DNA of 64,000 nucleotides from a virus, in IMG/VR virus record IMGVR_UViG_3300006923_000013, positions 21,788 through 85,787 of that record; one strand, 5' to 3'. The position numbers were made by a program, and so were the translations under genes. This document shows, one piece after another, positions 1-64,000 of the stretch (positions are counted from its first letter, which is position 1; every line of letters starts with the position of its first letter). Under the pieces are notes generated by a model. That model saw only the letters and a list, made by a program, of their open reading frames with translations. It was not told where the DNA came from and did no database searches.

Positions 1-1989
1 TTTTGGAAAAAAGCCCATCCATTTATGGACATCTTCAAGTCTTTCTGGTAAAGATTTACGAATTGAAGGCATTTTATACATAGTTCTAAAATTAGAAGGA
101 AGTCCTTCGTCATTTATTGTATTTTGATTCATATACCGTATATAATACTTCCAATATATATTATCTCCCCCTTCAAGTTTACTATAAGCTGCAAGTTTTT
201 TATATGCAGGATTTAAGTATTTAGCGTGATCCTCTGGCTTTTTAGGAATTTCAAATTGAGTATGACTTGCTCTATGAATCATTGCAATTTTATCCTCAAA
301 GAGTGATAACGGACCTCTATCTCCAGATCGTGTAATATTATTAGCAGCATCACGTTTAGGTACGGATGCAGCTAAAGCCGCTTCGTGCTCCTTTTTAAGG
401 GCTTCTACCTTAGCGTCCCTTTTGGCTGTTGCTTCTCTTATTATTTTGTCTTTTTCTTCCTTTTTAGCGCCTTTAGGAATAATGTAACGTAGTGGTAATG
501 TATAGTTATACTTTATATTTTCTTTTTTCCACTTGATCCACTGTCTGGTTTTAGCTGCCTCTGATACTCCTTCTTGGCTATAGATCTCATCTTGCTTCTT
601 TTTACGGTCTCTACTCCAGTTAGAATGGTATTTAGATACGAAATATCCAGTAGGTTTGCCTATTTCATCTTTTTCAAGCATAAACGAATAGAACTCCTCA
701 CGGGTCATATTCTTATCCTTTTTCATCTGATGTTCCTGGAGCTCTTTAAAAGTACCATGTAATGCACGGACTTCATCTATCCATTTGAGACGTATTTCAT
801 CCTCTACTTTGGAGATTTCCATTTGTAGGGCCCTCAGAACATCATCGTTTACATCTTGAGCATTTAAGAACCAACGTTGGACAAATGAAATGTCCTGATT
901 AGTTGCTTCTAACATATTACGAAATATAACAGCTCCACGTTTTTCAAGTGTAGTTTTGGCCTCATCTAGCCTCATTTGTATATATTCCTCCTTTGTTTTA
1001 TCCTTTATGCCCATCTGTTCGAGCATAACGTCATCTCCTTTATACTTCTTATTAAGCTGTGCGAACTCTTTACCATAAGAGGTTTCTGCCCACGCTTTCA
1101 TCATATCTCCACCTGTAGAAAACTTATTTACTACATAGTCTTTAGCATAGCGTTCATACTTAGCAGCAATTTCCTTATGAACATCACTTGCAGTTTGTAG
1201 ATGCATTCTTACTTTATCGGGTACTATTAATTTACCCTCTTGAATTTGTGCAAGAGTTGAGTCGATGTCACTAAATGCTGTGATATAATAATAAATATCC
1301 TGAGCTGCGGCTGCAGTAAGTTTTTTAGTTCCTTCATCTTCTGCTACACCCATGTTAAGAATTAGCATATCCATTTCTTCAAGAATAGCTGCAGTTTGTT
1401 CCATTGCATTTGCTGCATAGTTCAATAGCCTTTCATCTTGTACTGCCTCTCCTATTGAATCTAATTCCTTTTCTAAATCCTTTTTTTGAGCTTTTAGCTG
1501 CCCACTAAGCAGTTCCTTTGATTTTTGGCGAGAGAGTGTCTTTATTCTCTTTTCCAAAGCACTTGCTGCTTTACGTAGTATTGCAACTTTTATAGAAGAT
1601 GTAGCTTTAAATTGACTGGTATTCCAAGGTTTAGTAGCAAGTATTTTACCACTGGCAAAAGACCAAACATCTGCCATATACGGCTCTCCATATATGATCT
1701 GTCCGTTCTCATCGTCTCCAAGGTTATACAATCTAGGAGATTCTTGAGGTGTATCTAATTTATTTACAAGCCTGTATTCATTAGCGGGTAAGATTTTCCA
1801 ATTACCATACGTATTCGTAAACTCTTGACTGCGTGCTAATTCCCAGAGGCTGTCTTTAATAAGTTCCCCCTGGGTTCCATCAGGCTTATCGTATCGTTGA
1901 TCCCCAAACTGTTCCTCTAATTTTTCGTAGAGCTTGCTGGGAATTTCTTTACCTGCTTTGTCTACTTTAAAAACTTTACATGTGCTCAT
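1..1989 (-). CDS. Large coiled-coil virion-associated protein, partial (runs off left edge)
   Basis: The frame is open from the ATG at 1987-1989 to the window edge (663 codons, no stop), so only the N-terminal part is visible. It begins MSTCKVFKVDK. The ATG overlaps the TGA of the RNA polymerase gene as ATGA, which suggests translational coupling and joint production with the polymerase. The visible part is rich in Lys, Glu and Ala, with long predicted helices, for example LEKRIKTLSRQKSKELL near residues 140-156, and looks like coiled coil. I see no catalytic motif. In crAss-like phages the polymerase is often encoded next to other giant internal proteins, so an ejected or polymerase-associated protein is a reasonable inference, but the function is unknown. 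Confidence 0.8.
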   Translation of the reverse strand, partial: MSTCKVFKVDKAGKEIPSKLYEKLEEQFGDQRYDKPDGTQGELIKDSLWELARSQEFTNTYGNWKILPANEYRLVNKLDTPQESPRLYNLGDDENGQIIYGEPYMADVWSFASGKILATKPWNTSQFKATSSIKVAILRKAASALEKRIKTLSRQKSKELLSGQLKAQKKDLEKELDSIGEAVQDERLLNYAANAMEQTAAILEEMDMLILNMGVAEDEGTKKLTAAAAQDIYYYITAFSDIDSTLAQIQEGKLIVPDKVRMHLQTASDVHKEIAAKYERYAKDYVVNKFSTGGDMMKAWAETSYGKEFAQLNKKYKGDDVMLEQMGIKDKTKEEYIQMRLDEAKTTLEKRGAVIFRNMLEATNQDISFVQRWFLNAQDVNDDVLRALQMEISKVEDEIRLKWIDEVRALHGTFKELQEHQMKKDKNMTREEFYSFMLEKDEIGKPTGYFVSKYHSNWSRDRKKKQDEIYSQEGVSEAAKTRQWIKWKKENIKYNYTLPLRYIIPKGAKKEEKDKIIREATAKRDAKVEALKKEHEAALAASVPKRDAANNITRSGDRGPLSLFEDKIAMIHRASHTQFEIPKKPEDHAKYLNPAYKKLAAYSKLEGGDNIYWKYYIRYMNQNTINDEGLPSNFRTMYKMPSIRKSLPERLEDVHKWMGFFPK

Positions 1990-4900
1990 TTACAGTTATC
2001 TTTAGTATGCGGATCGTCATTAAGGTCGTCCTTACTTATATATTTTTCAGGTCTAATTTGGGCCCTCATTCCTCTTTCTGTTCTAACGAGTTTTAACACA
2101 GGGCTCTTATTAAATACTGTATTGTTTATATGTCCTATATAATTAGCACTTTTTGCATGGTCGTGTTTAAATCCATAAAAGTATTTACCTTTTTTTTGTA
2201 GCTTCTTATCTTTTCCTTTTCCTAATGTACCCTTGTTTAAATATTTGTTACCAATTGCAAAGATCTGAGGAACAGTGAAGTGCAAAAATACAAAATCGCT
2301 TTCTTGTGCAGGTGAAAACTCTCTGTTTTCATTATCATGAGGTATAAAGTTTCTATGGTCATAGTAATCTTTATCCCGCGATAGTGCATCTGAAAACTTT
2401 GCTTCAAATATAGATACCCAAGAAGCATGTCCTTGTTCTGTTACCACTTCATGTTCTGTATTTAAAAAGAAATCAATTAATAACATCTGCGACTGTTCCT
2501 CTTTAGTAAATTTATCTAAGCGTTTATTAAAGTTACCTTTTAGGCTCACAAACTTTTCTACAAGATGAGGATGAGTAGTAATAATTGCATTTACAACTAT
2601 TTTTTCATCCTTTTCAGGTCTAAATACATATATAGGTATAAAATTAGGAATTTCCTTTTTAACATCGGTCTCTAACCACTGTACAACTTCTTGAATGGTA
2701 TCAAAATGTCTCTTACTTTCAGGAATAACGAAATCCAGATCATGTAAGGTTTCAGCTTTATCCCTATATACATTTCCCTGACTTCTTAGAGCAAGGGATC
2801 CTACGAGTACGGCATTTAATTTACTAATTGCCGTTTCCATCACTTCAAATGCTTTTGGAAATTTAGTGGCTCCTTCTTCAAAAGTTTTAAGTGTAAAGTT
2901 TTTATCCTTAGCCCTTCCATATGTTTCCATGAATTTTTTATCCCCAGAAAGAACTTGCTGTGCAATCTCATCTGCCATAATTTCTACTGGGATACTTGCT
3001 ATGGATTTTGCTATTTTAAGTATAGCTTCATACGCCTCATAAGCTAATTTAAGAAATTTACCTTTTGGAACTCGTTTTTCATTAGCGTAAATAATCGCCT
3101 CACCTATTATCTGCCCAATAGCTTCTTTTTTTATTTTCTCCATATTAGGAGAACCATCTATATTTTGATATAGCCTGTTTTTTGCATAAGCACGCTTAAT
3201 GGCTCCAAATTTGCCCCAAGACGTTATATTCTGCATAAGAGGTTTAATCAGATCACTCTTAACGCCTACAAGGTCTACAAGCATATGACTGAACTCTTCA
3301 GGCATTACCATCTTAGTTCTATCTTCTTTAGCTATATCTATAACTTTACGAAGTGTGTGTGCTACACCTAAAACTCCTTCTCCATACCGCTCTTCCATAT
3401 CCTGCATAGAACGTTCTGTAACAATTACTCCATATTCTTCTAAAAAGTCTGCTAAATAATTATCTAATTTTTTATCTGCTTTCTCTCCTAAAGTCTGCAT
3501 TTTAGCAACTATATCCTTATGTCCTTCTAATAACGAACTGAATCTATATGCCATAAGTACATTAAAAGGTTTGCCTTTGTATATAAGAGCATTACGTTGC
3601 AGCCAACGCTCAATTATATCAATTTCATCTTGACTGAATCCATTTTCAGCTAAAAATTCCTTATCGCTGGGTTTTAATTCTTTACCATCAAATACCGATT
3701 GTAAGTCTGCAGCATTCTCCATAAGAGTTGCAGCTCGTTCTACTTCATTAAGAAATGAGTTTTCTTCTAAATGAAAAAGTGTATTCACATCTGTAGTCTC
3801 ATTTGGAGATGTAGATAACTCCACTTCTACTAATATGCCCGCTTCTTTAAGTTTTTTAGTAGCAAAGGTTGTACCTACAATAACATTTTTTTGTAGTGCT
3901 TTATCTAAAAGAATAATATTATTAGTATTTATATTAGATCCTTTTCCCTCTCTTAAGAAAGGCTCAAATAAGGTTTTACCTCTATCGTTTTTTCCTAACT
4001 TGTTTACTACAACATATACAGGGAGCTGCTTTGAATTCCATCCTGCATGTCTGTATAATCTTTCATTCACTGTTACATACTTGGTAACACGAGTAACCTC
4101 TTCTCTTCCATCTATCAATTCTGTTTTAACAAGAGACGTATCTCCTGTAGCAAATCCGTAGACCTCAAGTCCTAACTCACTAGTAACTTTTTCTGCAAAT
4201 TTATCGGATATTTCAGGTACTAAATCTGTATTATGTGAATTATTTCTAAAGAAGATATCTAATTCTGCTCTTGAAAATAACCCTGGGTCAGTAGTATCTG
4301 AAACTACAGCACTACCTCCTTTGCCGTCTGATACCTCAATTGTGTTTGCTTCTTCATTAAATCGGTCAAATAATTCATCCTCTAATGAAAGGGGCATTAG
4401 TTCATGAAAACTAAAGAGTTTATTTGTATACCCACTTACAATAAAGGAATATAGAGCTAAATCTTTAGCAAATGCTTGTACTTTTTTATCTTCATGTAAG
4501 TAGAGTTGTTCCCAAGCTTCTGTAAGAAGGTCTTTACTTACTCCGTCTTTTTCTTGTGTATTTGGAACAGTTATACTTCCTATTTCATCCTTAATATTAG
4601 AGATATTACCTTTAGATGCAAGTAAATATTTAATAAGTCTGTTTTCTTTTATAGGAGACTTACTAGAAGTCTGCCAGAATGCAAGCTGATTCACAATATT
4701 GTTATCACTTATTACAAGTTCCTGGAATTTCTCTTGTGTAAGACTTTTTGCCTTCTTAGCAAGATACATACTGTATAAATCTCTATAGGCCCTTCTTAGC
4801 TTTTCTGGATTTTTACTGAAATACTCATTATTGGACATTTCTTCTATCTGCCATAATGCTGATCCAAATCCAGCACTTCCAATATTAAAAGAGTCTTTAA

Positions 4901-7900
4901 ATAACGAGAGCATTAAAGATGTAGAGTTATCTCTATATTTAGCAAGCATTGTGTTTTCAAATCTAGCTGCTATACCCCGTAATCCTGTATCTTGTAATGC
5001 ATCACTAAGTTTACGTTCAGAGACCAATGAGTTTACCATTCCTCCACCTGCACCCTCCACATCTTGTTTAGATGCTCCAATTGCAGAACTAAGTACTGAT
5101 GCCCGTTGGCGTAAGTGAAAAAATGTTTCCACTACAGTAAGTTGATGTATAATATGCTCAATATCAGTAGCTTCTTTATTCTTGATCCCTTCTTCTAATG
5201 TAGATATATTTAAAAGGTTATCAAGTTTTAATGTGTTACTTCCAAATTTAGAATTTATATTCTTTATTTCATCTTTAAATGCTTTCTCTGCGTTTATATA
5301 CGACATACCCTCTCCCTCCATTGTCTCTATATACTTCTTCTTATAATCACGAAGTACTGCTTCCTTATCTGTTAAAGTCTTTTTAGTTTTTTCATCCCAT
5401 ATCCGTTTAGTATTACCCGCACGTGTGTATTGAGCATATTCTACCCATTCTTTAAGTATAGGCTGAGACATGAACATATCAGTCCATTCTGGGTTCGCCC
5501 CGAGGCGATCTAACAGAAATACAGTATTTGCTGTGAACTCATTATTGTTTAGATAAAAGATATAAGGATCTTTTGCTATATCCACATATGCATTAAGTCT
5601 ACCTGAAATGATATTAGTGATCGTACCTTTTGCAGTATTGTAAATTTGAGAAAGATCAGAGAATCCTGATTTGGTTTTATTACCAATTCCTAAATTTTCT
5701 GAAAAATACAATGGAGATTCTTCGCTCACGTTATCTGAAAGAGAGAACTGAGAAATCGCATGGTCAACCAATTGACGTGCAGTAAGTGCTACTCCTGTTT
5801 TACCTCCTACAAATTGCTGCTTTACATCTACTTGAAACGAAGCTGAAAACCACTCAAGATCTCCTTTGACAGACATGGCGTCTGTCACAAACTTTATAAA
5901 ATCTTCAAGTTTATCTGCAGCAATAAGCGCTTCACCCCTTGCACGCATTTTGTGATCAAAAACTGTAGTATAATTCTCAAAGAATCTAACTTTTGCAGCT
6001 CTGAATTTTACTCCAATGGAATCCAAAGGAGTAATTAGGTCTATATATGTTTTAGGATCACTTATAACAGCATCGTATATCTCAAGTTTTCTATTTTGAA
6101 GTGCTTTCTTACGAATTGCTCTTTTTTTCGAATAGTATATCTCTGTAGCCTTTTCTTTTGAAGTCGTTCCTTTTTTATTCTTTTCTTGTATCGCTTCTAT
6201 TTGCTTTTCTGTTGGAGGTAATATAGGACCTTTCATAGATTCCTTATATTCTATATAATAAGGTTTACCTGAATTTTTATCCACTCCAAAATTAGGAAGC
6301 ATAATGAACATCTTATCGATGTCGAAATCCGAACCTGTCTTAGCTGTGATATCATCGTATGCTACTACCGCATCTCCCATAGATTTCGGTAAAAACCCTA
6401 CAACTTCAAATGCATCGATAGAGCTCATACCTTGATTTGGTATTCTATATGCTATACCTCTAAGTAATCGCTTATCAGAGATATATTTCTGAATCTCTGC
6501 AGACGACATCTTTTCGTAATTAGGAATAAGATCTCTAAACCAAGAAGGAAGCATAATTTGGGCCCGAGAGAACTTAACAAATTCGCCGCCCTTATTAACT
6601 TCAGATATACCAGGTTTCAAATCGTTAGGATTAGTAACCATTTCTATCTCTGCCTTTTCTGCATCAGTAAGACTTGACCAGCGTTTAGTACGCTTAAATC
6701 CGAAGTTACTCAACTGAATATACGAGCCACCTGGCATTTTAAGCTTTACAGTACGTGCTGTAATGATAGATCCAATTAATTGGTCGATCTTATCTGCATA
6801 TGGATGAGAGTGAAGAGGGCGTAAGAATCCTCTCTTATCTGCTCTAAGTTCCAATGAATCTAACAGCTTTCTGGGAGTTGATTCTTTCTTACTGAACTCT
6901 TTATAGATTAACTCATGTAATTTAGTGTAATCTGTAATCTGTGGATCACCTTCATCATTAGTAGTTATACCAAATTCTTCATAAAGTTTATCCTTGCCCA
7001 TATTCGACAGTTCTCTGTCTATATCATGTGCCTGTTTAATTAGATTTTGACCCGTAACTTTTTTTCCATCTAAAGTATACTGTGCATTTATCCTAATATT
7101 AGCAAGTAGATTACGTTTAACCTGAGACCCCTCAAGAGACTCAGAAGCTGTGTGAGGACGCAAGTCCTGCTGAAGCTTCCAATACTCATTACGAAGAGTC
7201 ATTACATTAAGCTTCAGTTTTCCTTCACCTGTAAAATGCTTAGGAGATTGGGCGCCGACTTTAATACCTGATTCGAAGATCACCTCATCGATAGGATTAG
7301 TTTTATCTGTCATTGTAGCATACAGAGTTTCTAACTTATCTGTACCCTTTACAACTTGTGGAAATAATACTGCTTGGGAATACTTTATATACGTAGGAAC
7401 CATAAGTCCTTTATAAGGACGTAATTCATAATGCATACCTTTTAAAGGCATTGCAGCTATAAATTTCATATCCTTTGCTGTTCCTGCTCCTGCAAGTAAT
7501 CTTTTATAGATCTCATCTATTTTACTATTGTCCCAACGGCCTAACCTTTTCATAATGAATGCCCAACGCTCAAGTGATATATAGCCCTGCCCATCAGCTT
7601 GGTTTACCTTACTATAAGGTTTAAGAATGCGTTTAATATCTGCTTCTGAGAATCCCCATCCATGCTTTTTATTTGCGGCTTTATAGCTAGCTAAGTACTC
7701 TCCAAAATATGCACTTGGTTCTTCTATATCCCGTAAAACTGCCATTTTGAAGAACTCTTCTCCGACAGCTAAATTTAGATCCTGACCTGGTGCAATAAGA
7801 GATGGCATTCTCTTAGAGAGCTCATCCATATTAAAATAGAAAGCAGGATTACCTGCATATACTTGCATTGCCTCTAAATTAGAAATAATGCTATTAAGAC

Positions 7901-10900
7901 CAAATGCAGCTATTGCGCGTCTGGTTCTTACATCCGCAGAGTGCACTATTTCTCCTGCTTCGTTTACTGTTTGCCCATCGAGGGTACTGAATGCACTGAA
8001 TGTTTTTGTAGCTATAGCATGATTCTTAAGTCCGCCATTCGGATTAGTTTGTATTGTAGAATACCTTAATGCTGTTCCTACTTCTGCTCTGATTCTATCA
8101 TTTATGATATCTGTCATCTTAGACACGAATGCTGGCTTTTCAAGAAGATCCTTAATTACAGGATGAACTATGGTCTTTCCAACCTTAAACCCGATCTTTT
8201 GTAAAAACTCCTCATCATTAAAAGAAGGAAATGTTACGAATTTAGTGCCGTTTGCATTTTCACGTAAAAGCTTTCCTGTCTTCTTATCCTCTCCCTTATA
8301 GTGATAATTTTCTATAAGTTGCGAATCGGTAAGTGCGTGTTTTCCGAACAGTTGTAAATCAGCTTGATATATAGCTGCCATTTCGGTAACAGCATAGGTA
8401 CTAAATATCTTAAGTATATGAGGAGGTATAATATAAGTATCTGTTTTTTTATTATACTCTATCATATTAATATCCGAAGGAGTTAAATATTCTACTCCTT
8501 TATATAGCATCCAAACTCCTTTATCTGCCATAGTTGCAGGGCTGTAAGTATGCTTTAAAGTCATATTTACTCGAAGTGTGTATTCGTCTGCGGGGTTCAA
8601 ACCTTTATAGTCTGTTCCGTGATCGTTTCCTCCCTGTTTCTTGTAGGTATTGAAAGTTTTATATACTAACTTTTTACCTTTTTTCAACTGCTTCAGTAAT
8701 TGCGATTGACCATGATATGGACTTTTTAATAACTCATCTGCATAATAAGAAGACCTGTTCATTTGTAATGTACGCTTCTTGAAGAAATTATTCAGTGAGT
8801 ATATCCAGTAAGTTTTACCTTCTGGACCCAGGATAGTAGTTTGACCAAAATCTTCTGTTACAACTGCCTCTCCTGCAGCAAGTTTCATTACAAAACTCTC
8901 TTTAAGCATATGATTTTCTACGAAATCTACAGCTACATTTCCTTTATTTTTTCCCTTTCCTGCCAAAGTACCCATAGAATATGTAGAACCTGTTCCCATA
9001 AGTTTTGACATGCCACCTATAAATATCCTACGAGCAGTTTTAAATTCTGGAGAAATCAGGTTAAATGCCTGTTCTAATCCCTCTTCGCTCATTTCTATTC
9101 CTAAGTGCTCTAAAAATATACGTGTAGTATGAGAAGTAGACGCTGTAAGACCTTCATTACGTAAATCGAGCATAACTTGTAACCACATAGCACTGTTACG
9201 TGCGGCTACGTCTTTATTAGCTGTAATTACAAGATTCCCCTCTTTATCCTCTTTTTTGCTATATAAGGGCAACTCCTTATGATTCTCAAACCATCTATCT
9301 CGAATACGATATGCTTTACCTTGCTGTTGAGGGTCTATAAACTTATATAGTAAGCTCTTCTGTACCTGTCCTTTTACTTCGTAAACTAAATTCTGATACA
9401 GAACAGTTAAGAAATTGCTATTTGATTTACTCATAGCATTAAAGAACTGTGTCCTTTCATTTATAGGTAACGCTTTTACACGAGTATATAAACTCTCAAA
9501 TGTTCTATCTGAAACCGATAAAGTCTCTAATTTGACCATCATCTGATCGTAAGAAGATATAGTTTTACCTTGTTCATTGGTATATGTAACAGTATCAGCT
9601 AATAAAGCCTCAACTGTGTTCCACATATGCCCAGGATTAGCCATTACAGGCAATCCCGTGTCTACATTCGTAACTAGTTCACCGTTCTTATCAAATAGCG
9701 GTAAAAAGCTAAAGAATACCCTGGTAGTAGTAGTAGCATTTTGCTTACCACTGGTCTCAAACGGAGATTTAGATGCAGCCAAGACATCAGCGTTATCCTT
9801 TCTCGTTTCTTCGTTTTCTCTGATTCCTAATTGTTGTAATCTAAGTTCTGCATGTTCAACAAGGACATCTACTTCTCTTAGTAGTAGTTTTCTCGCATTC
9901 AAAAAGGGCTTTTCATTTTCTATAGTTTCTGCCCTTTTGACCTTAAATTCTAAATATGCTTTAAAGAAAGCATGTAATTTCTTACTCTCTTTCGCATTAG
10001 CTTCAAAACTCTCTATATCCTTGATATTATGAACTCCTCCTATTCCTCCTGCGTTATCTATATAGTGGTGTAAAGTAATATTAACTGTCTGCTCTACTGT
10101 ACGGGGGTCTAAGGGAAGCCTCTCCATTGCTAAAGCATGTAAACCTTTTCCACTGCGCCACGCTTCTACTTTAGCCGATATAGGCTTAGTATTAGCGTAA
10201 TACCCTGCAGACATACGGTAGAACAGTAAGTCTGTGTGCATACGGGTTTTAGGATTCATCATATATCCGACTAAAGCCTTGATATACTTAAACCATCGTA
10301 TTACCTTCTCTCCTACTCCTGCAGTTTCACCTGTAGTTTCCCAATATCTATACTCTTCAGCACGTATTTCAGAATAATAGATAGCCTCTGCTACTTCTTC
10401 GGTAATATCCTTATGTTTAGATTGAATCTCTTTGATCATGGCTTTGGTAGGAACACCAAATTGCTGCCTGGTCTGAATATCTAATCCTCTACGTTGCTCT
10501 GGTGCAAGCCATAATTCTTCAACAGCATGATAGGCTTCGTGGTACTCTGCGCCATGTACAGCCTGTTCAGATAAAGTAATCATACCCTTTCTAAATACAC
10601 CGTATGCATATGCACCTTTTCGTCCTAAGCTTATCAGGCTCTTTTGAATATTAACAGGAACAGTATCTCCAAGTACTCTCTTTAAGTATGCCCGAGCTTT
10701 AATCTCGTTGAATTTCTCTTTAGGAGCTTTTTCCGAAGTGTCGTCCCCTACCTCTACTTCCATAGAAAGGTTTTCCATGTCATCGCCAAACTGGAAGTTA
10801 TGACCCTCGTTTGTGGTTTCTTTTTTTGCTGCAGTTTTAGTATCTTCTTTCTTTTTTTCTTCCTTTTCTTCCCTACTCTTATTATGCACTTCAGTATTAA

Positions 10901-13900
10901 ATATAAACTTACTTGCTGAATGTACAAGGTGTTTTGGTCTAAGTTGATCGTCTAATTTAGTGTCTGTACGCATAACATGCATATCTACATCCTCAGAATT
11001 GTTTTCTGTTAGAAAATGCTCATTATACTTATCATACTCATCTTCAAGGTATGTAACCCCTTGAAATACAATAGAACCCCGTTTCTTAAGGGACATTGTT
11101 TCCGAAGTGAATATATCAAATATCGATTTATTTAATGCTGTTGAATGTACCTGACGTTTTTTGTTCGCTAAAGCCCACGCTATGAACTGCTCTTTGGTAC
11201 TTTCCGTAAGTTGTACAAAGTCTCCAGCCTCACCGTCATAAAAATATGCTTGATTTTCTTCTATCACGAGAGCAGTATTTATGAACGGAGAAAACCCTTT
11301 TCCTGCTCCAAGAGTATAGTGCTGTTTTGCATACTCTCTAGACTCGAAAGAATATGTAAGCATTTCAAGGTATTGCAGAATTGACAACCCTGTATCTATT
11401 TCATTTCGCCAGTACCTCGAAGACTTACTTCTTGCCTTTTTATAAAATTCAAGTATATCCAATAGATCAAAAACCTCATTCTCATTAAGCCCTCTTTGAT
11501 TAAGCTTAACACTTTGCGGCTCTTCTGTAGCAGGATCAACTACCATCGCATAGACTACACCATTATTAGCCTTTGTACCTGTATCAAATCCTACAGTCGT
11601 ACCTCCTCCAGTAATTTCAAAGTCATTCTTAACTCCTAATACTACTGGACCATCTGGGAATAAAGATTTAATAGAGAAGTGCTCCCCTATATTTTCCTTT
11701 ACTCCATCCCTACTACGAAGCTCGTTCCAAAATGCCCTTACTTCTTGATATTTGGATATAGTACCAAATGCAGGTTCTCCTGCAACATACTGCTTGTATA
11801 TTTTACGTCTAAGGAGCGCAGTAGCCTCTTTATTACTCTGATCTCCTGTGAGCCCGCTCTGCAAATTTACACTGTATTCAACTCCTGTTTTCGGATCCTT
11901 TATCCATACGTTTATATGAAGCTTTGCAAGATCTCCGACTGGAGCATCTTTAGGAGGTGTAATTTTATTTCTATACTTATCTTTTATTATAGAGCTTGCG
12001 TACCAATACTTTGAATCGAAATCTATTTCGTATCTAACCTCTTTATTTTCAAAAAATATAGAGGGAAGAGAATTTATATACTTAAGAAAGAGATCCGTTA
12101 TGTGTATTCCATTCCTTATAGATCCTATTAAGGATATAGGCTTTTTAGCATCTGTAAAACTTGGTTCGGGCTCAACTGCTTCTTCTTCAGTTGTATTTTC
12201 TTCTGTTTTAGGACCTGAATTTCCATCTTGGTTATCGTGTTCTACCTTTTCTGCATTTTCAAATGAAGTGTTTACAGTTGGAACTACTTCAGGTTCTACA
12301 ACTACTTCAGGCCCCACGTCTGCTTTTACTTCTCCTGTTTCTTCTGGCGCATGTTCCTCAGCAGTTTCTTCTGCGTTTTCGAATAGAGCATCATCTACTA
12401 CAGGTATTACAGGTACTACAGGTTCGTCAAATTTAGAAAATAGATCATCTACATCATCGGACCCTTCCTCCTCCTCCTCCTTAGCCTTTTTAGCCTTTTC
12501 CGCTTCTTGCTCTTTCTTCTCATTTTTAGCATTCTGTTGCTTTCCATGAGAAGTAGCATTTTCAGCTTTAACTTCCTCAATTGGTACTATAAGTGTAATA
12601 TTATCTCTTTCTACTGGTACCTCTATTTCACCATTCCATACTCCATATGTAGCATTCCCTTCTTGATCTGTGGTTATTCTAAGATTTCCATGTTGTGCTT
12701 GCCCATTGGAATCTTTATATTCTACCAAAGCATTTTCTTCTAAACCTTCTTGATTTTGCTTAGCAATAGTAGGTTCTTTTTCCTTTACCTCTGGTCTCTC
12801 TAAAGTTTTACCAAAATCCTGTATAAATGGATTTGCCATGAGCGTTTCTCCATTTGACGCACTTTGTATCAACTCTCTGGTTACATCATTTTCCCGTTTA
12901 GATGCTTTGGCTGCAAATGCGGTATTATTAAGATCCTGTAGATCTTTATTTAGAGGAATACTTTTGGTCGTTGTATGTCCATGCTGTTCCAGCATAGTTT
13001 TGTACTGCTTTTCAAGTCCTGGTACAGCTTCTTTGTGCTCTGTAGCTTTTGTTCCCTTTAATATTTTTGTATAGTAATCCTCCTGTATCTTATTAATAGC
13101 AGCAAGACGCATATCTGTAGTCCCAGGAAGAGCCTTAATACGCTTAAGCTTTGCTCTGGCTACATTCAATTCTGCCTTTAGAGCTATAAGTTCAGACATT
13201 CCCTGTTCCTTCTCCGTTGTAGGAGCTGGAAGACCTGCAATAACTTTTTGAATTTCTGACTCTGCATTGGAAATATCCTCTGCTAATCTTTCCCCTGTAG
13301 AGTAGTTACTGATAAGGGCCCTAAATGCTGTGCTTTTATCTTCTACGCTTAACGATTTGAACTTCTCTTGATTTACATTACTATGGATTGCGGATGCAAC
13401 GAGAACCATTTCTCTGGCTTTAGGCATATCCATCTTCTCTGCAATATCAGGAAAACTCTTCTCAATCTTATTGAGTAACTTATTAAGCTTTTTAGCTCCA
13501 CCTTTCTCTTGAAGTTTAGTGAAAAGCCATTCAGACATTGCCTTATTATGCTCTGCATCCATATACCTATCGTATACCTGCTCTACAAAATCTTCTGCAT
13601 CTGAACCATACATTTGATTATCTACTACCTTCTGTGCAGTTCTTATGCCTAATTCTCCTACTGTTCTGGTACCTCCCATGACACCACCAAGCATTACTCC
13701 TGCATCAACAGAGGCTTTAAACTCTTTGGATTCCGTGCGTCCTCCTGCAACTCTATAGTCTAAAATCCTATTAATAGAGTTATTGACCATCCCTCCAGTA
13801 GTTTCTGCAGCCAGTCCCATACTGTTTACAATAGATTCGAGTCTTTCTAAATCATCATAGTCTCCTCTTAGATAACCATTCTTAATTAAGAACTGGTCTC

Positions 13901-15164
13901 CTTCTTCTCTTCCTTCCCAATAAGCTCCTACACCTACACCACCAGCTCCTGCACCTGCATAAGCAGCTCTTCTTCCCCATTTACCTGTAGGTAAGAAGTT
14001 TTTAAACTTACTCCAAGGTAAGAACCCTATACCTGCTTCAATCACATCTGTGGCAAATAGATTTTGATTCAGGTCATACACAGCCCCTACAGTAGACATC
14101 GTTTGTTTTTCAAGAGCAGCTAACTCTTCTTCTGGCATTTCCTTGCCATTATTAAGCAGTCTGTATTTTCTTTTCTCTCCCTCAATCTTAGATTCAAATG
14201 CTTCGTGCATTTCTGCGTAAGATTCTCTATTTCTAGAGTAAAGCTGTGCAGCAAGTGCTCCGCCGAATCCTACAGCGAATCCAATAGTACCTCCAACTGT
14301 TACTCCACCTGCAGCTCCTGGTCCTGACCATATAGTCGCACCAAGTCCTACTGTAGCCCCTACAAGTGCTGTAGCCTTTCCTGCAATATAAGGAGCAGCC
14401 ATACTCGCCCCCATTGCTTGTATTTCAGACATAGTTCCACCTAAATGGTGTGCAAGCTCCATCCAACTGTCAGGCCAAGCTCCTGGATTTGCTACATCCT
14501 GATCAATCCTATGTTGACCATATTTTCCTAAATAGTCAGATGCAGCCTTATGTTCTATTTCGTTTTCTTTTATATCTTGCTCATAATCAGCAATATCATC
14601 ATCGATCTCTTGTAAAGCATCGAGCTGATCTTCAGTTGGTACTCCTCCTGAATTTTTAATATCTTCTTCGATTATGTTCTTTCTATTAGTAGCCTCAAGG
14701 ATCTCTCCTTTAGTAGCACTTATCTGAATAGCATCTATATTCTGCTGAAGAGCATTCCATACATTACGTATTCCACTCTTTTCTAAGATCTCTTCTTTAG
14801 TACTTACAACCAGTGCATCCTCAGGGTTAAAACGAGGATCACTGTTTAAAAGCTTTCTATCTTCTCCTCCTTTATTTATATACTTAAGTAACTCTGATTT
14901 ATAGCGTTGCTGAAGATACCCCGCTTTATCGGCTGTATAAGCATCCTGCTCTTCGAAAGAACGTGGGTCTTCTGGTCCATAAGGATTTATGGGATTCTCA
15001 AAAGGAAGCTCAGTATTTGGAGGGATTGGAGTTGTTGCTGTGCCTTGCTTATTTTGTAAAGGCTTATTCTGAAGTTCAGAGCGTAAGCTTTCGCTTTGCT
15101 CTACTTCCTTATTTTCAAACTGCTCTACATACTCTTCAATAGGCCTGTGTTGTTTAGCGCTCAT
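1986..15164 (-). CDS. Giant virion RNA polymerase polyprotein (zincin + RNAP + nucleotidyltransferase-like domain)
   Basis: At 4392 residues this is the largest protein here. DFDID at residues 2946-2950 matches the DxDxD Mg-binding loop of two-barrel RNA polymerases. It is preceded by a segment parallel to bacterial beta-prime (R2907-IP, then AFEVVGFLP, then the catalytic loop). K2594 in PTYIKYSQA is a candidate for the first-barrel lysine. Other parts: Gly/Ala-rich hydrophobic stretches at about 245-311 and 391-415, possibly membrane-active; a Glu/Lys/Pro-rich linker at about 870-1010; a zincin motif HEAYH at 1542-1546; and a C-terminal nucleotidyltransferase-like signature, GS at 4122-4123 with HDLD at 4141-4144. 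From memory, the homologous enzyme of Cellulophaga phage phi14:2 is about half this size and is packaged and ejected to transcribe early genes. Start ATG at 15164; the stop overlaps the next gene. The RNAP call is firm; the outer domains are motif-based. Confidence 0.88.
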   Translation of the reverse strand: MSAKQHRPIEEYVEQFENKEVEQSESLRSELQNKPLQNKQGTATTPIPPNTELPFENPINPYGPEDPRSFEEQDAYTADKAGYLQQRYKSELLKYINKGGEDRKLLNSDPRFNPEDALVVSTKEEILEKSGIRNVWNALQQNIDAIQISATKGEILEATNRKNIIEEDIKNSGGVPTEDQLDALQEIDDDIADYEQDIKENEIEHKAASDYLGKYGQHRIDQDVANPGAWPDSWMELAHHLGGTMSEIQAMGASMAAPYIAGKATALVGATVGLGATIWSGPGAAGGVTVGGTIGFAVGFGGALAAQLYSRNRESYAEMHEAFESKIEGEKRKYRLLNNGKEMPEEELAALEKQTMSTVGAVYDLNQNLFATDVIEAGIGFLPWSKFKNFLPTGKWGRRAAYAGAGAGGVGVGAYWEGREEGDQFLIKNGYLRGDYDDLERLESIVNSMGLAAETTGGMVNNSINRILDYRVAGGRTESKEFKASVDAGVMLGGVMGGTRTVGELGIRTAQKVVDNQMYGSDAEDFVEQVYDRYMDAEHNKAMSEWLFTKLQEKGGAKKLNKLLNKIEKSFPDIAEKMDMPKAREMVLVASAIHSNVNQEKFKSLSVEDKSTAFRALISNYSTGERLAEDISNAESEIQKVIAGLPAPTTEKEQGMSELIALKAELNVARAKLKRIKALPGTTDMRLAAINKIQEDYYTKILKGTKATEHKEAVPGLEKQYKTMLEQHGHTTTKSIPLNKDLQDLNNTAFAAKASKRENDVTRELIQSASNGETLMANPFIQDFGKTLERPEVKEKEPTIAKQNQEGLEENALVEYKDSNGQAQHGNLRITTDQEGNATYGVWNGEIEVPVERDNITLIVPIEEVKAENATSHGKQQNAKNEKKEQEAEKAKKAKEEEEEGSDDVDDLFSKFDEPVVPVIPVVDDALFENAEETAEEHAPEETGEVKADVGPEVVVEPEVVPTVNTSFENAEKVEHDNQDGNSGPKTEENTTEEEAVEPEPSFTDAKKPISLIGSIRNGIHITDLFLKYINSLPSIFFENKEVRYEIDFDSKYWYASSIIKDKYRNKITPPKDAPVGDLAKLHINVWIKDPKTGVEYSVNLQSGLTGDQSNKEATALLRRKIYKQYVAGEPAFGTISKYQEVRAFWNELRSRDGVKENIGEHFSIKSLFPDGPVVLGVKNDFEITGGGTTVGFDTGTKANNGVVYAMVVDPATEEPQSVKLNQRGLNENEVFDLLDILEFYKKARSKSSRYWRNEIDTGLSILQYLEMLTYSFESREYAKQHYTLGAGKGFSPFINTALVIEENQAYFYDGEAGDFVQLTESTKEQFIAWALANKKRQVHSTALNKSIFDIFTSETMSLKKRGSIVFQGVTYLEDEYDKYNEHFLTENNSEDVDMHVMRTDTKLDDQLRPKHLVHSASKFIFNTEVHNKSREEKEEKKKEDTKTAAKKETTNEGHNFQFGDDMENLSMEVEVGDDTSEKAPKEKFNEIKARAYLKRVLGDTVPVNIQKSLISLGRKGAYAYGVFRKGMITLSEQAVHGAEYHEAYHAVEELWLAPEQRRGLDIQTRQQFGVPTKAMIKEIQSKHKDITEEVAEAIYYSEIRAEEYRYWETTGETAGVGEKVIRWFKYIKALVGYMMNPKTRMHTDLLFYRMSAGYYANTKPISAKVEAWRSGKGLHALAMERLPLDPRTVEQTVNITLHHYIDNAGGIGGVHNIKDIESFEANAKESKKLHAFFKAYLEFKVKRAETIENEKPFLNARKLLLREVDVLVEHAELRLQQLGIRENEETRKDNADVLAASKSPFETSGKQNATTTTRVFFSFLPLFDKNGELVTNVDTGLPVMANPGHMWNTVEALLADTVTYTNEQGKTISSYDQMMVKLETLSVSDRTFESLYTRVKALPINERTQFFNAMSKSNSNFLTVLYQNLVYEVKGQVQKSLLYKFIDPQQQGKAYRIRDRWFENHKELPLYSKKEDKEGNLVITANKDVAARNSAMWLQVMLDLRNEGLTASTSHTTRIFLEHLGIEMSEEGLEQAFNLISPEFKTARRIFIGGMSKLMGTGSTYSMGTLAGKGKNKGNVAVDFVENHMLKESFVMKLAAGEAVVTEDFGQTTILGPEGKTYWIYSLNNFFKKRTLQMNRSSYYADELLKSPYHGQSQLLKQLKKGKKLVYKTFNTYKKQGGNDHGTDYKGLNPADEYTLRVNMTLKHTYSPATMADKGVWMLYKGVEYLTPSDINMIEYNKKTDTYIIPPHILKIFSTYAVTEMAAIYQADLQLFGKHALTDSQLIENYHYKGEDKKTGKLLRENANGTKFVTFPSFNDEEFLQKIGFKVGKTIVHPVIKDLLEKPAFVSKMTDIINDRIRAEVGTALRYSTIQTNPNGGLKNHAIATKTFSAFSTLDGQTVNEAGEIVHSADVRTRRAIAAFGLNSIISNLEAMQVYAGNPAFYFNMDELSKRMPSLIAPGQDLNLAVGEEFFKMAVLRDIEEPSAYFGEYLASYKAANKKHGWGFSEADIKRILKPYSKVNQADGQGYISLERWAFIMKRLGRWDNSKIDEIYKRLLAGAGTAKDMKFIAAMPLKGMHYELRPYKGLMVPTYIKYSQAVLFPQVVKGTDKLETLYATMTDKTNPIDEVIFESGIKVGAQSPKHFTGEGKLKLNVMTLRNEYWKLQQDLRPHTASESLEGSQVKRNLLANIRINAQYTLDGKKVTGQNLIKQAHDIDRELSNMGKDKLYEEFGITTNDEGDPQITDYTKLHELIYKEFSKKESTPRKLLDSLELRADKRGFLRPLHSHPYADKIDQLIGSIITARTVKLKMPGGSYIQLSNFGFKRTKRWSSLTDAEKAEIEMVTNPNDLKPGISEVNKGGEFVKFSRAQIMLPSWFRDLIPNYEKMSSAEIQKYISDKRLLRGIAYRIPNQGMSSIDAFEVVGFLPKSMGDAVVAYDDITAKTGSDFDIDKMFIMLPNFGVDKNSGKPYYIEYKESMKGPILPPTEKQIEAIQEKNKKGTTSKEKATEIYYSKKRAIRKKALQNRKLEIYDAVISDPKTYIDLITPLDSIGVKFRAAKVRFFENYTTVFDHKMRARGEALIAADKLEDFIKFVTDAMSVKGDLEWFSASFQVDVKQQFVGGKTGVALTARQLVDHAISQFSLSDNVSEESPLYFSENLGIGNKTKSGFSDLSQIYNTAKGTITNIISGRLNAYVDIAKDPYIFYLNNNEFTANTVFLLDRLGANPEWTDMFMSQPILKEWVEYAQYTRAGNTKRIWDEKTKKTLTDKEAVLRDYKKKYIETMEGEGMSYINAEKAFKDEIKNINSKFGSNTLKLDNLLNISTLEEGIKNKEATDIEHIIHQLTVVETFFHLRQRASVLSSAIGASKQDVEGAGGGMVNSLVSERKLSDALQDTGLRGIAARFENTMLAKYRDNSTSLMLSLFKDSFNIGSAGFGSALWQIEEMSNNEYFSKNPEKLRRAYRDLYSMYLAKKAKSLTQEKFQELVISDNNIVNQLAFWQTSSKSPIKENRLIKYLLASKGNISNIKDEIGSITVPNTQEKDGVSKDLLTEAWEQLYLHEDKKVQAFAKDLALYSFIVSGYTNKLFSFHELMPLSLEDELFDRFNEEANTIEVSDGKGGSAVVSDTTDPGLFSRAELDIFFRNNSHNTDLVPEISDKFAEKVTSELGLEVYGFATGDTSLVKTELIDGREEVTRVTKYVTVNERLYRHAGWNSKQLPVYVVVNKLGKNDRGKTLFEPFLREGKGSNINTNNIILLDKALQKNVIVGTTFATKKLKEAGILVEVELSTSPNETTDVNTLFHLEENSFLNEVERAATLMENAADLQSVFDGKELKPSDKEFLAENGFSQDEIDIIERWLQRNALIYKGKPFNVLMAYRFSSLLEGHKDIVAKMQTLGEKADKKLDNYLADFLEEYGVIVTERSMQDMEERYGEGVLGVAHTLRKVIDIAKEDRTKMVMPEEFSHMLVDLVGVKSDLIKPLMQNITSWGKFGAIKRAYAKNRLYQNIDGSPNMEKIKKEAIGQIIGEAIIYANEKRVPKGKFLKLAYEAYEAILKIAKSIASIPVEIMADEIAQQVLSGDKKFMETYGRAKDKNFTLKTFEEGATKFPKAFEVMETAISKLNAVLVGSLALRSQGNVYRDKAETLHDLDFVIPESKRHFDTIQEVVQWLETDVKKEIPNFIPIYVFRPEKDEKIVVNAIITTHPHLVEKFVSLKGNFNKRLDKFTKEEQSQMLLIDFFLNTEHEVVTEQGHASWVSIFEAKFSDALSRDKDYYDHRNFIPHDNENREFSPAQESDFVFLHFTVPQIFAIGNKYLNKGTLGKGKDKKLQKKGKYFYGFKHDHAKSANYIGHINNTVFNKSPVLKLVRTERGMRAQIRPEKYISKDDLNDDPHTKDNCK

Positions 15165-15169
15165 ACGTA

Positions 15170-15177
15170 CAAAGATA
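15170..15177 (-). promoter_or_regulatory. TAnnTTTG box just upstream of the RNA polymerase gene
   Basis: The minus strand reads TATCTTTG, the Bacteroidetes -7 consensus. Only five bases separate it from the ATG, so a transcript from it would be nearly leaderless. It may be chance. Confidence 0.2.
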
Positions 15178-15188
15178 ATAAGTTAAAT

Positions 15189-17789
15189 TTAGGCAGGTTC
15201 AATATGCACATGTCCTCCATGAGATAGAACTTTATACCCTTTAGGCTCTAATTCTGCTTTAATAGATGCAATTAACGCTGGATCCTTTATATTAAAATCA
15301 ATTGCTGATCCTACTCTATGTTTGCTACTAACTGCGGCAGGACTTCCAGTATTTTTAAGAAACTTTTGAAGTGCTTCTGGCCTTCCCATAGAATTGACAT
15401 TTATACTGGGAACTCCATTTGCTTGCGCCCAACTGTCTACAGCAGTAAGTATAGCTTTTCCCTCATTTGATACATAAGGAGCACTTACCTTACCACTTTT
15501 AATATCTCCTTGAGTAGCTATGTTACTATCCCAATTAAGAGTTTTATAGGCAGAACTATCTACTTTAGTTAAATTATTAGCTTTACCCCACTTATCCATT
15601 TGTGCTGTATATGTGGCACCATCTATAGGAGTATTGTCTCCTTTACTGAGATCTAATCCAAAGTCATCGATTGCAAAAGCGTCACTTCCAAAGGAAGCAA
15701 GTCCTTGTTTTTCCATCGCCGCACTAAAATTATCATGTACTTGGGCCAAAGCTTGTTGTTTAACATCTGCAGGCCAGTCTGATTTTCTGATCTGATCGGC
15801 TCTACGTCCAAAATGCTCTATTGCAGTAGTTAATTCACTAAATGATTTAACAAGTTGAGGATTCTTAGTTCGTGCGCTGGATGCAGTAATATTTAACTTA
15901 TTTTTTATTACTTTTTCATTACCGTCTAACTCTAAATTTTTCAGTGCTAAAAGTGCAGAATTATGATAATTACTTACTGCCTCACCATTATCTCCTTTTG
16001 GCATCAGTCTATTAGCTTTCTTAAAGGCTGCATGCTCTATAGCAACACCCATTCTCTCCATTTTTGCATTGTATTCTGCCTGTTTTAAGAGCTCTGCCTG
16101 TCTTTTATCTACTGCATCTATATTACGTGCGTCTCTTTGTTTAGTGGTAGAATGTTTAAAGTCTCTGTCTTCTCTTGCTGTTCGATCACTTCCATTAGGA
16201 ACTAATATTTGCATAGAGTAAAGCTCTTCACCGTCACTTTTACCTTCAGATTTAACAAGTCCAAGAGTACTGGTAACTAGAGACCTTAGATTCCAGTCTC
16301 CTTCTAAAAATAAATCTTCCCAATCACTGTGCTTAAGCCATGAACTGCTTCCACCAAAGAAAGCCGTAGCTTCAGTATCTGTAAAAAGAACTTTCGCCCT
16401 TGTATACAGTTTCCCATTGATCATAGTTGTATTATTTACATCTGGAATTTGAGTTTTAATGCGATGTCCTCCTAAAGAGCTTGTAAAGTTATGAATAAGT
16501 TTTGCGTGTCCGTCTGTTAAATCAGTTTCTTTTATATATGTTTCATAGAAGTCTGCTTTTCGTCCTTCTTCTATGTTTTCAAAAGGATCTATGCCAGAAT
16601 CTAAATACTTTGCTTCTTCTTTTACACGAGCTATAAGTCGCTTCTCAGCAGCCGTTTTATTTCCCTTATCTGCAAGTAGTTCCATTACTGTACGAACATC
16701 TGCATCATCATAGAAATCTTCAAGCTCCATTCCAGCTAATCGTTGTGATTTTGCTTTATTAGCATCGTATCCTACATCTCCTTCATGGTAGGTTTCTCCA
16801 TTTAAGGTATAAGGAAGATTATTAGCCTCTAACAAAGGTTCTATATATACCTTTGATCCTTGACCTAAATTCATAGGAGTAATTAAGATATCAGCTCCAT
16901 TATGGTCTATTTTCTCAGGCTTTCCATGTACTAAAGCAAGGGACTCTGGACTCACTGTAACATGTGTTTCTCCCCCTGATATCAAAGGTTCATATATAGT
17001 TTCGTGTGTATAACTTCTTGACGCTGCTACTGCTGCCGCCTCTTTTTCTTGTTGTTCTTCTAATGTCTCTGCTTGTGTTCCGCGATTAAGGTTCCAAACC
17101 TCTACAGCTTTGTTTTGGAGTTTATCGTGTGCAAACTTCTCCAGTGCAACGGGATCGTTTATATCTCCATCTTGATCAAAGAATGCTTGTACAACTCTAG
17201 GATCTTGAGCGAAGTTAGCTGCACCTTGAGCTGCTACCATTTGTAAGAACTTCAAATCCGTTGCAGATTCATCTGGTACATCATCGAAATACGCTTCTGC
17301 TGGATCATTTAAAGTTACTGTACCTATATTTCCTATTGAAAGTCTTCCAGTACCACCTAGATTATTAACGTCCTCTGCAAAGTTTCTATTAGTTCTAGGA
17401 TCATTTTTACCAGCTAAGATATTAGCTTGTCTGGCCTTTTCTCCTGCTACTGCAAAATCAGCATTATATTGAATATCAGCAAGTCTTGGATCACTGGCTA
17501 TTCGTCCTATTTCTTTTGTAAGACGTCCTGTACTTCCACTAAGATCCTGTTCAGACGCAGTTTTCATGTATTCATCGAATTCCGCCTGTTTTTGCTTTAA
17601 ATATACTTCATCATCAGAATTTGGAACGTAATCTATATCGAATAATTCGTCCTTAGCAGTCTGCAACTGTTCAACAGCTTTATCTTGTCTCCCTTGCTTA
17701 TATTTCGCCGCACTAAGTAGCTCTGCAAATGGATACTTATATGTATAATCGACAGAAGGGACCGAAGTAGTCTTATAGAATCTTCCCAT
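15189..17789 (-). CDS. Internal virion protein with C-terminal M15-type peptidase domain
   Basis: 866 residues. The last about 90 residues carry the zinc-ligand pattern of the M15/LAS peptidase family: H824 and D831 in SKHRVGSAIDF, then H860-V-H862 in GGHVHIEP four residues from the end. Such enzymes cut D-Ala-containing peptide bonds in peptidoglycan. The long N-terminal part (MGRFYKTTSVPSVDY...) has helical, Gln/Asp/Lys-rich sequence like other large virion proteins and shows no enzyme motif. It lies between the cargo-like protein and the RNA polymerase, all in one transcript direction. That position suggests a particle component that opens the wall during entry and not a free endolysin. 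The peptidase call is strong; its timing of action is inferred. Confidence 0.8.
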   Translation of the reverse strand: MGRFYKTTSVPSVDYTYKYPFAELLSAAKYKQGRQDKAVEQLQTAKDELFDIDYVPNSDDEVYLKQKQAEFDEYMKTASEQDLSGSTGRLTKEIGRIASDPRLADIQYNADFAVAGEKARQANILAGKNDPRTNRNFAEDVNNLGGTGRLSIGNIGTVTLNDPAEAYFDDVPDESATDLKFLQMVAAQGAANFAQDPRVVQAFFDQDGDINDPVALEKFAHDKLQNKAVEVWNLNRGTQAETLEEQQEKEAAAVAASRSYTHETIYEPLISGGETHVTVSPESLALVHGKPEKIDHNGADILITPMNLGQGSKVYIEPLLEANNLPYTLNGETYHEGDVGYDANKAKSQRLAGMELEDFYDDADVRTVMELLADKGNKTAAEKRLIARVKEEAKYLDSGIDPFENIEEGRKADFYETYIKETDLTDGHAKLIHNFTSSLGGHRIKTQIPDVNNTTMINGKLYTRAKVLFTDTEATAFFGGSSSWLKHSDWEDLFLEGDWNLRSLVTSTLGLVKSEGKSDGEELYSMQILVPNGSDRTAREDRDFKHSTTKQRDARNIDAVDKRQAELLKQAEYNAKMERMGVAIEHAAFKKANRLMPKGDNGEAVSNYHNSALLALKNLELDGNEKVIKNKLNITASSARTKNPQLVKSFSELTTAIEHFGRRADQIRKSDWPADVKQQALAQVHDNFSAAMEKQGLASFGSDAFAIDDFGLDLSKGDNTPIDGATYTAQMDKWGKANNLTKVDSSAYKTLNWDSNIATQGDIKSGKVSAPYVSNEGKAILTAVDSWAQANGVPSINVNSMGRPEALQKFLKNTGSPAAVSSKHRVGSAIDFNIKDPALIASIKAELEPKGYKVLSHGGHVHIEPA

Positions 17790-17791
17790 AA

Positions 17792-20700
17792 TTATTGTCC
17801 TAGTAGTTTTTGAATCATACCTCCTAAGAAGTATTCTTGTACTTGAGGATTAGGATTTTGTTGCATATTCCTCAATATCATTTGTATGTCGTTCTGTTGT
17901 CCTATTGGTTGATTGAACCCTTGAGGCATTTGTCTTCTTTTAGCAAGTAAAGTAGCTAACGATTCTGGTTCTTGGCCACCAACTTCTCCACCGTCTTCCA
18001 TAAGTCCACCTAATAGTCCACTAAGCATACCACCTATTCCACCACCTCCACCATCTTCTTCTTTTTTATCTCCACCCCCAAGTAACCCACCAAGTAGTCC
18101 ACCACCTTCTCCGCCACTAAGAGCTCCGAGTACAATAGGGGCCGCTTTAGCTAAAAGTGGCCAAAAGTACTCCTGCAATCCTGTATCGGGATTCGTAGTT
18201 CCAGAACCTCCCATAGACTTTAGCATGTTCTTCTCTGCTTGATTAACATGAACAAGTTCAGTATCTCCAAATCTTCCTTTCTTCTTAAGATTTTCAACTG
18301 ATGCTCCTCTTCTATATCCTCGGATTGGTCCCCCATATCTTGATTTTTCCACTTCGTCTTTATTCTTAAATAGATTCATTAATGTACTTACCATATCTCC
18401 TTGTTCGCCTTTCTTAGTAAAGGTGCCGTTGGTCTCTTCGAATCCAGTTGCACTATTGGCTGCATTGGATAATTGAGTATTGGTAAAGGCTTGGTTCATA
18501 GCTTTAGCTTGGTCCAATCCTAATTTACCTGTTGTAACTGCATTTTGTCCTAAGGCAGTATAATAGTTATCGAGGTTCTGTAGTGTTCGTACAGCTTTTG
18601 TGTCCTCTCCTTGCATTTGTCTGGCTTCACTTTGATTCTGAAACTGTGCAAGTTTATTCTTTTGAGCTATACTCATTTGATCATAGCCTAACTGGGTCTT
18701 CAAGTCTGCTTTTTGTTTTTGAGTATACGCATTTTGTAATTGTGCATTACGTGTTCCTGCAGATGCACTTTGATTACCTAATATCTGTGCTTTAAGGTCA
18801 GAACCTATTGCAGATAATGCTTGTTGCTTTTTAGCCTCTATAGTATCTAATCCTTGGTCTACAGTTCCTTCGGCTCTTTTCCCGAAGTTCCTAAAATGAT
18901 TCAGTTCTGCTGGAGTAGCGGCTCTATTAGCTTCAGTTATAGCCGCAAGTTCAGGGCCTAACTTCTGTAATATATCCATACCAAATTGATCTCCTGGAGG
19001 CTGTTTACTTTGCCCTTTGCCCATCTGACCACCTATGTCTTTAAACATATCAAGTATATCCTCCTGTCTACTTCTTGTTGGAGGTTCAGATATAGTAAGC
19101 TCAGGTGGAAGTGTTTTTGGGCCTGGAGCTGATTTTGGTATACTTTTAGAGGGCACACCAGACATTCCTTTCGGAGTCATTGGTACCATATCTCGTATTT
19201 TACTTCCTTCTAATGCAGCCGCATCTTTAAGTGTTCCTGGAATAAAACTAGGTAATGGAGCATATGGCATCTTCTCTATAGCTGGAGTGTCTACACTGGA
19301 AGTACTTCGAGGGTCTATAGGAGTAAAAGATGTTCTAGATCCTATATCCCTACCGTGTACAGCTTGCCCCGTACTCCAAGTCATTTGTTGTTCTTCCGAC
19401 ATAGATGCCCATAGTGCATTAGGATCTTTACCTATGGCTTCAGCATAAGAAATAAATTCTTCTGATGGATCTGTAATTACACTTGCTCCATCAGCATAGT
19501 TCATAATGCTATTTTTATGTCCTTGAGACAATGGTACTACCTTACCACCACGTTTGAATCCATTCTTAGTGATAGGCTTACCTTGCTGAAGCATCTCATC
19601 CATTTGAATCTGATCTACTTGTTCTTGCTGCTCTTTAGCTTTCTTCTCCTCTACTATTTGATTCTTATGTGCATTTTCTTCTGTTTCCAGATCTCCAAGC
19701 CTCTTCCTAATAGTATTCATAGCAAAGAGGTCTCTCTTTACATCTGGATCTAACATCTTCTCTTCGAGCTTTGCAGCTTCTTTCTCTCGCCTTTCTTTCT
19801 GTTTAGTGTGTTTTCCTTTAGGATATATAAATGTCTCTCCTCCTTCTACCTCTATACCTTCACCACCTTCTGCTTCTATTTCCTGTTGTCCTTGTCCTTC
19901 TGCAGGTGTTACTACAGCCATTCCACCATTATCATGTGATGGTCCCTGTAGTTTGGCATATCCTTCAAAGTTTTCGGGTATGATTAATCCACCATCAGGC
20001 CCTTGTTGCATACCTCCTGCTGGTGCATTTGGTGCAATTTGTCGGTCTCGCATCTGAAGTGCTTCCAGATGATTGGTATTTTGGAAATCTGTTACTGGTC
20101 CCCCGTCTTCCATGATTCCTCCTAAGAGTTCGCTTATCATGTCCATGCCAGGTATTTGCATGCCTCCACCTTTTCCGCCTTTGTCGCCTCCCATCATTCC
20201 TCCCATTCCTCCAGACAGCATTTGAGGAATCTGGGAAAGCATACCCATCATACCATTTCCTCTTCTTTCTTTTTGTTCATTATTACCTACAGATTTGAAC
20301 ATAGGATTAATATCCTGACGTACAACCTGATTACTCTGAGGCCCAGAGCGTACTCCCATCTGCTGATTATTTTTTACTCCTTTTTCTATATAATGTTGAG
20401 TAAGATCTTTCTGTCGAGCTAACTCATTGGCTTTATTGTTTCTTCCTCCAAGACCTTGCATCAACTGCGGCAATTGTCCTATCATAGAATGTGGTCCTGG
20501 AACCTTATCCATCATTCCACTACCCATACTGCCTCCTTGTCCCCCTCCCATACCAGGAAGACCCATTCCACCACTTTGTCCACCGCCTTGTCCAAGTCCA
20601 CCGAGTATAGGACCTAATATATCCATAATACCTCCCATACCACCATCTTGACCACTTACATCTGGGGGATTGTCTCCTGGAGTACCTCCTGGAGAAGTTG

Positions 20701-21076
20701 GAGGAAAACAACCTCCATACACACAGTCCACTTCTTCTCCCAGCCCATACTTAGGAATATTACCACCTTGCTCAAATGGTAGCTTAAAGTTACCAAGTCC
20801 GCCTCCACCTATTCCGCCAGGTAATTGCATACCTCCTCCTCCCATTCCTGGGAGATTCAATCCATTCATTTGTGGCATAGCACCCGCTATTCCGTTGCCA
20901 CCGCCTCCTAGCATACCCATAAGCTGCTCTAGTATTCCTCCCTTATTATCTGTATCGTCACGTACAAACTGATCAAAGCGCCCAGTTACCTGACCACCTT
21001 CATCATACTTATTTTCTTTTTTAAAGGTCTTAGCTAAGTAACTGTACTGCTTTTGACGTTTTTTTGAATGCTTCAT
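17792..21076 (-). CDS. Gly/Met-rich cargo-like internal virion protein
   Basis: 1094 residues. The first third is extreme low complexity, rich in Gly, Met, Pro and Gln (runs such as GGMGGMMGGDKGGKGGG). Short GG motifs of the form xGGx[VI] recur along the chain: EGGQV, QGGNI, DGGPV, RGGKV, YGGPI, DGGEV, LGGMI. A central segment reads SHDNGGMAVV, then EVEGGETFIYP, a pattern I recall from virion proteins of Bacteroidetes phages. The region around residues 720-890 is Gln/Ala-rich and helical. It sits directly after the muzzle gene (TAAgATG) and before the M15 protein, matching the cargo-protein slot of crAss-like phages. No enzyme motif is visible. The structural role is well supported by context; the cargo assignment is inference. 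Confidence 0.7.
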   Translation of the reverse strand: MKHSKKRQKQYSYLAKTFKKENKYDEGGQVTGRFDQFVRDDTDNKGGILEQLMGMLGGGGNGIAGAMPQMNGLNLPGMGGGGMQLPGGIGGGGLGNFKLPFEQGGNIPKYGLGEEVDCVYGGCFPPTSPGGTPGDNPPDVSGQDGGMGGIMDILGPILGGLGQGGGQSGGMGLPGMGGGQGGSMGSGMMDKVPGPHSMIGQLPQLMQGLGGRNNKANELARQKDLTQHYIEKGVKNNQQMGVRSGPQSNQVVRQDINPMFKSVGNNEQKERRGNGMMGMLSQIPQMLSGGMGGMMGGDKGGKGGGMQIPGMDMISELLGGIMEDGGPVTDFQNTNHLEALQMRDRQIAPNAPAGGMQQGPDGGLIIPENFEGYAKLQGPSHDNGGMAVVTPAEGQGQQEIEAEGGEGIEVEGGETFIYPKGKHTKQKERREKEAAKLEEKMLDPDVKRDLFAMNTIRKRLGDLETEENAHKNQIVEEKKAKEQQEQVDQIQMDEMLQQGKPITKNGFKRGGKVVPLSQGHKNSIMNYADGASVITDPSEEFISYAEAIGKDPNALWASMSEEQQMTWSTGQAVHGRDIGSRTSFTPIDPRSTSSVDTPAIEKMPYAPLPSFIPGTLKDAAALEGSKIRDMVPMTPKGMSGVPSKSIPKSAPGPKTLPPELTISEPPTRSRQEDILDMFKDIGGQMGKGQSKQPPGDQFGMDILQKLGPELAAITEANRAATPAELNHFRNFGKRAEGTVDQGLDTIEAKKQQALSAIGSDLKAQILGNQSASAGTRNAQLQNAYTQKQKADLKTQLGYDQMSIAQKNKLAQFQNQSEARQMQGEDTKAVRTLQNLDNYYTALGQNAVTTGKLGLDQAKAMNQAFTNTQLSNAANSATGFEETNGTFTKKGEQGDMVSTLMNLFKNKDEVEKSRYGGPIRGYRRGASVENLKKKGRFGDTELVHVNQAEKNMLKSMGGSGTTNPDTGLQEYFWPLLAKAAPIVLGALSGGEGGGLLGGLLGGGDKKEEDGGGGGIGGMLSGLLGGLMEDGGEVGGQEPESLATLLAKRRQMPQGFNQPIGQQNDIQMILRNMQQNPNPQVQEYFLGGMIQKLLGQ

Positions 21077-21077
21077 C

Positions 21078-24000
21078 TTATCTAGGACTTATCTGATTAA
21101 TGCCGTATAGGAAATTAGTTACAAGACGGTGCTTTCCAGGGGATGCTAAATTACTAAAAAACAACCTAATACCCAAATACTTATCCCTCATGCGTGCTTG
21201 CTCAAACCAGTCTTTAGTTTGAGACACTGCATTAGGGTTTATTACTTTATCTGTATAGTAACTTCCAGAGATATCTGACCATGCAGAGGTAAATAAAGAA
21301 GGAGGAGAAGCTATATGTCTATCTATGGCAAGGTCTCTGAACCCATTCATCTTCCATGTTCTTTCCTTTCTATCTAATATGCATGAATTATAGTTCTCTG
21401 TAATAGAGGTCACAGCCATATTTTGAATATCTGTATCTTTTACTACAAAATTCAAATAGTCTGTTATCTGATAACTGTTATATAGATACCCACTATCATG
21501 TGTGATGTATCTTGAGTCTACATATTGCTCTGTATCTACGTTGTACATAGATGCATCTGTCATAAACTGTAGATTCTCTGCTATTGTTACAGCAGAGGGC
21601 CCAAGTCCTGTTGCCATATCAATTGCGTGCGGATGAATGCATCCGTAAAATGATTGGTAATTATCATGCTTAGGAGCTATTGCGTGTTTCCAAGTAGTAA
21701 GCTGTGCACGCTCTGGTAGTACCTGATTCATTCCACTCAGGAAGAAATCCTTAGATGATACATAGTAATTAGGCATATAAGAGTGCCATGCTACCCAAGA
21801 ACCTGCCATCATAGAATAACTCACTGTCCAACTCTTACACTCAAATATATCTGACATCTTCCCTGTCCATGTTGGGATAGGAGTATCATCATGGTGTAAG
21901 CGTCTAAGTTGAAGAGGTATAGTAACTTCTACATCTTCATCTATACATGATATACATGTTTGACTGTTTCCTAAGAGATTGTATTTACACTTAGTAATTA
22001 CTTTATAGTCGGTACTCATTAATTTATTACCCAGTGTACTAATGAATTCCTGAATTTCATTTAAAAATGCCCCAGTAGTAAAATCTGTAGAACTTCTTTT
22101 ATCATATACTGCACTAACTCCATAGGATCTCAACCCTGCGTCTGTATATCCTGTAGATACTGTAGCTGCAGTAAGGTCTATTATTTCTCCTGCTGGTACT
22201 CCAACTTGTGCTGAATTTCCAGCCTCATCGGGTTGGAGCGTCACAGGATGAATAGCAGAAGATAACGTTTCTGGACCATTAACTGCTGCAAATAAATGTT
22301 GAATGAATTGTTTATTGGCTTGGGTAAGACCTGTTGTAGTCTCTGGTACAGGGTATATCAAAGCTTCAAATCTTCTGTTTGCCGAAGTATAAAAAGCATG
22401 TTTAAGCACAAATGAATCAAAATCTGCTGTATACTCTGCAGTAGGTACTGTATTGGGGACCGATGTCCCATCATGATATCTAACACTTGCATCATTCTGC
22501 AGTACCACTGCTAAAGCTCCTGGCGATACGTAAGTTCCCCATACTTCTCCGTAATATGCTGGATCCTTCATTATAAATGAACTACCGCCTGGGACAGCTA
22601 CAATATCTGCAAGTGATGTAGTAGTTCCCATAGCCAGTTTCATATATTCAAGCCATGCCTTCTCTGTAGTTATTCCTAAAGGAACGTGAAAATCTTTACC
22701 TTCCCAAAGTTCTAATACGCCTCCTACGGCTCTTTGCTCTTCTATCCATGTAAGTGCCTGTGCATTTATAGACTCTGCGGTTTCCCAGGTCATTCCCTGC
22801 ATTCCATAGAAGAAGTATATGTCATCGTCTACACCAATAGGTCTCCCTTCTGTTATTGTATAGGTATGTGCACATACAGTATTACCCTCATCGTCTGTCT
22901 CCGCAGTTACTACATATGTAGAAGGAGATGCTGCTTTCAATTCTGCATCTTCTATACATTGACAGTCTTCACCTGCTCCGTGTAGTTCCCAACTTCCAGA
23001 GTCCTCTCCTATCTTGAGTGCCTGGTAGTACGCACTTGACGTATCTGTTGTATCAAAAGGCGCACGCAACAAATAATCACGTTTAGTGAATACCATCCTA
23101 TTATGACGCCCATCGTATGCAGCTATATATCCTGCACCTGCTGGATTTGCTGGATTATCTATTAAAGGAAAAGGAGCATCGTAAATCTCTTGATACTGGT
23201 TATATATTCCCAGTTCCATATTCTTTTGAGACCAATTCTTAATTCCCATAGCAGAGAGGTCTTTTGGAGACTTCTCTAGATTGAATATCTTCTTATGTCT
23301 AACATCAGGCCAACTGACACCCATCGCATTGATCAATACTGCCCATTGAGATTGGGATCCTAAAAATCCCGTATCTCCTTCTACCAGCTCTTGGATCTCT
23401 TCACTAAAGAAATCTCCCGTGCCTATATATACAGTAGAGGTATCGGTATTGAGAAGGTTACGTGCAGGTTCAACTCTCCATAATGATTCCTCTGTATTTA
23501 CAAATAGACTATTTCTATATTGGAACATATTCCACACAACTCCACGGTGTGCAGGAATATCTCTATAGTTATTTGTAAGAAAATATTTATAATTATCTTT
23601 TTGCTCTTCTTGAAAAGACTGTTCCGAGTATGCTATCCTATATGGATGGGTTTCCTTACACTCGCTACAGAAGTCATACTGTATTGGAATGGCTGAGTAT
23701 ATATTAGAGTTATTATACGCATTATAATCAGGATTCATTTTGAATGTCTGTGCGTCCTCTCCTTCTGATTCCGTGTCTTCGTTTAAAAAGGTAGGCCCTT
23801 CTTGTGAGCCTGATCTAAAATAACCTGGTTCATCTACAAAACTTAGAGCTCCGTATGATGCTCCTCCTTCAAAGTGATAAGGATAGAACCATTTTCCTGG
23901 TTCTTGTGTTCCCAAGCGTAACTCTGTATTTATATAAGATTCTGTCCAGTACCAAGAGATATGATTAAATATACCGTGTCTCTTTTGGTGCCTTCCCTGT

Positions 24001-27000
24001 ACATCTTCATAAACTGTCTTATTAGGATGTGGGGGTAAATAAAGAGGAGCACTTGCGTACAGAACATTAGGATTTCCATATGAATCTCCCATTTGTGACC
24101 AGAATCGTTTCCTTTCTGTACAGTCGCTTTTTGCACCGCCGCTCTCTGCATCTTCTGCTTTTACTACTCTTCTAGCACATCTAGCATTAAATTGTGTATG
24201 CTTAAAAGCAAATCTAGATACAAAAGAATTTCCACCAAATAAAGGACCTGTATTTATAGACTTATACGGATTATTCTGTTGTACCTTAATAACACATGTA
24301 TGTGTAGGTAAATATACCAAACTGGATACATTACCATAGGCATTATATGCATTCTTTTTAAGTGATACATAATATGCAGTGATACGCCCTCGTTTATTTG
24401 TACCGTCATCCGATTCGCAAAATTCCCCTGAAACGTTATCTTCCAATCTATCACATGTAGATAAAGAAAAAGAAGAGTCAAGTGGACATTGAAATTGATT
24501 AGTAGCTCCCCATTCATTGTTTACAGTATTGCCTGCAACTGTAAAATGATTATTGAATCCTGGATTATTACCAGGATAAGGAACTCTGAACCATTCTTGT
24601 TCCCTATCAGAATACTCCTTAGACTTAAAGCTAATAGGCATACATTCCATAGCTGTATTGTTATCGAATGGAGCATCACCAAAAGTTTCTAAGAATACCT
24701 TCTCGAATGCCTCCACTTTAACAAAATCATCTACTCTTATATTAGATAATGGATATCCGTATATAGGATATGTTGTACTGTTCCATGCATCTCTAGGTTT
24801 AGGGCCATTACCTTCAGCAGTAGACACGATGCCTGCTGGATCGGGAGTAGCCCCCATATCGTACATAGTACGGACTCCATCATTGATATTACTGTATGGA
24901 ACTACAGAATGCTGATACGATGCTCTGGAATATATATAAGTAGTTCCGTTATCGTCTCTTCCATTAATGGGATTACCGATCCCAGATCCTCCTGTATTAT
25001 CATTGTGCAGATCATAGTTACTTGGAATATCACTTGAGTCATATTCGTTTGTTTGTCCTGTAAGTCCTAATCCTACATAAGTGTCCGTAGATTGTCTATG
25101 TGCTCCCTCTATACCATCATTATGACAGCAAGCAGTATTACATACTATATTCCAAGTGTATCCTATTAGGACACGTTCTACTTTAATATAGTCAACTCCT
25201 TCTATGGTTCCAAATTTAGAAAGTGGACCATGATAGGACATACTTGCATTAGGATATACAATAATATCTGTATCATATCCTATATTGATTCCCTCTGGAG
25301 ATTGGTCTCCGTCTGGACAACTATCGTTAGGATGAGCAGGTCTTCCCCACCCCCATGCGGCAGAAGGATATCCGTTGCCAAATTCAAACCAGTCAGAAGC
25401 AACTCTTGGTCGAGAAAGAGCATACAATGCAGAAGGAAGTGTGCCAAGTCCTAAACCAACTGTTATAAGGGGATCACGACCTTTAAACCACTTGTCCCAT
25501 TGATTATTCTGAACAAGCATATGGGTCAATGCAGATTTTTTCTTACTTTCATTTGTACAATTCAAGCAGCTTTCTGCTTCTCCTACCGTATTTCCTACTC
25601 CTCCTCCTATACCATAAGACGCTACGAATCCTGATGAAATAGGATTACCAGATCCAAATAGACTACCAGATCCGAAAGTTATATCATATACAGAATGACC
25701 TGCAATAGAAGTTTGCCCGTCATCTCCGCCTCCAAAAAGAGATACTTCTGGAGTATCTCCAAAGCCTGCTATATTAACATCTCTATGCCCTCCATGCGCA
25801 CAAGCAAAAGAAGATATGTGTTTATTGAAATAATTACCCTGTTGCATCCAGGTACACGCACCAAAGAAAGGTCCTGAAGGTAAATTCTTACCGTGGAACA
25901 TCTTAAATGCAAAATGATTGTAATAAGCAATTCCCTTATCTATTACAGTTTTATCCTTAATCTCTTGTTTGGCCTGTACAATTTTGAATCCTTGCACAAG
26001 ATGTGCGTATTCTTCTGGTGGCTTTACGTTTGTAGCTTCAAAACCCATAGATACTGTCTTGGGCCCGCTTGCTTCATAGACATATGAAGGAATATTATAA
26101 AATTCATCTATCTTTCCATTGGTTATATTCCTATCTCCGTACTGGTGGGGTTCAAGTGTGGTATCTGGAAATTTATGATGTCTGACCTTATCCATAGTAA
26201 AGGCAGCCAGTTTTAAATTTGTAACAGGCTGGAAATAAAACCCATTCCCTGTTCCATTATGCATCTGTTCCCAAGCATTGTCAATAGAGTCTTGCTCTAC
26301 TGCTGTAATAGGATCAAGTATACTGGTAGCTGGATTTCTTTTTGAGTAAGGATATACAGGAAGACCTTTACAATCTCTAGAGTCTGGGTATCTATCAGAC
26401 CTACATTCGTAATATGCCATCTCACCTTTAGTGACATAGCTACCAGCAGCAGTGTCCGTGTACTGTTGTGTTCTAATAGCAGTATTGTATACTTCCCATC
26501 TTTCTATATCTCCAGTACCATCTATAGTATTATTAAGGTAATGGTGAGTATTTATATCTTTAGTATCTGCATAATTTGTACTTGATACTATTATACTTGT
26601 GTCCCATCCGTTCAAGGCTGGTGCTCTATTATGCTCTGCTTTAACTGCAGATACATAATTATTCGCAATAGGATTATTATAGTCTCCTTCTTGTATAAGA
26701 GCTCCGCCGTCTGCTCCTTCGTTTTTCTTTCTACCTGGTATGTGATAACCAAATGTCTCAGATCCGTCTTTAAATACCCAAACCACAGCAAGTGCTGCAA
26801 TTTCATCTCGCATATGTGTACGATATGTAAAATAATATTCTCCAGACTGTACAGAATCTTTATTTGCATCTTCTGCTGATACCGTAGTAGTAGCGTAAGT
26901 TATTTGAATATCCTGGGCTGCCTTTTGAAATAGATCATGTTTTATCTCATTTTCAGATACGTTACCAAGTACAAGTCTGTTCTTGATCTGTGCTATTGTC

Positions 27001-28004
27001 TTAGCCTTTTGATATATCTTTCTAGGAATTACTATTTCATCTATAGGAACTACAACTTCGTCTTCTGTACGTATAGTAGTAACTTCTATGAACTTATCCT
27101 CGTTACTGAATAAAGGTAAAGGATCTAGCAAATAAGCACTTCCACTATTAGTTCCTGTTCCATCTATATTAGCTACAACAGCCATACGTATATAAGAGAA
27201 CGAATCGTCAATATCTGTCACACGGAATCGGATAGACTTTGCAGTTTTCTCTCCAGGGGAATTACCTTTAATACGTAATTCAGAGTTGGTCACACGGTCA
27301 TCGTATACAGGTACAGGGTGCGTAAGCGTTGTCCAATTTGTAGAGTTAAGATCCCCATCTAAGTACTGCACAGCAACTTGATAACTTCCAGGAGGTAGAT
27401 CGCCTCCTTCTTGCAGACTCTCGAATTTTATACAAGGTATATTATAATCGGGCCAGAGTTTCATATTCTCACAATCCCAAACAGATGGATCCGTCCCATC
27501 ACCCCTCTTCTCTCCTGGTTTTAGGTAATCTTCCAGTGAAGCTGTATTCAGATGTCGTATATCATTATAATTATCTGTAAAATATATATTTACTTCGCAG
27601 CCATTACGTGTACGTTGAATAGCTTGTATCTGCTTATGAATTCTAAAATCAAGACAGTTTGAATATACTAATACTTCTGTTTTACAATCTGTTACTCGAA
27701 GGATCTTACCTTGTCCTTCTAATGTAGGGTCAGTAGGTGCTAAGAATAATACAAAATCATTGTCTTTTATATACACACTACCTATAACTGCAAATCTAGG
27801 ATCTCCCAGATCCGCGCACGCATAGTTACCCACTTCATTGACAATAGTACCCATGTCTCCATCTTCACTCTCATTTATGGCATTCAATGCCCAACGATAA
27901 GTTCCTTCTGGCTGGTTGCTAGGTACTCCATCTAAAAAAAGCCCCTTGCTGAATGAAGCAGGAGCCTTAGGGGTAGATTTTTTATTTTTACCTTCCTCTG
28001 CCAT
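21078..28004 (-). CDS. Muzzle-like large tail protein
   Basis: 2308 residues. The N terminus (KGLFLDGVPSNQPEGTYRWA, residues about 20-39) followed by NEVGN resembles the start of the very large tail or muzzle proteins of crAss-like phages, in which a GLxxDxxPSNQPxGTYR segment is recurrent. The body is rich in aromatic residues, Asp, Asn and Thr, as in beta-structured tail-tip proteins. Several Cys pairs occur, such as ESCLNCTNESK and NSQTCISCIDED. There is no signal peptide or obvious catalytic motif. Its start overlaps the stop of the upstream ring-like gene as TAATG. Downstream come cargo-like, M15 and polymerase genes, the expected order. It probably plugs or forms the distal end of the short tail and holds ejected proteins. 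Confidence 0.75.
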   Translation of the reverse strand: MAEEGKNKKSTPKAPASFSKGLFLDGVPSNQPEGTYRWALNAINESEDGDMGTIVNEVGNYACADLGDPRFAVIGSVYIKDNDFVLFLAPTDPTLEGQGKILRVTDCKTEVLVYSNCLDFRIHKQIQAIQRTRNGCEVNIYFTDNYNDIRHLNTASLEDYLKPGEKRGDGTDPSVWDCENMKLWPDYNIPCIKFESLQEGGDLPPGSYQVAVQYLDGDLNSTNWTTLTHPVPVYDDRVTNSELRIKGNSPGEKTAKSIRFRVTDIDDSFSYIRMAVVANIDGTGTNSGSAYLLDPLPLFSNEDKFIEVTTIRTEDEVVVPIDEIVIPRKIYQKAKTIAQIKNRLVLGNVSENEIKHDLFQKAAQDIQITYATTTVSAEDANKDSVQSGEYYFTYRTHMRDEIAALAVVWVFKDGSETFGYHIPGRKKNEGADGGALIQEGDYNNPIANNYVSAVKAEHNRAPALNGWDTSIIVSSTNYADTKDINTHHYLNNTIDGTGDIERWEVYNTAIRTQQYTDTAAGSYVTKGEMAYYECRSDRYPDSRDCKGLPVYPYSKRNPATSILDPITAVEQDSIDNAWEQMHNGTGNGFYFQPVTNLKLAAFTMDKVRHHKFPDTTLEPHQYGDRNITNGKIDEFYNIPSYVYEASGPKTVSMGFEATNVKPPEEYAHLVQGFKIVQAKQEIKDKTVIDKGIAYYNHFAFKMFHGKNLPSGPFFGACTWMQQGNYFNKHISSFACAHGGHRDVNIAGFGDTPEVSLFGGGDDGQTSIAGHSVYDITFGSGSLFGSGNPISSGFVASYGIGGGVGNTVGEAESCLNCTNESKKKSALTHMLVQNNQWDKWFKGRDPLITVGLGLGTLPSALYALSRPRVASDWFEFGNGYPSAAWGWGRPAHPNDSCPDGDQSPEGINIGYDTDIIVYPNASMSYHGPLSKFGTIEGVDYIKVERVLIGYTWNIVCNTACCHNDGIEGAHRQSTDTYVGLGLTGQTNEYDSSDIPSNYDLHNDNTGGSGIGNPINGRDDNGTTYIYSRASYQHSVVPYSNINDGVRTMYDMGATPDPAGIVSTAEGNGPKPRDAWNSTTYPIYGYPLSNIRVDDFVKVEAFEKVFLETFGDAPFDNNTAMECMPISFKSKEYSDREQEWFRVPYPGNNPGFNNHFTVAGNTVNNEWGATNQFQCPLDSSFSLSTCDRLEDNVSGEFCESDDGTNKRGRITAYYVSLKKNAYNAYGNVSSLVYLPTHTCVIKVQQNNPYKSINTGPLFGGNSFVSRFAFKHTQFNARCARRVVKAEDAESGGAKSDCTERKRFWSQMGDSYGNPNVLYASAPLYLPPHPNKTVYEDVQGRHQKRHGIFNHISWYWTESYINTELRLGTQEPGKWFYPYHFEGGASYGALSFVDEPGYFRSGSQEGPTFLNEDTESEGEDAQTFKMNPDYNAYNNSNIYSAIPIQYDFCSECKETHPYRIAYSEQSFQEEQKDNYKYFLTNNYRDIPAHRGVVWNMFQYRNSLFVNTEESLWRVEPARNLLNTDTSTVYIGTGDFFSEEIQELVEGDTGFLGSQSQWAVLINAMGVSWPDVRHKKIFNLEKSPKDLSAMGIKNWSQKNMELGIYNQYQEIYDAPFPLIDNPANPAGAGYIAAYDGRHNRMVFTKRDYLLRAPFDTTDTSSAYYQALKIGEDSGSWELHGAGEDCQCIEDAELKAASPSTYVVTAETDDEGNTVCAHTYTITEGRPIGVDDDIYFFYGMQGMTWETAESINAQALTWIEEQRAVGGVLELWEGKDFHVPLGITTEKAWLEYMKLAMGTTTSLADIVAVPGGSSFIMKDPAYYGEVWGTYVSPGALAVVLQNDASVRYHDGTSVPNTVPTAEYTADFDSFVLKHAFYTSANRRFEALIYPVPETTTGLTQANKQFIQHLFAAVNGPETLSSAIHPVTLQPDEAGNSAQVGVPAGEIIDLTAATVSTGYTDAGLRSYGVSAVYDKRSSTDFTTGAFLNEIQEFISTLGNKLMSTDYKVITKCKYNLLGNSQTCISCIDEDVEVTIPLQLRRLHHDDTPIPTWTGKMSDIFECKSWTVSYSMMAGSWVAWHSYMPNYYVSSKDFFLSGMNQVLPERAQLTTWKHAIAPKHDNYQSFYGCIHPHAIDMATGLGPSAVTIAENLQFMTDASMYNVDTEQYVDSRYITHDSGYLYNSYQITDYLNFVVKDTDIQNMAVTSITENYNSCILDRKERTWKMNGFRDLAIDRHIASPPSLFTSAWSDISGSYYTDKVINPNAVSQTKDWFEQARMRDKYLGIRLFFSNLASPGKHRLVTNFLYGINQISPR

Positions 28005-28936
28005 TATATAATGGAATTACTAAAGTTAAGATGTTCACTGGAACTCATGTTCCCGAAGAAACCGTAGTAGCTATTCTGCTGAGGTATCAGCCTAACTCTT
28101 TGCTGTTTAAGGTTCTCAAGTTCATCTATAGTTTTAGGCATATTAGCTTTACCTCTTGCCTGTTGACAGTACCAATGCCAGTCATCTTCTAGCTTGGCAA
28201 ATATAGTAGGATTAAGTAATCCTTGAAGAAATTCTGCATATTTTACCTTATAGATTATATACTTCTTAATAGCTTCAATATAACTGACCTCATCAGGTAT
28301 CATAGGATACCCGCGCTCATCTAGAGCCTGCCCTACAAAAGCAAGACATATATACCCACTTTTAAAGTCTGTACGTAAATATGGATGATCTACTGAATAT
28401 TCGTGCTCACATGTAGAAGATAAATTAACACAATTTTCACAGTGCATCCCTTTAGCTTGGGAAAAGTGACTTCCTGCTAGGCGTAAAGGTCTAAAATTAT
28501 TATAGTAGTACGGAGTCTGAGAAAATGCACCTGGTTTGTAGTATTCTAAAAACAATGAAGCATTAGATATAAGTTGCGAAGTATGCGTACATAGATCAGT
28601 ACATGTTTCAGTATCACAGCTTACGCATGCACCTGTAGTACAGGTAGTAGCAGTCGAATCGCAGGTAGTAAGAGCAGAAGTAGTAGAAGGGGCGCCTTCT
28701 GTAAATTTATATGCTATTTGTACTATTCTATGCAATCCACAAGGAATAAGAGCTCTATAATCGTCTACACGTATGTATTCGACCTTCTCGTCCATTTGTG
28801 TGTATGCGCCTATAAACTCTAGAGCTTCCCCAGCCCATTCAACCATGTCAGACTCATTGAGTTCAATAGAAGGACTAAGATCTCTATAAAGACCTGCTAA
28901 AACTCTTTCTATACTTGTAAGCTTTACCTGACTCAT
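28004..28936 (-). CDS. Tail ring/adaptor-like virion protein
   Basis: 310 residues, beginning MSQVKLTSIERVLAGLYRDL, a helical start with SDMVEWAGEALEFIGAY, typical of head-tail ring proteins in Bacteroidetes phages. Residues about 88-115 are unusually Cys/Thr-rich (CDSTATTCTTGACVSCDTET). A second Cys group, HCENCVNLSSTCEHE, lies near residue 165, so metal binding or disulfides are possible. The C-terminal half has the aromatic, helical YIEAIKKYIIYKVKYAEF. It lies directly upstream of the muzzle gene with a TAATG overlap. A ring or adaptor role is inferred from position and general resemblance. Confidence 0.65.
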   Translation of the reverse strand: MSQVKLTSIERVLAGLYRDLSPSIELNESDMVEWAGEALEFIGAYTQMDEKVEYIRVDDYRALIPCGLHRIVQIAYKFTEGAPSTTSALTTCDSTATTCTTGACVSCDTETCTDLCTHTSQLISNASLFLEYYKPGAFSQTPYYYNNFRPLRLAGSHFSQAKGMHCENCVNLSSTCEHEYSVDHPYLRTDFKSGYICLAFVGQALDERGYPMIPDEVSYIEAIKKYIIYKVKYAEFLQGLLNPTIFAKLEDDWHWYCQQARGKANMPKTIDELENLKQQRVRLIPQQNSYYGFFGNMSSSEHLNFSNSII

Positions 28937-28938
28937 TT

Positions 28939-29343
28939 TTATTCATGTATTAGTGCCCACTCAATGATAACATCAACATTATTTACCGCTACATTAATAT
29001 CTTCCGTTCCATTCCAAGGAATAAATGCCCACTCTCCATCATATACTCGTGCAAGTACAATAGAGCTGCCTGCTATAGTTCCTATTGTAATCTCTACATA
29101 GCGTGTAGCGGTTGTAGATGTATTATGAAAGAAAAGCCAATTAGACGTATCGGAAGTATAATCCGCTCCATCTATAAGGAGAGTCTCTGCAGTACTTGCC
29201 ATTGTTTGCCGTCTCAGTCCTGTAGTGTGTGTTACTCCTGTAGTTGATGCTGCAGCGTTAAGTTCGAATGTCTTTGATATAGACATTACATCAGAGACAA
29301 GATCTGAACTTGATAGTGTGATTCGTGCGTTAGTAGTTGCCAT
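28939..29343 (-). CDS. Small beta-rich virion protein, paralogous family member
   Basis: 134 residues, low in Lys and rich in Thr, Ser, Ala and Ile, probably a beta sandwich. It shares two landmarks with the proteins at 31580, 32009 and 36620. The first is an N-terminal block SSSDLVSDVMSISKTFEL. The second is a later [PD]GE[FW] block, here DGEWAFIPWNG, followed by a final strand ending WALIHE. This supports gene duplication within the virion operon. The function is unknown; a capsid decoration or tail-surface protein is plausible. It ends two bases before the next start. Confidence 0.7.
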   Translation of the reverse strand: MATTNARITLSSSDLVSDVMSISKTFELNAAASTTGVTHTTGLRRQTMASTAETLLIDGADYTSDTSNWLFFHNTSTTATRYVEITIGTIAGSSIVLARVYDGEWAFIPWNGTEDINVAVNNVDVIIEWALIHE

Positions 29344-29349
29344 AATGTT

Positions 29350-29784
29350 TTATCTAAAATATTCTACTGCATTGTCTTTCAACAATTTAGCCAGCGTTCT
29401 TTTATTTTTTCGTATCGGTGTGAATGAGTAGGCGCTCTTGTTTTTAAATCTAGCTTTATGTTTATGCCAAAACCATTTGTAATAAAACTCGTCTGTGTGG
29501 AAGTTTAGATGGTAGACCTTTACATTACTTTTCTTAGTAGTAGCCCAGTCAACCCTTCGTTGCTTACTCGCAGGTATTTTCTTTATGCGTATCGAACCTA
29601 GCCCACCGAATAAGTTAAATTCATAGGTGGTATTAAGTATTTTATCAGATATATATTCATTGAATCCTAAACATATCTGTCTGTATAGTTTATAGTCTAT
29701 ACTAAAATCTATATCCTTCTTATTCTCTTTAGCATACTCTTTGTATGCATCCTTAATAGTCTTACTGTTCTTTTTTACAGCCAT
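29350..29784 (-). CDS. Basic virion-operon protein, possible IHF/HU-like fold
   Basis: 144 residues, strongly basic. The segment ISDKILNTTYEFNLFGGLGS followed by IRIKK resembles the helix, turn and beta-arm entry of HU/IHF proteins, where the usual core is GFGTF. The C-terminal half (HLNFHTDEFYYKWFWHKHKA) is aromatic and basic and is a pattern I associate with a conserved protein of Bacteroides phages. crAss-like phages encode IHF-like subunits near the tail genes, so a DNA-binding, possibly packaged protein fits. A clearer HU-like gene is at 61315-61617. Start and stop overlap their neighbours as TAATG. The fold assignment is tentative. Confidence 0.55.
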   Translation of the reverse strand: MAVKKNSKTIKDAYKEYAKENKKDIDFSIDYKLYRQICLGFNEYISDKILNTTYEFNLFGGLGSIRIKKIPASKQRRVDWATTKKSNVKVYHLNFHTDEFYYKWFWHKHKARFKNKSAYSFTPIRKNKRTLAKLLKDNAVEYFR

Positions 29785-30485
29785 TATTGTTTTCTTTGTG
29801 CTGGTGCTCGTTGCTTATCTTCCCTAGCGTCATTTTCATCATCGCCAGGCATTACTTTAAAAATCTGTATTAATTCTTGAGAGGCCATCTGAACCATAGC
29901 ATCTACTAAGTGTTGATCTATTTTGAACTCTACTTCGTAAGGCTCTATACAATCTCCAGAACCACATCCTTCTATTAGTTTAACTGCGAGCGGGTCTTCA
30001 AAGACACCACCTACAGTTACGAATTTAAGAAGTGTTCCTGCTTGCACAAGATACAAGTATTCGTTCTTAATTAAGTAATCAGGTACATCTGCAGTATACT
30101 TATTACCAGATTTATATCGCCTTTTAACGACATTGGTTTTAGAATACACTGTATCACCGTCTAAATTTGTCACAAACTCCAATTCAGGGCCTATGAACGA
30201 TTGTATTGGTTTTGGTAGCTTTTCCTTTGATCGAAGTGCCCTACATCCAGGAGGAACAGGACAAGGGCATTCTCGTGAACCTATTGGTATAAGTTCTAAA
30301 CATCCTATAGTCTGAACTATCCAATCAGATACCTGACGTTTCTTATCTATCTCACGCTTTGCAAGCAGTGTACGTACAGATACCATTTTAGCATAAATAT
30401 GACGATCAGAGAGATCACTGTCATCTGAGGCTACACCTTTGTTGTACAAAGCTCGTATACGTGCTATACCTTCTCCTATCAGCAT
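29784..30485 (-). CDS. Ring/stabilisation-like tail protein
   Basis: 233 residues. The opening MLIGEGIARIRALYNKGVAS followed by DLSDRHIYAKMVSVRTLL resembles a recurrent crAss-like virion protein of the ring or tail-stabilisation type. A Cys/Pro segment (SRECPCPVPPGCRAL, about residues 70-84) and a second (EGCGSGDCIEP) are unusual. The C-terminal helix QHLVDAMVQMASQELIQIF may mediate oligomerisation. It starts with TAATG on the stop of the upstream gene and hands over the same way. The structural class is inferred from order and sequence style. Confidence 0.6.
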   Translation of the reverse strand: MLIGEGIARIRALYNKGVASDDSDLSDRHIYAKMVSVRTLLAKREIDKKRQVSDWIVQTIGCLELIPIGSRECPCPVPPGCRALRSKEKLPKPIQSFIGPELEFVTNLDGDTVYSKTNVVKRRYKSGNKYTADVPDYLIKNEYLYLVQAGTLLKFVTVGGVFEDPLAVKLIEGCGSGDCIEPYEVEFKIDQHLVDAMVQMASQELIQIFKVMPGDDENDAREDKQRAPAQRKQ

Positions 30486-31321
30486 TATCCTTTCTTTTTA
30501 TAATTATGGAGCTGTCCTCTACCTTCTAACCTTTTTTCTCCTGCTTCGCTTTCTTTATCTGTCTCTCTTTTTCGCCTCGGTCTATACTCGTAGTTATAGT
30601 TTTCATAAATTTCTGTAGTACTGGCTACAAGTTTCGGATCTTCGTAATCGAACAGTATCCTATCGGTCTCTATTACTGTATGCGGTTGAAGTATAAAATT
30701 CAAATAATCAAAACAGTTATGTACAACTAATGTAGTAGCCGTAGTGTTTCCTGAATTTAGAAGCAAGTCCATATTCTGAGCGCACTCAGAATTAATTTGG
30801 AAGTACTTAATATCATCTATATTAACTACATAATCACTAGTAATAGAATTTACTAAAGCTTTCTTGTATACAGTAGTAAAACTTACAGAAGTATATACAT
30901 CTTCTGTCTTTTCTACTCCTGATACATAACTTTCTGCTATACGATCCACTATTGCATCAAATGCCTCGTCATAAGGAGTATACGGTTTAACAGTCATAGA
31001 AGTATCAGAAGCTCGATCTATTACCTCCAATTCTTCAAGAACTACCTCGTATTGAGCACTATGCTTCATTGGCGCAGGTGGATCTACTTTTATACTCGAA
31101 TATACATCATATAGAGTAGAATCTGTACACAATTGAATAACATCTCCGTTAGCAAGTTCTGTAGTAAAAGAAGTATCTATTCCCGTTATAGTAACTACGC
31201 CATATGTAGTTGAAGTAATTCCTGTTTCTGGAGCTATTTCCCTATCATCAATAGAAGTTATTGAAAACGAACTACCTGACAATTTAGTCTTTGAAGCTTC
31301 AAAACGTACGAATCTAGACAT
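30485..31321 (-). CDS. Virion protein of unknown function (tail region)
   Basis: 278 residues. The N-terminal two thirds look beta-rich with many Thr, Ser and Val, and the last about 35 residues are very basic (YRPRRKRETDKESEAGEKRL). A charged tail like this could contact DNA or another ring. I recognise no domain. It lies between the Cys-motif protein at 31314 (8-base overlap) and the ring-like gene at 29784 (TAATG), so it is made with the tail proteins. Confidence 0.6.
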   Translation of the reverse strand: MSRFVRFEASKTKLSGSSFSITSIDDREIAPETGITSTTYGVVTITGIDTSFTTELANGDVIQLCTDSTLYDVYSSIKVDPPAPMKHSAQYEVVLEELEVIDRASDTSMTVKPYTPYDEAFDAIVDRIAESYVSGVEKTEDVYTSVSFTTVYKKALVNSITSDYVVNIDDIKYFQINSECAQNMDLLLNSGNTTATTLVVHNCFDYLNFILQPHTVIETDRILFDYEDPKLVASTTEIYENYNYEYRPRRKRETDKESEAGEKRLEGRGQLHNYKKKG

Positions 31322-31580
31322 CTTTTTTCTTTACTGTTTTTGCTATGTCGTCTTTAAGCTCCTTGTAGCTTGCGTCTACATACTTTCTTACTTTCTCCTC
31401 CCCCTTAGCAGCAAGTTCCAATTTTTCATCTGCGTCCATATTAATATGAACGCGCTTAACACCTTTCATAGTCACTGCTACCTCTCCGCTATATGTTTTA
31501 CCAAATTGCGCATCAGTACGTGCTTTCTCACATAACATACATCTATGCGAAGGTTCAAACCCGTGTTCGCAGCTCGCCAT
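31314..31580 (-). CDS. Small protein with N-terminal zinc-knuckle-like Cys/His motif
   Basis: 88 residues. The first 20 carry CEHGFEPSHRCMLC (Cys4, His6, Cys14, Cys17), a likely zinc-binding knuckle. The rest is Lys/Glu-rich and helical. It starts with TAATG on the stop of the paralogous virion protein at 31580 and overlaps the next gene by eight bases. The role is unknown; a small assembly factor or minor virion protein is possible. Confidence 0.6.
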   Translation of the reverse strand: MASCEHGFEPSHRCMLCEKARTDAQFGKTYSGEVAVTMKGVKRVHINMDADEKLELAAKGEEKVRKYVDASYKELKDDIAKTVKKKDV

Positions 31581-31984
31581 TATGTTAACTCTGCTATGAA
31601 GAAGTTACAATAGCCTGTTCCCGATGCAGTAGATACTGTCAACGTGGAATTGGCGCCTCCATTGTAGGGCATAAAACAGAACTCACCAGGAGCAATATCA
31701 AGTATCGCTGTACCTTCATCGCTTACGATTATGTTCGCATCTGCAGCAGCCGCTCCCGCGATAGCTCCAGTGTTTTTTACGTATACAAGGGCTCTATCGT
31801 CTATACCTCCATCGATCTCTGTATTGATTGTAATCGCAGTAGTACTAACAGCAAGTTGACCAGACTGAGCTACGTTAGCGTTTGCATCGCTAGCTGTGCT
31901 TATATCCTTGGTTTCACTTATTTTTAGTATATACGGTAGTACATCAGTACTATCGACAGTAAGCTTTACTTTTATAGTTGCCAT
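31580..31984 (-). CDS. Small beta-rich virion protein, paralogous family member
   Basis: 134 residues, acidic and rich in Ala, Thr and Ile. DSTDVLPYILKISETKDIS near the start and PGEFCFMPYNG at about residue 100 align by eye with the same blocks in the products at 28939, 32009 and 36620. The order, and the spacing to the closing strand, are the same. Its closest sister looks like the adjacent 32009 gene (both have STDVLP), suggesting tandem duplication. Probably a decoration or surface beta-sandwich protein; no function is established. Confidence 0.7.
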   Translation of the reverse strand: MATIKVKLTVDSTDVLPYILKISETKDISTASDANANVAQSGQLAVSTTAITINTEIDGGIDDRALVYVKNTGAIAGAAAADANIIVSDEGTAILDIAPGEFCFMPYNGGANSTLTVSTASGTGYCNFFIAELT

Positions 31985-32008
31985 CTCTATCTATTTATAT
32001 TATTAGTA

Positions 32009-32485
32009 TTATGCGTCCATCAACCAGAAGAAGACCGAAGCAGTTGTTGTTTGTGCTGCTGTTGCGCAGCTTAATTCTAATCTCAAGTGATCCCGAGTAG
32101 CATCTGAATCCATAACTCCATCATCGAAGTTATAGAGAGCAAATTCTCCTGGTTTCAGTGTTCCCAACGGTTCTGGAGTTAATCCGCCGCCTGTAGCAGT
32201 AAAATCATCCAAATGTCGTACAGTAAGATCATACGTAGCTCCAGTGTTCTGCACAAAGTAGAATACTCTACCTACGAGATCATTAGGCTCCAGATTGGGT
32301 GGTACAAAAACACCACTGCCTGCTGCAGCTTGAGGAACTGTGTAATTCTGTAACTGCGCTACGTCTCCTGCAGTAGTACCAGGCACACTAAGTGTCATGG
32401 TCTTACTCATAGAGAGATTCGAAGGAAGCACGTCAGTACTTGAAAAAGAAATCGTACATTTTAATGTATTATCACCTTTTGCCAT
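32009..32485 (-). CDS. Small beta-rich virion protein, paralogous family member
   Basis: 158 residues, the longest of the four-member family. The family blocks are SSTDVLPSNLSMSKTMTLS near residues 14-32, FYFVQNTGATYDL in the middle and PGEFALYNFDDG at about residue 112. It has extra loops compared with its paralogs. It lies two bases after the metallophosphoesterase gene and 24 bases before the sister gene at 31580. The leader is A-rich (aaagaaaaataaaATG) with no Shine-Dalgarno, as expected for Bacteroidetes. Confidence 0.7.
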   Translation of the reverse strand: MAKGDNTLKCTISFSSTDVLPSNLSMSKTMTLSVPGTTAGDVAQLQNYTVPQAAAGSGVFVPPNLEPNDLVGRVFYFVQNTGATYDLTVRHLDDFTATGGGLTPEPLGTLKPGEFALYNFDDGVMDSDATRDHLRLELSCATAAQTTTASVFFWLMDA

Positions 32486-32486
32486 T

Positions 32487-33761
32487 TTATTTTTCTTTTA
32501 TTATTTCGTTTAAATTTACTTGAAAGTGTCCTTTATAACCACTTTCTTTTCCCCAAAAATATCCCTGTCCTGCACGTATGTTTCCTACATACCCTTTTGA
32601 GTGGTGCCAAGAATCTGTTCCGCATAGAGAAGGAAGTACCCTTACTACTGTTCCGAAATTTTCATCTATATCCACCCAAGACATTGATTTACGTTTGTGG
32701 AAGTGTCCAACATGCCATTCTGTAAACTTAGCTTCCGCCCAGTCCTCAGATCGTTCTCTTGCCATAATTAATGGAAGATCAGCATGTTTTTCTTGATTGC
32801 CATGAGTGAATCCTAATAGATTCGTACCATAGCGGTAATACTTACGTGGAGACATTGAGTTGTCTACTGTAACTTCTTTGCAGTTGTTATACCAACATTG
32901 AAGAGCGTCTCCTAAGTAGAACGTGCGTTCATAATCATGATTTCCTGGTATTACCAGAACATCAACTGGTGCTACAAGTCTTAGCCTATCTATTACCTTA
33001 ACAAGCATTTCTCTGCACTTTATAAACGATTGTTGCCATACTACATCATCCTGCTGGGGTGTCCCTTTGGTTGTTGTCATGGCAAGTCCATCTGTATTCA
33101 GCATATCGTTTCCTATCGGTACTAATATCCTATCTATTGCAAATAATTGCGAATAGATCAATAATTTCTCAATAGCCTTTTCAAATAACATAACTGCTAC
33201 ATCTGTACTGTAAGGTTCTCCAACCTCTTGTTTCATTGCTAGTTTCCCTATATGAAGATCAGGTAAACATAATTCATATACTACTGGTTCTGTATCCTTA
33301 CTTTGCTTTGGATACTTTACAGGTTTATATTCAGGCGAATGTTTAAGTGCCTCTTCAATGAACTCCTCCCGTATTTTCTGTCGAACTTCTGCAGATTGAT
33401 CAAAAACAGCTCTTACAGCATATTTCGTATCATCCTTGAAATCCTGCCAAGAAGAAACCCTGAATGATTTTACGTCCCAATAATCAATATTGATTCCTGC
33501 TACATCAATCAGGTCTTCTATACTTGTAATCGAAGCAGCCGAGTAATCAATGACACTATTGCCATTTTCATCCTTGGTTACTTTCGGTAACGTAGAAGGG
33601 ATTCTGGCGACTTTTAACTTCCGCCAGATCCTTCTAACTTTTTCTGGGCACGTTTGCCCGTTTATATCTACTATGCCAAACTGGTTGGCCAGATCTTTAT
33701 AAGAAAGGTCTTTACCATTCTTAATCAAGTAATCTTTTAGTGATCTTATATTTACTTCCAT
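32487..33761 (-). CDS. Calcineurin-like metallophosphoesterase with N-terminal helical region
   Basis: 424 residues with the complete metallophosphoesterase signature: D168-x-H170 (PDLHIG), G217-N-D219, G273-N-H-D276, H320-G and G352-H-F-H355. These are the two-metal ligands of the calcineurin/Mre11-like superfamily, so a phosphodiesterase or nuclease acting on DNA, RNA or a nucleotide is expected. Residues 1-60 (LKDYLIKNGKDLSYKDLANQ, then VRRIWRKLK) resemble a helix-turn-helix and could bind DNA. The gene is intact but sits among small virion proteins, which is an unusual place for it. Similar enzymes occur in other Bacteroidetes phages as I recall. The substrate cannot be read from sequence. 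Confidence 0.85.
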   Translation of the reverse strand: MEVNIRSLKDYLIKNGKDLSYKDLANQFGIVDINGQTCPEKVRRIWRKLKVARIPSTLPKVTKDENGNSVIDYSAASITSIEDLIDVAGINIDYWDVKSFRVSSWQDFKDDTKYAVRAVFDQSAEVRQKIREEFIEEALKHSPEYKPVKYPKQSKDTEPVVYELCLPDLHIGKLAMKQEVGEPYSTDVAVMLFEKAIEKLLIYSQLFAIDRILVPIGNDMLNTDGLAMTTTKGTPQQDDVVWQQSFIKCREMLVKVIDRLRLVAPVDVLVIPGNHDYERTFYLGDALQCWYNNCKEVTVDNSMSPRKYYRYGTNLLGFTHGNQEKHADLPLIMARERSEDWAEAKFTEWHVGHFHKRKSMSWVDIDENFGTVVRVLPSLCGTDSWHHSKGYVGNIRAGQGYFWGKESGYKGHFQVNLNEIIKEK

Positions 33762-33770
33762 ACTTTATAA

Positions 33771-33810
33771 ATTAATTAAACTTCTGCGTTATGCGATTGG
33801 TTTAATTAAT
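33771..33810. repeat. Inverted repeat and duplicated 3' gene end
   Basis: ATTAATTAAAC (33771-33781) is perfectly inverted at 33800-33810 around an 18-base loop. On the minus strand CCATTCGCATAA (end of the upstream gene) is followed within about 30 bases by CCAATCGCATAA, a second copy of the last codons and stop. It may act as a terminator or be a scar of a deleted paralog. Confidence 0.5.
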
Positions 33811-33813
33811 CCA

Positions 33814-34365
33814 TTATGCGAATGGTGTAGCTAATACTCCGTCTCCTTGAAGCGTTCCTGAAATATGTATCCTATTTGCTGCAGTTATCTTAATATCTAA
33901 GAATCCCCCAACAAGTCGCCCTTTAGTATCAGCATCTGCGACCAATTGATCATCATCTGAAATATCAGGTGCAAACCACTCTACCACGTCCGCAGTATCA
34001 GTATCAAGAATTGTAACTCCGCCCTCAAAGAGATCGGCAGTACGTCCTGCTGCAAGTGTGAATGTGCCTGTAAAGGTTGTCTTAATAGCAATACGACAAT
34101 TGAAACCTACATTAGCTGCAGTTGCTTCTGGTAATGTTACCGTCATACCTGCTGCCAGGTTCAAATTGAAGAATGCCCCGTCTTTATTGGAATCGATAAT
34201 ATACGTAGCTGCAGTTACCTCGATAACTTCATCTGTATCGTCTCCGCAACAAAATACCTGGTGCTCTAACTTATCTAATCTGTTTAGAAGAACATTTATT
34301 CCTGAGCTGTAAAAGCCGCCCTTCTTCTTACTTGGGTTTCCATTATATGGTGATCTCTGTGACAT
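33814..34365 (-). CDS. Beta-structured virion surface protein (decoration/fibre-like)
   Basis: 183 residues. After a basic start (SPYNGNPSKKKGGFYSSGIN) and a short helix with CCG (HQVFCCGDD), the chain follows the style of many phage fibre or decoration proteins: AAGMTVTLPEATAANVGFN, then repeated Thr/Ala/Gly strands and an aspartate-rich loop. Such modules are trimeric or capsid-attached in other phages, but I cannot assign a partner. The leader is AT-rich. The last codons are duplicated just downstream. The virion role is inferred from composition and position. Confidence 0.6.
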   Translation of the reverse strand: MSQRSPYNGNPSKKKGGFYSSGINVLLNRLDKLEHQVFCCGDDTDEVIEVTAATYIIDSNKDGAFFNLNLAAGMTVTLPEATAANVGFNCRIAIKTTFTGTFTLAAGRTADLFEGGVTILDTDTADVVEWFAPDISDDDQLVADADTKGRLVGGFLDIKITAANRIHISGTLQGDGVLATPFA

Positions 34366-34435
34366 AATTTTATTATTTTTAGTTATTAATTATTTTTATA
34401 AAGCTACTAATTATTTAGTTACTTTTTATATTCTT

Positions 34436-35062
34436 TTATTTAAACCTCTCAAATCCGTACGCTATCATATTAAACGAGTCTGCATTGGTTGCATCATCGC
34501 GTACTCTGAGAATCACTTTCTGGTCTGTTCCTTCATCTACTTTTACTCCATATGGAAGACCTAATTTGGTCATGTCCATTGACATAATATACCCATAATC
34601 GTTATTTGCATTCACATGGCGTACTTCCCAAGCTGTAGGAATTATCTGAAAAGATAATCTGAACATATCTTGATTGGTCTTTATTGCATCATGTATATCA
34701 ACTTCTCCTTTTATAGACTCGTAAAATAGTCTACACCCATTCGCCAGTGCTGCTCCATCTGCAAACAAGTATGGTTTGGCTGTTCCTCCGTACCCTACAA
34801 GTATGTTTATCGTAGTTATATACCTATCGTAATTCTCAACTGCTGGGATATAAAAGTCTACATTCGTAGAACTCCCATCAACTCCCATATCATTAGAACC
34901 CGAAGCTGTACCATCAGTAGTAAGATACTGTCTGAAGGGTCTTACCTTTTGAGGTTTGAATGGAGGCCAAGGAGAAGCAATTACAGTGTCTTCACCGTCT
35001 TTGGTGATTTCTGACTTGTAGTCTCCTCCTTTACCATTCTTTATTGTAACCTCTAAACCCAT
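34436..35062 (-). CDS. Virion protein of unknown function, beta-rich
   Basis: 208 residues. It opens with VTIKNGKGGDYKSE, which resembles the start of the neighbouring product at 35062 (IEDGKGKNGDMSVS), hinting at related N-terminal anchors. The remainder has alternating hydrophobic strands and aromatic residues (YDRYITTINILVGYGG) without enzyme motifs. The start is TAATG on the upstream stop; 70 AT-rich bases follow before the next gene. It is probably a head- or tail-surface protein. Confidence 0.6.
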   Translation of the reverse strand: MGLEVTIKNGKGGDYKSEITKDGEDTVIASPWPPFKPQKVRPFRQYLTTDGTASGSNDMGVDGSSTNVDFYIPAVENYDRYITTINILVGYGGTAKPYLFADGAALANGCRLFYESIKGEVDIHDAIKTNQDMFRLSFQIIPTAWEVRHVNANNDYGYIMSMDMTKLGLPYGVKVDEGTDQKVILRVRDDATNADSFNMIAYGFERFK

Positions 35063-35619
35063 TAGCTAAAGCCTACTTCCTCATAATGAAACACCATATC
35101 GATCTCGCATAATCCAGTTGTACCTGTATCGTATTCAAGCATAATGGCTTTATTCGGCGGGATAATTAAACCTCCCCCAAAATCCATCATCGCTGCACCT
35201 AAGGCCTGAGTTCTATGACTCCCAAGTTGTTCGTGAACTGTAAGCCCTGTAATGGTAGCTCCACCACCCATGCAAGTTGCTTCTGCTTGCCTCCCTGAGC
35301 CAAGATTTAGATTTGAAGGAGTGATAACTGTTCCTCCTGCCGCAGTTCCTTCAACTCTCCACGCCTTCCAATGTACAGCTTCAACTGAATGAAATTCTAC
35401 ATGGTTGACCATTAAATTCTTATCTGCTGATGTATTCTTGAGGTACAGCACATATTCTCCTGCTGCTGCACTAAATGATGGCATAATAGCATTGAAGGCC
35501 AATCCGTTATCTCTACTTACGTAGAATAATCTGTTTTTCGTTTTAGAAGATACATTGCCTCGTTGTGCAGCAGAGACTGACATATCACCATTTTTACCTT
35601 TACCGTCTTCTATTTTCAT
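35062..35619 (-). CDS. Virion protein of unknown function, beta-rich
   Basis: 185 residues. The N-terminal GKGKNGD motif matches the GKGGD of its downstream neighbour. The middle (FSAAAGEYVLYLKNTSADKN) recalls the YxxNTG strand of the small paralogous family, so a distant relation is possible. Gly-rich loops (MGGGATITG) follow. No catalytic residues are evident. Likely a capsid or tail decoration protein, co-translated with the gene at 34436. Confidence 0.6.
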   Translation of the reverse strand: MKIEDGKGKNGDMSVSAAQRGNVSSKTKNRLFYVSRDNGLAFNAIMPSFSAAAGEYVLYLKNTSADKNLMVNHVEFHSVEAVHWKAWRVEGTAAGGTVITPSNLNLGSGRQAEATCMGGGATITGLTVHEQLGSHRTQALGAAMMDFGGGLIIPPNKAIMLEYDTGTTGLCEIDMVFHYEEVGFS

Positions 35620-35631
35620 TGTATTTTGTAT

Positions 35632-36057
35632 TTACTGTTCAATGTCAGATTCTATTATTTCATCTCCTAATATGTTACGTAGATATTTATTGTTTATTCT
35701 AAGTAACATGTTTTGTTCTTTTGCCAAACCTACAAGGGTTAACGTTGCAAGTAATGTTGGATCTAAAGCGTTACTTACTGTTGGTACATAAGGTTCTGCT
35801 GGATTATTACCATTATAAATGTATGTATAGATCTGATCTACAAGATCTTTAGCATCTGTATAGGTAGGAACAGTTACACATGTATAATCTGTACATAATA
35901 TCTGTTGTCCCTCACTTTCAATATAAAGAATGCCATCTTTAGCGTATACCTTCATAGTGTCATTATAAGAATAGGTATTCACTATATTATCCGTTGCATT
36001 ATTTATAAGCAAGTAGGATACACCGTCCTCTATTCTATAATCTTTACAAGTAGCCAT
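35632..36057 (-). CDS. Small virion-operon protein, related to the next upstream gene
   Basis: 141 residues. A central segment TDAKDLVDQIYTYIY matches the C-terminal end of the product at 36044 (ADLKELVETIHGYL), so the two are probably duplicates, one having gained a C-terminal extension (LLATLTLVGLAKEQNMLLRI). It overlaps the upstream gene by 14 bases. The sequence is acidic with mixed strands and helices and no known motif. Function unknown. Confidence 0.55.
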   Translation of the reverse strand: MATCKDYRIEDGVSYLLINNATDNIVNTYSYNDTMKVYAKDGILYIESEGQQILCTDYTCVTVPTYTDAKDLVDQIYTYIYNGNNPAEPYVPTVSNALDPTLLATLTLVGLAKEQNMLLRINNKYLRNILGDEIIESDIEQ

Positions 36058-36277
36058 GTATAGTTTCTACTAGTTCTTTTAAATCTGCTGAACCTGCTGG
36101 AACAGTTACTTCAGTATTCCATACCGCATCTACCACTGTTGCGCCTTTATATTGTAATATCACTCTTCCCTCGAAGCCTTTTACTTTAGTATTGACTTTA
36201 GGGTAATAGCAAACATCATTGTTTACATTATCGTAAGCAAGAATATCATCAGGCTTATTGTATATTTCCCATGCCAT
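36044..36277 (-). CDS. Small virion-operon protein
   Basis: 77 residues, beginning MAWEIYNKPDDILAYDN. It contains a beta-like VILQYKGATVVDAVWNTEVTV segment split by charged residues and ends ADLKELVETIHGYL, shared with the downstream product. It overlaps the gene at 35632 by 14 bases. Unknown function; probably a minor structural protein. Confidence 0.5.
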   Translation of the reverse strand: MAWEIYNKPDDILAYDNVNNDVCYYPKVNTKVKGFEGRVILQYKGATVVDAVWNTEVTVPAGSADLKELVETIHGYL

Positions 36278-36283
36278 ACTGTT

Positions 36284-36607
36284 TTATCCCGCTTTATACG
36301 CTAAAACTGCCCCACTTACCAATGCTATGTTTATAAACTTTCCGTATATAATACTTCCTTTAGGAATTGTTATATCTACATCGAAATCTTCGTATACTAC
36401 ATCTCCATTTGTAGGAGACATAGCAGATACATCTAAAACTGCATCCGCAGTTCCAATAACTTGAACTGCAGTATATGGACCAGCATGTACGCTGGTATCA
36501 TCTATATATATAGCACCACAACATCCGAGTGTTCCAGAATGAAGTTTTTTAATAGCTTTCTCTACTCTATTATCTTTTCCTGCAGAACTTGTTTTAGTAT
36601 CGCTCAT
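36284..36607 (-). CDS. Small beta-rich virion protein
   Basis: 107 residues. A short basic helix (VEKAIKKLHS) and a CCG motif precede a compact beta domain ending IPKGSIIYGKF and SGAVLAYKAG. Such GPYTAVQVIGT...IPKGxxIYG proteins are, as I recall, common small structural proteins of Bacteroidetes phages. The leader is A-rich. It is not clearly part of the four-member family. The role is inferred from location. Confidence 0.6.
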   Translation of the reverse strand: MSDTKTSSAGKDNRVEKAIKKLHSGTLGCCGAIYIDDTSVHAGPYTAVQVIGTADAVLDVSAMSPTNGDVVYEDFDVDITIPKGSIIYGKFINIALVSGAVLAYKAG

Positions 36608-36619
36608 TTTTCTTTATTT

Positions 36620-36982
36620 TTAAGATCGTGTCCAGTAACCATATTCGACTATACATGTAGCTGTGTCTGCTTGTATTTCTAATCCTGTACTGGCAGATAA
36701 TGGAAAATATGCAAACTCTCCTGGATATAAAGCTGCAAAATCTACTCCCGCATCTGTTTTAATTTCTATAAAATTAGTAGCATCTACATTACGTAAATAC
36801 ACAAAATTCACATCCGCTATGGTAGAAGCTATAAGTGTAGTTACAGTCGTATGCAATACAGCCACTTTAGCTGTAGATATCAGAGGATTTCCTATTGTAA
36901 GGTTATCTGTGTGATTTATAAGCATATTTTCAGATGTAGCATCTGTGCTTACAAGATTTAAAGTTACAGTTAAAGTTGACAT
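36620..36982 (-). CDS. Small beta-rich virion protein, paralogous family member
   Basis: 120 residues, the most upstream member of the family. It has VSTDATSENMLINHTDNLT near the start, FVYLRNVDATNFIEI in the middle and PGEFAYFPLSA at about residue 87, each matching the blocks of the three paralogs. It is the first gene after the membrane cassette and has a promoter-like box 22 bases upstream of the ATG. Probably a capsid or tail decoration protein. Confidence 0.65.
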   Translation of the reverse strand: MSTLTVTLNLVSTDATSENMLINHTDNLTIGNPLISTAKVAVLHTTVTTLIASTIADVNFVYLRNVDATNFIEIKTDAGVDFAALYPGEFAYFPLSASTGLEIQADTATCIVEYGYWTRS

Positions 36983-37004
36983 TGTTCTTCTATAGTTAGA
37001 TTAC

Positions 37005-37012
37005 AAATTTAC
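37005..37012 (-). promoter_or_regulatory. Candidate Bacteroidetes -7 promoter box for the small virion gene cluster
   Basis: The minus strand reads TAAATTTG, fitting TAnnTTTG, 22 bases before the ATG at 36982 in a 91-base gap. No clear -33 TTTG is visible, so strength is uncertain. Confidence 0.4.
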
Positions 37013-37033
37013 TAAATAGTTTTATATCGCTTT

Positions 37034-37059
37034 TATAGCTATAAACATATAAAGCTATA
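37034..37059. terminator. Inverted repeat between membrane cassette and small virion genes
   Basis: TATAGCT (37034-37040) and AGCTATA (37053-37059) form a 7-bp stem with a 12-base loop just past the leftward stop at 37074. No strong T run follows, so it could be a weak terminator or an operator. Confidence 0.35.
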
Positions 37060-37073
37060 CAGTCTTTTAATTT

Positions 37074-37250
37074 TCATTGTTTGAACTTCCTGGATAGTCT
37101 ATCATTTACGTATTCAATTCTCTTTTCTAATTGATCTATCTGATATGTCACACCTGTAACAAATACTGTAGATGTTACAGCAAGAGATATCATTGCCACA
37201 ACTAACCAGTTTGGAAATGTTCTCTGTTTAGATATATCCGCCTCGGTCAT
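37074..37250 (-). CDS. Small single-span membrane protein (lysis cassette candidate)
   Basis: 58 residues. The ATG at 37250 overlaps the upstream stop as TAATG, which sets the start. After a short polar N terminus ending FPNW, residues about 16-35 form one membrane span (VVAMISLAVTSTVFVTGV), followed by a charged helix (YQIDQLEKRIEYVNDRLSRK) that looks like coiled coil. This is the third consecutive small membrane protein. Together they resemble a holin/spanin-like lysis set, though no lipobox or conserved holin motif is present. Confidence 0.65.
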   Translation of the reverse strand: MTEADISKQRTFPNWLVVAMISLAVTSTVFVTGVTYQIDQLEKRIEYVNDRLSRKFKQ

Positions 37251-37492
37251 TATGATTTAATCTTTAAAAAAGCTAAAAGTGCTCCTACTGCAATTTGAAT
37301 CCCTGCAATGATACCTATCGCTTTCTGCTTGAATTGCTTATCATCTGCGATATATTTCGCATGATGCTCCACTCTCTGAACAAGCCCCCGATGTCCTAAC
37401 TCTTCATTCCCTGTTAGAGCATTCATTATCTCTTTTTGTCCTTCGCGTATTTCACGGACATCTACCTTTAAATCATTCAGTTGTTCTTCCAT
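37250..37492 (-). CDS. Holin-like protein: coiled coil plus C-terminal membrane span
   Basis: 80 residues from the ATG at 37492; a GTG one codon earlier is possible. The N-terminal half is a charged coiled coil (LNDLKVDVREIREGQKEIM). The C terminus has one hydrophobic span (AIGIIAGIQIAVGALLAFL) and a short basic tail. This architecture is seen in XhlA/holin-like accessory proteins of phages. It is flanked by two other small membrane proteins. The lysis role is inferred. Confidence 0.65.
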   Translation of the reverse strand: MEEQLNDLKVDVREIREGQKEIMNALTGNEELGHRGLVQRVEHHAKYIADDKQFKQKAIGIIAGIQIAVGALLAFLKIKS

Positions 37493-37496
37493 CACA

Positions 37497-37700
37497 TTAT
37501 TCCTGTTTATCTGTTTTTATATGTTTCCACGTGTCAAGCCCTAAAAGAGTAGCACTATATCCAAATACCACAAAAATAATAGTCGGTTCTACATTATAAA
37601 AGTCAAGACCTGAGATAACTGCCATAATTAATCCTATTGTAAAACTTATAAAACCAAGTATTCTTTTACTTATTTGCTCCTTTGACATTACTTTATTCAT
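37497..37700 (-). CDS. Holin-like protein with two membrane spans
   Basis: 67 residues. Two hydrophobic segments, about residues 13-31 (ILGFISFTIGLIMAVISGL) and 39-55 (PTIIFVVFGYSATLLGL), separated by a short polar loop, with a charged C-terminal tail (KHIKTDKQE). This fits a class II holin. It begins the three-gene membrane cassette after the tail-adhesin genes. A second ATG four codons in is possible. It would permeabilise the inner membrane at lysis; unproven. Confidence 0.7.
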   Translation of the reverse strand: MNKVMSKEQISKRILGFISFTIGLIMAVISGLDFYNVEPTIIFVVFGYSATLLGLDTWKHIKTDKQE

Positions 37701-37710
37701 TAGTAGTCTT

Positions 37711-38100
37711 TTAAACTAAAAGTGCCATTGCAATCTCTCTTGGAGTGTAACCATCAGGCTGCACGTTATCCAACCATGCTTGAGGAGATGTTTCAAAAGA
37801 AGTCCTTAGTTCCGAACTCTCTATGTTTATATAATCCGCCACCTCATCACTCCTTGTTCTTAGGAAAGCGGGCATTGCGGGGTTCTCCTCCAATGTAAGC
37901 TCTTGAAGAGTGGACACATTATCCAACCTATCGTTCCACCCTACATTTATCCCTGAGATACCGTGAATGTCTATGTTCTGATGTTTGGTCTCATGGAGTT
38001 GCCCGATGTTCACAATAGACAATTGATATATCTCGTTCTGTTGGTCTGCTATCCAAAAACCATCTACTCCTGCTCTATTATCAAATTCTTTATTTGTCAT
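37711..38100 (-). CDS. Unknown protein coupled to the BspA-type adhesin
   Basis: 129 residues from the ATG at 38100, chosen because it overlaps the adhesin stop as TAATG and is preceded by ggaggagcagc. A longer in-frame start 11 codons upstream is less likely. The sequence is acidic and soluble (NKEFDNRAGVDGFWIADQQN) without known motifs and ends REIAMALLV. Position suggests a fibre accessory or chaperone. Like the adhesin, its DNA looks more GC-rich than the neighbouring structural genes, so the two may have been acquired together. Confidence 0.6.
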   Translation of the reverse strand: MTNKEFDNRAGVDGFWIADQQNEIYQLSIVNIGQLHETKHQNIDIHGISGINVGWNDRLDNVSTLQELTLEENPAMPAFLRTRSDEVADYINIESSELRTSFETSPQAWLDNVQPDGYTPREIAMALLV

Positions 38101-39263
38101 TATGCTGCTCCTCCATCGGTTATCCCACCCCACTTCGAGATGAGACTTGTTCTTGCTGCTTCCGCAGCTCCTCCGCTTGTGTATTTACTTCCTCCAAAGT
38201 TAACTGTTCCTGAATATGCCATTGCTCCCTGAGCATCATAAGCTATCAGTAGTGCATCGTAATTCGCTGTTGACAGTCCTGTGGCATTTTGCATGAACCC
38301 TAAAAAGGCAGAAACCTGATTAACATCCCAAGCACTGATGTCCTGATCGAAAGCATCCGCATCGAAGAACATATACACCATTCCATTGACAACAAGACTC
38401 GTATCCCAAGATCCTATAGGCTGATTGAAGGCTTTCGCAAGTTGGAACATTCTTGTCATTGTAGTTGCCGCTCCTGTTCCCCATCCACTTATATTCTGAT
38501 TGAAGAGTGTTGCGCCTCTGAACATCTCCTGAAAATTTGAAACACTTGTGACCACCCAAGATGATATGTCCTGATTGAACGTGGATGCCGATATGAACAT
38601 CTGCTTCATACTCGTTGCTGATGATGTATCCCAAGTGGACAGATCCCCATCGAAGACAGTGCAACTTGTGAACATCGCTTCAAACTTCAGGACAGACCCT
38701 ACATCCCAAGTGTCTATGCTTCCATTGAAACTTGTACAGTTTCCAAACATGTTAAGCATGCTTGTAACGCTACTGACATCCCAAGTAGAAAAGTCAGGGG
38801 TTGTCAGTGATGTGCAATTAAGGAAGGTGTAGTCCAGATTTGTAGCAGATATTGTAGGCGCATCCGTAGCGGAGATATCTAAAGCTGAACAACCGTTGAA
38901 TGCACGGTTAGTTGAAATATCCAGAGTTCCAAAATTTGAAATGTCAGTTATCTTATCGTCATCTCCTCCATTGTTGAAGTAGACACCTTGCACATCACCT
39001 GTTATAGTAATGGTATATGTTCCTTCTCCGCTACCAAAGGTTATAAGGAGATCTGAATCCGTATTATGCGAACCTGACCCTCCATCTGAATCTTCCCAAG
39101 TAAAGTTGTTCGTAGACCCTGTATCGAAAGGAAGGGCAAACTGGTCGCTATTGGACGTTCCTGCGTTATTGGATTTGACCTGAAATACAAAATCAGTATT
39201 TACAGGCGCTCCTTCCCCAGTTGAGTAGTTTGTTGATATCCCTATTCCTAATCCTAATCTCAT
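38100..39263 (-). CDS. BspA-type (DUF285) repeat surface protein, likely receptor-binding
   Basis: 387 residues. After an N-terminal beta domain (VFQVKSNNAGTSNSDQFALP), residues about 120-350 are tandem repeats of about 24-25 residues with the DUF285/BspA pattern: W-D-x-S-x-V-x-x-M-x-x-M-F and F-N-x-x-I-x-x-W. Examples are STWDVSSVTSMLNMF, FNQDISSWVV and FDQDISAWDV. These leucine-rich-repeat-like solenoids are bacterial surface and adhesion modules. In this tail-proximal slot it is a good candidate for host recognition. Base composition is higher in G+C than neighbours (29 of 60 bases at 38641-38700 against 20 of 60 at 36001-36060), consistent with recent acquisition from a bacterium. Confidence 0.8.
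   Translation of the reverse strand: MRLGLGIGISTNYSTGEGAPVNTDFVFQVKSNNAGTSNSDQFALPFDTGSTNNFTWEDSDGGSGSHNTDSDLLITFGSGEGTYTITITGDVQGVYFNNGGDDDKITDISNFGTLDISTNRAFNGCSALDISATDAPTISATNLDYTFLNCTSLTTPDFSTWDVSSVTSMLNMFGNCTSFNGSIDTWDVGSVLKFEAMFTSCTVFDGDLSTWDTSSATSMKQMFISASTFNQDISSWVVTSVSNFQEMFRGATLFNQNISGWGTGAATTMTRMFQLAKAFNQPIGSWDTSLVVNGMVYMFFDADAFDQDISAWDVNQVSAFLGFMQNATGLSTANYDALLIAYDAQGAMAYSGTVNFGGSKYTSGGAAEAARTSLISKWGGITDGGAA
38290..38880 (-). repeat. Tandem BspA/DUF285 repeats (about 24-25 residues each)
   Basis: Seven or so degenerate copies of a WDxSxVxxMxxMF unit followed by FNxxI lie in tandem within the adhesin gene. Protein-level periodicity is clear; DNA identity between units is modest. 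Confidence 0.7.
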
Positions 39264-39272
39264 TTTATTTAT

Positions 39273-40139
39273 TTAGCTACCACCTTCTACTTCTGGGTCT
39301 GGCCCAGCACTGGGTGCAGATGTCTCGCCCTCGTCTACTCCGCTTGAGGTTTTACCTCCTCCTGTAATAGAAGAAGACGAAGAAGTATTACTTGAAGTAG
39401 ATACTTCTGAAGTTCCACTTTTAGGAGAACCTGTCATATCTATACACGGTTCCCATCCACTAATTCTAGGATTGTTTGTAGGAGGCATTACATTGTTTGC
39501 CATTGTATTACTCCAATACAACTCTCCGTAAGAAACTATATCTCCTATATTATATCCAAGTCCATTATTATAGGATATACTCCACGCTCCAGTGCTGGAT
39601 AATTGACAATAACCAAAAGTTTCACCCTGCTGCAGCTCGCAACAAGATCCTATCATATCATCAAATTTCTGTATAAGCTCACATGTAACCTCTGTACATA
39701 ATGTATGTGCAAACGTATCGTTCAATGTAGTTGTACAGGTCTCAGAATTATACTTATTAAGTGTATATTCTGGTGCATTATTAGTTTGAAACAGCCAAAA
39801 CATAGCATTCCAAGTATGCAGTTTATCTATTGTGTCCTCTAAGCACTTTTCCCCATAATAAGAATTAGTTAGGAATGTTTGAGCCACTTTAAGGTATTTA
39901 CAATCCCACATATGTGTGAGTAATATCTCATCCACCCCGCATCCACAACAATCGTTACATGCTACATGATTGAAATAATCTCCAACAACAGTTGTATACT
40001 CAGTAAAATCTGCACAAGGCATATAATAAGTAACACCCTCTATAACTTGTGTATGATAAAATTCCTCACAGCCAAACTCAGCCGATATTGCTCTCGCTTC
40101 CCAGGGTGTTGTATATATATGATGAGCTACTTCTGACAT
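39273..40139 (-). CDS. Cys-rich tail protein with carbohydrate-binding-like module
   Basis: 288 residues with many Cys in the first two thirds (HVACNDCCGCGVDEI, CTEVTCELI, GSCCELQQGE). Residues about 185-235 resemble a CBM5/12-like chitin-binding module: W-S-I-S-Y followed by YNIGDIVSYGELYWSN and SGWEPC. The last about 55 residues are a Ser/Thr/Gly-rich linker (STSSNTSSSSSITGGG) ending in acidic residues. The central Cys-containing helical block (LIQKFDDMIGSCC) echoes the C termini of the next two upstream products. It probably belongs to the host-binding apparatus. The carbohydrate-binding assignment is by pattern only. Confidence 0.6.
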   Translation of the reverse strand: MSEVAHHIYTTPWEARAISAEFGCEEFYHTQVIEGVTYYMPCADFTEYTTVVGDYFNHVACNDCCGCGVDEILLTHMWDCKYLKVAQTFLTNSYYGEKCLEDTIDKLHTWNAMFWLFQTNNAPEYTLNKYNSETCTTTLNDTFAHTLCTEVTCELIQKFDDMIGSCCELQQGETFGYCQLSSTGAWSISYNNGLGYNIGDIVSYGELYWSNTMANNVMPPTNNPRISGWEPCIDMTGSPKSGTSEVSTSSNTSSSSSITGGGKTSSGVDEGETSAPSAGPDPEVEGGS

Positions 40140-40140
40140 C

Positions 40141-41820
40141 TTAACAGTTATTACATATTTTATTATCCATTATAGAACAAAGCTCTTCTAATCTTTTTAT
40201 TGATTTTTCTATATGTCCTTTAGTTACACAAGTTTCAGCAATTTTAAGTGCTCTATAAATTGAGAAGGCTTTCATATATGTTTCTTTTAAAGCATCACAA
40301 TCGCAGCACTTGTTGGATAGCATTATATTTTTCATATGTTTTTGCAAGCATTGTTCTATATTACATAAAACTATCTTACATATAGATATCCTTTTCTTAG
40401 TTAATAACTCAACTCCTTCTAAAGTAATTGTTACGCTGTATAAAGTATATGTGTATATACCATCTACTAGATTACTGCCAGCCGTTCCCATAACTGCGCT
40501 ACCATACCTATAATAGTTACCATTTGAATTTATACCATTTCCAGTATAGGGTAACTCACTAGCTATTAACTCTGTTACATCTGGTGCTATTGTTGTAGCA
40601 ACAGAATTAAACACAAATTCTTCACCAGACCCGATAGTTATTGTACCTATAACATCTGTAGATGTAGATTCTACATCTTCTGAAGTATATGTGGTTATCT
40701 CTCCACCTTCAGGCATAAACAGATATCCCGTTATAGAAGGAACAGTTGTAGCTGTATCGCAAGTGCAATCTGCTTTAAAATCAAATTTTATACAGCACTC
40801 TTCACATCCTAATACTCCATCAGGATCGTAATTAAGCGCACAAGGATCGAGGCATGCTGCACATCCTGTATTCCACAGGTCTCCATCAGGCTCATTACAA
40901 TCTCCACAAGCATCTATAAATTTTGTACCATTTGCAATACCACTGCAATCTTCGCACCCTTCGTTGAAAGTTGGATCTAAAGGTTCCTTACATTCATCAC
41001 ATTTGTCGAGCATAGCTAAACCTCCCCACACACCTGCACAATCCTGTTCACATGGAACAGTCACACACTCTCCAGTTAAAGGGTAGCCTTCCTCACATAT
41101 TCCACCTACAGGGACCACACAGTCTCCGCAATTATCAAGCACTGCGGTACCACCACATATTCCAGCACAATCTGTATACAAACAAGAACCGTCATCTTGT
41201 GTTGCCTTAGGATCGTAATATGCACAAGAGTTTGGATCGGTACATCCGAATACTGGTTCCTCTCCCTCTAGAGCTACCTCTACTACAGCTTGTATAGACA
41301 CAGAGCAATCATTTAAAGATATTACTGCTCCATTGAAGTCATACGTAATTGAAGTAGCGGGCCCTATACTGTACTCGCCGCTTGCTAGCCCCGAGAATGT
41401 AAATACTTCTGGAGGACTTACAAGTATTGTCTGTATAATGTTTCCTCCTGAATCGTATAGATTTATAGGAACATTTTGTATCTGTGATTGCCCTTGAGTG
41501 TATATCCAAGACATGGACACTGTTAAAGAGCCTGAAGATGTATTATTTAAGTCTGGTACAGATTCAAGTACTGTAAGAGTCATATAATCACATGGATGCT
41601 GCGAACACTGAGACTGACATTGCAGTAGGGTTGCGTATCCAAAACCACTTACTACGTTAGAATACCAAAAATCATTAACTTCCTGCCAAGTCCCTGTAAA
41701 TACAGTGCCAGAGCATGAATTATTCAGACAGAAATATACTGTAGTTGTGTATATATCTGGATTCGGGTCATCCGAAATCGGTGGTGGAAGTGATCCTGGT
41801 GTGTATTCTATAGTTGGCAT
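40141..41820 (-). CDS. Cys-rich adhesin with GCTD...DGSC repeats
   Basis: 559 residues from the ATG at 41820, which overlaps the upstream stop as TAATG; two extra in-frame codons upstream are unlikely to be used. The first about 180 residues look like beta domains. From about residue 190 come Cys-rich repeats: FGCTDPNSCAYYDP, QDDGSCLYTDC, DNCGDCVVP, DKCDECKEP, DACGDCNEP, CALNYDPDG. Such repeats are widespread in secreted proteins of marine Bacteroidetes. After another beta region, the last about 75 residues form a Cys-containing helical module (CCDCDALKETYMKAFSIYRA) ending CNNC, similar in style to the upstream gene's C terminus. Probably part of the receptor-binding structure, stabilised by disulfides or Ca2+. 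Confidence 0.7.
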   Translation of the reverse strand: MPTIEYTPGSLPPPISDDPNPDIYTTTVYFCLNNSCSGTVFTGTWQEVNDFWYSNVVSGFGYATLLQCQSQCSQHPCDYMTLTVLESVPDLNNTSSGSLTVSMSWIYTQGQSQIQNVPINLYDSGGNIIQTILVSPPEVFTFSGLASGEYSIGPATSITYDFNGAVISLNDCSVSIQAVVEVALEGEEPVFGCTDPNSCAYYDPKATQDDGSCLYTDCAGICGGTAVLDNCGDCVVPVGGICEEGYPLTGECVTVPCEQDCAGVWGGLAMLDKCDECKEPLDPTFNEGCEDCSGIANGTKFIDACGDCNEPDGDLWNTGCAACLDPCALNYDPDGVLGCEECCIKFDFKADCTCDTATTVPSITGYLFMPEGGEITTYTSEDVESTSTDVIGTITIGSGEEFVFNSVATTIAPDVTELIASELPYTGNGINSNGNYYRYGSAVMGTAGSNLVDGIYTYTLYSVTITLEGVELLTKKRISICKIVLCNIEQCLQKHMKNIMLSNKCCDCDALKETYMKAFSIYRALKIAETCVTKGHIEKSIKRLEELCSIMDNKICNNC

Positions 41821-44435
41821 TAGCAATCTTTACATGTTGAACATTCCCATCCTTCTACCAATAATGGTAAGGCATCTAAAATTTCTCTAATTGTATCTTC
41901 AGAACCTTCGGCGCAATTGGTTGCGTTATAAGCTTTTAAAGCTGTAAGCAAACTATCCAATGTTCTGAAATTCTTATACAGTACATCTGTAGGGTTATCA
42001 CAATTGACTCCATAGCATTCATCTGTACAATCTAATACTATACGTTTAGCCATTTCCTTTAATATGCACTCGTAGTATTGTACTGTACATTCACACGATC
42101 CATTGTCCACAGTAGCGGTTGGATCATAATTAGATGCTGTAGGATCTGTACATCCAGAACAACCAGTGGCGTCTCCGTAGCAGTCTCCACATATATCCTT
42201 AGATAGATTATTCCCACCGCATTCTTCACAGTCGTCTAATGTACTACCCTCTTCTACTCCAGTGTTCCCTCCTACACATACTCCACAACTATCTAAGAAA
42301 GCATCGCCGTCACAGTCATCGTTACAGTCAGTGTATACACAAGAACCGTCATCTATACCTGCAGCCGCATCATAGTTACATGCTGTTTCATCTGTACATC
42401 CAGGTAAACAATTCGTAGATATTGTATAATCAGTAGAAGATACTAATATTTTTATACTCCATTCCTCACATTTACCATCCATGTTTACTTCAAAACACCG
42501 CATGATATCGTATGCGCCTTCAGACATGCCATCTACCCATACTTCTCCTAAAGAATTTGTTATTATCTCTGTATTTGGAAGTTGTGGAACCTCCAGTTGA
42601 AAATCAGGTATCGGTAGTCCAGTAGATTCATCTACTACTAATATTCTAAGGCAGTCTGTACCATTACAAGAAGAAGCAGTATCTAAAAGAATTGAAAGAT
42701 CATCTGTGAACTTATTCTCCCACATTACCTGGTCCAGTGGAGATACGTTCTGATCGATATTATATCCCCAGCCATAACTGCTCAGTCTTCCCAATCCGTT
42801 ATCAAAATACGGATTACTTCCATTCAACGCACTTCCTGCTGCTACATAAGATAGTGGTAGCAATGTAGTTATGACCCCATTACTGAACTCATCCCAAAGG
42901 CCACTATGTGGTAAGTTATAACTCTCTATAAGACCGTCAGTAGTTGTTACAGATAAACCTCCAGAATCTATATATGTTGCATTGTCTGTTATAGCACCTA
43001 CTACGTGTAGTGGAAATGCTACATGTTCAGGTGCAGGAACACTGGGTCTTGCAGCATATACTACAAATTTAACTAGATTTCCCTCTGCGACATCTTGGGC
43101 ATATGAAGAACCTGTTGGCCCTTGACGATAATCCTCATGGATCATCCTGAATCTTTTATAGTCTCTTTCCCAAGAAGCTGTTCCATTCGTATGCCCATTG
43201 AACTGGAGTTCATCTTTCATCATTGTAGGCCTGACTTCTCCATCATATGGGTCAGATCCTGTATAAAATGATGCTTGTTTCCATGCCTCAAAGTACTTAA
43301 GCTTATTGGAATAGATCGGGATACTGGCTGATGTATAACTGGTAGAACCAGCCGTATATGTTATAGCAGCATTACTTACACTGCCAAATATAGTATTCAG
43401 ATTATCTGAACCTGGTACAAGAACTGCATTAGGGTACCCAGAAGCTTCTCCGTCCTTCCCCCAGTTTGCAGCAGTTGTAATACCTACCGAAGCAGTTGTA
43501 ATACTATTTCCTGCTCCTTTACCATGATAATCTGCCCATCCGTTCTGCGGAGTTGAAGCCTTTCGTCTTAAATTACCGTGAGCTTCGTCTATTACTCCTA
43601 CTACAAGTACATCTTTACTATCTGATTGTAGATCAGGATATATAGTTCCTGGAAAGATCTCTTCTGTTGGGGACATACCATTTACTATTTCCTGGTCTGT
43701 CCATATGTATCCTTTCTCATTTGAAGGATAATTAATAGCACTTTGCTCTAAGTCGAAGTTAAAAGGGTTAGGAACAGATCCATCTCCCGAGTACGATACT
43801 ATATTACCTATTTGAAATATAGTGCCGCCTATATTAGCAGATGCTACCTGTCTGTTTCCAAATAGACCACCGAACATTCCCGTTTTAGGAAGTTCTGCCC
43901 ATTGAACCCATCGTTCTCCTTGTATCTGTATATGATGTACTTGACCTGTAAAATTAGGTAAAGATTCTACCCATACTTTAGCTGCTCTAGCGGCTGTAAG
44001 TAATATTCCAGAAGGCATTGATGTTATGTCGTAGAAAAAGTATATAGAGGTATCGGCTGGAACATGCTCTCCTCCACATGTACCTCTTTCCCACGCTTGT
44101 GTTCCATCTCCCCTGTTTATAGTAGGATCTTGGATAACACCTGTAACTGTAACTGTTTCTCCTATCGGGAGAGCAGGCATTTCTATAAGTTCTATCGGAT
44201 CGCACTGAGACCAGAGTTCATAACCTCTGGATGCAGATTCTGTGGTTACAAATTTGTACCCACTATCTATTTCTATGGATAGCTCTACACTTCCATGAAC
44301 GCACCTTTCCGAAAATTCAATATTAGTAGCTGGATTATCGCCTGCATATGACTTTAAAAACTCTGATATTTGAGACTGCTTAGATACCCTACCACTGTAG
44401 GACCCTGAACTCAAATCAAAAGGAATATTAGCCAT
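41820..44435 (-). CDS. Large tail surface protein with possible vWA-like domain and Cys-rich repeats
   Basis: 871 residues. Residues 127-200 look like a von Willebrand A fold: strand IYFFYDITSM with D136-I-T-S-M in the MIDAS position (the usual motif is DxSxS), then a helix (ILLTAARAAKVWVESL) and a strand (VHHIQIQGERWVQWA). A later strand is DVLVVGVIDEAHG. Near residue 600 a segment (TGLPIPDFQLEVP, then NSLGEVWVDG) resembles a carboxypeptidase-regulatory-like beta domain. From 679 come GCTDETACNYD and GCTDPTASNYD repeats with several CGxC units, and the chain ends in a Cys-containing helical module (CSTCKDC). A host-binding or tail-fibre role is inferred. The vWA call is tentative. Confidence 0.65.
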   Translation of the reverse strand: MANIPFDLSSGSYSGRVSKQSQISEFLKSYAGDNPATNIEFSERCVHGSVELSIEIDSGYKFVTTESASRGYELWSQCDPIELIEMPALPIGETVTVTGVIQDPTINRGDGTQAWERGTCGGEHVPADTSIYFFYDITSMPSGILLTAARAAKVWVESLPNFTGQVHHIQIQGERWVQWAELPKTGMFGGLFGNRQVASANIGGTIFQIGNIVSYSGDGSVPNPFNFDLEQSAINYPSNEKGYIWTDQEIVNGMSPTEEIFPGTIYPDLQSDSKDVLVVGVIDEAHGNLRRKASTPQNGWADYHGKGAGNSITTASVGITTAANWGKDGEASGYPNAVLVPGSDNLNTIFGSVSNAAITYTAGSTSYTSASIPIYSNKLKYFEAWKQASFYTGSDPYDGEVRPTMMKDELQFNGHTNGTASWERDYKRFRMIHEDYRQGPTGSSYAQDVAEGNLVKFVVYAARPSVPAPEHVAFPLHVVGAITDNATYIDSGGLSVTTTDGLIESYNLPHSGLWDEFSNGVITTLLPLSYVAAGSALNGSNPYFDNGLGRLSSYGWGYNIDQNVSPLDQVMWENKFTDDLSILLDTASSCNGTDCLRILVVDESTGLPIPDFQLEVPQLPNTEIITNSLGEVWVDGMSEGAYDIMRCFEVNMDGKCEEWSIKILVSSTDYTISTNCLPGCTDETACNYDAAAGIDDGSCVYTDCNDDCDGDAFLDSCGVCVGGNTGVEEGSTLDDCEECGGNNLSKDICGDCYGDATGCSGCTDPTASNYDPTATVDNGSCECTVQYYECILKEMAKRIVLDCTDECYGVNCDNPTDVLYKNFRTLDSLLTALKAYNATNCAEGSEDTIREILDALPLLVEGWECSTCKDC

Positions 44436-44450
44436 GTGACATTAATATTA

Positions 44451-44482
44451 TCAAGGAAGGAGAAATGAATCCCCTTCCTTGA
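44451..44482. terminator. Strong hairpin between structural protein and adhesin genes
   Basis: TCAAGGAAGG (44451-44460) and CCTTCCTTGA (44473-44482) form a perfect 10-bp stem with a 12-base loop in the 67-base gap. It probably lowers read-through from capsid genes into the adhesins. The T-rich tract lies on the plus-strand side, so its direction of action is uncertain. Confidence 0.55.
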
Positions 44483-44502
44483 ATTATATATTTTAGTATT
44501 AA

Positions 44503-45885
44503 TTACTGAACTGGAACTACTCCGTCAGCGTTGATAGCGATACCATTCCATCCTGTGGCGAAAGCAGCAGCAACATCGGTATACGTAGTAGCGGCACCAT
44601 CGTCAATTACCAGTTGTACTACCATCGGAGATCGAACAGCACTTGCAGTATCTGCAGAAAGATGTTGATCACGATAAATAACTGATATTACATAGTATCC
44701 TTGTCCCGAAACAACCGAAGACTCACCAGTACCCAAATTAGTCAATGGGAATGGAGTTCGGTAAGGGCTTGGTCGATTACCTGAACCAATTGCATTCTTG
44801 CTATTCGCAAGTTCCAACTGAGATACTTGCCAATCCTGTCCTTGTGGAAGAGTAGCGGCAGTAGTTGTAGCTACAGTTCCGTTACAATCAAATGCCCCAA
44901 TTAGGCCAATACTTGCAGAGATTAAGTTATTGTTCTGAATACCTGCAAAAGTAGCGAATGATCCTACAGCAGGAGTTGCATGCAAACCGCCTGCAATCTC
45001 TATAGTCCATGCACTATCATCGTACCCTTCACCTACTGCTTTAGGCAATACTTGAAGGTCACTTCCTCCACCAGCAGCTACAAAGCTGTCATAAGGCCAA
45101 GGTCTATCGAGTGTAATATTCAAACCAGAAACAGATTCTACCCTAAAGTAATCACCTGCGGCTGAAGTAAACGTTCCTAATCCAGCAGGAAGAGCGCCAA
45201 CAAAGTCTCCAGCTACCGTTGGAGTAGAAGCCCCATAATTCACATTTGTAGTACAAACGATCACATTGGATCCTTTTGTAAATGTCCAGTTCTGCGTATT
45301 ATCATAATCCGTTACGGTAAGTTCAGTATTAGACTGAAATACTCGGGCAAACCCTAACATATATTCAGTTGCATTCTGTGCTCTGTTCTCATTATCTAGG
45401 TTTACAGCTTCCGCTATTCCCATTGCAACATCCCATGATGCTCCATCAGGACAACCACAAGCATTACCACAACACCTCGAAACATACGAATATGTTTTAA
45501 TAAGGTCTTGGTATCCATAAGTTTGAAAAATCTTTTCAGACTCCAATCTTACTTTTATAATATACTCAGTTTCACAGTCTCCTGAGAAATTTGAGATTTG
45601 ATTTATCTCTGCTACTCCTGCAGCACTTGCTCCTGAGATCATATACGAAGGACAAGAGTTAAAAGTCGGAGACTTTCTCAATTCGGTTGCACTTGTCTTT
45701 ACCGCATAATAATGACGGGAAGGTAGCGCTACAGTTGCACCTTGTACAGTTACGTGAGTATCAGCGTTAAAAATCGCTAGTTCTCCTACATTACCTGCCG
45801 AAAGGAAGGTTGCAAGAGCGGTAGCGTTTGTAGTAATTCCACTAGTGTCGGTGGCTACTAATACAGTTTCTACATTAGATTCCAT
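44503..45885 (-). CDS. Abundant-type virion structural protein, function unknown
   Basis: 460 residues, rich in Ala, Gly, Thr and Val with few Lys, typical of an abundant beta-rich structural protein. A Cys cluster, YSYVSRCCGNACGCPDGASW (about residues 132-151), interrupts it and could bind metal. The C-terminal half has long strand-loop sequence ending WNGIAINADGVVPVQ. The leader AAATAAATAAAATG is the A-rich Bacteroidetes type and recurs before the adhesin at 39263. It follows capsid and connector genes and is closed by the 44451-44482 hairpin. A head fibre, auxiliary capsid or tail component are all possible. Confidence 0.6.
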   Translation of the reverse strand: MESNVETVLVATDTSGITTNATALATFLSAGNVGELAIFNADTHVTVQGATVALPSRHYYAVKTSATELRKSPTFNSCPSYMISGASAAGVAEINQISNFSGDCETEYIIKVRLESEKIFQTYGYQDLIKTYSYVSRCCGNACGCPDGASWDVAMGIAEAVNLDNENRAQNATEYMLGFARVFQSNTELTVTDYDNTQNWTFTKGSNVIVCTTNVNYGASTPTVAGDFVGALPAGLGTFTSAAGDYFRVESVSGLNITLDRPWPYDSFVAAGGGSDLQVLPKAVGEGYDDSAWTIEIAGGLHATPAVGSFATFAGIQNNNLISASIGLIGAFDCNGTVATTTAATLPQGQDWQVSQLELANSKNAIGSGNRPSPYRTPFPLTNLGTGESSVVSGQGYYVISVIYRDQHLSADTASAVRSPMVVQLVIDDGAATTYTDVAAAFATGWNGIAINADGVVPVQ

Positions 45886-45913
45886 TTTATTTATTTTTTA
45901 AAGTTTAAAGTTA

Positions 45914-46657
45914 TTATTCATTCTGCATCACTTTACCAACCTTGAACTGATAACCTGGAGATTCTAAATTACCTGCCGCTATTTGTACTGCTAGATCCAC
46001 AATTTCATTGTGAGTATGCTCAGGAAGTTCACAATCCTGGTCAACTGTTACTGCAGTACCATCTGGGTAATTATACGTCTGTCCTGGCGTGCCCGAAGGA
46101 AATGCTATCCTTTTAGGCATCCTTAAGTAGTCAAGCACAAACTCTGAAATAGAGAACGTACCATCTGTATATCCAAATACCTTATTAGAGTCGGCTATTG
46201 TATCGCCTGTTGTACCGTAAACTACTGGCACTTCTCCCCATTCAAAACTGGGCTCATAATACGGATTCTTCAATGCATCGCTTAAGTCATCATGTTGTGT
46301 AGGTGCACAGACGCAATTTTTGCGTCCGCATGGTTCTTTTGAAGAAGTTGCCTGAAGACGTACGGCTAACATGTAGTCTTCAGGCAATTTTGCTTCAAAT
46401 GAATTATCTACAGGAAGAGCTGAAGCAGTTAAAGGTTTATTCTTAACTACCAGATTCCTTAGATCGTCTATTCTTTTTTGGGTAGACTCAAATCCTTCCC
46501 CTTTACTATTATTTATTCCATAACGTTGCTTCATATATACACTAAGACCTTCATTCAACAACCAATCGATCTCTGGGATCTTTATGTTGCTGTGATCGGA
46601 ACTGTCCACTTTGTTCAGTTTCAATTTAAAGTCATATTGCATTTGTTGCACGTTCAT
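45914..46657 (-). CDS. Head-tail connector/ring-like protein
   Basis: 247 residues. The opening MQYDFKLKLNKVDSSDHSNI, then PEIDWLLNEGLSVYMKQRYG and GFESTQKRIDDLR, matches in style a conserved connector or ring protein of Bacteroidetes phages, where a WLLNEA-type helix recurs. A Cys motif (CGRKNCVCAP) lies near residue 110. The C terminus (HNEIVDLAVQIAAGNLESP) is a typical ending for adaptor proteins. It sits three bases after the gene at 46661 in the convoy that begins with the capsid gene. Role inferred from family resemblance and order. Confidence 0.65.
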   Translation of the reverse strand: MNVQQMQYDFKLKLNKVDSSDHSNIKIPEIDWLLNEGLSVYMKQRYGINNSKGEGFESTQKRIDDLRNLVVKNKPLTASALPVDNSFEAKLPEDYMLAVRLQATSSKEPCGRKNCVCAPTQHDDLSDALKNPYYEPSFEWGEVPVVYGTTGDTIADSNKVFGYTDGTFSISEFVLDYLRMPKRIAFPSGTPGQTYNYPDGTAVTVDQDCELPEHTHNEIVDLAVQIAAGNLESPGYQFKVGKVMQNE

Positions 46658-46660
46658 AGC

Positions 46661-47458
46661 TTAAACTCTAGCTTCGAGGTCATCTTTAAGTTTTACCAGC
46701 ATTTCTTGACTCTTAGCAGACATTAGGTTATACACCGTGTCCTCAAAATCAAAACCTACTTGCTGATCATTATATAAGTAAGCGGCGCCCTTTCGTCTAA
46801 AGATACCTTTGTGTTCCAGGTCGAATACCAAAGCTTTCACTTTGATTCGTTCTGGTTTCTCACTGGCTACCTTGATAAACTTAACGGGATCCTCCTGGCT
46901 TATCTTGTATATTGCTGTATACGAGAATTTCTCGGAGGCGCCATCTGCTGACTTACCAAATACTTTAAGGAGATCACATCGTTTTTGATGAGTAAGTTTA
47001 CCGAAGATCTCCATAGCTTTTTCCTTCACTTCGATTTCTCTAGCTTCGGTTTCTACTTCGTCCTGCTCATCGTAAATAACATATTTAGCTTCTGGCCATT
47101 TACCTTCAACATATTCCTTTTGGGAATTTGCTACGATATTACTGGCTTTCAATAAATGAATCTGCAGCTCGTCATTAGGTTTAACTGGATTGAACGTCAT
47201 CGTTTTATCCTCCAGCTTAATCTTAAAGTCTTGCCAAAATTCATTATTTGATGTAGAAGTTAAATCTACTCCTAATGCTTTTCCTAGTCTTGACTCATCA
47301 TCCAGCTCTAAACCAGTTGCGAGTTTTCCTAGAGTGGGATCGTACAATGCTACAAGAGTATCGTGCGTACCCTGAAATTTGGCACGACCCAATGATTTAA
47401 GGTCGTGCCATTTTTCTTTTATGATTGGTTTTACGTAAACTACTGATGTCTGTTTCAT
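46661..47458 (-). CDS. Capsid-adjacent structural protein, function unknown
   Basis: 265 residues, charged and helical (EVETEAREIEVKEKAMEIFG), with an N-terminal beta part (SVVYVKPIIKEKWHDLKSLG). The end, DFEDTVYNLMSAKSQEMLVK, looks like a helical hook. It lies 20 bases downstream of the major capsid gene and three bases before the connector. No enzymatic motif is seen. A head-completion or minor capsid protein is likely. Confidence 0.6.
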   Translation of the reverse strand: MKQTSVVYVKPIIKEKWHDLKSLGRAKFQGTHDTLVALYDPTLGKLATGLELDDESRLGKALGVDLTSTSNNEFWQDFKIKLEDKTMTFNPVKPNDELQIHLLKASNIVANSQKEYVEGKWPEAKYVIYDEQDEVETEAREIEVKEKAMEIFGKLTHQKRCDLLKVFGKSADGASEKFSYTAIYKISQEDPVKFIKVASEKPERIKVKALVFDLEHKGIFRRKGAAYLYNDQQVGFDFEDTVYNLMSAKSQEMLVKLKDDLEARV

Positions 47459-47478
47459 ATTATTACGTAAAGATTAAT

Positions 47479-48903
47479 TTAGTTTTGCTTCAAAATCAGT
47501 TCTCCACAACGGGTAACGTCATCGATCTGAACACCACACTGATCATGAACGATCATTGTATAAGCATCCTTAGCGTTTGACATCAATCCACCTTTGTTTG
47601 CTCCGTAAGGAGTTTGGAGTCCTGATACATAACCTAACTTGTAGCCTCCTTTCTTGGAAACATACTTGATATTAGCGTCTCCACCTTTAGAACCAAAGTC
47701 CATGAATGTGAATCTCATTGATTCCAAAGGAACCTGAAGTTCATCATGGTAGATATGGTTGATCTCACGATCATCATATACTGGGTTGTGTCTAAGAGTA
47801 AGTGTAATACCATTAGGTCCTCGATATTTTACAAACTGACCACCGAACTCAAGATTTTGTCCTGAACCTCCGATGAATTTCGAATCTACAGTCAAGAAAG
47901 GCGCTGATGCATTCATCATTGCTTGGTGAAATGCAAGCATTCCATATTCCCCTGTGTAGGCTACGATATTTCGGTTTGACATATCAACACGTCCGAAGAA
48001 GATGTCCAAGAGATACTCTCGAATCAATTTCTCAGTAAGTGTATTATAAAAGTGTACGTGAGAATCCTCAAGCAACTCCTGTACTCCTGGGCCCGTACGT
48101 GCGATACGTCCGTTTGCTCCAGCAATAGAAGACTGTGCTCGGTTGTACCACAACCCACGTTCTTTTTCCTTGTGCCATTGGATCCAATATTCGGCTTCAG
48201 CATACTTAAGCCATTTGTAATCCTTATATACTTTGCCATTTGCATCCATTAATGCTACAACCAATGCTTGGTTAGCAGCATCTCCTGTTACAGAGTACTC
48301 TTTTCTATACGTAGATAGATTAGAGCGGAGTTTTAAGGGCATTGCGTAGGTAGTAGATCCACTTTGATCACCACCTTCTTCGTACACGGAGAACATTTTG
48401 CTCCATTGTACTCCTACAGCTTGAGCTGCAGCGCTTAGTGATGCAGTTTGATCATCTGCCATTAATCGAACAACGTATTCGAATCCAATTCCAGGACCTG
48501 CAGCCGAAACTGGGCCAGACTGGATACGTACTAATTGTCTTGTGGTTCCTGCGCTTGGAGAAATTACGTCTCCTGGCTTAAACCAGTCTTCATCTAATGT
48601 GAAGGTCATTTCAGAAAGTGTAATACCGCTTCCAGATGCAGCAACTGTTGCTACTAGTGGACGTGATGACGCTCCCATCATTTCCCATTCCCAGTCAAAG
48701 GATGCGATTTCTGATGTTCTGCCCATACCTTTCGTTGCTGCCATTAGAGGATTATCCGCAACGCGAGATGCTGTAAACACTCTTGTGAGAACCTTATCAA
48801 ATTTATGCGGTTCAGCCATGAATGCAGCACCTAGGTGGTTTACCTCTGTAAAATTAGCATGAAACGGCCTTGTAAGGACGGCTAACTTTGATTGTGCTCT
48901 CAT
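47479..48903 (-). CDS. Major capsid protein (HK97 fold expected)
   Basis: 474 residues, following an acidic scaffold-like gene and the portal, the classic position for the capsid gene. The N-terminal stretch (SKLAVLTRPFHANFTEVNHL, then ADNPLMAATKGMGRTSEI) and the later LTEKLIREYLLDIFFGRVDM and GEYGMLAFHQAMMNAS have the character of crAss-like capsid proteins. Size and Gly/Ala/aromatic composition fit an HK97-fold subunit. No protease is fused. Transcription may start from the TAnnTTTG box ahead of the scaffold gene, giving the high expression needed. Main uncertainty: assignment rests on order and resemblance. Confidence 0.85.
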   Translation of the reverse strand: MRAQSKLAVLTRPFHANFTEVNHLGAAFMAEPHKFDKVLTRVFTASRVADNPLMAATKGMGRTSEIASFDWEWEMMGASSRPLVATVAASGSGITLSEMTFTLDEDWFKPGDVISPSAGTTRQLVRIQSGPVSAAGPGIGFEYVVRLMADDQTASLSAAAQAVGVQWSKMFSVYEEGGDQSGSTTYAMPLKLRSNLSTYRKEYSVTGDAANQALVVALMDANGKVYKDYKWLKYAEAEYWIQWHKEKERGLWYNRAQSSIAGANGRIARTGPGVQELLEDSHVHFYNTLTEKLIREYLLDIFFGRVDMSNRNIVAYTGEYGMLAFHQAMMNASAPFLTVDSKFIGGSGQNLEFGGQFVKYRGPNGITLTLRHNPVYDDREINHIYHDELQVPLESMRFTFMDFGSKGGDANIKYVSKKGGYKLGYVSGLQTPYGANKGGLMSNAKDAYTMIVHDQCGVQIDDVTRCGELILKQN

Positions 48904-48928
48904 TTTGTTTTAGTTTTAAATTGTTTTG

Positions 48929-50194
48929 TTAAAAATCCCAGGCTTCACTTTTTTCCGCTTGTCCTGTCTTCTTTCCTCCTCCGAACTTAGCGTGCGCACC
49001 CGTGCGCTGCTTGCTGTTCTGCAAAGTGGCTTTCAGCTTAGAAGAGTAGTCTGTTTTAGTTTTCTTTTCTACTCCTTTAAGATCGAAATTTGTCATCCTT
49101 AAATATGCTCGTAGAATAAAATCTTCTACGTTATTCCCAGCTTCTAACTCGTCTGCTTGGAACTTTGTAACATATTGCGGGCCTTGAGGGCTATCAATCT
49201 TTACCGAGGTTTCTGTCATATAAGCCATAAGATCTTTCTTTATCTTCTTACTCATTGGAAATCCATGAATCTCTTTTGACTCTGTGACAGTTTCCTCTAT
49301 TGTTTTGAGCACTTCAGCTCGTTTTTGCTCTTTTACTTGAGCATCCTGGGTAGCCTTTTGCTCTAATTGAGCTTTTTGACTTTTGTTATACTGTACGAGG
49401 CGTTCCTGCGCTCGTTCAGCTTGTCTTTCCAGTTTTCCAAGATCTTCATAATCTTGTAATGTTTCCTGAGCTTCTTCCGCACTATCTCCCCTAAGTCTTA
49501 GGAATTCTTTTAGTACTGCTCGTTGATTATTAATATTCTTTTCTCCTTTAATGTCCAATGCAGATACATCAGGCATGGAGTAAACATTCGAAAATTCCGA
49601 AACTTTTCCTCCTTTTATAATGTGTCGCAAGAGATCTTTTCCCTCTTCAGGGAGATTTCTTTGGAATAATTCTATCTCTTCCTTTACTCGGGATTCGACA
49701 GTTGTTGAAAACGCATCTACAATACCATCAAGAGTAGGTTCAAATTCCTCCTCGTTAAAATCAAGTAGTTCGTTTTCTTTTAAAAGATTAGCAAATACAG
49801 AGAATTCATTTTCTTCTGTTTCCTCGTTATCTACTTCTACCTTTTTATCTTTAGGTTTCTCTTCTTCCTCTTCCTCATCTTCTGAATCCTCGGCGTCTTC
49901 TTTACTTTCGTCTCCTACTTTATCTGGATCAAAATCTTCGAAAACTTCTACCTCATCATCCTCTAGTTTTAGATCTAGTTCACTTTCATCTTCGTCCTTA
50001 TCTTCAACTTTAGTTTCAGTTTTAGATTCTGTATCTAGATTAAGACTTCCCAGTACAGGATCATCTTCTCCATCACTAACTGATTTATCTAAAAGTGAAT
50101 CTACAAGACTGGAATCATCAATGTCCCAAATTTCTAAGTCGCTTTTACTTTCTGTGATTGGTTTTTTGTCCAAAGTTTGAGCTTCTTTTGTCAT
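48929..50194 (-). CDS. Scaffold-like acidic coiled-coil protein
   Basis: 421 residues. The first about 140 are very acidic (EDSEDEEEEEEKPKDKK, DDEVEVFEDFDPDK), followed by an Asp/Glu-containing helical part (FANLLKENELLDFNEEEFEP) and long coiled coil (LERQAERAQERLVQYNKSQK). The end is basic (KLKATLQNSKQRTGAHAKFG). This charge layout, and its place between the portal side and the major capsid gene, is typical of tailed-phage scaffolding proteins, which bind capsid subunits through a basic C terminus. No protease motif is visible, so how it is removed is unclear. Confidence 0.8.
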   Translation of the reverse strand: MTKEAQTLDKKPITESKSDLEIWDIDDSSLVDSLLDKSVSDGEDDPVLGSLNLDTESKTETKVEDKDEDESELDLKLEDDEVEVFEDFDPDKVGDESKEDAEDSEDEEEEEEKPKDKKVEVDNEETEENEFSVFANLLKENELLDFNEEEFEPTLDGIVDAFSTTVESRVKEEIELFQRNLPEEGKDLLRHIIKGGKVSEFSNVYSMPDVSALDIKGEKNINNQRAVLKEFLRLRGDSAEEAQETLQDYEDLGKLERQAERAQERLVQYNKSQKAQLEQKATQDAQVKEQKRAEVLKTIEETVTESKEIHGFPMSKKIKKDLMAYMTETSVKIDSPQGPQYVTKFQADELEAGNNVEDFILRAYLRMTNFDLKGVEKKTKTDYSSKLKATLQNSKQRTGAHAKFGGGKKTGQAEKSEAWDF

Positions 50195-50210
50195 AATAAT
50201 TTATCGTTTA

Positions 50211-50256
50211 CAAATATAATTGATTTTGTAGTGTAACCATAACAAGTTTTGTTATG
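50211..50256 (-). promoter_or_regulatory. Candidate promoter and overlapping inverted repeat upstream of scaffold-capsid genes
   Basis: The minus strand reads TATATTTG (50218-50211), matching TAnnTTTG, 16 bases ahead of the scaffold ATG. About 20 bases further upstream CATAACAA (50238-50245) and TTGTTATG (50249-50256) form a perfect 8-bp inverted repeat that covers the likely -33 TTG. This could be an operator-controlled late promoter for host RNA polymerase. Confidence 0.4.
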
Positions 50257-50379
50257 TAGTTTCACTTCTATTTTGTTTCTATAGCCAAATATACTATTTT
50301 AGGTTAATATTTTTATCTAGATATATACTTTTATATATATATTCTCCGTTTTTAAAAAAATATATATCCCATCTCCAGA

Positions 50380-53379
50380 TTATTGATTTGTTCGTACTGC
50401 ATACTTCTTAGCTGAGGTATCTCCTTCCTGACTACCAAAATATTGAGCCATGTTCCGAACAATTCCATAAGGACTCAAGGCTTTCCCTGTAGCTTCTTTT
50501 AGGTTGTCGATTGGGGTTCCTCCTCTGTTTAAATGCGAATATGCATCATTATTAAAATTATAAGTGTCTAGTACTAAAGTGTCGGGTTCTGCAGTAAATG
50601 TTTCTGGGGTAGTAACTATTGAAGCTCTCCCTAAAACAGATTGTGTCTGGAACCCAGGGTCTCCAAGTAAAGAACCAAAGGTTCTTATCCCTGAATCGGC
50701 ACGATATGCCTGGCTGGGTCTAACGGCATCGTAATCTTTATAGTCTATATATGATTTTCCAGCCGCTAAGTTCTTTCTAGTGATATCTCTTAAGACATTA
50801 ACTTGGTCATCTGTGAAATCTCCTTCTGTTCTTACTGGCGGCCTATCGTTAGGGCCATAATTCATGACCTGCTTTCTGAAAATATCATCCGCAAGAGCGG
50901 ATATTGTAGTCATTGCTCCAGGAAAAGTCGCCTCTAGAAATCCTGTTACAGGGGCACCTTCTCTTATATTTCTTCTTGTTTTCCCTTTGCTTTTCGGATA
51001 ATCAGTCTTGAACTTCTGATAAAGAGTGTATGTCTTTTCCCCCCAGATTCCGTCCTCAATCAGTCCTTCTCCAAGTTTCCCTAATTCTGGATATATCTCA
51101 TTTAAAAACCTCTGTAGTACACGTATATTAGTTCCGTTTTCAATTACAGGAGAATGAATTTTAGAAGTTTCATTTTCTACTTCTTCTCCTCCGCCATCCT
51201 TAGTAACTTCTCCTCCTTTATCAAACTGTTGTACTTTTTGTTGCGTTCCTATGTCTTTAGGACTCACTTCTACTACAGGTGTACCTGTATATAAATATTC
51301 AGGTCTATTTTTCTCTCTGGAAAACTCCCAACGTAGTCTATCATTTGTGTACATATTATCAGGTCCCGCTAGGAATCCACCGTCTTCTCTCCATCTTCCT
51401 CCTATAAATTCACTGCCACCTTTTTGTGCAGAATATTGAGATTCGTCAGAGAATGTAGGATGGGATGGCTTTTTATATGTATCAGATCCGTGATTATCAG
51501 GATCTGTATTATCTTTCCAAGCATTGGATTTCCAATATCCTTGTATGTCATATACTCCTATATCTTTAGGATTTGCCCAACCCGCATCCATCCATAATGC
51601 ATAATGTTGCATTTCCAGATCAGATAGTTCTGTATTATACCTCTCCGTCATAAAGTCTTCTATTATATACTCTCTATCTCTATCTGGAGTATCCATGAAT
51701 ACTTTCTCTAACTCTTCGGGTATCTTAGGTTTTCTATTCTGTAGTGCTGCGCCGTATATACTGTCGGCATCATTTATATCCAGTTCGTATTCTTCAGGTT
51801 CTGGCGGTCCGACCTGTCCTTCTACTTCTCCCCCTTCTGCATACTTTGCTTTCTCGCACTCTGTACATCCAACTTCTCCTCCGTGTTTAAACTCTTCCTC
51901 TCCAGCTTGTGCTCTTATCTGTTGTCCTCCAAAAAGAGCCGCTCCTGTTATTCCGAACATTTTTAAAGCTTTCAATTTATCGCTCAAAGAGGTTTCCTTT
52001 TTAAAAAAAGAATTACGTTTTCCTACTGTTCTATGTTGAGCCTGCTCTAATTCTTGTAGTATATGTCTATCATATATATCCGAAGAACGTACAGCTTGTA
52101 TATATCTTTCTTGTAGATCTTTTTTAAAGTTCTTAAATAACTCGGTCCCTTTTACAAGTTTTTTTCCGCTCTTGACTTCAAAACTCTCTTTTGACATTCT
52201 AAATACTTCATTGAATATAACTTTTGCTGCGGCTATTTTTTCAGAATGTAATTCATCTGGACTTGAGTGCCAGTTTAGATCTGCAATACGTTCTGCTTCT
52301 TCCTTACTTGCCCCTTTCGGAATAGGTACAGGATCTTTCAAAATTTTTCTAAAAAACCTTCCTGATTCGGTGTCCTCTCTGGCTACGTAATAGCCGTATT
52401 TCTCATCGTATATTGTAGTACTATCAAAAAATGAATTAGAAGCTACATCAGGTCGAATTCTAGATGCTCTATGTCCTCCTTCATGTGCTGCTATCTCACC
52501 ACTTCGAGCGAGCGTACTGTTTTTATTTACATACGTGAATGTAGCTCCAGTACTCGGATCATAAAATCCAGCTCCAGGTTCAGCCCCCCTTCCTTTTAGA
52601 AAGGCTTTCTGGGAAGAATTTAATAATTGTGGTTCTCCACTTGGCCCTCCAAATCCTACATCTTTATACAAGGGATTATCACTAATTGCAAGGCTTGTAC
52701 CGTCTCTAAAAGGATTAATTTGAGTATACTCAGGGTTATCCCGTATAAAGCCAAGATATTCTTCTATTTCTAATTGTGTAATTGCTGGGTTTTCAGCCTT
52801 TAGCATCTTTTCTACAACCTCTGGTCTTAAGTTTTTAGTAGAAGGATCATAAAACATAGCTTCTGTAAATCGATTTCCATCATTTACTGACTCCCCGTGC
52901 TTTTTTAATCTTTTTAGAGTATCCTCTGCAACTTCCTCAGTAGCATCTATACCTTTTTTTATATAACTTTTTGCATTACTTATATAAGGTTTTACAGTAT
53001 CAACATAAGGTTTGATATAAGGCTTTACTGCATTTTTTATTTTTCCACCTGGTACGAAAGGAATCATTAGTCCTGTTCCGTACAATGCGGCATCTGTATA
53101 CTCACCTTTACGAAGAGCCTCTATCGTACTAGCAGCATCGGCTGCTTCTCCCGCTACAGGTAACCATCCCAGATTATCTCTTCCAGATTGCTCATCAAAA
53201 CTAAGTCCTCCACTGGGAAGAAAATGCTGAACTTCTTTTCGCAATCCTTTTGCATCTACAAACTTACCAACAGAAGAGTCCTCAAGCCCTGCCCACAATT
53301 TCTCAAAAAGAGACTGCTCCTTCTCAATCGGCGCTATTGCGTACTTCTTCTTAGGTGGATCTTTTTTCTTTTTTGCCAT
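50380..53379 (-). CDS. Virion protein with zincin and peptidoglycan-binding domains
   Basis: 999 residues from the ATG at 53379 (MAKKKKDPPKKK). A GTG-started form 19 residues longer is less likely. HEGGH at 299-303 (GEIAAHEGGHRASR) is a zincin HExxH motif; SSPDELHSEK about 100 residues later may supply a further ligand. After it come two GGEV motifs with Cys (KHGGEVGCTECEKAKYAEGG) and a third (DKGGEVTKDGG). Around 745-800 lies a peptidoglycan-binding-1-like segment (IRVLQRFLNEIYPELGKLGE, then EDGIWGEKTY). Long acidic linkers separate the parts. The gene lies between portal and scaffold, so the protein is probably assembled into heads. It could process virion proteins, cut cell wall, or both. 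Confidence 0.7.
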   Translation of the reverse strand: MAKKKKDPPKKKYAIAPIEKEQSLFEKLWAGLEDSSVGKFVDAKGLRKEVQHFLPSGGLSFDEQSGRDNLGWLPVAGEAADAASTIEALRKGEYTDAALYGTGLMIPFVPGGKIKNAVKPYIKPYVDTVKPYISNAKSYIKKGIDATEEVAEDTLKRLKKHGESVNDGNRFTEAMFYDPSTKNLRPEVVEKMLKAENPAITQLEIEEYLGFIRDNPEYTQINPFRDGTSLAISDNPLYKDVGFGGPSGEPQLLNSSQKAFLKGRGAEPGAGFYDPSTGATFTYVNKNSTLARSGEIAAHEGGHRASRIRPDVASNSFFDSTTIYDEKYGYYVAREDTESGRFFRKILKDPVPIPKGASKEEAERIADLNWHSSPDELHSEKIAAAKVIFNEVFRMSKESFEVKSGKKLVKGTELFKNFKKDLQERYIQAVRSSDIYDRHILQELEQAQHRTVGKRNSFFKKETSLSDKLKALKMFGITGAALFGGQQIRAQAGEEEFKHGGEVGCTECEKAKYAEGGEVEGQVGPPEPEEYELDINDADSIYGAALQNRKPKIPEELEKVFMDTPDRDREYIIEDFMTERYNTELSDLEMQHYALWMDAGWANPKDIGVYDIQGYWKSNAWKDNTDPDNHGSDTYKKPSHPTFSDESQYSAQKGGSEFIGGRWREDGGFLAGPDNMYTNDRLRWEFSREKNRPEYLYTGTPVVEVSPKDIGTQQKVQQFDKGGEVTKDGGGEEVENETSKIHSPVIENGTNIRVLQRFLNEIYPELGKLGEGLIEDGIWGEKTYTLYQKFKTDYPKSKGKTRRNIREGAPVTGFLEATFPGAMTTISALADDIFRKQVMNYGPNDRPPVRTEGDFTDDQVNVLRDITRKNLAAGKSYIDYKDYDAVRPSQAYRADSGIRTFGSLLGDPGFQTQSVLGRASIVTTPETFTAEPDTLVLDTYNFNNDAYSHLNRGGTPIDNLKEATGKALSPYGIVRNMAQYFGSQEGDTSAKKYAVRTNQ

Positions 53380-53450
53380 CAGATTTATAGACACATATAC
53401 CCTTAGGGCAGTTACATTGAATAGGTGCGACTTCACACCATTTTGTTACT

Positions 53451-53546
53451 TCAATCTTTTTTCTTTGCTTTCTTTTTGTCGCCAGGTTTCCTTCGCTTTT
53501 TCTGCACCCACTTAAGTATTAACAAAAACAGGGCAATTTCTAACAT
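53451..53546 (-). CDS. 31-residue membrane-anchored basic peptide
   Basis: The ATG at 53546 overlaps the portal stop as TAATG, the junction used throughout this operon, which supports real translation. The peptide is one short hydrophobic helix (LEIALFLLILKWV) and a very basic tail (KKRRKPGDKKKAKKKD). A run of six A lies just before the stop. A +1 shift there would continue into a Cys-rich frame down to 53351 (WCEVAPIQCNCPKGICVYK). Function unknown; membrane or DNA contact is possible. Confidence 0.45.
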   Translation of the reverse strand: MLEIALFLLILKWVQKKRRKPGDKKKAKKKD

Positions 53547-56026
53547 TATTTCTCTGATTTCTTACTTCTTTGGCTCGCACGATCCTTAGCTTTTTCTGCT
53601 CTTTCGTGTGCTCGTGCCTTTGTAGCTTCGTCTTTCTTAGCCTTTATCTCATCTTTTTTAAGATCTATCTTCTTGTCTTCCTGGTCAAGCTTTCGTTTAG
53701 CTTGCTCCTCTTGTACTCGTAGTTTGTCTATTTCAAGTTGATCTGGGACATTATTATCGTTTATGTCCTGGTCCATTTGATTCTTGAACGAATTGATCTC
53801 TGCTACTTCTATCTTAGTGGCATTGTCTTCATCGATCTTGTACTTTTCAAGCTCCATCTTATCTTTCGCCAACTTATTATCAGCTTCGATCTTAGCCATT
53901 TGTGCCTGTTGTCCCTGTTGCGCCATTTCTGACTCTCTTGCTTTACGGGTATCTTCTGCTTTTTCGAGTAGCGTTCTGATCTCTCCACTTGATTCGCTTG
54001 TAAGCATTTTAACAATGTCGGACAATTCTGCTGTTTGGTTCTGTAGTGCTGCATGTGCGAGTTGTTTCATTGTCATGAATAACTCTTGATCTTTAGCTGA
54101 ATCTGAAGTAAATAGACCAAAAGAAGACTCAGTTAACATTACAGGATCCACTTTAAGGACCTGGAGTGTCATATCATCTAATATATACTGAAGTTTCTTA
54201 GGTTCTGATTCTCCCCAGGCTACTTTAGCTGTATCAATAAGAGATTCAAGGACATTTCCTTTAAGTTGATTATGTGCATAGAACCAATCTTCTGTAATAT
54301 GTGAAGATTGTACCACTGCTTGTTGTGTGTTACCAACCAATTCATTAGGTCCTACTTGGCCTTCACGTTGCTTGGTAACTCCAGACACTTCTGAGCACTG
54401 TTGCTCTAAGTATTCCAACAGTCCTATTTTCTGCTGAATAGCTTGTGCCTGAGACAGATCGATAGCCTGCCATTGATTGAAATTACTTGGTTTGTTTCTT
54501 GCCCCCTCTTCGTTAGGGTTAATAAACGCTATTCCCATTGCGTCCATATAATACATCCATGTCTTCATATCAACTCCCATAGATGTAGGGATCTGATTAA
54601 TATCTACTAGGAATTTCTTACCCTTATCGTTGGCAAGATCGAGTTCCAGTCTATACATTATGATATTATATAGATATTGATACGGCTTCATCCTATCTAT
54701 CATAGATACTGGAGCCGAGTTCAGGTTATTATACGCTATACCCGTGTACCCGAGTTTACAGGAATACAGATCATCTAGATCTTTAAACTGATTAGGTTTT
54801 GCACGTATGTTCAGGTACACATCATCTGCTACCTTAGTACCTTCCCATATCTCTGGAATCCATTCCCATCGTACTTCAAGATCTCCACTTTCCTTATCTA
54901 ATTTATACGTCTCATCTACTATAAGTTCCTGTTCTTGCATTTCCTCATCCAAGAATTTCAAGAATCCTATCTTACGTAGAGACCGCCACTCACAATGGGT
55001 CACAGTTATGTACCGCGACCCATCGGTGGAAGAGTCATCATCGTCCCAGTCTAATGGAGTGCTGGAATTGAATAGATCATCTCCGTCCGTGTAGGAGAAT
55101 TCGGGAGAACCTAGAGGATGAGACTTTCCGATCACGGACGAATCGGAATAGAGATCCTTTATTTCTGTTTCAGTCATATACTCTCCAAACGTATCCACCA
55201 CTGACCCTGGTGTCATTCGCATAGAGTACTTGGCCCATTGGCCTTTTTGTATATAATCTAAATCTGGATCCTTATCGTAATCAAAGTAAAGAGGATTTAC
55301 TACCCTTATATCAGGTTCCCCATTTACAATTCCATTCCAATATATCTCTTCTCCTGCTATAAGTGCATGTTTCCACCCCTTATTGAATTTTTCACGAAGG
55401 TGTTTAGACTTTTTCAGATATGCTAGTATCTGGTTACCCATTATTTCTCTAGAGGTCTGGTATGTACGCTTCATGTATTCCTCTATCTGAGGCGGCGTCA
55501 TTGCTTGTTCTATTTCCTGGGCTTTCTGTTGTTCAGCCTGGGCCTGCTCGGGATCCATAGATTCTGGTGGTGTAGAACCTATTCCCTGCTTTTGAAATTC
55601 TTCCTGTACTTTTCTCTGAATGCCTTCCTTTAAAAAACTTTGCAGAAGACTTTTCTTTTCTTCTTCTCTTTCTGTAATAGCATCAGGATTCGTAGCAATT
55701 ACTCGAAAATTAAAAGGACGTTTTATCTCTTCGCCGAATAATACACGCAGTTTAGGAGACATTATATCATAGTGCCTCATCTCTGCTGGCATTTCTCCAG
55801 CTAAATCTTTCCCATACGGTTTACAGACATACTCGAAGTCATCTCTGTCCAGTTGTCCGTTAAATAAATTGTAGTTTGCTTTCTTCCTCGATAGATCTGT
55901 TCTACCATCAAAGCTGGTAGATCCGTATCCTTGAATATCGTCCAACATGGATTTTCCCCACTTGTTCTTATTCTTTCTTTTTGCTGCCAGTGTCAGGCGT
56001 TGTTGCGGAAAGGAATACTGTCCCAT
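53546..56026 (-). CDS. Portal protein (crAss-like)
   Basis: 826 residues directly after terminase. The style is that of crAss-like portals: NYNLFNGQLDRDDFEYVCKP, then MRHYDIMSPKLRVLFGEE near residues 82-99; the wing/stem region LIAGEEIYWNGIVNGEPDIR; and YQYLYNIIMYRLELDLANDK at about 452-471. The C-terminal 150 residues are a very charged coiled coil (ELEKYKIDEDNATKIEVAEI) rich in Lys, Glu and Gln, probably facing the capsid interior. It would form the 12-subunit DNA gate. The stop hands over to a 31-residue ORF. Confidence 0.9.
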   Translation of the reverse strand: MGQYSFPQQRLTLAAKRKNKNKWGKSMLDDIQGYGSTSFDGRTDLSRKKANYNLFNGQLDRDDFEYVCKPYGKDLAGEMPAEMRHYDIMSPKLRVLFGEEIKRPFNFRVIATNPDAITEREEEKKSLLQSFLKEGIQRKVQEEFQKQGIGSTPPESMDPEQAQAEQQKAQEIEQAMTPPQIEEYMKRTYQTSREIMGNQILAYLKKSKHLREKFNKGWKHALIAGEEIYWNGIVNGEPDIRVVNPLYFDYDKDPDLDYIQKGQWAKYSMRMTPGSVVDTFGEYMTETEIKDLYSDSSVIGKSHPLGSPEFSYTDGDDLFNSSTPLDWDDDDSSTDGSRYITVTHCEWRSLRKIGFLKFLDEEMQEQELIVDETYKLDKESGDLEVRWEWIPEIWEGTKVADDVYLNIRAKPNQFKDLDDLYSCKLGYTGIAYNNLNSAPVSMIDRMKPYQYLYNIIMYRLELDLANDKGKKFLVDINQIPTSMGVDMKTWMYYMDAMGIAFINPNEEGARNKPSNFNQWQAIDLSQAQAIQQKIGLLEYLEQQCSEVSGVTKQREGQVGPNELVGNTQQAVVQSSHITEDWFYAHNQLKGNVLESLIDTAKVAWGESEPKKLQYILDDMTLQVLKVDPVMLTESSFGLFTSDSAKDQELFMTMKQLAHAALQNQTAELSDIVKMLTSESSGEIRTLLEKAEDTRKARESEMAQQGQQAQMAKIEADNKLAKDKMELEKYKIDEDNATKIEVAEINSFKNQMDQDINDNNVPDQLEIDKLRVQEEQAKRKLDQEDKKIDLKKDEIKAKKDEATKARAHERAEKAKDRASQRSKKSEK

Positions 56027-56072
56027 GTCGATTATATATTATTTACCTAAATTACGAATGTTACGAAAGTAC

Positions 56073-58124
56073 TTATTTTCGCGCAAACATATTGTTCATG
56101 TTGTTTACTAGAAACTCAGAAGCAGCATTTCTATATGGCTCTTTCTTTATTTCTCGTCCATATTCTTCTTCTACGCAAAACATAAGTTGCATAAAAGACA
56201 TCACCCTGTCAAAGTTACCTTCTCGATGATATAGTATGAGCTCTTCTAATAACGCTGGGGATGGTATCAGGTCCATATTATATATAGGTGTACCGTCTAC
56301 ATTCTCTCCTCTTTTGGTCCACAGCCATCTAAGTATGAACTTCTCCCCTGCATCTTTAAGCTTATCATTCATATGACATCCCTTTATACGTGATACTGTA
56401 GAATTGGTTATAACCTTAGATATAACGTTATCTGGTTGATCTGCCAATAGATGGAGTTTACCTACCCGTTTAAAGTAACTTAATACTTCTCCACGATCAT
56501 TCTCGTACATTATCTCACAACCTCCATAATATTCAGATAATAATTCAAGGTTCCTGTTATAGATCTCAATACTATCTGGTCTTCCTACATACTCTGCTAC
56601 GATCTCATCGTATCCGTAGTCGAATTTCTGATATGTTTTATATACATACGCAGAGTTAAGTGATTTACTTCCTGATTTATCAAATGCCACGGGATCCAGT
56701 CCTATTTTGAAGAGACCATGTGGAATCTCTTCAGGTGGATGTTGGTACACAACTACACATCCATCCTGAGGGTCATTGGCTCTGTGTGGAAATTTATCCA
56801 TCGGATATAACTTCTTTTCAAGATCTGGACGGAAACGAACCTCTCCTTCTTTTTCAAAAAGGGTCCCAGGTGTTGCTAATTTCTTATATCTGTTATCAGA
56901 TTTTAACTTCGCCAGTACGTTGTATAACTCTATTGCAGGAAATACAGCTCCTTCATTTCTAAGGAAAGCTTCCTTAGGAGTATGAGGGTGCTGGGTCACC
57001 ATCATATTATAGGCTTTCGGATCTGCTTTTTTCTTTGATTCCCGTTCCAGATCTATATCCGATATGGCCTCGGCACGCATAGCATTACCCGCTTTATCTA
57101 TAAAAGGTTCCCTGAACCAGGCGTCATCTACAAACCATCCCGCCTCTCCAACAGCAGACTCATCGTATATATTCTCATAACTACGGAGTCCGTAGGAACT
57201 CGGGTTATAGAACATAGCCTCGAAGTCAGCATTTGTTCCATTCTTACTATTACCTCCTGTTCCATATAGTATAGGAATACCGATCATGATATTACCATCC
57301 TTAAAGAGTGGGTAGGATCTCTGATATGCCTGCATAAGTCCAGGCCAATCTCCTGCTTCCTCAAAAAGCATGCGTTCTGCTGTACGTCCTACAGATTTCT
57401 GTGGTGCATCTTTAAATGACAAGGCAAGAATCTCGGATTTGTACCCTTTATCTATATTTACACCAGAATAAGGATCCTTCTCTACATATCCAGCTTTGAT
57501 GTGATCCTGGCGATCTGTAAGTGTTCCTTTTACCCAATCAGTATTCTCATTAATGAAATTTATCATATTCTTGGCCATTTCCATTGTATTGGCCCAGAAT
57601 GTTTTTTCATATGCGGCGAGTATTGATACAGAGAACGGAAAGTAATGATACTTCCACGCCATACCGAATGCATTCTTATAAGAAAATCCTTTACGTCTTG
57701 CTTTTACAACTATCATTCCCTCGCCAGCAAGCTCCGCAGCTTCCAGCTCATGGTACCAATAGTAGTCCATATCCAAGAACTTAGGGAATGTATCGATCTT
57801 ACGATCTCTTTTCCCATCGTTAATAGTAGCAAGTATCCTACCGAAATTAAGATAAGCATAATGCTCACCAGTAATTCGGACACCACCAATAGTATGCCCA
57901 TTCCTACACCTAGTTTCTTGCTCATCCCAATATTCTATATATTCACTGGTCCCATCAGGGGCACCTGTGTAATAGCCATGACGCAAAAAATGTTTCGCAT
58001 CAAGGCTGAATAACTCTGTATTTATAAATTTTAGGTACTCCTGACCCGTGTGTCTTACAGGACTTTCCAGTTTAGGGTCAAGTAGACTCCATTTCTCCGC
58101 ACATATTATCTTCTTATCACTCAT
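56073..58124 (-). CDS. terL: Large terminase subunit
   Basis: 683 residues. The ATPase part has a Walker-A-like KARRKGFSYK (141-150) with the preceding MIVV strand, and Walker B MLFEE (252-256, catalytic Glu 256). The nuclease part begins with the strand KIGLDPVAFD (D477), with further acidic candidates in IMYENDRGE (E541, D543). This is the expected two-domain packaging motor that cuts concatemers and pumps DNA through the portal. The start overlaps the upstream stop as ATGA. No intein or split is visible. The variant Walker A (RRKG in place of GKS/T) is common in phage terminases. Confidence 0.92.
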   Translation of the reverse strand: MSDKKIICAEKWSLLDPKLESPVRHTGQEYLKFINTELFSLDAKHFLRHGYYTGAPDGTSEYIEYWDEQETRCRNGHTIGGVRITGEHYAYLNFGRILATINDGKRDRKIDTFPKFLDMDYYWYHELEAAELAGEGMIVVKARRKGFSYKNAFGMAWKYHYFPFSVSILAAYEKTFWANTMEMAKNMINFINENTDWVKGTLTDRQDHIKAGYVEKDPYSGVNIDKGYKSEILALSFKDAPQKSVGRTAERMLFEEAGDWPGLMQAYQRSYPLFKDGNIMIGIPILYGTGGNSKNGTNADFEAMFYNPSSYGLRSYENIYDESAVGEAGWFVDDAWFREPFIDKAGNAMRAEAISDIDLERESKKKADPKAYNMMVTQHPHTPKEAFLRNEGAVFPAIELYNVLAKLKSDNRYKKLATPGTLFEKEGEVRFRPDLEKKLYPMDKFPHRANDPQDGCVVVYQHPPEEIPHGLFKIGLDPVAFDKSGSKSLNSAYVYKTYQKFDYGYDEIVAEYVGRPDSIEIYNRNLELLSEYYGGCEIMYENDRGEVLSYFKRVGKLHLLADQPDNVISKVITNSTVSRIKGCHMNDKLKDAGEKFILRWLWTKRGENVDGTPIYNMDLIPSPALLEELILYHREGNFDRVMSFMQLMFCVEEEYGREIKKEPYRNAASEFLVNNMNNMFARK

Positions 58125-58414
58125 TCAGAGTTCCTAAGCATAAATTCCAATACGCTTGATATTCTAAGATCTTCCTGGGCTATTTTTAGTTGCCCACATT
58201 TCTCAAACTCCTCTAAACCAGCGTAGTAATCTATAACTTTCTGTATAGGTTCCTTAGTATCATGCATATCTGGTAACCAGAATCCATCTTCGTTATCTTC
58301 CAGTTCCTCTACAGTAAGTCTTCCAGTAAGCAGCCGATATGCGTTATCCATCGCTTCGTGCATACTTCTATTATCAGCTTCTATCTTATATAGTTCACTA
58401 TTTTCCTTGTCCAT
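58121..58414 (-). CDS. Small acidic protein upstream of terminase
   Basis: 97 residues, helical and acidic (EADNRSMHEAMDNAYRLLTG, EELEDNEDGFWLPDM). It overlaps terL as ATGA and the basic 43-residue gene by 17 bases. Its position would suit a small terminase or packaging accessory factor, but it shows no helix-turn-helix, so that is speculation. Such short acidic proteins in front of terL are common in Bacteroidetes phages as I recall. Confidence 0.6.
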   Translation of the reverse strand: MDKENSELYKIEADNRSMHEAMDNAYRLLTGRLTVEELEDNEDGFWLPDMHDTKEPIQKVIDYYAGLEEFEKCGQLKIAQEDLRISSVLEFMLRNSE

Positions 58415-58529
58415 TGTATGGTTTTTTATAGTTTTTAGACTTTACACTTATAGACGTACGAGTCTTAGAGTGTATGCCCTTTCTTTTCTTCTTTGCCTTA
58501 ATATAGCCATCTTCTTCTCTACTGTTCAT
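58398..58529 (-). CDS. 43-residue highly basic protein
   Basis: The ATG at 58529 overlaps the preceding stop as ATGA. The product (MNSREEDGYIKAKKKRKGIH at its start) is almost half Lys, Arg and Ser and ends NYKKPYNGQGK. I recall a similar GIHxKT...SKNYKKxYxGQGK pattern in small proteins of Bacteroides phages next to terminase genes. It is likely disordered and nucleic-acid binding. Function unknown. Confidence 0.6.
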   Translation of the reverse strand: MNSREEDGYIKAKKKRKGIHSKTRTSISVKSKNYKKPYNGQGK

Positions 58530-59125
58530 ATGTCCTTACTTTCTATAAGTGTATATGTAAATTTATTACCCCATATACCTGAGCTTCTATTAACTAACTC
58601 CATGAAGTGTTTAAAATCTTCGTTGTTTGCCAATACCTGGCAGCCTGCGGACCACCTATCTATCTGAGAGCTGGTTCCCCATTTATTTGCTCTGTGAATA
58701 TTTATACCGAATGTGCTTTTATCCTGTATACTATCCGTATTTAGATCATATTCATCATCTAGATCCTTATCTCTATATACCTTCAGTTTTCCTACTTGTC
58801 TTAAAGCAGTATATTTACCTTGATGTTGCCCTATAGCATGGGAACCTCTATACTGTCCTGGGACGAGAATCGCTACGCCGTCAGGGTTTAATAGATTTTC
58901 TGCCCAATGGAGTCCAGGGTCTGTTGTTGCAGGATATTCGTAATAATGCCATTGTTCTTCGGTCTTGAAACTCAATGTCACCAGATCATCAAACTTATTT
59001 GTAATGGAATCCCCAGTTTCTGAGTTTCGTATTCCTACAATATTCATATTGTAATCTCCATTTTCGAACCATTTATACCCGAGGTTCTTAACTGCTTTTT
59101 CTATTAAATATTTAGTGTATTTCAT
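58526..59125 (-). CDS. L,D-transpeptidase (YkuD)-like enzyme, possible endolysin
   Basis: 199 residues. H144 in INIHRANKWG and S159-A-G-C162 in DRWSAGCQVLAN match the HxxN...SxGC catalytic signature of YkuD-type L,D-transpeptidases, with Cys162 as nucleophile and His144 as its partner. Upstream strands (DGVAILVPGQYRGSHAIGQH) complete the beta fold. There is no signal peptide or membrane segment, so the protein would be cytoplasmic until a holin opens the membrane. The family remodels or hydrolyses peptidoglycan cross-links; in phages a lysis role is plausible. It is about 21 kb away from the holin-like genes but in the same direction. Confidence 0.75.
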   Translation of the reverse strand: MKYTKYLIEKAVKNLGYKWFENGDYNMNIVGIRNSETGDSITNKFDDLVTLSFKTEEQWHYYEYPATTDPGLHWAENLLNPDGVAILVPGQYRGSHAIGQHQGKYTALRQVGKLKVYRDKDLDDEYDLNTDSIQDKSTFGINIHRANKWGTSSQIDRWSAGCQVLANNEDFKHFMELVNRSSGIWGNKFTYTLIESKDI

Positions 59126-59126
59126 A

Positions 59127-59684
59127 TCAGTTCTTAAGTCTTGGATCCTCGCGGTTCCCTTTTCGTCTTTGGCCCCTTATGCTGGTAGCCTTTGTTATTT
59201 CCTTTTCTATACTATCTCTTACCATGTTAAGAGAGTCCACTATCCCACCTATAGACTTTAATGCGTTTGTTACATCAGATGGTTTATATATAGGCTTGTC
59301 ATTCTTATCTCTCTCATTAAGATCTACAGCTTCTAAGTAGTCTGTAAGCTTATGTACAGTTGTAACTGCTGAAGCGAGTAGTCCCATTGTAGGAGTACGT
59401 TGTAGAAGTTGATATTTCTTTAAAGCTTCTCCCATTAAAGGATCGGGCTTAAATTTAGGATCCTTCATAAAGTCACTGGCTACAGTACTTTCCAAACTGT
59501 TAGGCGTCAGTGAAGTTCTATAAGGGGATCTGTAATCTGCGATAAAATATATATAAGAAAGCTCTCGTGTTGCACGGAGCTTTTCTTTTGTTTTATCTCG
59601 TTTCCATAAAGCCTGAAACTCTGGTACTAGCAGAGCTTCAGGTTTTATAATTACGTTACGATCTTTAAAATCGAATAGTGTCAT
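59127..59684 (-). CDS. Unknown helical protein
   Basis: 185 residues, basic, mostly helical (MLFDFKDRNV-type start in the order MTLFDFKDRNVIIKPEALLV). A central part, YQLLQRTPTMGLLASAVTTV, is hydrophobic but too mixed for a membrane span. The C terminus is strongly basic (RGQRRKGNREDPRLKN), suggesting nucleic-acid contact. It lies between the GroES-like and L,D-transpeptidase-like genes with TAATG coupling. I recognise no family. Confidence 0.6.
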   Translation of the reverse strand: MTLFDFKDRNVIIKPEALLVPEFQALWKRDKTKEKLRATRELSYIYFIADYRSPYRTSLTPNSLESTVASDFMKDPKFKPDPLMGEALKKYQLLQRTPTMGLLASAVTTVHKLTDYLEAVDLNERDKNDKPIYKPSDVTNALKSIGGIVDSLNMVRDSIEKEITKATSIRGQRRKGNREDPRLKN

Positions 59685-59977
59685 TACTTAAACTTTCCAA
59701 AAAGACTGGTCTCTCTGAATACATGATATACTTTCTTACCTATAGCTACAGGAGTTCCCCCATGAGGAGGGATCATAATTTCATCTCCTATATTAAAATC
59801 CTCTACTAAAGGTCCTTTATGCAATACAGTAGCATATACCACTGCATTCATCTCCAGCGCGTCCTTTTCGGAAATTTCAATTCCAGAGTCTGTTGTCGTA
59901 CTGGGCAAGACGATATCTACTAAAAGATTATTAGCTACCATCTCTATATCCTTTACACTTTTTTTCTTCATGTTCAT
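59684..59977 (-). CDS. GroES-like co-chaperonin
   Basis: 97 residues, the size of bacterial Cpn10. Features fit the fold: an N-terminal strand (NNLLVDIVLP), then TTTDSGIEISEKD in the place of the mobile loop region, a central VVYATVLHKGPLVEDF, then NIGDEIMIPPHGGTPVAIGK, matching the GDxVxxxxxxGxxV core, and a final strand. Phage co-chaperonins such as T4 gp31 replace host GroES so that GroEL can fold the capsid protein. Two close starts (59977 and 59971) are possible. The gene lies at the head of the morphogenesis genes, which agrees with that role. Confidence 0.75.
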   Translation of the reverse strand: MNMKKKSVKDIEMVANNLLVDIVLPSTTTDSGIEISEKDALEMNAVVYATVLHKGPLVEDFNIGDEIMIPPHGGTPVAIGKKVYHVFRETSLFGKFK

Positions 59978-59986
59978 GTTTTATTA

Positions 59987-60337
59987 TTACCACTTACCCT
60001 TAGGGCATTCTTTATCTGGAGCGAAAGTATTTGCAGGGAATGCACATCCGCATTCTCCACATTTATATCCTTCGTATAATTCTTCAGCGCTTTTAGCAGT
60101 TTCTTCTGAAACCTTAAATCGTGTTCTCACAACTTTATCTGGATCTCCAGGTTTAGCGCCAGGTATTAATCTATTAACGAATTTAAACAGTCCCGACTTT
60201 TCTAAAAGAGGACATGTTTTACATACTTCTGCTCTAGCTTCTGCTAGTTCTAAAAGTTCTTTAGGTACCTGGGCGGCAGATCTACATGCTTTGATGTAGT
60301 TACTCCAACCGTCTTTCATGTTTTTTAGATCTCCCAT
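59987..60337 (-). CDS. Zinc-ribbon-like protein
   Basis: 116 residues. CKTCPLLE near residue 39 and CGECGCAFPANT near 93, with a further Cys in KECPKGKW at the end, give the ligands for one or two zinc sites. The segment between (VVRTRFKVSEETAKSAEELY) is helical. Proteins of this layout recur in Bacteroidetes phages without known function as far as I recall. The start is TAATG-coupled to the gene at 60337. A transcription or assembly factor is possible. Confidence 0.65.
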   Translation of the reverse strand: MGDLKNMKDGWSNYIKACRSAAQVPKELLELAEARAEVCKTCPLLEKSGLFKFVNRLIPGAKPGDPDKVVRTRFKVSEETAKSAEELYEGYKCGECGCAFPANTFAPDKECPKGKW

Positions 60338-60702
60338 TATGGTATAAGTGTACTAACGCTTGTACCATCCCACTGTACAAGTGACTGATCATAAGTAGAC
60401 ATATCTATCATCTCCATTCTATGTGGATACAGAGGTTCCGCAGGATCTATTACCTCTCGGTCTGCAAGCATTAATGCCTCTTCGGAAGAAATATGGCCAA
60501 GCTTAAGAAGTCTGAACAGTGTAGCTGTTATTTGCTTCTCTCGATCCTTGATCTCAGCTATTCTCTTTTCTGCCTCGGCGGATGGATTTATCCATTGGGT
60601 GCCTACTTCTTTCAGCGCTTTATCCCATTCTTCCATACTTCTTCTATTTGTGATCATTTTAATATCTTTATTCATATTAGATGTATTCATCGAATTTTCC
60701 AT
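60337..60702 (-). CDS. Unknown small helical protein
   Basis: Up to 121 residues. Three ATGs compete: 60702 (A-rich leader), 60690 and 60675, the last one base past the upstream stop (TAAtATG). The shared core (RRSMEEWDKALKEVGTQWIN, then AEKRIAEIKDREKQITATLF) is helical and charged; the end is GTSVSTLIP. No domain recognised. It overlaps the CxxC protein upstream by 26 bases if the longest form is used. Confidence 0.5.
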   Translation of the reverse strand: MENSMNTSNMNKDIKMITNRRSMEEWDKALKEVGTQWINPSAEAEKRIAEIKDREKQITATLFRLLKLGHISSEEALMLADREVIDPAEPLYPHRMEMIDMSTYDQSLVQWDGTSVSTLIP

Positions 60703-60880
60703 TTTTAATATCTTCTACCATATCTTTGAAGTGTCCCTTCTTCCAGACAGTGAAACCTTCTTCTTTTCCACCCAGAACTACCTCATCGAGGTCTTTATGG
60801 ATAGAAATAGAGGGACAGGTCTTACATGTTTTACAGAATGTGATCTTTAGTGATCTAGCGGCGGAGTTATCATCATCCAT
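60677..60880 (-). CDS. Small protein with CxxCxxC motif
   Basis: 67 residues. FCKTCKTCPSISI holds Cys16, Cys19 and Cys22, suggesting metal binding, perhaps with a partner since no fourth ligand is obvious. The C-terminal half (FTVWKKGHFKDMVEDIKNGK) is helical. It overlaps the upstream gene by eight bases. Function unknown. Confidence 0.5.
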   Translation of the reverse strand: MDDDNSAARSLKITFCKTCKTCPSISIHKDLDEVVLGGKEEGFTVWKKGHFKDMVEDIKNGKFDEYI

Positions 60881-61121
60881 TAGCTGTTGCTTTCAGTGCG
60901 GTCATTAAAAGATCTTCTACCTCTTTACGCTGCTTGGCAGTAAATAAAGGAGTTACATTATCTCCTCCGATAGCAAGTGCTCCCATTAGAGTATGTGCCT
61001 TCTTTACTTCGAGCTCTATGAGAGCTGCTCGTTTATTAAATTCATGAGCCTCGATCTGTTCGGCTGTCATCATCGGAACCCCACTTGGTTGTCCGTTACT
61101 CTGAGCTTGGTATTCGTCCAT
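60873..61121 (-). CDS. Unknown small helical protein
   Basis: 82 residues. After a Gln/Ser/Gly-rich start it is mostly helix (TAEQIEAHEFNKRAALIELE, then AKQRKEVEDLLMTALKATAN). Acidic and probably oligomeric. The start is TAATG on the upstream stop. No motif recognised. Confidence 0.5.
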   Translation of the reverse strand: MDEYQAQSNGQPSGVPMMTAEQIEAHEFNKRAALIELEVKKAHTLMGALAIGGDNVTPLFTAKQRKEVEDLLMTALKATANG

Positions 61122-61339
61122 TATTTTAATTTAGTTAATTGTTCAATAATTCTTTCTCTGTTACCTAGTTTTCTAGATACAGCTAGCATTTCTATTGCTA
61201 GATGGTTGTGTGAGAGAGGTGTTCGATACTTCTCTTCCACCAGATTAGTTGCAAGTCCTTCCAGTTCCCCTTGAAGTATAGCTTTCTCTTTACTGTAGTG
61301 TTCGAGGGCCTTATCTATTTTCTCTGCCTTGCTTTCCAT
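61121..61339 (-). CDS. Unknown coiled-coil protein
   Basis: 72 residues, Lys/Glu-rich, predicted helical throughout (AEKIDKALEHYSKEKAILQG, then RKLGNRERIIEQLTKLK). It overlaps the HU-like gene by 25 bases and couples to the next by TAATG. Unknown role. Confidence 0.5.
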   Translation of the reverse strand: MESKAEKIDKALEHYSKEKAILQGELEGLATNLVEEKYRTPLSHNHLAIEMLAVSRKLGNRERIIEQLTKLK

Positions 61340-61617
61340 AATCTTGTTATTTCAATTGTTCCTTTTTCTCTGTCCAGTTTGCCACTTCTTATATTTTTTA
61401 TCAGTGATCGTATAAGACTATCCAGTCTTGCTTTCTTTGCTCTGAACGTGCCAAAGTTATGTAATAAAACATTATCCAGCAAACCATCGGTCATAATGCT
61501 GCTTACATAATTAAACTGGTGCCGCACAACATATTCTACAAGAGGTCTAGGTATTCCCAGGTCCTTGGCTATTTTATCATAGCCCTCTTCCATAGTCTTG
61601 TCCTTCTTACCCGCCAT
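61315..61617 (-). CDS. HU/IHF-like DNA-binding protein
   Basis: 100 residues. The order of elements is that of HU: helices YDKIAKDLGIPRPLVEYVVR and FNYVSSIMTDGL, then the strand VLLHNFGTFRAKKA with NFGTF at 54-58 in place of the usual GFGTF, then a basic arm and tail (IRSLIKNIRSGKLD). HU/IHF proteins bend DNA; crAss-like phages encode IHF-like subunits that may be packaged or act in packaging and transcription. The arm is shorter or altered compared with HU, so DNA contacts may differ. TAATG coupling to the upstream gene at 61617. Confidence 0.7.
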   Translation of the reverse strand: MAGKKDKTMEEGYDKIAKDLGIPRPLVEYVVRHQFNYVSSIMTDGLLDNVLLHNFGTFRAKKARLDSLIRSLIKNIRSGKLDREKGTIEITRLWKARQRK

Positions 61618-61982
61618 TATCCCGTTATATTGAATTGAAATACGAGTTCGACCTGACCTTTTCCTTCTGGTACGTTTATCTTAGGGTTCAGTTTCAACTG
61701 ACCAGTCTTCGGATCATTGAGAAGAACTCCTTTACGCTTGAAGTATTTTATATAATTATCCAGATTGGAATAACTCTTGAATCCGAATTTCTTACGCACA
61801 AAGCTTCTCGCCTGGGTCCCAAATCTATCATCTCGTGCCAGATCTCCCTCCAATTCCATAAAGGCCGCTAGGATGTCCATTTCACGCTGTGTGAGAGGAT
61901 CAGGGAGAATCACATTCACAAGTTTCAGGTACTTCGGTAGGAAGTCCTTCTTCTTAAGTGTTTCTTTCTTTAATCTTTTCAT
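61617..61982 (-). CDS. Probable DNA-binding protein (winged-helix-like)
   Basis: 121 residues, basic at the N terminus (MKRLKKETLKKKDFLPKYLK). LTQREMDILAAFMELEGDLA, then a RKKFGFKSYSNLDNYIKYFK recognition-like segment and KRKGVLLNDPKTGQL wing, fit a helix-turn-helix or winged-helix layout. A regulator or packaging factor is plausible. Its 29-base overlap with the upstream gene suggests joint translation. The fold is inferred by eye only. Confidence 0.6.
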   Translation of the reverse strand: MKRLKKETLKKKDFLPKYLKLVNVILPDPLTQREMDILAAFMELEGDLARDDRFGTQARSFVRKKFGFKSYSNLDNYIKYFKRKGVLLNDPKTGQLKLNPKINVPEGKGQVELVFQFNITG

Positions 61983-62148
61983 TTTCTAAAATTTCTCCTG
62001 CGCCTTTAAATACTTGATACATAGACACAGCTTGTTCTTTTCTTCCCTCATCCAACATCATCTGTATAAAGCGATGTTGATTCTCTACGGTATTATTATT
62101 CCACTTCTGCATCACCGCCAGTAGTACCGTCAATAGTAATTCTCCCAT
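61954..62148 (-). CDS. Unknown small helical protein
   Basis: 64 residues. A hydrophobic start (MGELLLTVLLAVMQKWNNN) is too short to be sure of a membrane span; the rest is helical (DEGRKEQAVSMYQVFKGAGE). It overlaps the next gene by 29 bases. Function unknown. Confidence 0.5.
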   Translation of the reverse strand: MGELLLTVLLAVMQKWNNNTVENQHRFIQMMLDEGRKEQAVSMYQVFKGAGEILENEKIKERNT

Positions 62149-62159
62149 TGAACAATTCT

Positions 62160-62480
62160 TTACTTAACATTGTATAAACTGTAATTAAGAGTTAATTCTT
62201 CACCTACTTTAATGTGACGAATAGTTTTAATATATCTAAAATCTGTAGTTAAATATGCTTTAAGATTAGGAGTATCAGAATGGTTTATAAATCCTCCAAG
62301 AGGAGTTCTAATAAACTTATTTTTAAATCTTTCATCATATACATGACTTATTCCTAGATTTTCTCCTACAGGAAGTTCTTCCTCGGTAAATAATCCTAAG
62401 CCTTCTATTTTAGATGGTTTTATTGTAAGCCTTTCATCTAAAGGCGTGTAATATTTAACATTATTTAATTTCGGTTTCAT
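62160..62480 (-). CDS. SET-domain protein (putative lysine methyltransferase)
   Basis: 106 residues from the ATG at 62480; a TTG five codons upstream is possible. It has the compact SET signature: an early KIEGLGLFTEEELPVGENLG segment (SxxxGxGLF type), then FINHSDTPNL with the NHS motif at 66-68 that binds S-adenosylmethionine, and GEELTLNYSLY from residue 93 that supplies the catalytic Tyr. SET proteins methylate lysines of proteins. As the first gene of the leftward convoy, behind a TAnnTTTG box, it may be expressed early in the late programme. Its target could be host RNA polymerase, ribosome or a phage HU-like protein; that is speculation. Confidence 0.75.
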   Translation of the reverse strand: MKPKLNNVKYYTPLDERLTIKPSKIEGLGLFTEEELPVGENLGISHVYDERFKNKFIRTPLGGFINHSDTPNLKAYLTTDFRYIKTIRHIKVGEELTLNYSLYNVK

Positions 62481-63129
62481 TTGAGACGATTGCAAGTGAT
62501 AATATTAATAAGCATTCCATTTTCTGTATGTTATAGCACAAATATATACAATTATTATGAAACCGTAATATTTGTCCAGTATTTTAAGTAATAAACTGGA
62601 CATTCGTGTACACGATCAAGCACGGGCACCTATAGTAATGTAAACCAGTAGGTGGACTTATTCCAGTGAATGTAAACCATTCCGTTTACTTCCTCCTCCC
62701 CCTTGCCCTAAGTTCAGGGAGTTTATTTTCTTTCGCACAGCACCAAATCCCCCTCCCCGAAATTTTTTTGTGCTGTTGCAAGGTCCCATACACCTGAGAG
62801 ATATATCTCAGGTAGCGCATACGCTTTTGTATCGTAAATGTTGATAGTTGTCTATCGTTGCTGTATCTAATATTATACAGCCTAAGACGTAGTGGCGCTG
62901 AGTCATATCCTTGATTCTCGTGTCAGCGTATCCCGTTTTATCGGTGGATTACAAATCTACGGAAAATAATTATTATAAAATTTTTTTATCAAAAAAAAAT
63001 CTTTGTGTGGTCGATTCGTTGATCCTACATAAATCAAACTCCCCTACTAAACTTTGGTGGGAAACGTCCCCCGCCAGGTGCACTTAGCATCGAAAAGCAA
63101 CTGTGCTTGGGACATTGCAACAGTACTGT
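62481..63129. promoter_or_regulatory. Divergent intergenic region with hairpin cluster and AT-rich tract
   Basis: No convincing gene. Inverted repeats: TGTCCAGT 62573-62580/62595-62602; CACCTA 62627-62632/62649-62654; GTAAAC 62672-62677/62684-62689; ACAGCAC 62737-62743/62770-62776; ACCTGAGA 62792-62799/62806-62813; GATAG 62843-62847/62852-62856; CTGTAT 62861-62866/62875-62880; CGCTGA 62896-62901/62923-62928. AATGTAAACCA is directly repeated at 62637 and 62669, 32 bases apart. A strongly AT-rich tract covers 62963-63003. GTCCC and GCAC pairs frame 63066-63112. This could hold divergent promoters, hairpin promoters for the virion RNA polymerase, or a replication origin. Confidence 0.6.
62539..62546 (-). 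promoter_or_regulatory. Candidate -7 promoter box at the head of the leftward convoy
   Basis: The minus strand reads TATATTTG, matching TAnnTTTG, 58 bases upstream of the SET-gene ATG and next to an 8-bp inverted repeat at 62573-62602. Good position for the main late promoter; no clear -33 box. Confidence 0.4.
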
Positions 63130-63480
63130 ATGGAACAGTCGTCTGTAGCAGCTATCAGTCTTGCGTTTCTTAGCAACGATTGGGAACAGGTTAGTGCACC
63201 TGAACTCTTCGAGCTAAGCAACGGCAGAGTGTACATTCGTGTGCTCTTTGTAGATGTTGATACATACAAAGCCTCTAAGGCATCTGAGAAGATGGCTAAG
63301 GAGTTGGGTATGGAGTTCAACACTGACTCATTAGCTGAAGTAGGTCGATGTGTACCACAGTTCTTTGACTCGAAAGAGCAGGCATTGGGCTATAAGCTCA
63401 ACACGGTGTGCATGTTACGATCTTCGGATTGGAACAGCAAGCCTAAGCCTTCTTCAAGCGAGTCTGGGGACAGTGTGTAA
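63130..63480 (+). CDS. Small rightward (early-side) protein, unknown
   Basis: 116 residues from the ATG at 63130; a GTG nine codons upstream (63103) is possible. The sequence looks like a soluble protein: MEQSSVAAISLAFLSNDWEQ, a strand pair NGRVYIRVLFVDVDTY, a helix KASEKMAKELGMEF, then PQFFDSKEQALGYK and a Ser/Pro-rich tail. No family recognised. It is the first gene in the plus direction after the divergent junction, so early expression is likely. Codon choice and base composition are more GC-rich than in the leftward genes. Confidence 0.6.
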   Translation: MEQSSVAAISLAFLSNDWEQVSAPELFELSNGRVYIRVLFVDVDTYKASKASEKMAKELGMEFNTDSLAEVGRCVPQFFDSKEQALGYKLNTVCMLRSSDWNSKPKPSSSESGDSV

Positions 63481-63496
63481 GCATTGAGAAGTCGTT

Positions 63497-63644
63497 GCGT
63501 GTGTTGAGCCTTAGGGAGTTCCACACGCACGGCTCATCCTATGGTGCCCAGGAAGTAGTTTAGCCTGGGCTGTTGGGGTACAAGCGTGTCGGGTAAGGGA
63601 GGTGATAGCCTCTTACCTGGCACGTTGTGCTACTCTTTTTTTTT
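63497..63644 (+). ncRNA. Candidate structured RNA: pseudoknot, hairpin, long stem and T run
   Basis: The 278 bases between the two plus-strand genes lack an ORF and fold strongly. An H-type pseudoknot is possible: GCGTGTG 63497-63503 with CACACGC 63522-63528, and TGAGCC 63505-63510 (inside that loop) with GGCTCA 63531-63536. Next comes hairpin GCCCAGG 63546-63552/CCTGGGC 63564-63570. Then a 13-bp stem, C63585-G63597 with C63612-G63624 (two G-U pairs), continued by 3 bp beyond a bulge, and nine T at 63636-63644. GC content is well above the surrounding genes. It could be a free RNA with its own terminator or a 3' element of the upstream gene. No known RNA family recognised. Confidence 0.5.
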
Positions 63645-63652
63645 ATTCACTT

Positions 63653-63678
63653 GTACATCTACGGAAACGTAGGTGTAC
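63653..63678 (+). promoter_or_regulatory. 11-bp hairpin with GAAA loop upstream of the second rightward gene
   Basis: GTACATCTACG (63653-63663), loop GAAA (63664-63667), CGTAGGTGTAC (63668-63678), one G-U pair if RNA. It contains a CTACGGAA repeat. It may be an RNA element or a DNA hairpin promoter of the N4 virion-polymerase kind. Confidence 0.4.
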
Positions 63679-63758
63679 TTAAACAAAACCCTACGGAACA
63701 GAAATGCAATTATCAAACATCCTTGTTATTCTTTGCTACTAATTAAAGCACAACTATC

Positions 63759-63962
63759 ATGGACAAGAGAACAGCCATTACAACATGGGTAGAGATCATG
63801 GGTAACACCATCGCTACCTTAGACGACAACGAGTCACTTACTACATTCTTTATTAAAGACACTGTAGTTGTAGGATTTCACAAGAAACGCTACGGAAAGG
63901 GACAACACTCCAATTTGCCTCAAGAACTGATTGATTGGAAAGAAGAACAGGAAGCTATGTAG
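63759..63962 (+). CDS. Small early-side protein, unknown
   Basis: 67 residues, MDKRTAITTWVEIMGNTIAT then SLTTFFIKDTVVVGFHKKRY, a compact strand-rich core with a charged end (LIDWKEEQEAM). No motif recognised. The leader is A-rich (taaagcacaactatcATG). The stop codon lies inside the stem-loop of a strong terminator, so the gene is probably a monocistronic unit or the end of a short operon from the junction. Confidence 0.6.
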   Translation: MDKRTAITTWVEIMGNTIATLDDNESLTTFFIKDTVVVGFHKKRYGKGQHSNLPQELIDWKEEQEAM

Positions 63963-63977
63963 CTTCTTGTTCTTTTT
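63940..63977 (+). terminator. Intrinsic terminator overlapping the stop codon
   Basis: A long stem, bases 63940-63956 pairing with 63961-63977 (17 bp with two G-U pairs), closes on the 4-base loop ATGT and runs into T-rich sequence. The gene's last codons and TAG are within it. Confidence 0.75.
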
Positions 63978-64000
63978 AACACTAACGTAACCAAATGAAA

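What the first reader, a model, noticed from the sequence alone, without database searches (positions are those of the whole stretch)
1986..15164. A 4392-residue crAss-type virion RNA polymerase fused to several other domains
DFDID (2946-2950) and the preceding beta-prime-like segment identify the polymerase core, but it fills only part of the chain. Membrane-like Gly/Ala segments (245-311, 391-415), an HExxH zincin (1542-1546) and a nucleotidyltransferase-like C terminus lie on the same polypeptide. The phi14:2 enzyme, as I recall, is about half as long. The protein may combine membrane passage, self-processing, transcription and RNA modification.
Basis: partly seen in the sequence, partly recalled or inferred. 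Interest (0 to 1): 0.75.

Follow-up and report, generated by a model that had tools for sequence, protein, structure and literature searches.

The report
Giant multi-domain crAss-phage virion RNA polymerase
A gut-type virus of bacteria makes one huge 4392-residue protein that joins its injected RNA polymerase to an apparently active zinc protease, a second protease-like domain with a changed active site and a probable nucleotide-adding enzyme; giant polymerases of this sort were known, but this set of attached domains and how regularly it travels with the polymerase were not described in the papers I could read.

Summary
The ORF is real and is a crAss-type virion RNA polymerase: residues 1800-3246 match phi14:2 gp66 (6vr4, E 5.5e-119), with DFDID at 2946 and conserved lysines 2594 and 2635. 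Its size is not new: public Suoliviridae carry 4551-4946-residue homologues.

The extra domains hold up. Residues 1480-1654 form a zincin ("Z1", HEAYH 1542 plus E1599), with H, E, H, E and A invariant in 59 divergent viruses. Residues 4080-4392 carry an invariant Pol-beta-type triad (GS, D4142, D4144, D4231). That domain recurs beside the polymerase in IMG/VR viruses and had no tblastn match in 50,697 phage records. The Gly/Ala segment is real and conserved, but its hydropathy is below chance.

In 80 polymerase loci the order N - Z1 - RNAP - Z2 - D holds while gene borders move. Z1 stays intact where the chain is naturally split (phiCrAss001 gp47), so cutting this junction cannot be its only role. 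The closest architectural parallel is the unrelated N4 vRNAP. Verdict: new variant of a known kind. Protease and nucleotidyltransferase activities are inferred, not shown.

The parts
1986..15164 (-). 4392-aa giant virion RNA polymerase chain (P0001)
13575..14444 (-). N2 module (residues 241-530) holding the Gly/Ala-rich uncharged run; shared with N-termini of Suoliviridae giant chains
   Evidence: (hits in cr50_1, cr118_1, cr53_1)
14247..14375 (-). 43-residue run (264-306) without charged, Q, N or H residues
10812..11642 (-). D2, domain of unknown fold (1175-1451), clade-specific (also L005, L006, L030, L115)
   Evidence: model (moderate confidence)
10203..10727 (-). Z1 zincin domain (1480-1654)
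10527..10541 (-). HEAYH (1542-1546), catalytic motif of Z1
   Evidence: invariant H, E, H in 59-60 sequences
10368..10370 (-). E1599, probable third zinc ligand (ExxAE motif)
   Evidence: invariant; aligns to the PEEFFAE stretch of Zmp1
5427..9767 (-). RNA polymerase core homologous to phi14:2 gp66 (1800-3246)
   Evidence: E 5.5e-119 to 6vr4
7383..7385 (-). K2594, conserved lysine of the first barrel region
   Evidence: K72 of A3, at least 90%
7260..7262 (-). K2635, conserved lysine
   Evidence: K113 of A3, at least 90%
6315..6329 (-). DFDID catalytic loop (2946-2950)
3987..5249 (-). C-terminal part of the polymerase module (3306-3726), matches phi14:2 gp66 1687-2089
2979..3446 (-). Z2', second zincin-family domain (3907-4062) with degenerate motif
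   Evidence: (profile seeded from HEFSH protein, E 1.6e-34)
3285..3299 (-). EEFSH (3956-3960), HExxH position with first His replaced by Glu
1989..2927 (-). Pol-beta-like nucleotidyltransferase domain (4080-4392): GS 4122-4123, D4142, D4144, D4231
   Evidence: model
1..1989 (-). Start of the downstream partner gene, module D (1329 aa in the full contig), homologous to phi14:2 g065 366-1417 and phiCrAss001 gp49
15189..17789 (-). Upstream 866-aa protein of the block, conserved with L005 and L006

Best explanation
[quoted passage not shown] By homology to proteins found in phi14:2 and phiCrAss001 virions it should be packed in the capsid, ejected N-terminus first, refolded in the host, and used to transcribe early genes; the polymerase identity is shown by sequence, packaging and use are inferred. 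The N-terminal module is most likely the leading, envelope-contacting part of the ejected chain (inferred, about 0.55). The Z1 zincin is an active metalloprotease (about 0.8 from active-site conservation) that works after ejection, with at least one target beyond the NTD-polymerase junction, either host proteins or co-ejected cargo (about 0.5); cutting the chain in cis near the junction may be an additional role. Z2' is a zincin-fold domain whose first zinc ligand is lost, so it is probably structural or regulatory in this virus (about 0.7). The C-terminal domain is a catalytically competent Pol-beta-type nucleotidyltransferase (about 0.7) whose substrate, RNA or a host protein, is unknown.
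For: RNAP: 6vr4 match E 5.5e-119; DFDID and lysines in A3; homologous proteins gp47, gp49 and gp50 are detected in phiCrAss001 virions (PMC6235969, PMC10172136). Z1: H, E, H, E and A invariant in 59-60 sequences; the model shows helix - three strands - HExxH helix - helix with E1599, at pLDDT mostly about 90-97; weak PDB profile hits are dominated by zinc metalloproteases (Zmp1 E 0.031, FtsH, YME1). Not only junction cutting: Z1 is intact at the C-terminus of the separate gp47-type protein in phiCrAss001, PhiCrAssBcn2, cr112_1, tikkala, cr85_1, cr128_1 and Dulem virus 41. Z2': profile match E 1.6e-34 to a family with intact HExxH members, A6-A7 hhalign E 1.3e-5, same strand/helix order, viral fold hits include phage peptidases, SprT-like, IrrE-like and phi14:2 g065. 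NTase: 22 invariant columns including GS, DxD and D over 12 diverse sequences; found beside RNAP, Z2 or D modules in all new loci.
Against: No experiment on this virus. Foldseek against PDB gave no significant match for either model; the zincin-type and NTase-type hits are at E 0.18 or worse. Pfam, NCBIfam and PDB sequence searches do not recognise the NTase. Hydropathy of the Gly/Ala segment is below chance. The trans target of Z1 is purely inferred.
Confidence: 0.6

Rival explanations
1. Self-processing polyprotein: the zincin at the junction cuts the chain in cis, separating the N-terminal ejection part from the polymerase, as proposed for polyvalent proteins in general.
For: Z1 sits between the N-terminal module and the polymerase; in split genomes it is the last domain of the upstream protein (last 158-522 aa in 11 ORFs). 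Zincin processing of multidomain injected proteins was proposed by Iyer et al. (PMC5512222).
Against: Z1 keeps its whole active site in genomes where the gene is already split at this point. phiCrAss001 virion gels show bands of 270 and >300 kDa and all three subunits were detected (PMC6235969), compatible with uncut chains in the virion. About half of polymerase loci have no Z1 at all.
Confidence: 0.25
2. Z1 and Z2' are non-catalytic scaffolds (for example clamp or autoinhibitory domains, as the N4 vRNAP CTD) and the motifs persist for metal-dependent folding.
For: Z2' has lost a ligand in many viruses (EExxH, at least 6 changes on the tree); some Z1 copies are HExxE (L149, L152, L179, L183, L184, L188). 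The N4 CTD, which contains an HExxH domain, packs on the polymerase and is reported to autoinhibit it (PMC12633501).
Against: The catalytic glutamate and all ligands of Z1 are invariant in the 59-60 aligned sequences, though that set was gathered with the motif as search pattern; the motif-independent sample still shows 28 of 35 Z1 domains intact.
Confidence: 0.2
3. Frame or assembly artefact joining separate genes.
For: Homologous genes are separate in phi14:2 and phiCrAss001.
Against: A 4392-aa copy and a truncated identical copy in other contigs and fused relatives at 35-46% identity; many fused loci in the survey.
Confidence: 0.01

Closest known systems
phi14:2 gp66 virion RNA polymerase (PDB 6vr4)
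   Same: Same two-barrel single-chain polymerase core, DFDID, lysines, and gene block with a D-type partner (g065).
   Different: 2180 aa; N-terminal part in a separate gene (g067); no Z1 detected in g066 or g067; intact zincin (HEIMH) in g065; no NTase.
phiCrAss001 gp47 / gp50 / gp49 (Steigviridae)
   Same: Same parts: upstream protein ending in Z1 (gp47), polymerase (gp50), Z2' EEFAH plus D (gp49); all three detected in virions.
   Different: Three genes on two strands instead of one fused chain plus D; no NTase found.
Suoliviridae giant chains (cr1_1 gp076 4551 aa, cr50_1 4774 aa, cr118_1 4946 aa)
   Same: Z1 and polymerase in one chain of similar size; the N2 module is recognisable in cr50_1 and cr118_1.
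   Different: Annotated as hypothetical protein, DNA helicase or exonuclease V; module D in the next protein; no NTase found.
Coliphage N4 gp50 and schitovirus vRNAPs
   Same: Works alike in plan: membrane-interacting NTD, polymerase and HExxH zincin-like domain on one giant ejected chain.
   Different: The polymerase is T7-like, unrelated to the double-psi-barrel core; the zincin lies after, not before, the polymerase.
Polyvalent proteins (Iyer et al. 2017)
   Same: Injected multi-domain chains in which zincin metallopeptidases and Pol-beta NTases recur.
   Different: crAss-type polymerases do not appear in the passages of that paper that I read; the NTase here matches no described family by sequence.

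Membership tests
crAss-type two-barrel virion RNA polymerase | Sequence homology over the core to phi14:2 gp66 | tested here: met
   E 5.5e-119 over 1447 residues
crAss-type two-barrel virion RNA polymerase | DxDxD catalytic loop and conserved lysines | tested here: met
crAss-type two-barrel virion RNA polymerase | Position in the crAss structural/transcription gene block with MCP, portal, TerL | tested here: met
crAss-type two-barrel virion RNA polymerase | Presence in the virion | not testable with these tools
   only by homology to phiCrAss001 gp47/gp49/gp50 (PMC10172136)
Zincin metallopeptidase (Z1) | HExxH plus downstream Glu ligand | tested here: met
Zincin metallopeptidase (Z1) | Zincin fold | tested here: inconclusive
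   right order of secondary structure at high pLDDT but no significant Foldseek match
Zincin metallopeptidase (Z1) | Proteolytic activity | not testable with these tools
   needs a purified domain
Active zincin (Z2') | HExxH | tested here: not met
   EEFSH; filed as zincin-related fold only
Pol-beta superfamily nucleotidyltransferase | hG[GS] ... DxD ... D signature | tested here: met
   invariant in 12 sequences
Pol-beta superfamily nucleotidyltransferase | NTase fold | tested here: inconclusive
   strand/helix order fits at moderate pLDDT, mostly about 70-88; TUT7 and Pol mu among non-significant hits
N4-like vRNAP | T7-like single-subunit polymerase domain | tested here: not met
   core belongs to the 6vr4 family

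The most novel reading that the evidence does not exclude
Two unrelated lineages of virion RNA polymerase (crAss double-psi-barrel and N4 T7-like) independently evolved into the same injected multi-enzyme machine (envelope-contacting leader, polymerase, zincin and extra enzymes), and in crAss phages the zincin is an injected protease acting on host or co-ejected proteins at the start of transcription, with a new NTase family as a further effector.
Probability: 0.35. Interest if true: 0.8.

Novelty: new variant of a known kind. Interest (0 to 1): 0.57.

Why it matters
CrAss-like phages dominate many human gut viromes, and the large parts attached to their virion polymerase are described as of unknown function (PMC10770324). 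The evidence gives those parts identities that can be tested in the cultured phage phiCrAss001: a conserved zincin at the end of gp47 and a zincin-related domain in gp49. It also shows that the modules keep their order while gene borders shift, and it exposes a recurrent NTase family with no match in public phage records.

Tried and rejected
Pfam and PHROGs on the whole chain gave nothing useful. DNA-level search in phage records: no match. tblastn of the N-terminal 800 aa, residues 801-1800 and the last 662 aa in phage records: none. Foldseek of both models against PDB: nothing significant. One-working-zincin rule: Z1 and Z2 states are strongly associated in raw counts (Fisher 2.6e-7 for EExxH, 1.3e-5 for Z2 intact), but the phylogeny-corrected pair test is not significant, so I do not claim it. 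Transmembrane helices: not shown, hydropathy below chance. Cellular relatives of the NTase: none found in genome contigs. Papers searched for a prior zincin report: Yutin 2021, Bayfield 2023 and others held in the library mention none in the passages found; Drobysheva 2020 and Yutin 2018 are not held, so prior description there cannot be excluded.

Full report
Observation. The minus-strand ORF 1986-15164 encodes 4392 residues from an ATG. The window is bases 21788-85787 of an 85,787-bp virus record. IMG/VR holds a 99.95% identical 4392-aa copy, a truncated 100% identical copy, and relatives of 4720 aa and 3890+1167 aa, so the chain is not an artefact.

Polymerase. A plain sequence search of the PDB returns one entry, 6vr4 (phi14:2 virion RNA polymerase), E 5.5e-119 over residues 1800-3246; profile iteration extends homology to 3726. 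Across 15 divergent chains the DFDxD loop and lysines equivalent to 2594 and 2635 are conserved. The gene sits in a crAss-type block with major head protein, portal and terminase. A tree of 72 cores places it with L113, L114 and L115 (support 95-100).

Size is not new. phi14:2 splits the region into 1797, 2180 and 1421 aa; phiCrAss001 into gp47, gp50 and gp49 on two strands; Suoliviridae already show single chains of 4551, 4774 and 4946 aa under names such as hypothetical protein, DNA helicase and exonuclease V. A review states up to about 6000 aa (PMC10136315).

First zincin (Z1). A profile of the region around HEAYH 1542 finds the same domain in Suoliviridae giants and at the C-terminus of the separate upstream protein of Kehishuvirus and Dulem virus 41. 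A scan of IMG/VR found 199 stretches encoding relatives. In 59-60 aligned sequences H, E, H, the later E (1599) and an A are invariant; because that scan used the motif as search pattern, motif-independent checks were added. In the polymerase-based sample of 80 loci, 35 have Z1 before the core, 28 of them with intact HExxH. A tblastn search with the Kehishuvirus region, not the motif, led to Steigviridae with split genes, and all those examined have an intact site. The model of 1165-1800 has pLDDT mostly about 90-97 over the zincin part, with helix, three strands, HExxH helix, then a helix with E1599, the arrangement described for zincins in PMC5512222. PDB profile hits are weak but mostly HExxH zinc metalloproteases, led by Zmp1 at E 0.031. 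Foldseek of the whole 636-aa model found nothing significant.

Second zincin (Z2'). A profile started from an intact HEFSH protein (L117) finds window residues 3907-4062 at E 1.6e-34, with EEFSH in place of HExxH, and also reaches Z1; hhalign of the two families gives E 1.3e-5. The model repeats the strand-helix order, and viral fold hits include phage peptidases, SprT-like and IrrE-like proteins and phi14:2 g065. EExxH occurs in 13 of 35 loci with Z1 and in 0 of 45 without, but closely related viruses share states and the corrected pair test of Z1 against intact Z2 is not significant.

NTase. The last 313 residues carry VGS, then HDLDFVI about 17 residues on, and later LLIDFFL. A scan found 22 loci; in the 18 new ones the domain lies beside Z2, polymerase or D modules. 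In 12 diverse sequences 22 columns are invariant, including GS, both Asp of DxD and the third Asp. No library recognises it, no public phage record matches by tblastn and no cellular relative was found. Among non-significant PDB fold hits of the C-terminal model are a zincin toxin protease, collagenase G, TUT7 uridylyltransferase and Pol mu, in line with the two sequence-based assignments but not proof.

N-terminal module. Residues 241-530 match the N-termini of Suoliviridae giants. The Gly/Ala run is longer than in shuffles, and 35 of 76 Z1 chains have a significant uncharged run in the part before the zincin, but hydropathy does not support ordinary transmembrane helices. By analogy N4 gp50 has predicted membrane-spanning helices at 224-278 and its NTD inserts in nanodiscs (PMC12633501); this is a lead, not a test.

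Module order. Over 80 loci the order N - Z1 - RNAP - Z2 - D holds, where each part is present, and gene borders fall at different joints, from a single 5329-aa chain (L013) to three genes. One exception, L204, has Z1 - NTase - HExxH - RNAP. In the window virus the border falls after the NTase, and the D module is the next gene.

Mechanism. The chain is most likely capsid cargo ejected into the host for early transcription (homologues gp47, gp49 and gp50 are detected in phiCrAss001 virions, PMC10172136, PMC6235969). Z1 is probably an active protease. Because it stays intact when its chain is already split at this place, and because phiCrAss001 virion gels show bands at 270 and >300 kDa, cutting this junction is unlikely to be its only task; I favour action after ejection, at least partly in trans. 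Z2' is probably structural or regulatory. The NTase is probably active, substrate unknown.

Known versus new. It is a member of the crAss-type polymerase family. It works like, but is not a member of, the N4 vRNAP family. The zincin pair and NTase were not mentioned in the papers I could read; two key papers were not held, so this is not proof of priority.

Noticed in passing
L006 16411-19914: Tandem duplication of the Z2'-NTase unit in one 1167-aa ORF; the second NTase copy has lost GS and part of the acidic triad.
   Followed up: partly
L149, L152, L179, L183, L184, L188: Z1 copies with HExxE or HExxG-type motifs (for example FHEAFES) instead of HExxH, third ligand mostly kept: possible altered metal site or decay.
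   Followed up: no
window 50380-53436: 1018-aa protein near the portal and head protein genes with HEGGH at residue 318 and an endolysin-like C-terminus (phrog_7348).
   Followed up: no
window 15189-17789: 866-aa protein just upstream with a sub-threshold M15 peptidase match at its C-terminus (E 0.015).
   Followed up: no
L204 1-12708: 4236-aa open chain with NTase and HEYAH placed before the polymerase core, breaking the usual module order.
   Followed up: partly
L076, L079, L095, L099: Giant polymerase chains that open fully only if TAG is read as a residue.
   Followed up: no
L018, L021, L196, L022: Public records label these giant polymerase chains exonuclease V, DNA helicase, DprA-like protein or nuclear pore complex protein-like: misleading annotations.
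   Followed up: yes

Follow-up and report, generated by a model that had tools for sequence, protein, structure and literature searches.

The stretch at positions 63481-63758 of the DNA analyzed here most probably marks the junction of two short early transcription units in a crAss-like phage, a terminator followed by a promoter, and not a new RNA gene; we put the probability of this explanation at about 0.82. The window, meaning the whole stretch of 64,000 nucleotides, covers bases 21788-85787 of a viral record of 85,787 bases, and its right end is the record end. Another contig, IMGVR 3300025066_000045 (46,401 bases), has virtually the same sequence and overlaps both record ends, so that contig and record close to a circle of about 94 kb and sequence to the right of the window becomes visible. 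The large terminase belongs to PHROG 6681, with its nearest annotated relatives in Flavobacterium, Cellulophaga, Bacteroides, and crAssphage genomes, and direct comparison relates the two largest proteins of the minus strand to the RNA polymerase subunit of phage phi14:2 and the protein associated with it (E 2e-31 and 3e-49). Because of these terminase relatives and polymerase-related proteins, we assign the phage to the crAss-like group; on sequence grounds, the window comes from a marine crAss-like phage of about 94 kb. The leftward genes up to 62495 form the late side (terminase, an endolysin-like protein, and others), the rightward genes from 63103 form the early side, and an ORF-free divergent region, conserved in relatives, separates the two. 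PHROGs and Pfam gave no name for the early proteins or the two large polymerase-like proteins, a DNA similarity search against annotated phages returned no match, and counts from a sigma-70 promoter scan were not above those in shuffled sequence.

An earlier sequence-only reading had placed the stretch between early-side genes, and it does separate the first two plus-strand early genes. The first (63103-63480, plus strand) encodes 125 amino acids of unknown function and ends in TAA at 63478-63480. We consider this frame a true gene since a homologue lies in the same place in a related locus, L017 (31% identity over 81 residues, E 8e-13). The second (63759-63962, plus strand, ATG at 63759) encodes 67 amino acids and, outside this record, turned up in just two contigs, both from the same phage species. 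A further terminator-like hairpin with a T-run (63940-63977, plus strand, -21.2 kcal/mol) lies over its stop codon, and in the first early units of this phage a hairpin stands at the end of each unit. Between the two genes no ORF of at least 40 amino acids is present, in agreement with the earlier description of the stretch as ORF-free and GC-richer: GC content is 45% over 63481-63758 and 54% in the first 160 bases, compared with 37% for the record.

The stretch folds far better than expected by chance, with a minimum free energy of -99.6 kcal/mol against -73.5 +/- 5.0 for dinucleotide shuffles (z -5.2), beating 200 of 200. This stability is unevenly distributed, with z scores of -3.4 for 63481-63571, -6.0 for 63575-63645, and -5.7 for 63653-63678; 63682-63758 is unstructured (z 0.06). 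All the helix arms proposed from the letters alone are present, including, on the plus strand, a 7-bp hairpin at 63546-63570 (GCCCAGG/CCTGGGC, arms 63546-63552/63564-63570, z -2.1) and an 11-bp hairpin with a GAAA loop at 63653-63678. A stem of 13 bp followed by nine T had also been described; the T-run does abut the stem, but the stem is longer, at 27 bp (63575-63603/63608-63636). The wobble pairs, read earlier as a sign of selection at the RNA level, point to a plus-strand RNA because the two strongest hairpins are far more stable on that strand than on the other (-34.7 against -17.5 kcal/mol, and -16.8 against -11.5 kcal/mol). RNA-level structure on the plus strand, adjoining early genes, is thus supported. 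As the earlier reading held, it carries no familiar signature: no tRNA or tmRNA was found within the 64-kb window, Rfam gave no family in the window at curated scores, and at permissive thresholds only sub-threshold chance matches appeared in 62500-64000.

The 27-bp stem with its T9 tract is most likely an intrinsic terminator of the first early gene (63575-63644, plus strand, -34.7 kcal/mol, z -6.0). It begins 95 bases past the stop codon, and the T9 tract at 63636-63644 sits at the stem end. As in Rho-independent terminators generally, the stem is GC-rich, nine U follow it directly, and it lies just 3' of a gene on that gene's strand. It differs from them in the unusual length of the stem and in the two further hairpins that precede it. 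Relatives support this assignment. Twelve relatives in which the first early gene could be identified were sampled, and in 9 of these 12 a hairpin and T-run with an energy of -12 kcal/mol or lower lies no more than 180 bases 3' of its stop codon, compared with 42 of 300 random stretches from the same loci (14%). The corresponding Fisher p value (7e-6) is overstated, since the relatives are not independent of each other. L030 is without a good hairpin and T-run, the U-run is poor in L034, L037, and L025, and in phi14:2 a long hairpin and then TTTT follow the first early gene, a case not counted under the T-run rule used. The sequence of the hairpin differs in every phage compared while its position is kept, which is the pattern expected of terminators.

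Downstream of the terminator lies a 55-bp direct repeat (63682-63736, plus strand; core TCAAACATCCTTGTTATTCTTTGC at 63713-63736), which is probably an early promoter. It occurs in three copies that are 75-80% identical, at 3246, 3548, and 4493 of locus L010, each ahead of one of the successive early units. The first two copies stand 22 and 29 bases ahead of a start codon, and the third precedes a long ORF-free stretch leading to a conserved 167-aa gene. A 36-base core of the repeat was found only at these three sites and in 0 of 200 shuffles. The pattern TCAAACnCCC..TA..TTG also precedes the first early gene and is present in relatives, and the shorter TCAAACnCCC....TA recurs at 63034, within the first early gene's leader, which brings the number of copies to four, all of them early, intergenic, and on the plus strand. 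In six relatives (L025, L030, L034, L036, L037, and L066), the motif stands in the first leader and a second time behind the hairpin of the first gene. This repeated order of motif, gene, and hairpin is best read as promoter, gene, and terminator.

In such an arrangement, RNA polymerase would cross the first early gene from left to right and copy its 3' UTR, of which the hairpins at 63490-63570 are probably part. The 27-bp hairpin would then form in the nascent RNA and, together with the nine U, release the polymerase by intrinsic termination. Past the terminator, the 55-bp repeat would serve as the promoter for the unit that starts at the ATG at 63759. The enzyme reading these units would presumably be the virion RNA polymerase that phages of this group encode; according to reviews, it transcribes the early genes in phi14:2 (PMC10136315 and PMC8375218). 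No promoter sequence of a crAss-like virion RNA polymerase was found in the literature searched, and the repeat offers a concrete candidate. The junction itself would be ordinary transcriptional punctuation in an unusual kind of phage. It shows that short units, each with one motif at its start and a hairpin at its end, make up the early region in this phage group. The hairpins at 63490-63570 and 63653-63678 are needed for neither the termination nor the promoter role and are not explained by the junction; they may stabilize the 3' end of the mRNA.

The dense structure upstream of the terminator could also be read in favor of a discrete small RNA, with 63481-63644 released from the first early mRNA, or transcribed apart from it, and acting as a regulator or decoy. 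Small RNAs that derive from a 3' UTR and end in an intrinsic terminator are of a known kind, and the stability of 63481-63571 and the high GC content would suit one. However, no promoter-like element was found between the first early gene and the hairpins, Rfam has no match, and among 55 related loci none carries sequence akin to the 160-base 5' part, which has no homologue beyond the same species, so there is no sign of a conserved RNA. We consider a small RNA of this sort unlikely. The free-standing regulatory or decoy RNA proposed in the sequence-only reading finds no support, given that the strongest structure is the terminator of the first early gene, that terminator-like hairpins are likewise placed in relatives, and that the 3' third is an unstructured repeat. 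The same dearth of sequence relatives, along with a GC content unlike that of the rest of the genome, might instead indicate well-folded but functionless hairpins that arose by chance or from a decayed insert. This is very unlikely in view of the two hairpins with z scores of -6.0 and -5.7, the strand asymmetry of the wobble pairs, the placement of T9 exactly at the stem end, and the hairpins at the corresponding position in relatives.

An H-type pseudoknot at 63497-63536 had been proposed as well, and its arms are where they were said to be, at 63497-63503/63522-63528 (GCGTGTG/CACACGC) and 63505-63510/63531-63536 (TGAGCC/GGCTCA), all in Watson-Crick pairs. The pseudoknot begins 16 bases past the stop codon, and with arms so perfectly complementary it could in principle affect translation there by frameshifting or read-through. 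The complementarity holds, but the fold itself is uncertain: a nested hairpin at 63490-63534 (plus strand, z -2.7), which draws on the same bases, has a minimum free energy of -21.4 kcal/mol, compared with -9.8 and -7.8 kcal/mol for the two pseudoknot stems alone. Moreover, there is no long frame to enter, as all three frames close shortly after the stop, and the pseudoknot is not conserved in the 55 related loci. A role in translation is therefore extremely improbable. The junction of a terminator and a promoter remains our preferred explanation for the stretch.

Through the analysis of the junction we also came upon a leader hairpin that covaries and is described in no library. This hairpin, element A (62883-62935, 53 nt, minus strand), belongs to the late-side leader, approximately 550 bases upstream of 63481-63758 and on the opposite strand, and is conserved in 22 phages with strong compensatory changes. 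Across the 22 aligned sequences, pairing holds in 100% of the cells of its 6-bp stem, and five of the six pairs change on both sides. There are 35 double-change cells against 8.3 +/- 3.0 in shuffled alignments, a count reached in 0 of 500 shuffles, and the signal is lost when the alignment is slid by one to three columns. U-G wobbles at two of the pairs are standard only on the minus strand, which assigns the RNA to the late-gene side. With a covariance model, one match per genome was found, always in the divergent region, and none in phi14:2. A sequence pattern written for the element matched 16 viral contigs, all the placeable ones belonging to this phage group, and element A is absent from Rfam. 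We regard it as the genuine candidate for a structured RNA at this locus. Element C (62737-62776, minus strand) is of the same character, with mismatches that turn into G-U on the minus strand. Read on the plus strand, it has a conserved pyrimidine-rich loop, CTTATYCCCTCCC, and a variable stem (7 bp here) that changes freely between 5 and 9 bp; it adjoins the late genes in most relatives. That the repeat is the promoter of a crAss-like virion RNA polymerase, and that element A, with C, makes up a new family of structured leader RNAs that marine crAss-like phages carry on the late-gene strand, is a joint proposal whose chances we see as evenly balanced.

On the early side, element B (63034-63075, plus strand) consists of the motif TCAAACTCCCCTACTAAACTTTGG followed by a hairpin (63056-63061/63070-63075) and is conserved in relatives and in phi14:2. 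RNAalifold returned no consensus for it, and the hairpin tested by itself had weak pairing support; consequently, we claim element B as a conserved sequence, with a hairpin that is suggestive, and not as a proven structure. The element, which also appears at 9996-10050 of locus L102, is shared with the distant phage phi14:2. Coliphage N4 has a virion RNA polymerase that uses hairpin promoters. The resemblance is that here, too, the phage presumably relies on a virion polymerase of its own for its early genes, and that the motif in the first leader adjoins a small hairpin. In contrast to N4, the hairpin here comes after the motif and not ahead of the start.

Cellulophaga phage phi14:2 (NC_021806; Crassvirales, Steigviridae) has a comparable layout. 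It has related RNA polymerase subunits, a leader with CCCCCACT..TTTTTTGG..CCCC before its first short early gene, and a long hairpin with TTTT after that gene. However, the sequence of the 3' hairpin is unrelated to that of our phage, and element A was not found there. Its early region also includes an unannotated, ORF-free, and apparently hairpin-rich stretch (L101 2905-3560) that shares AAGTTCACATAA.CAATA with L010 near 6478.

Several other stretches to the right of the window drew our attention. Directly after the third repeat copy, approximately 700 ORF-free bases with stacked hairpins (L010 4548-5280; folding z -5.8 over 4358-5280) are a candidate for a large early non-coding RNA or a long leader. 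Farther on, approximately 1.1 kb (L010 6200-7367) is ORF-free, hairpin-dense, and without an Rfam match; one part of it, 6238-6302, has conserved counterparts in L056, L057, and L060, with two copies in L060. A tRNA-like stretch at L010 10181-10280 has a sub-threshold Rfam match to tRNA-Sec but is not accepted by ARAGORN, and 66 bases close by, at L010 10573-10638, are conserved in L020 and L062.
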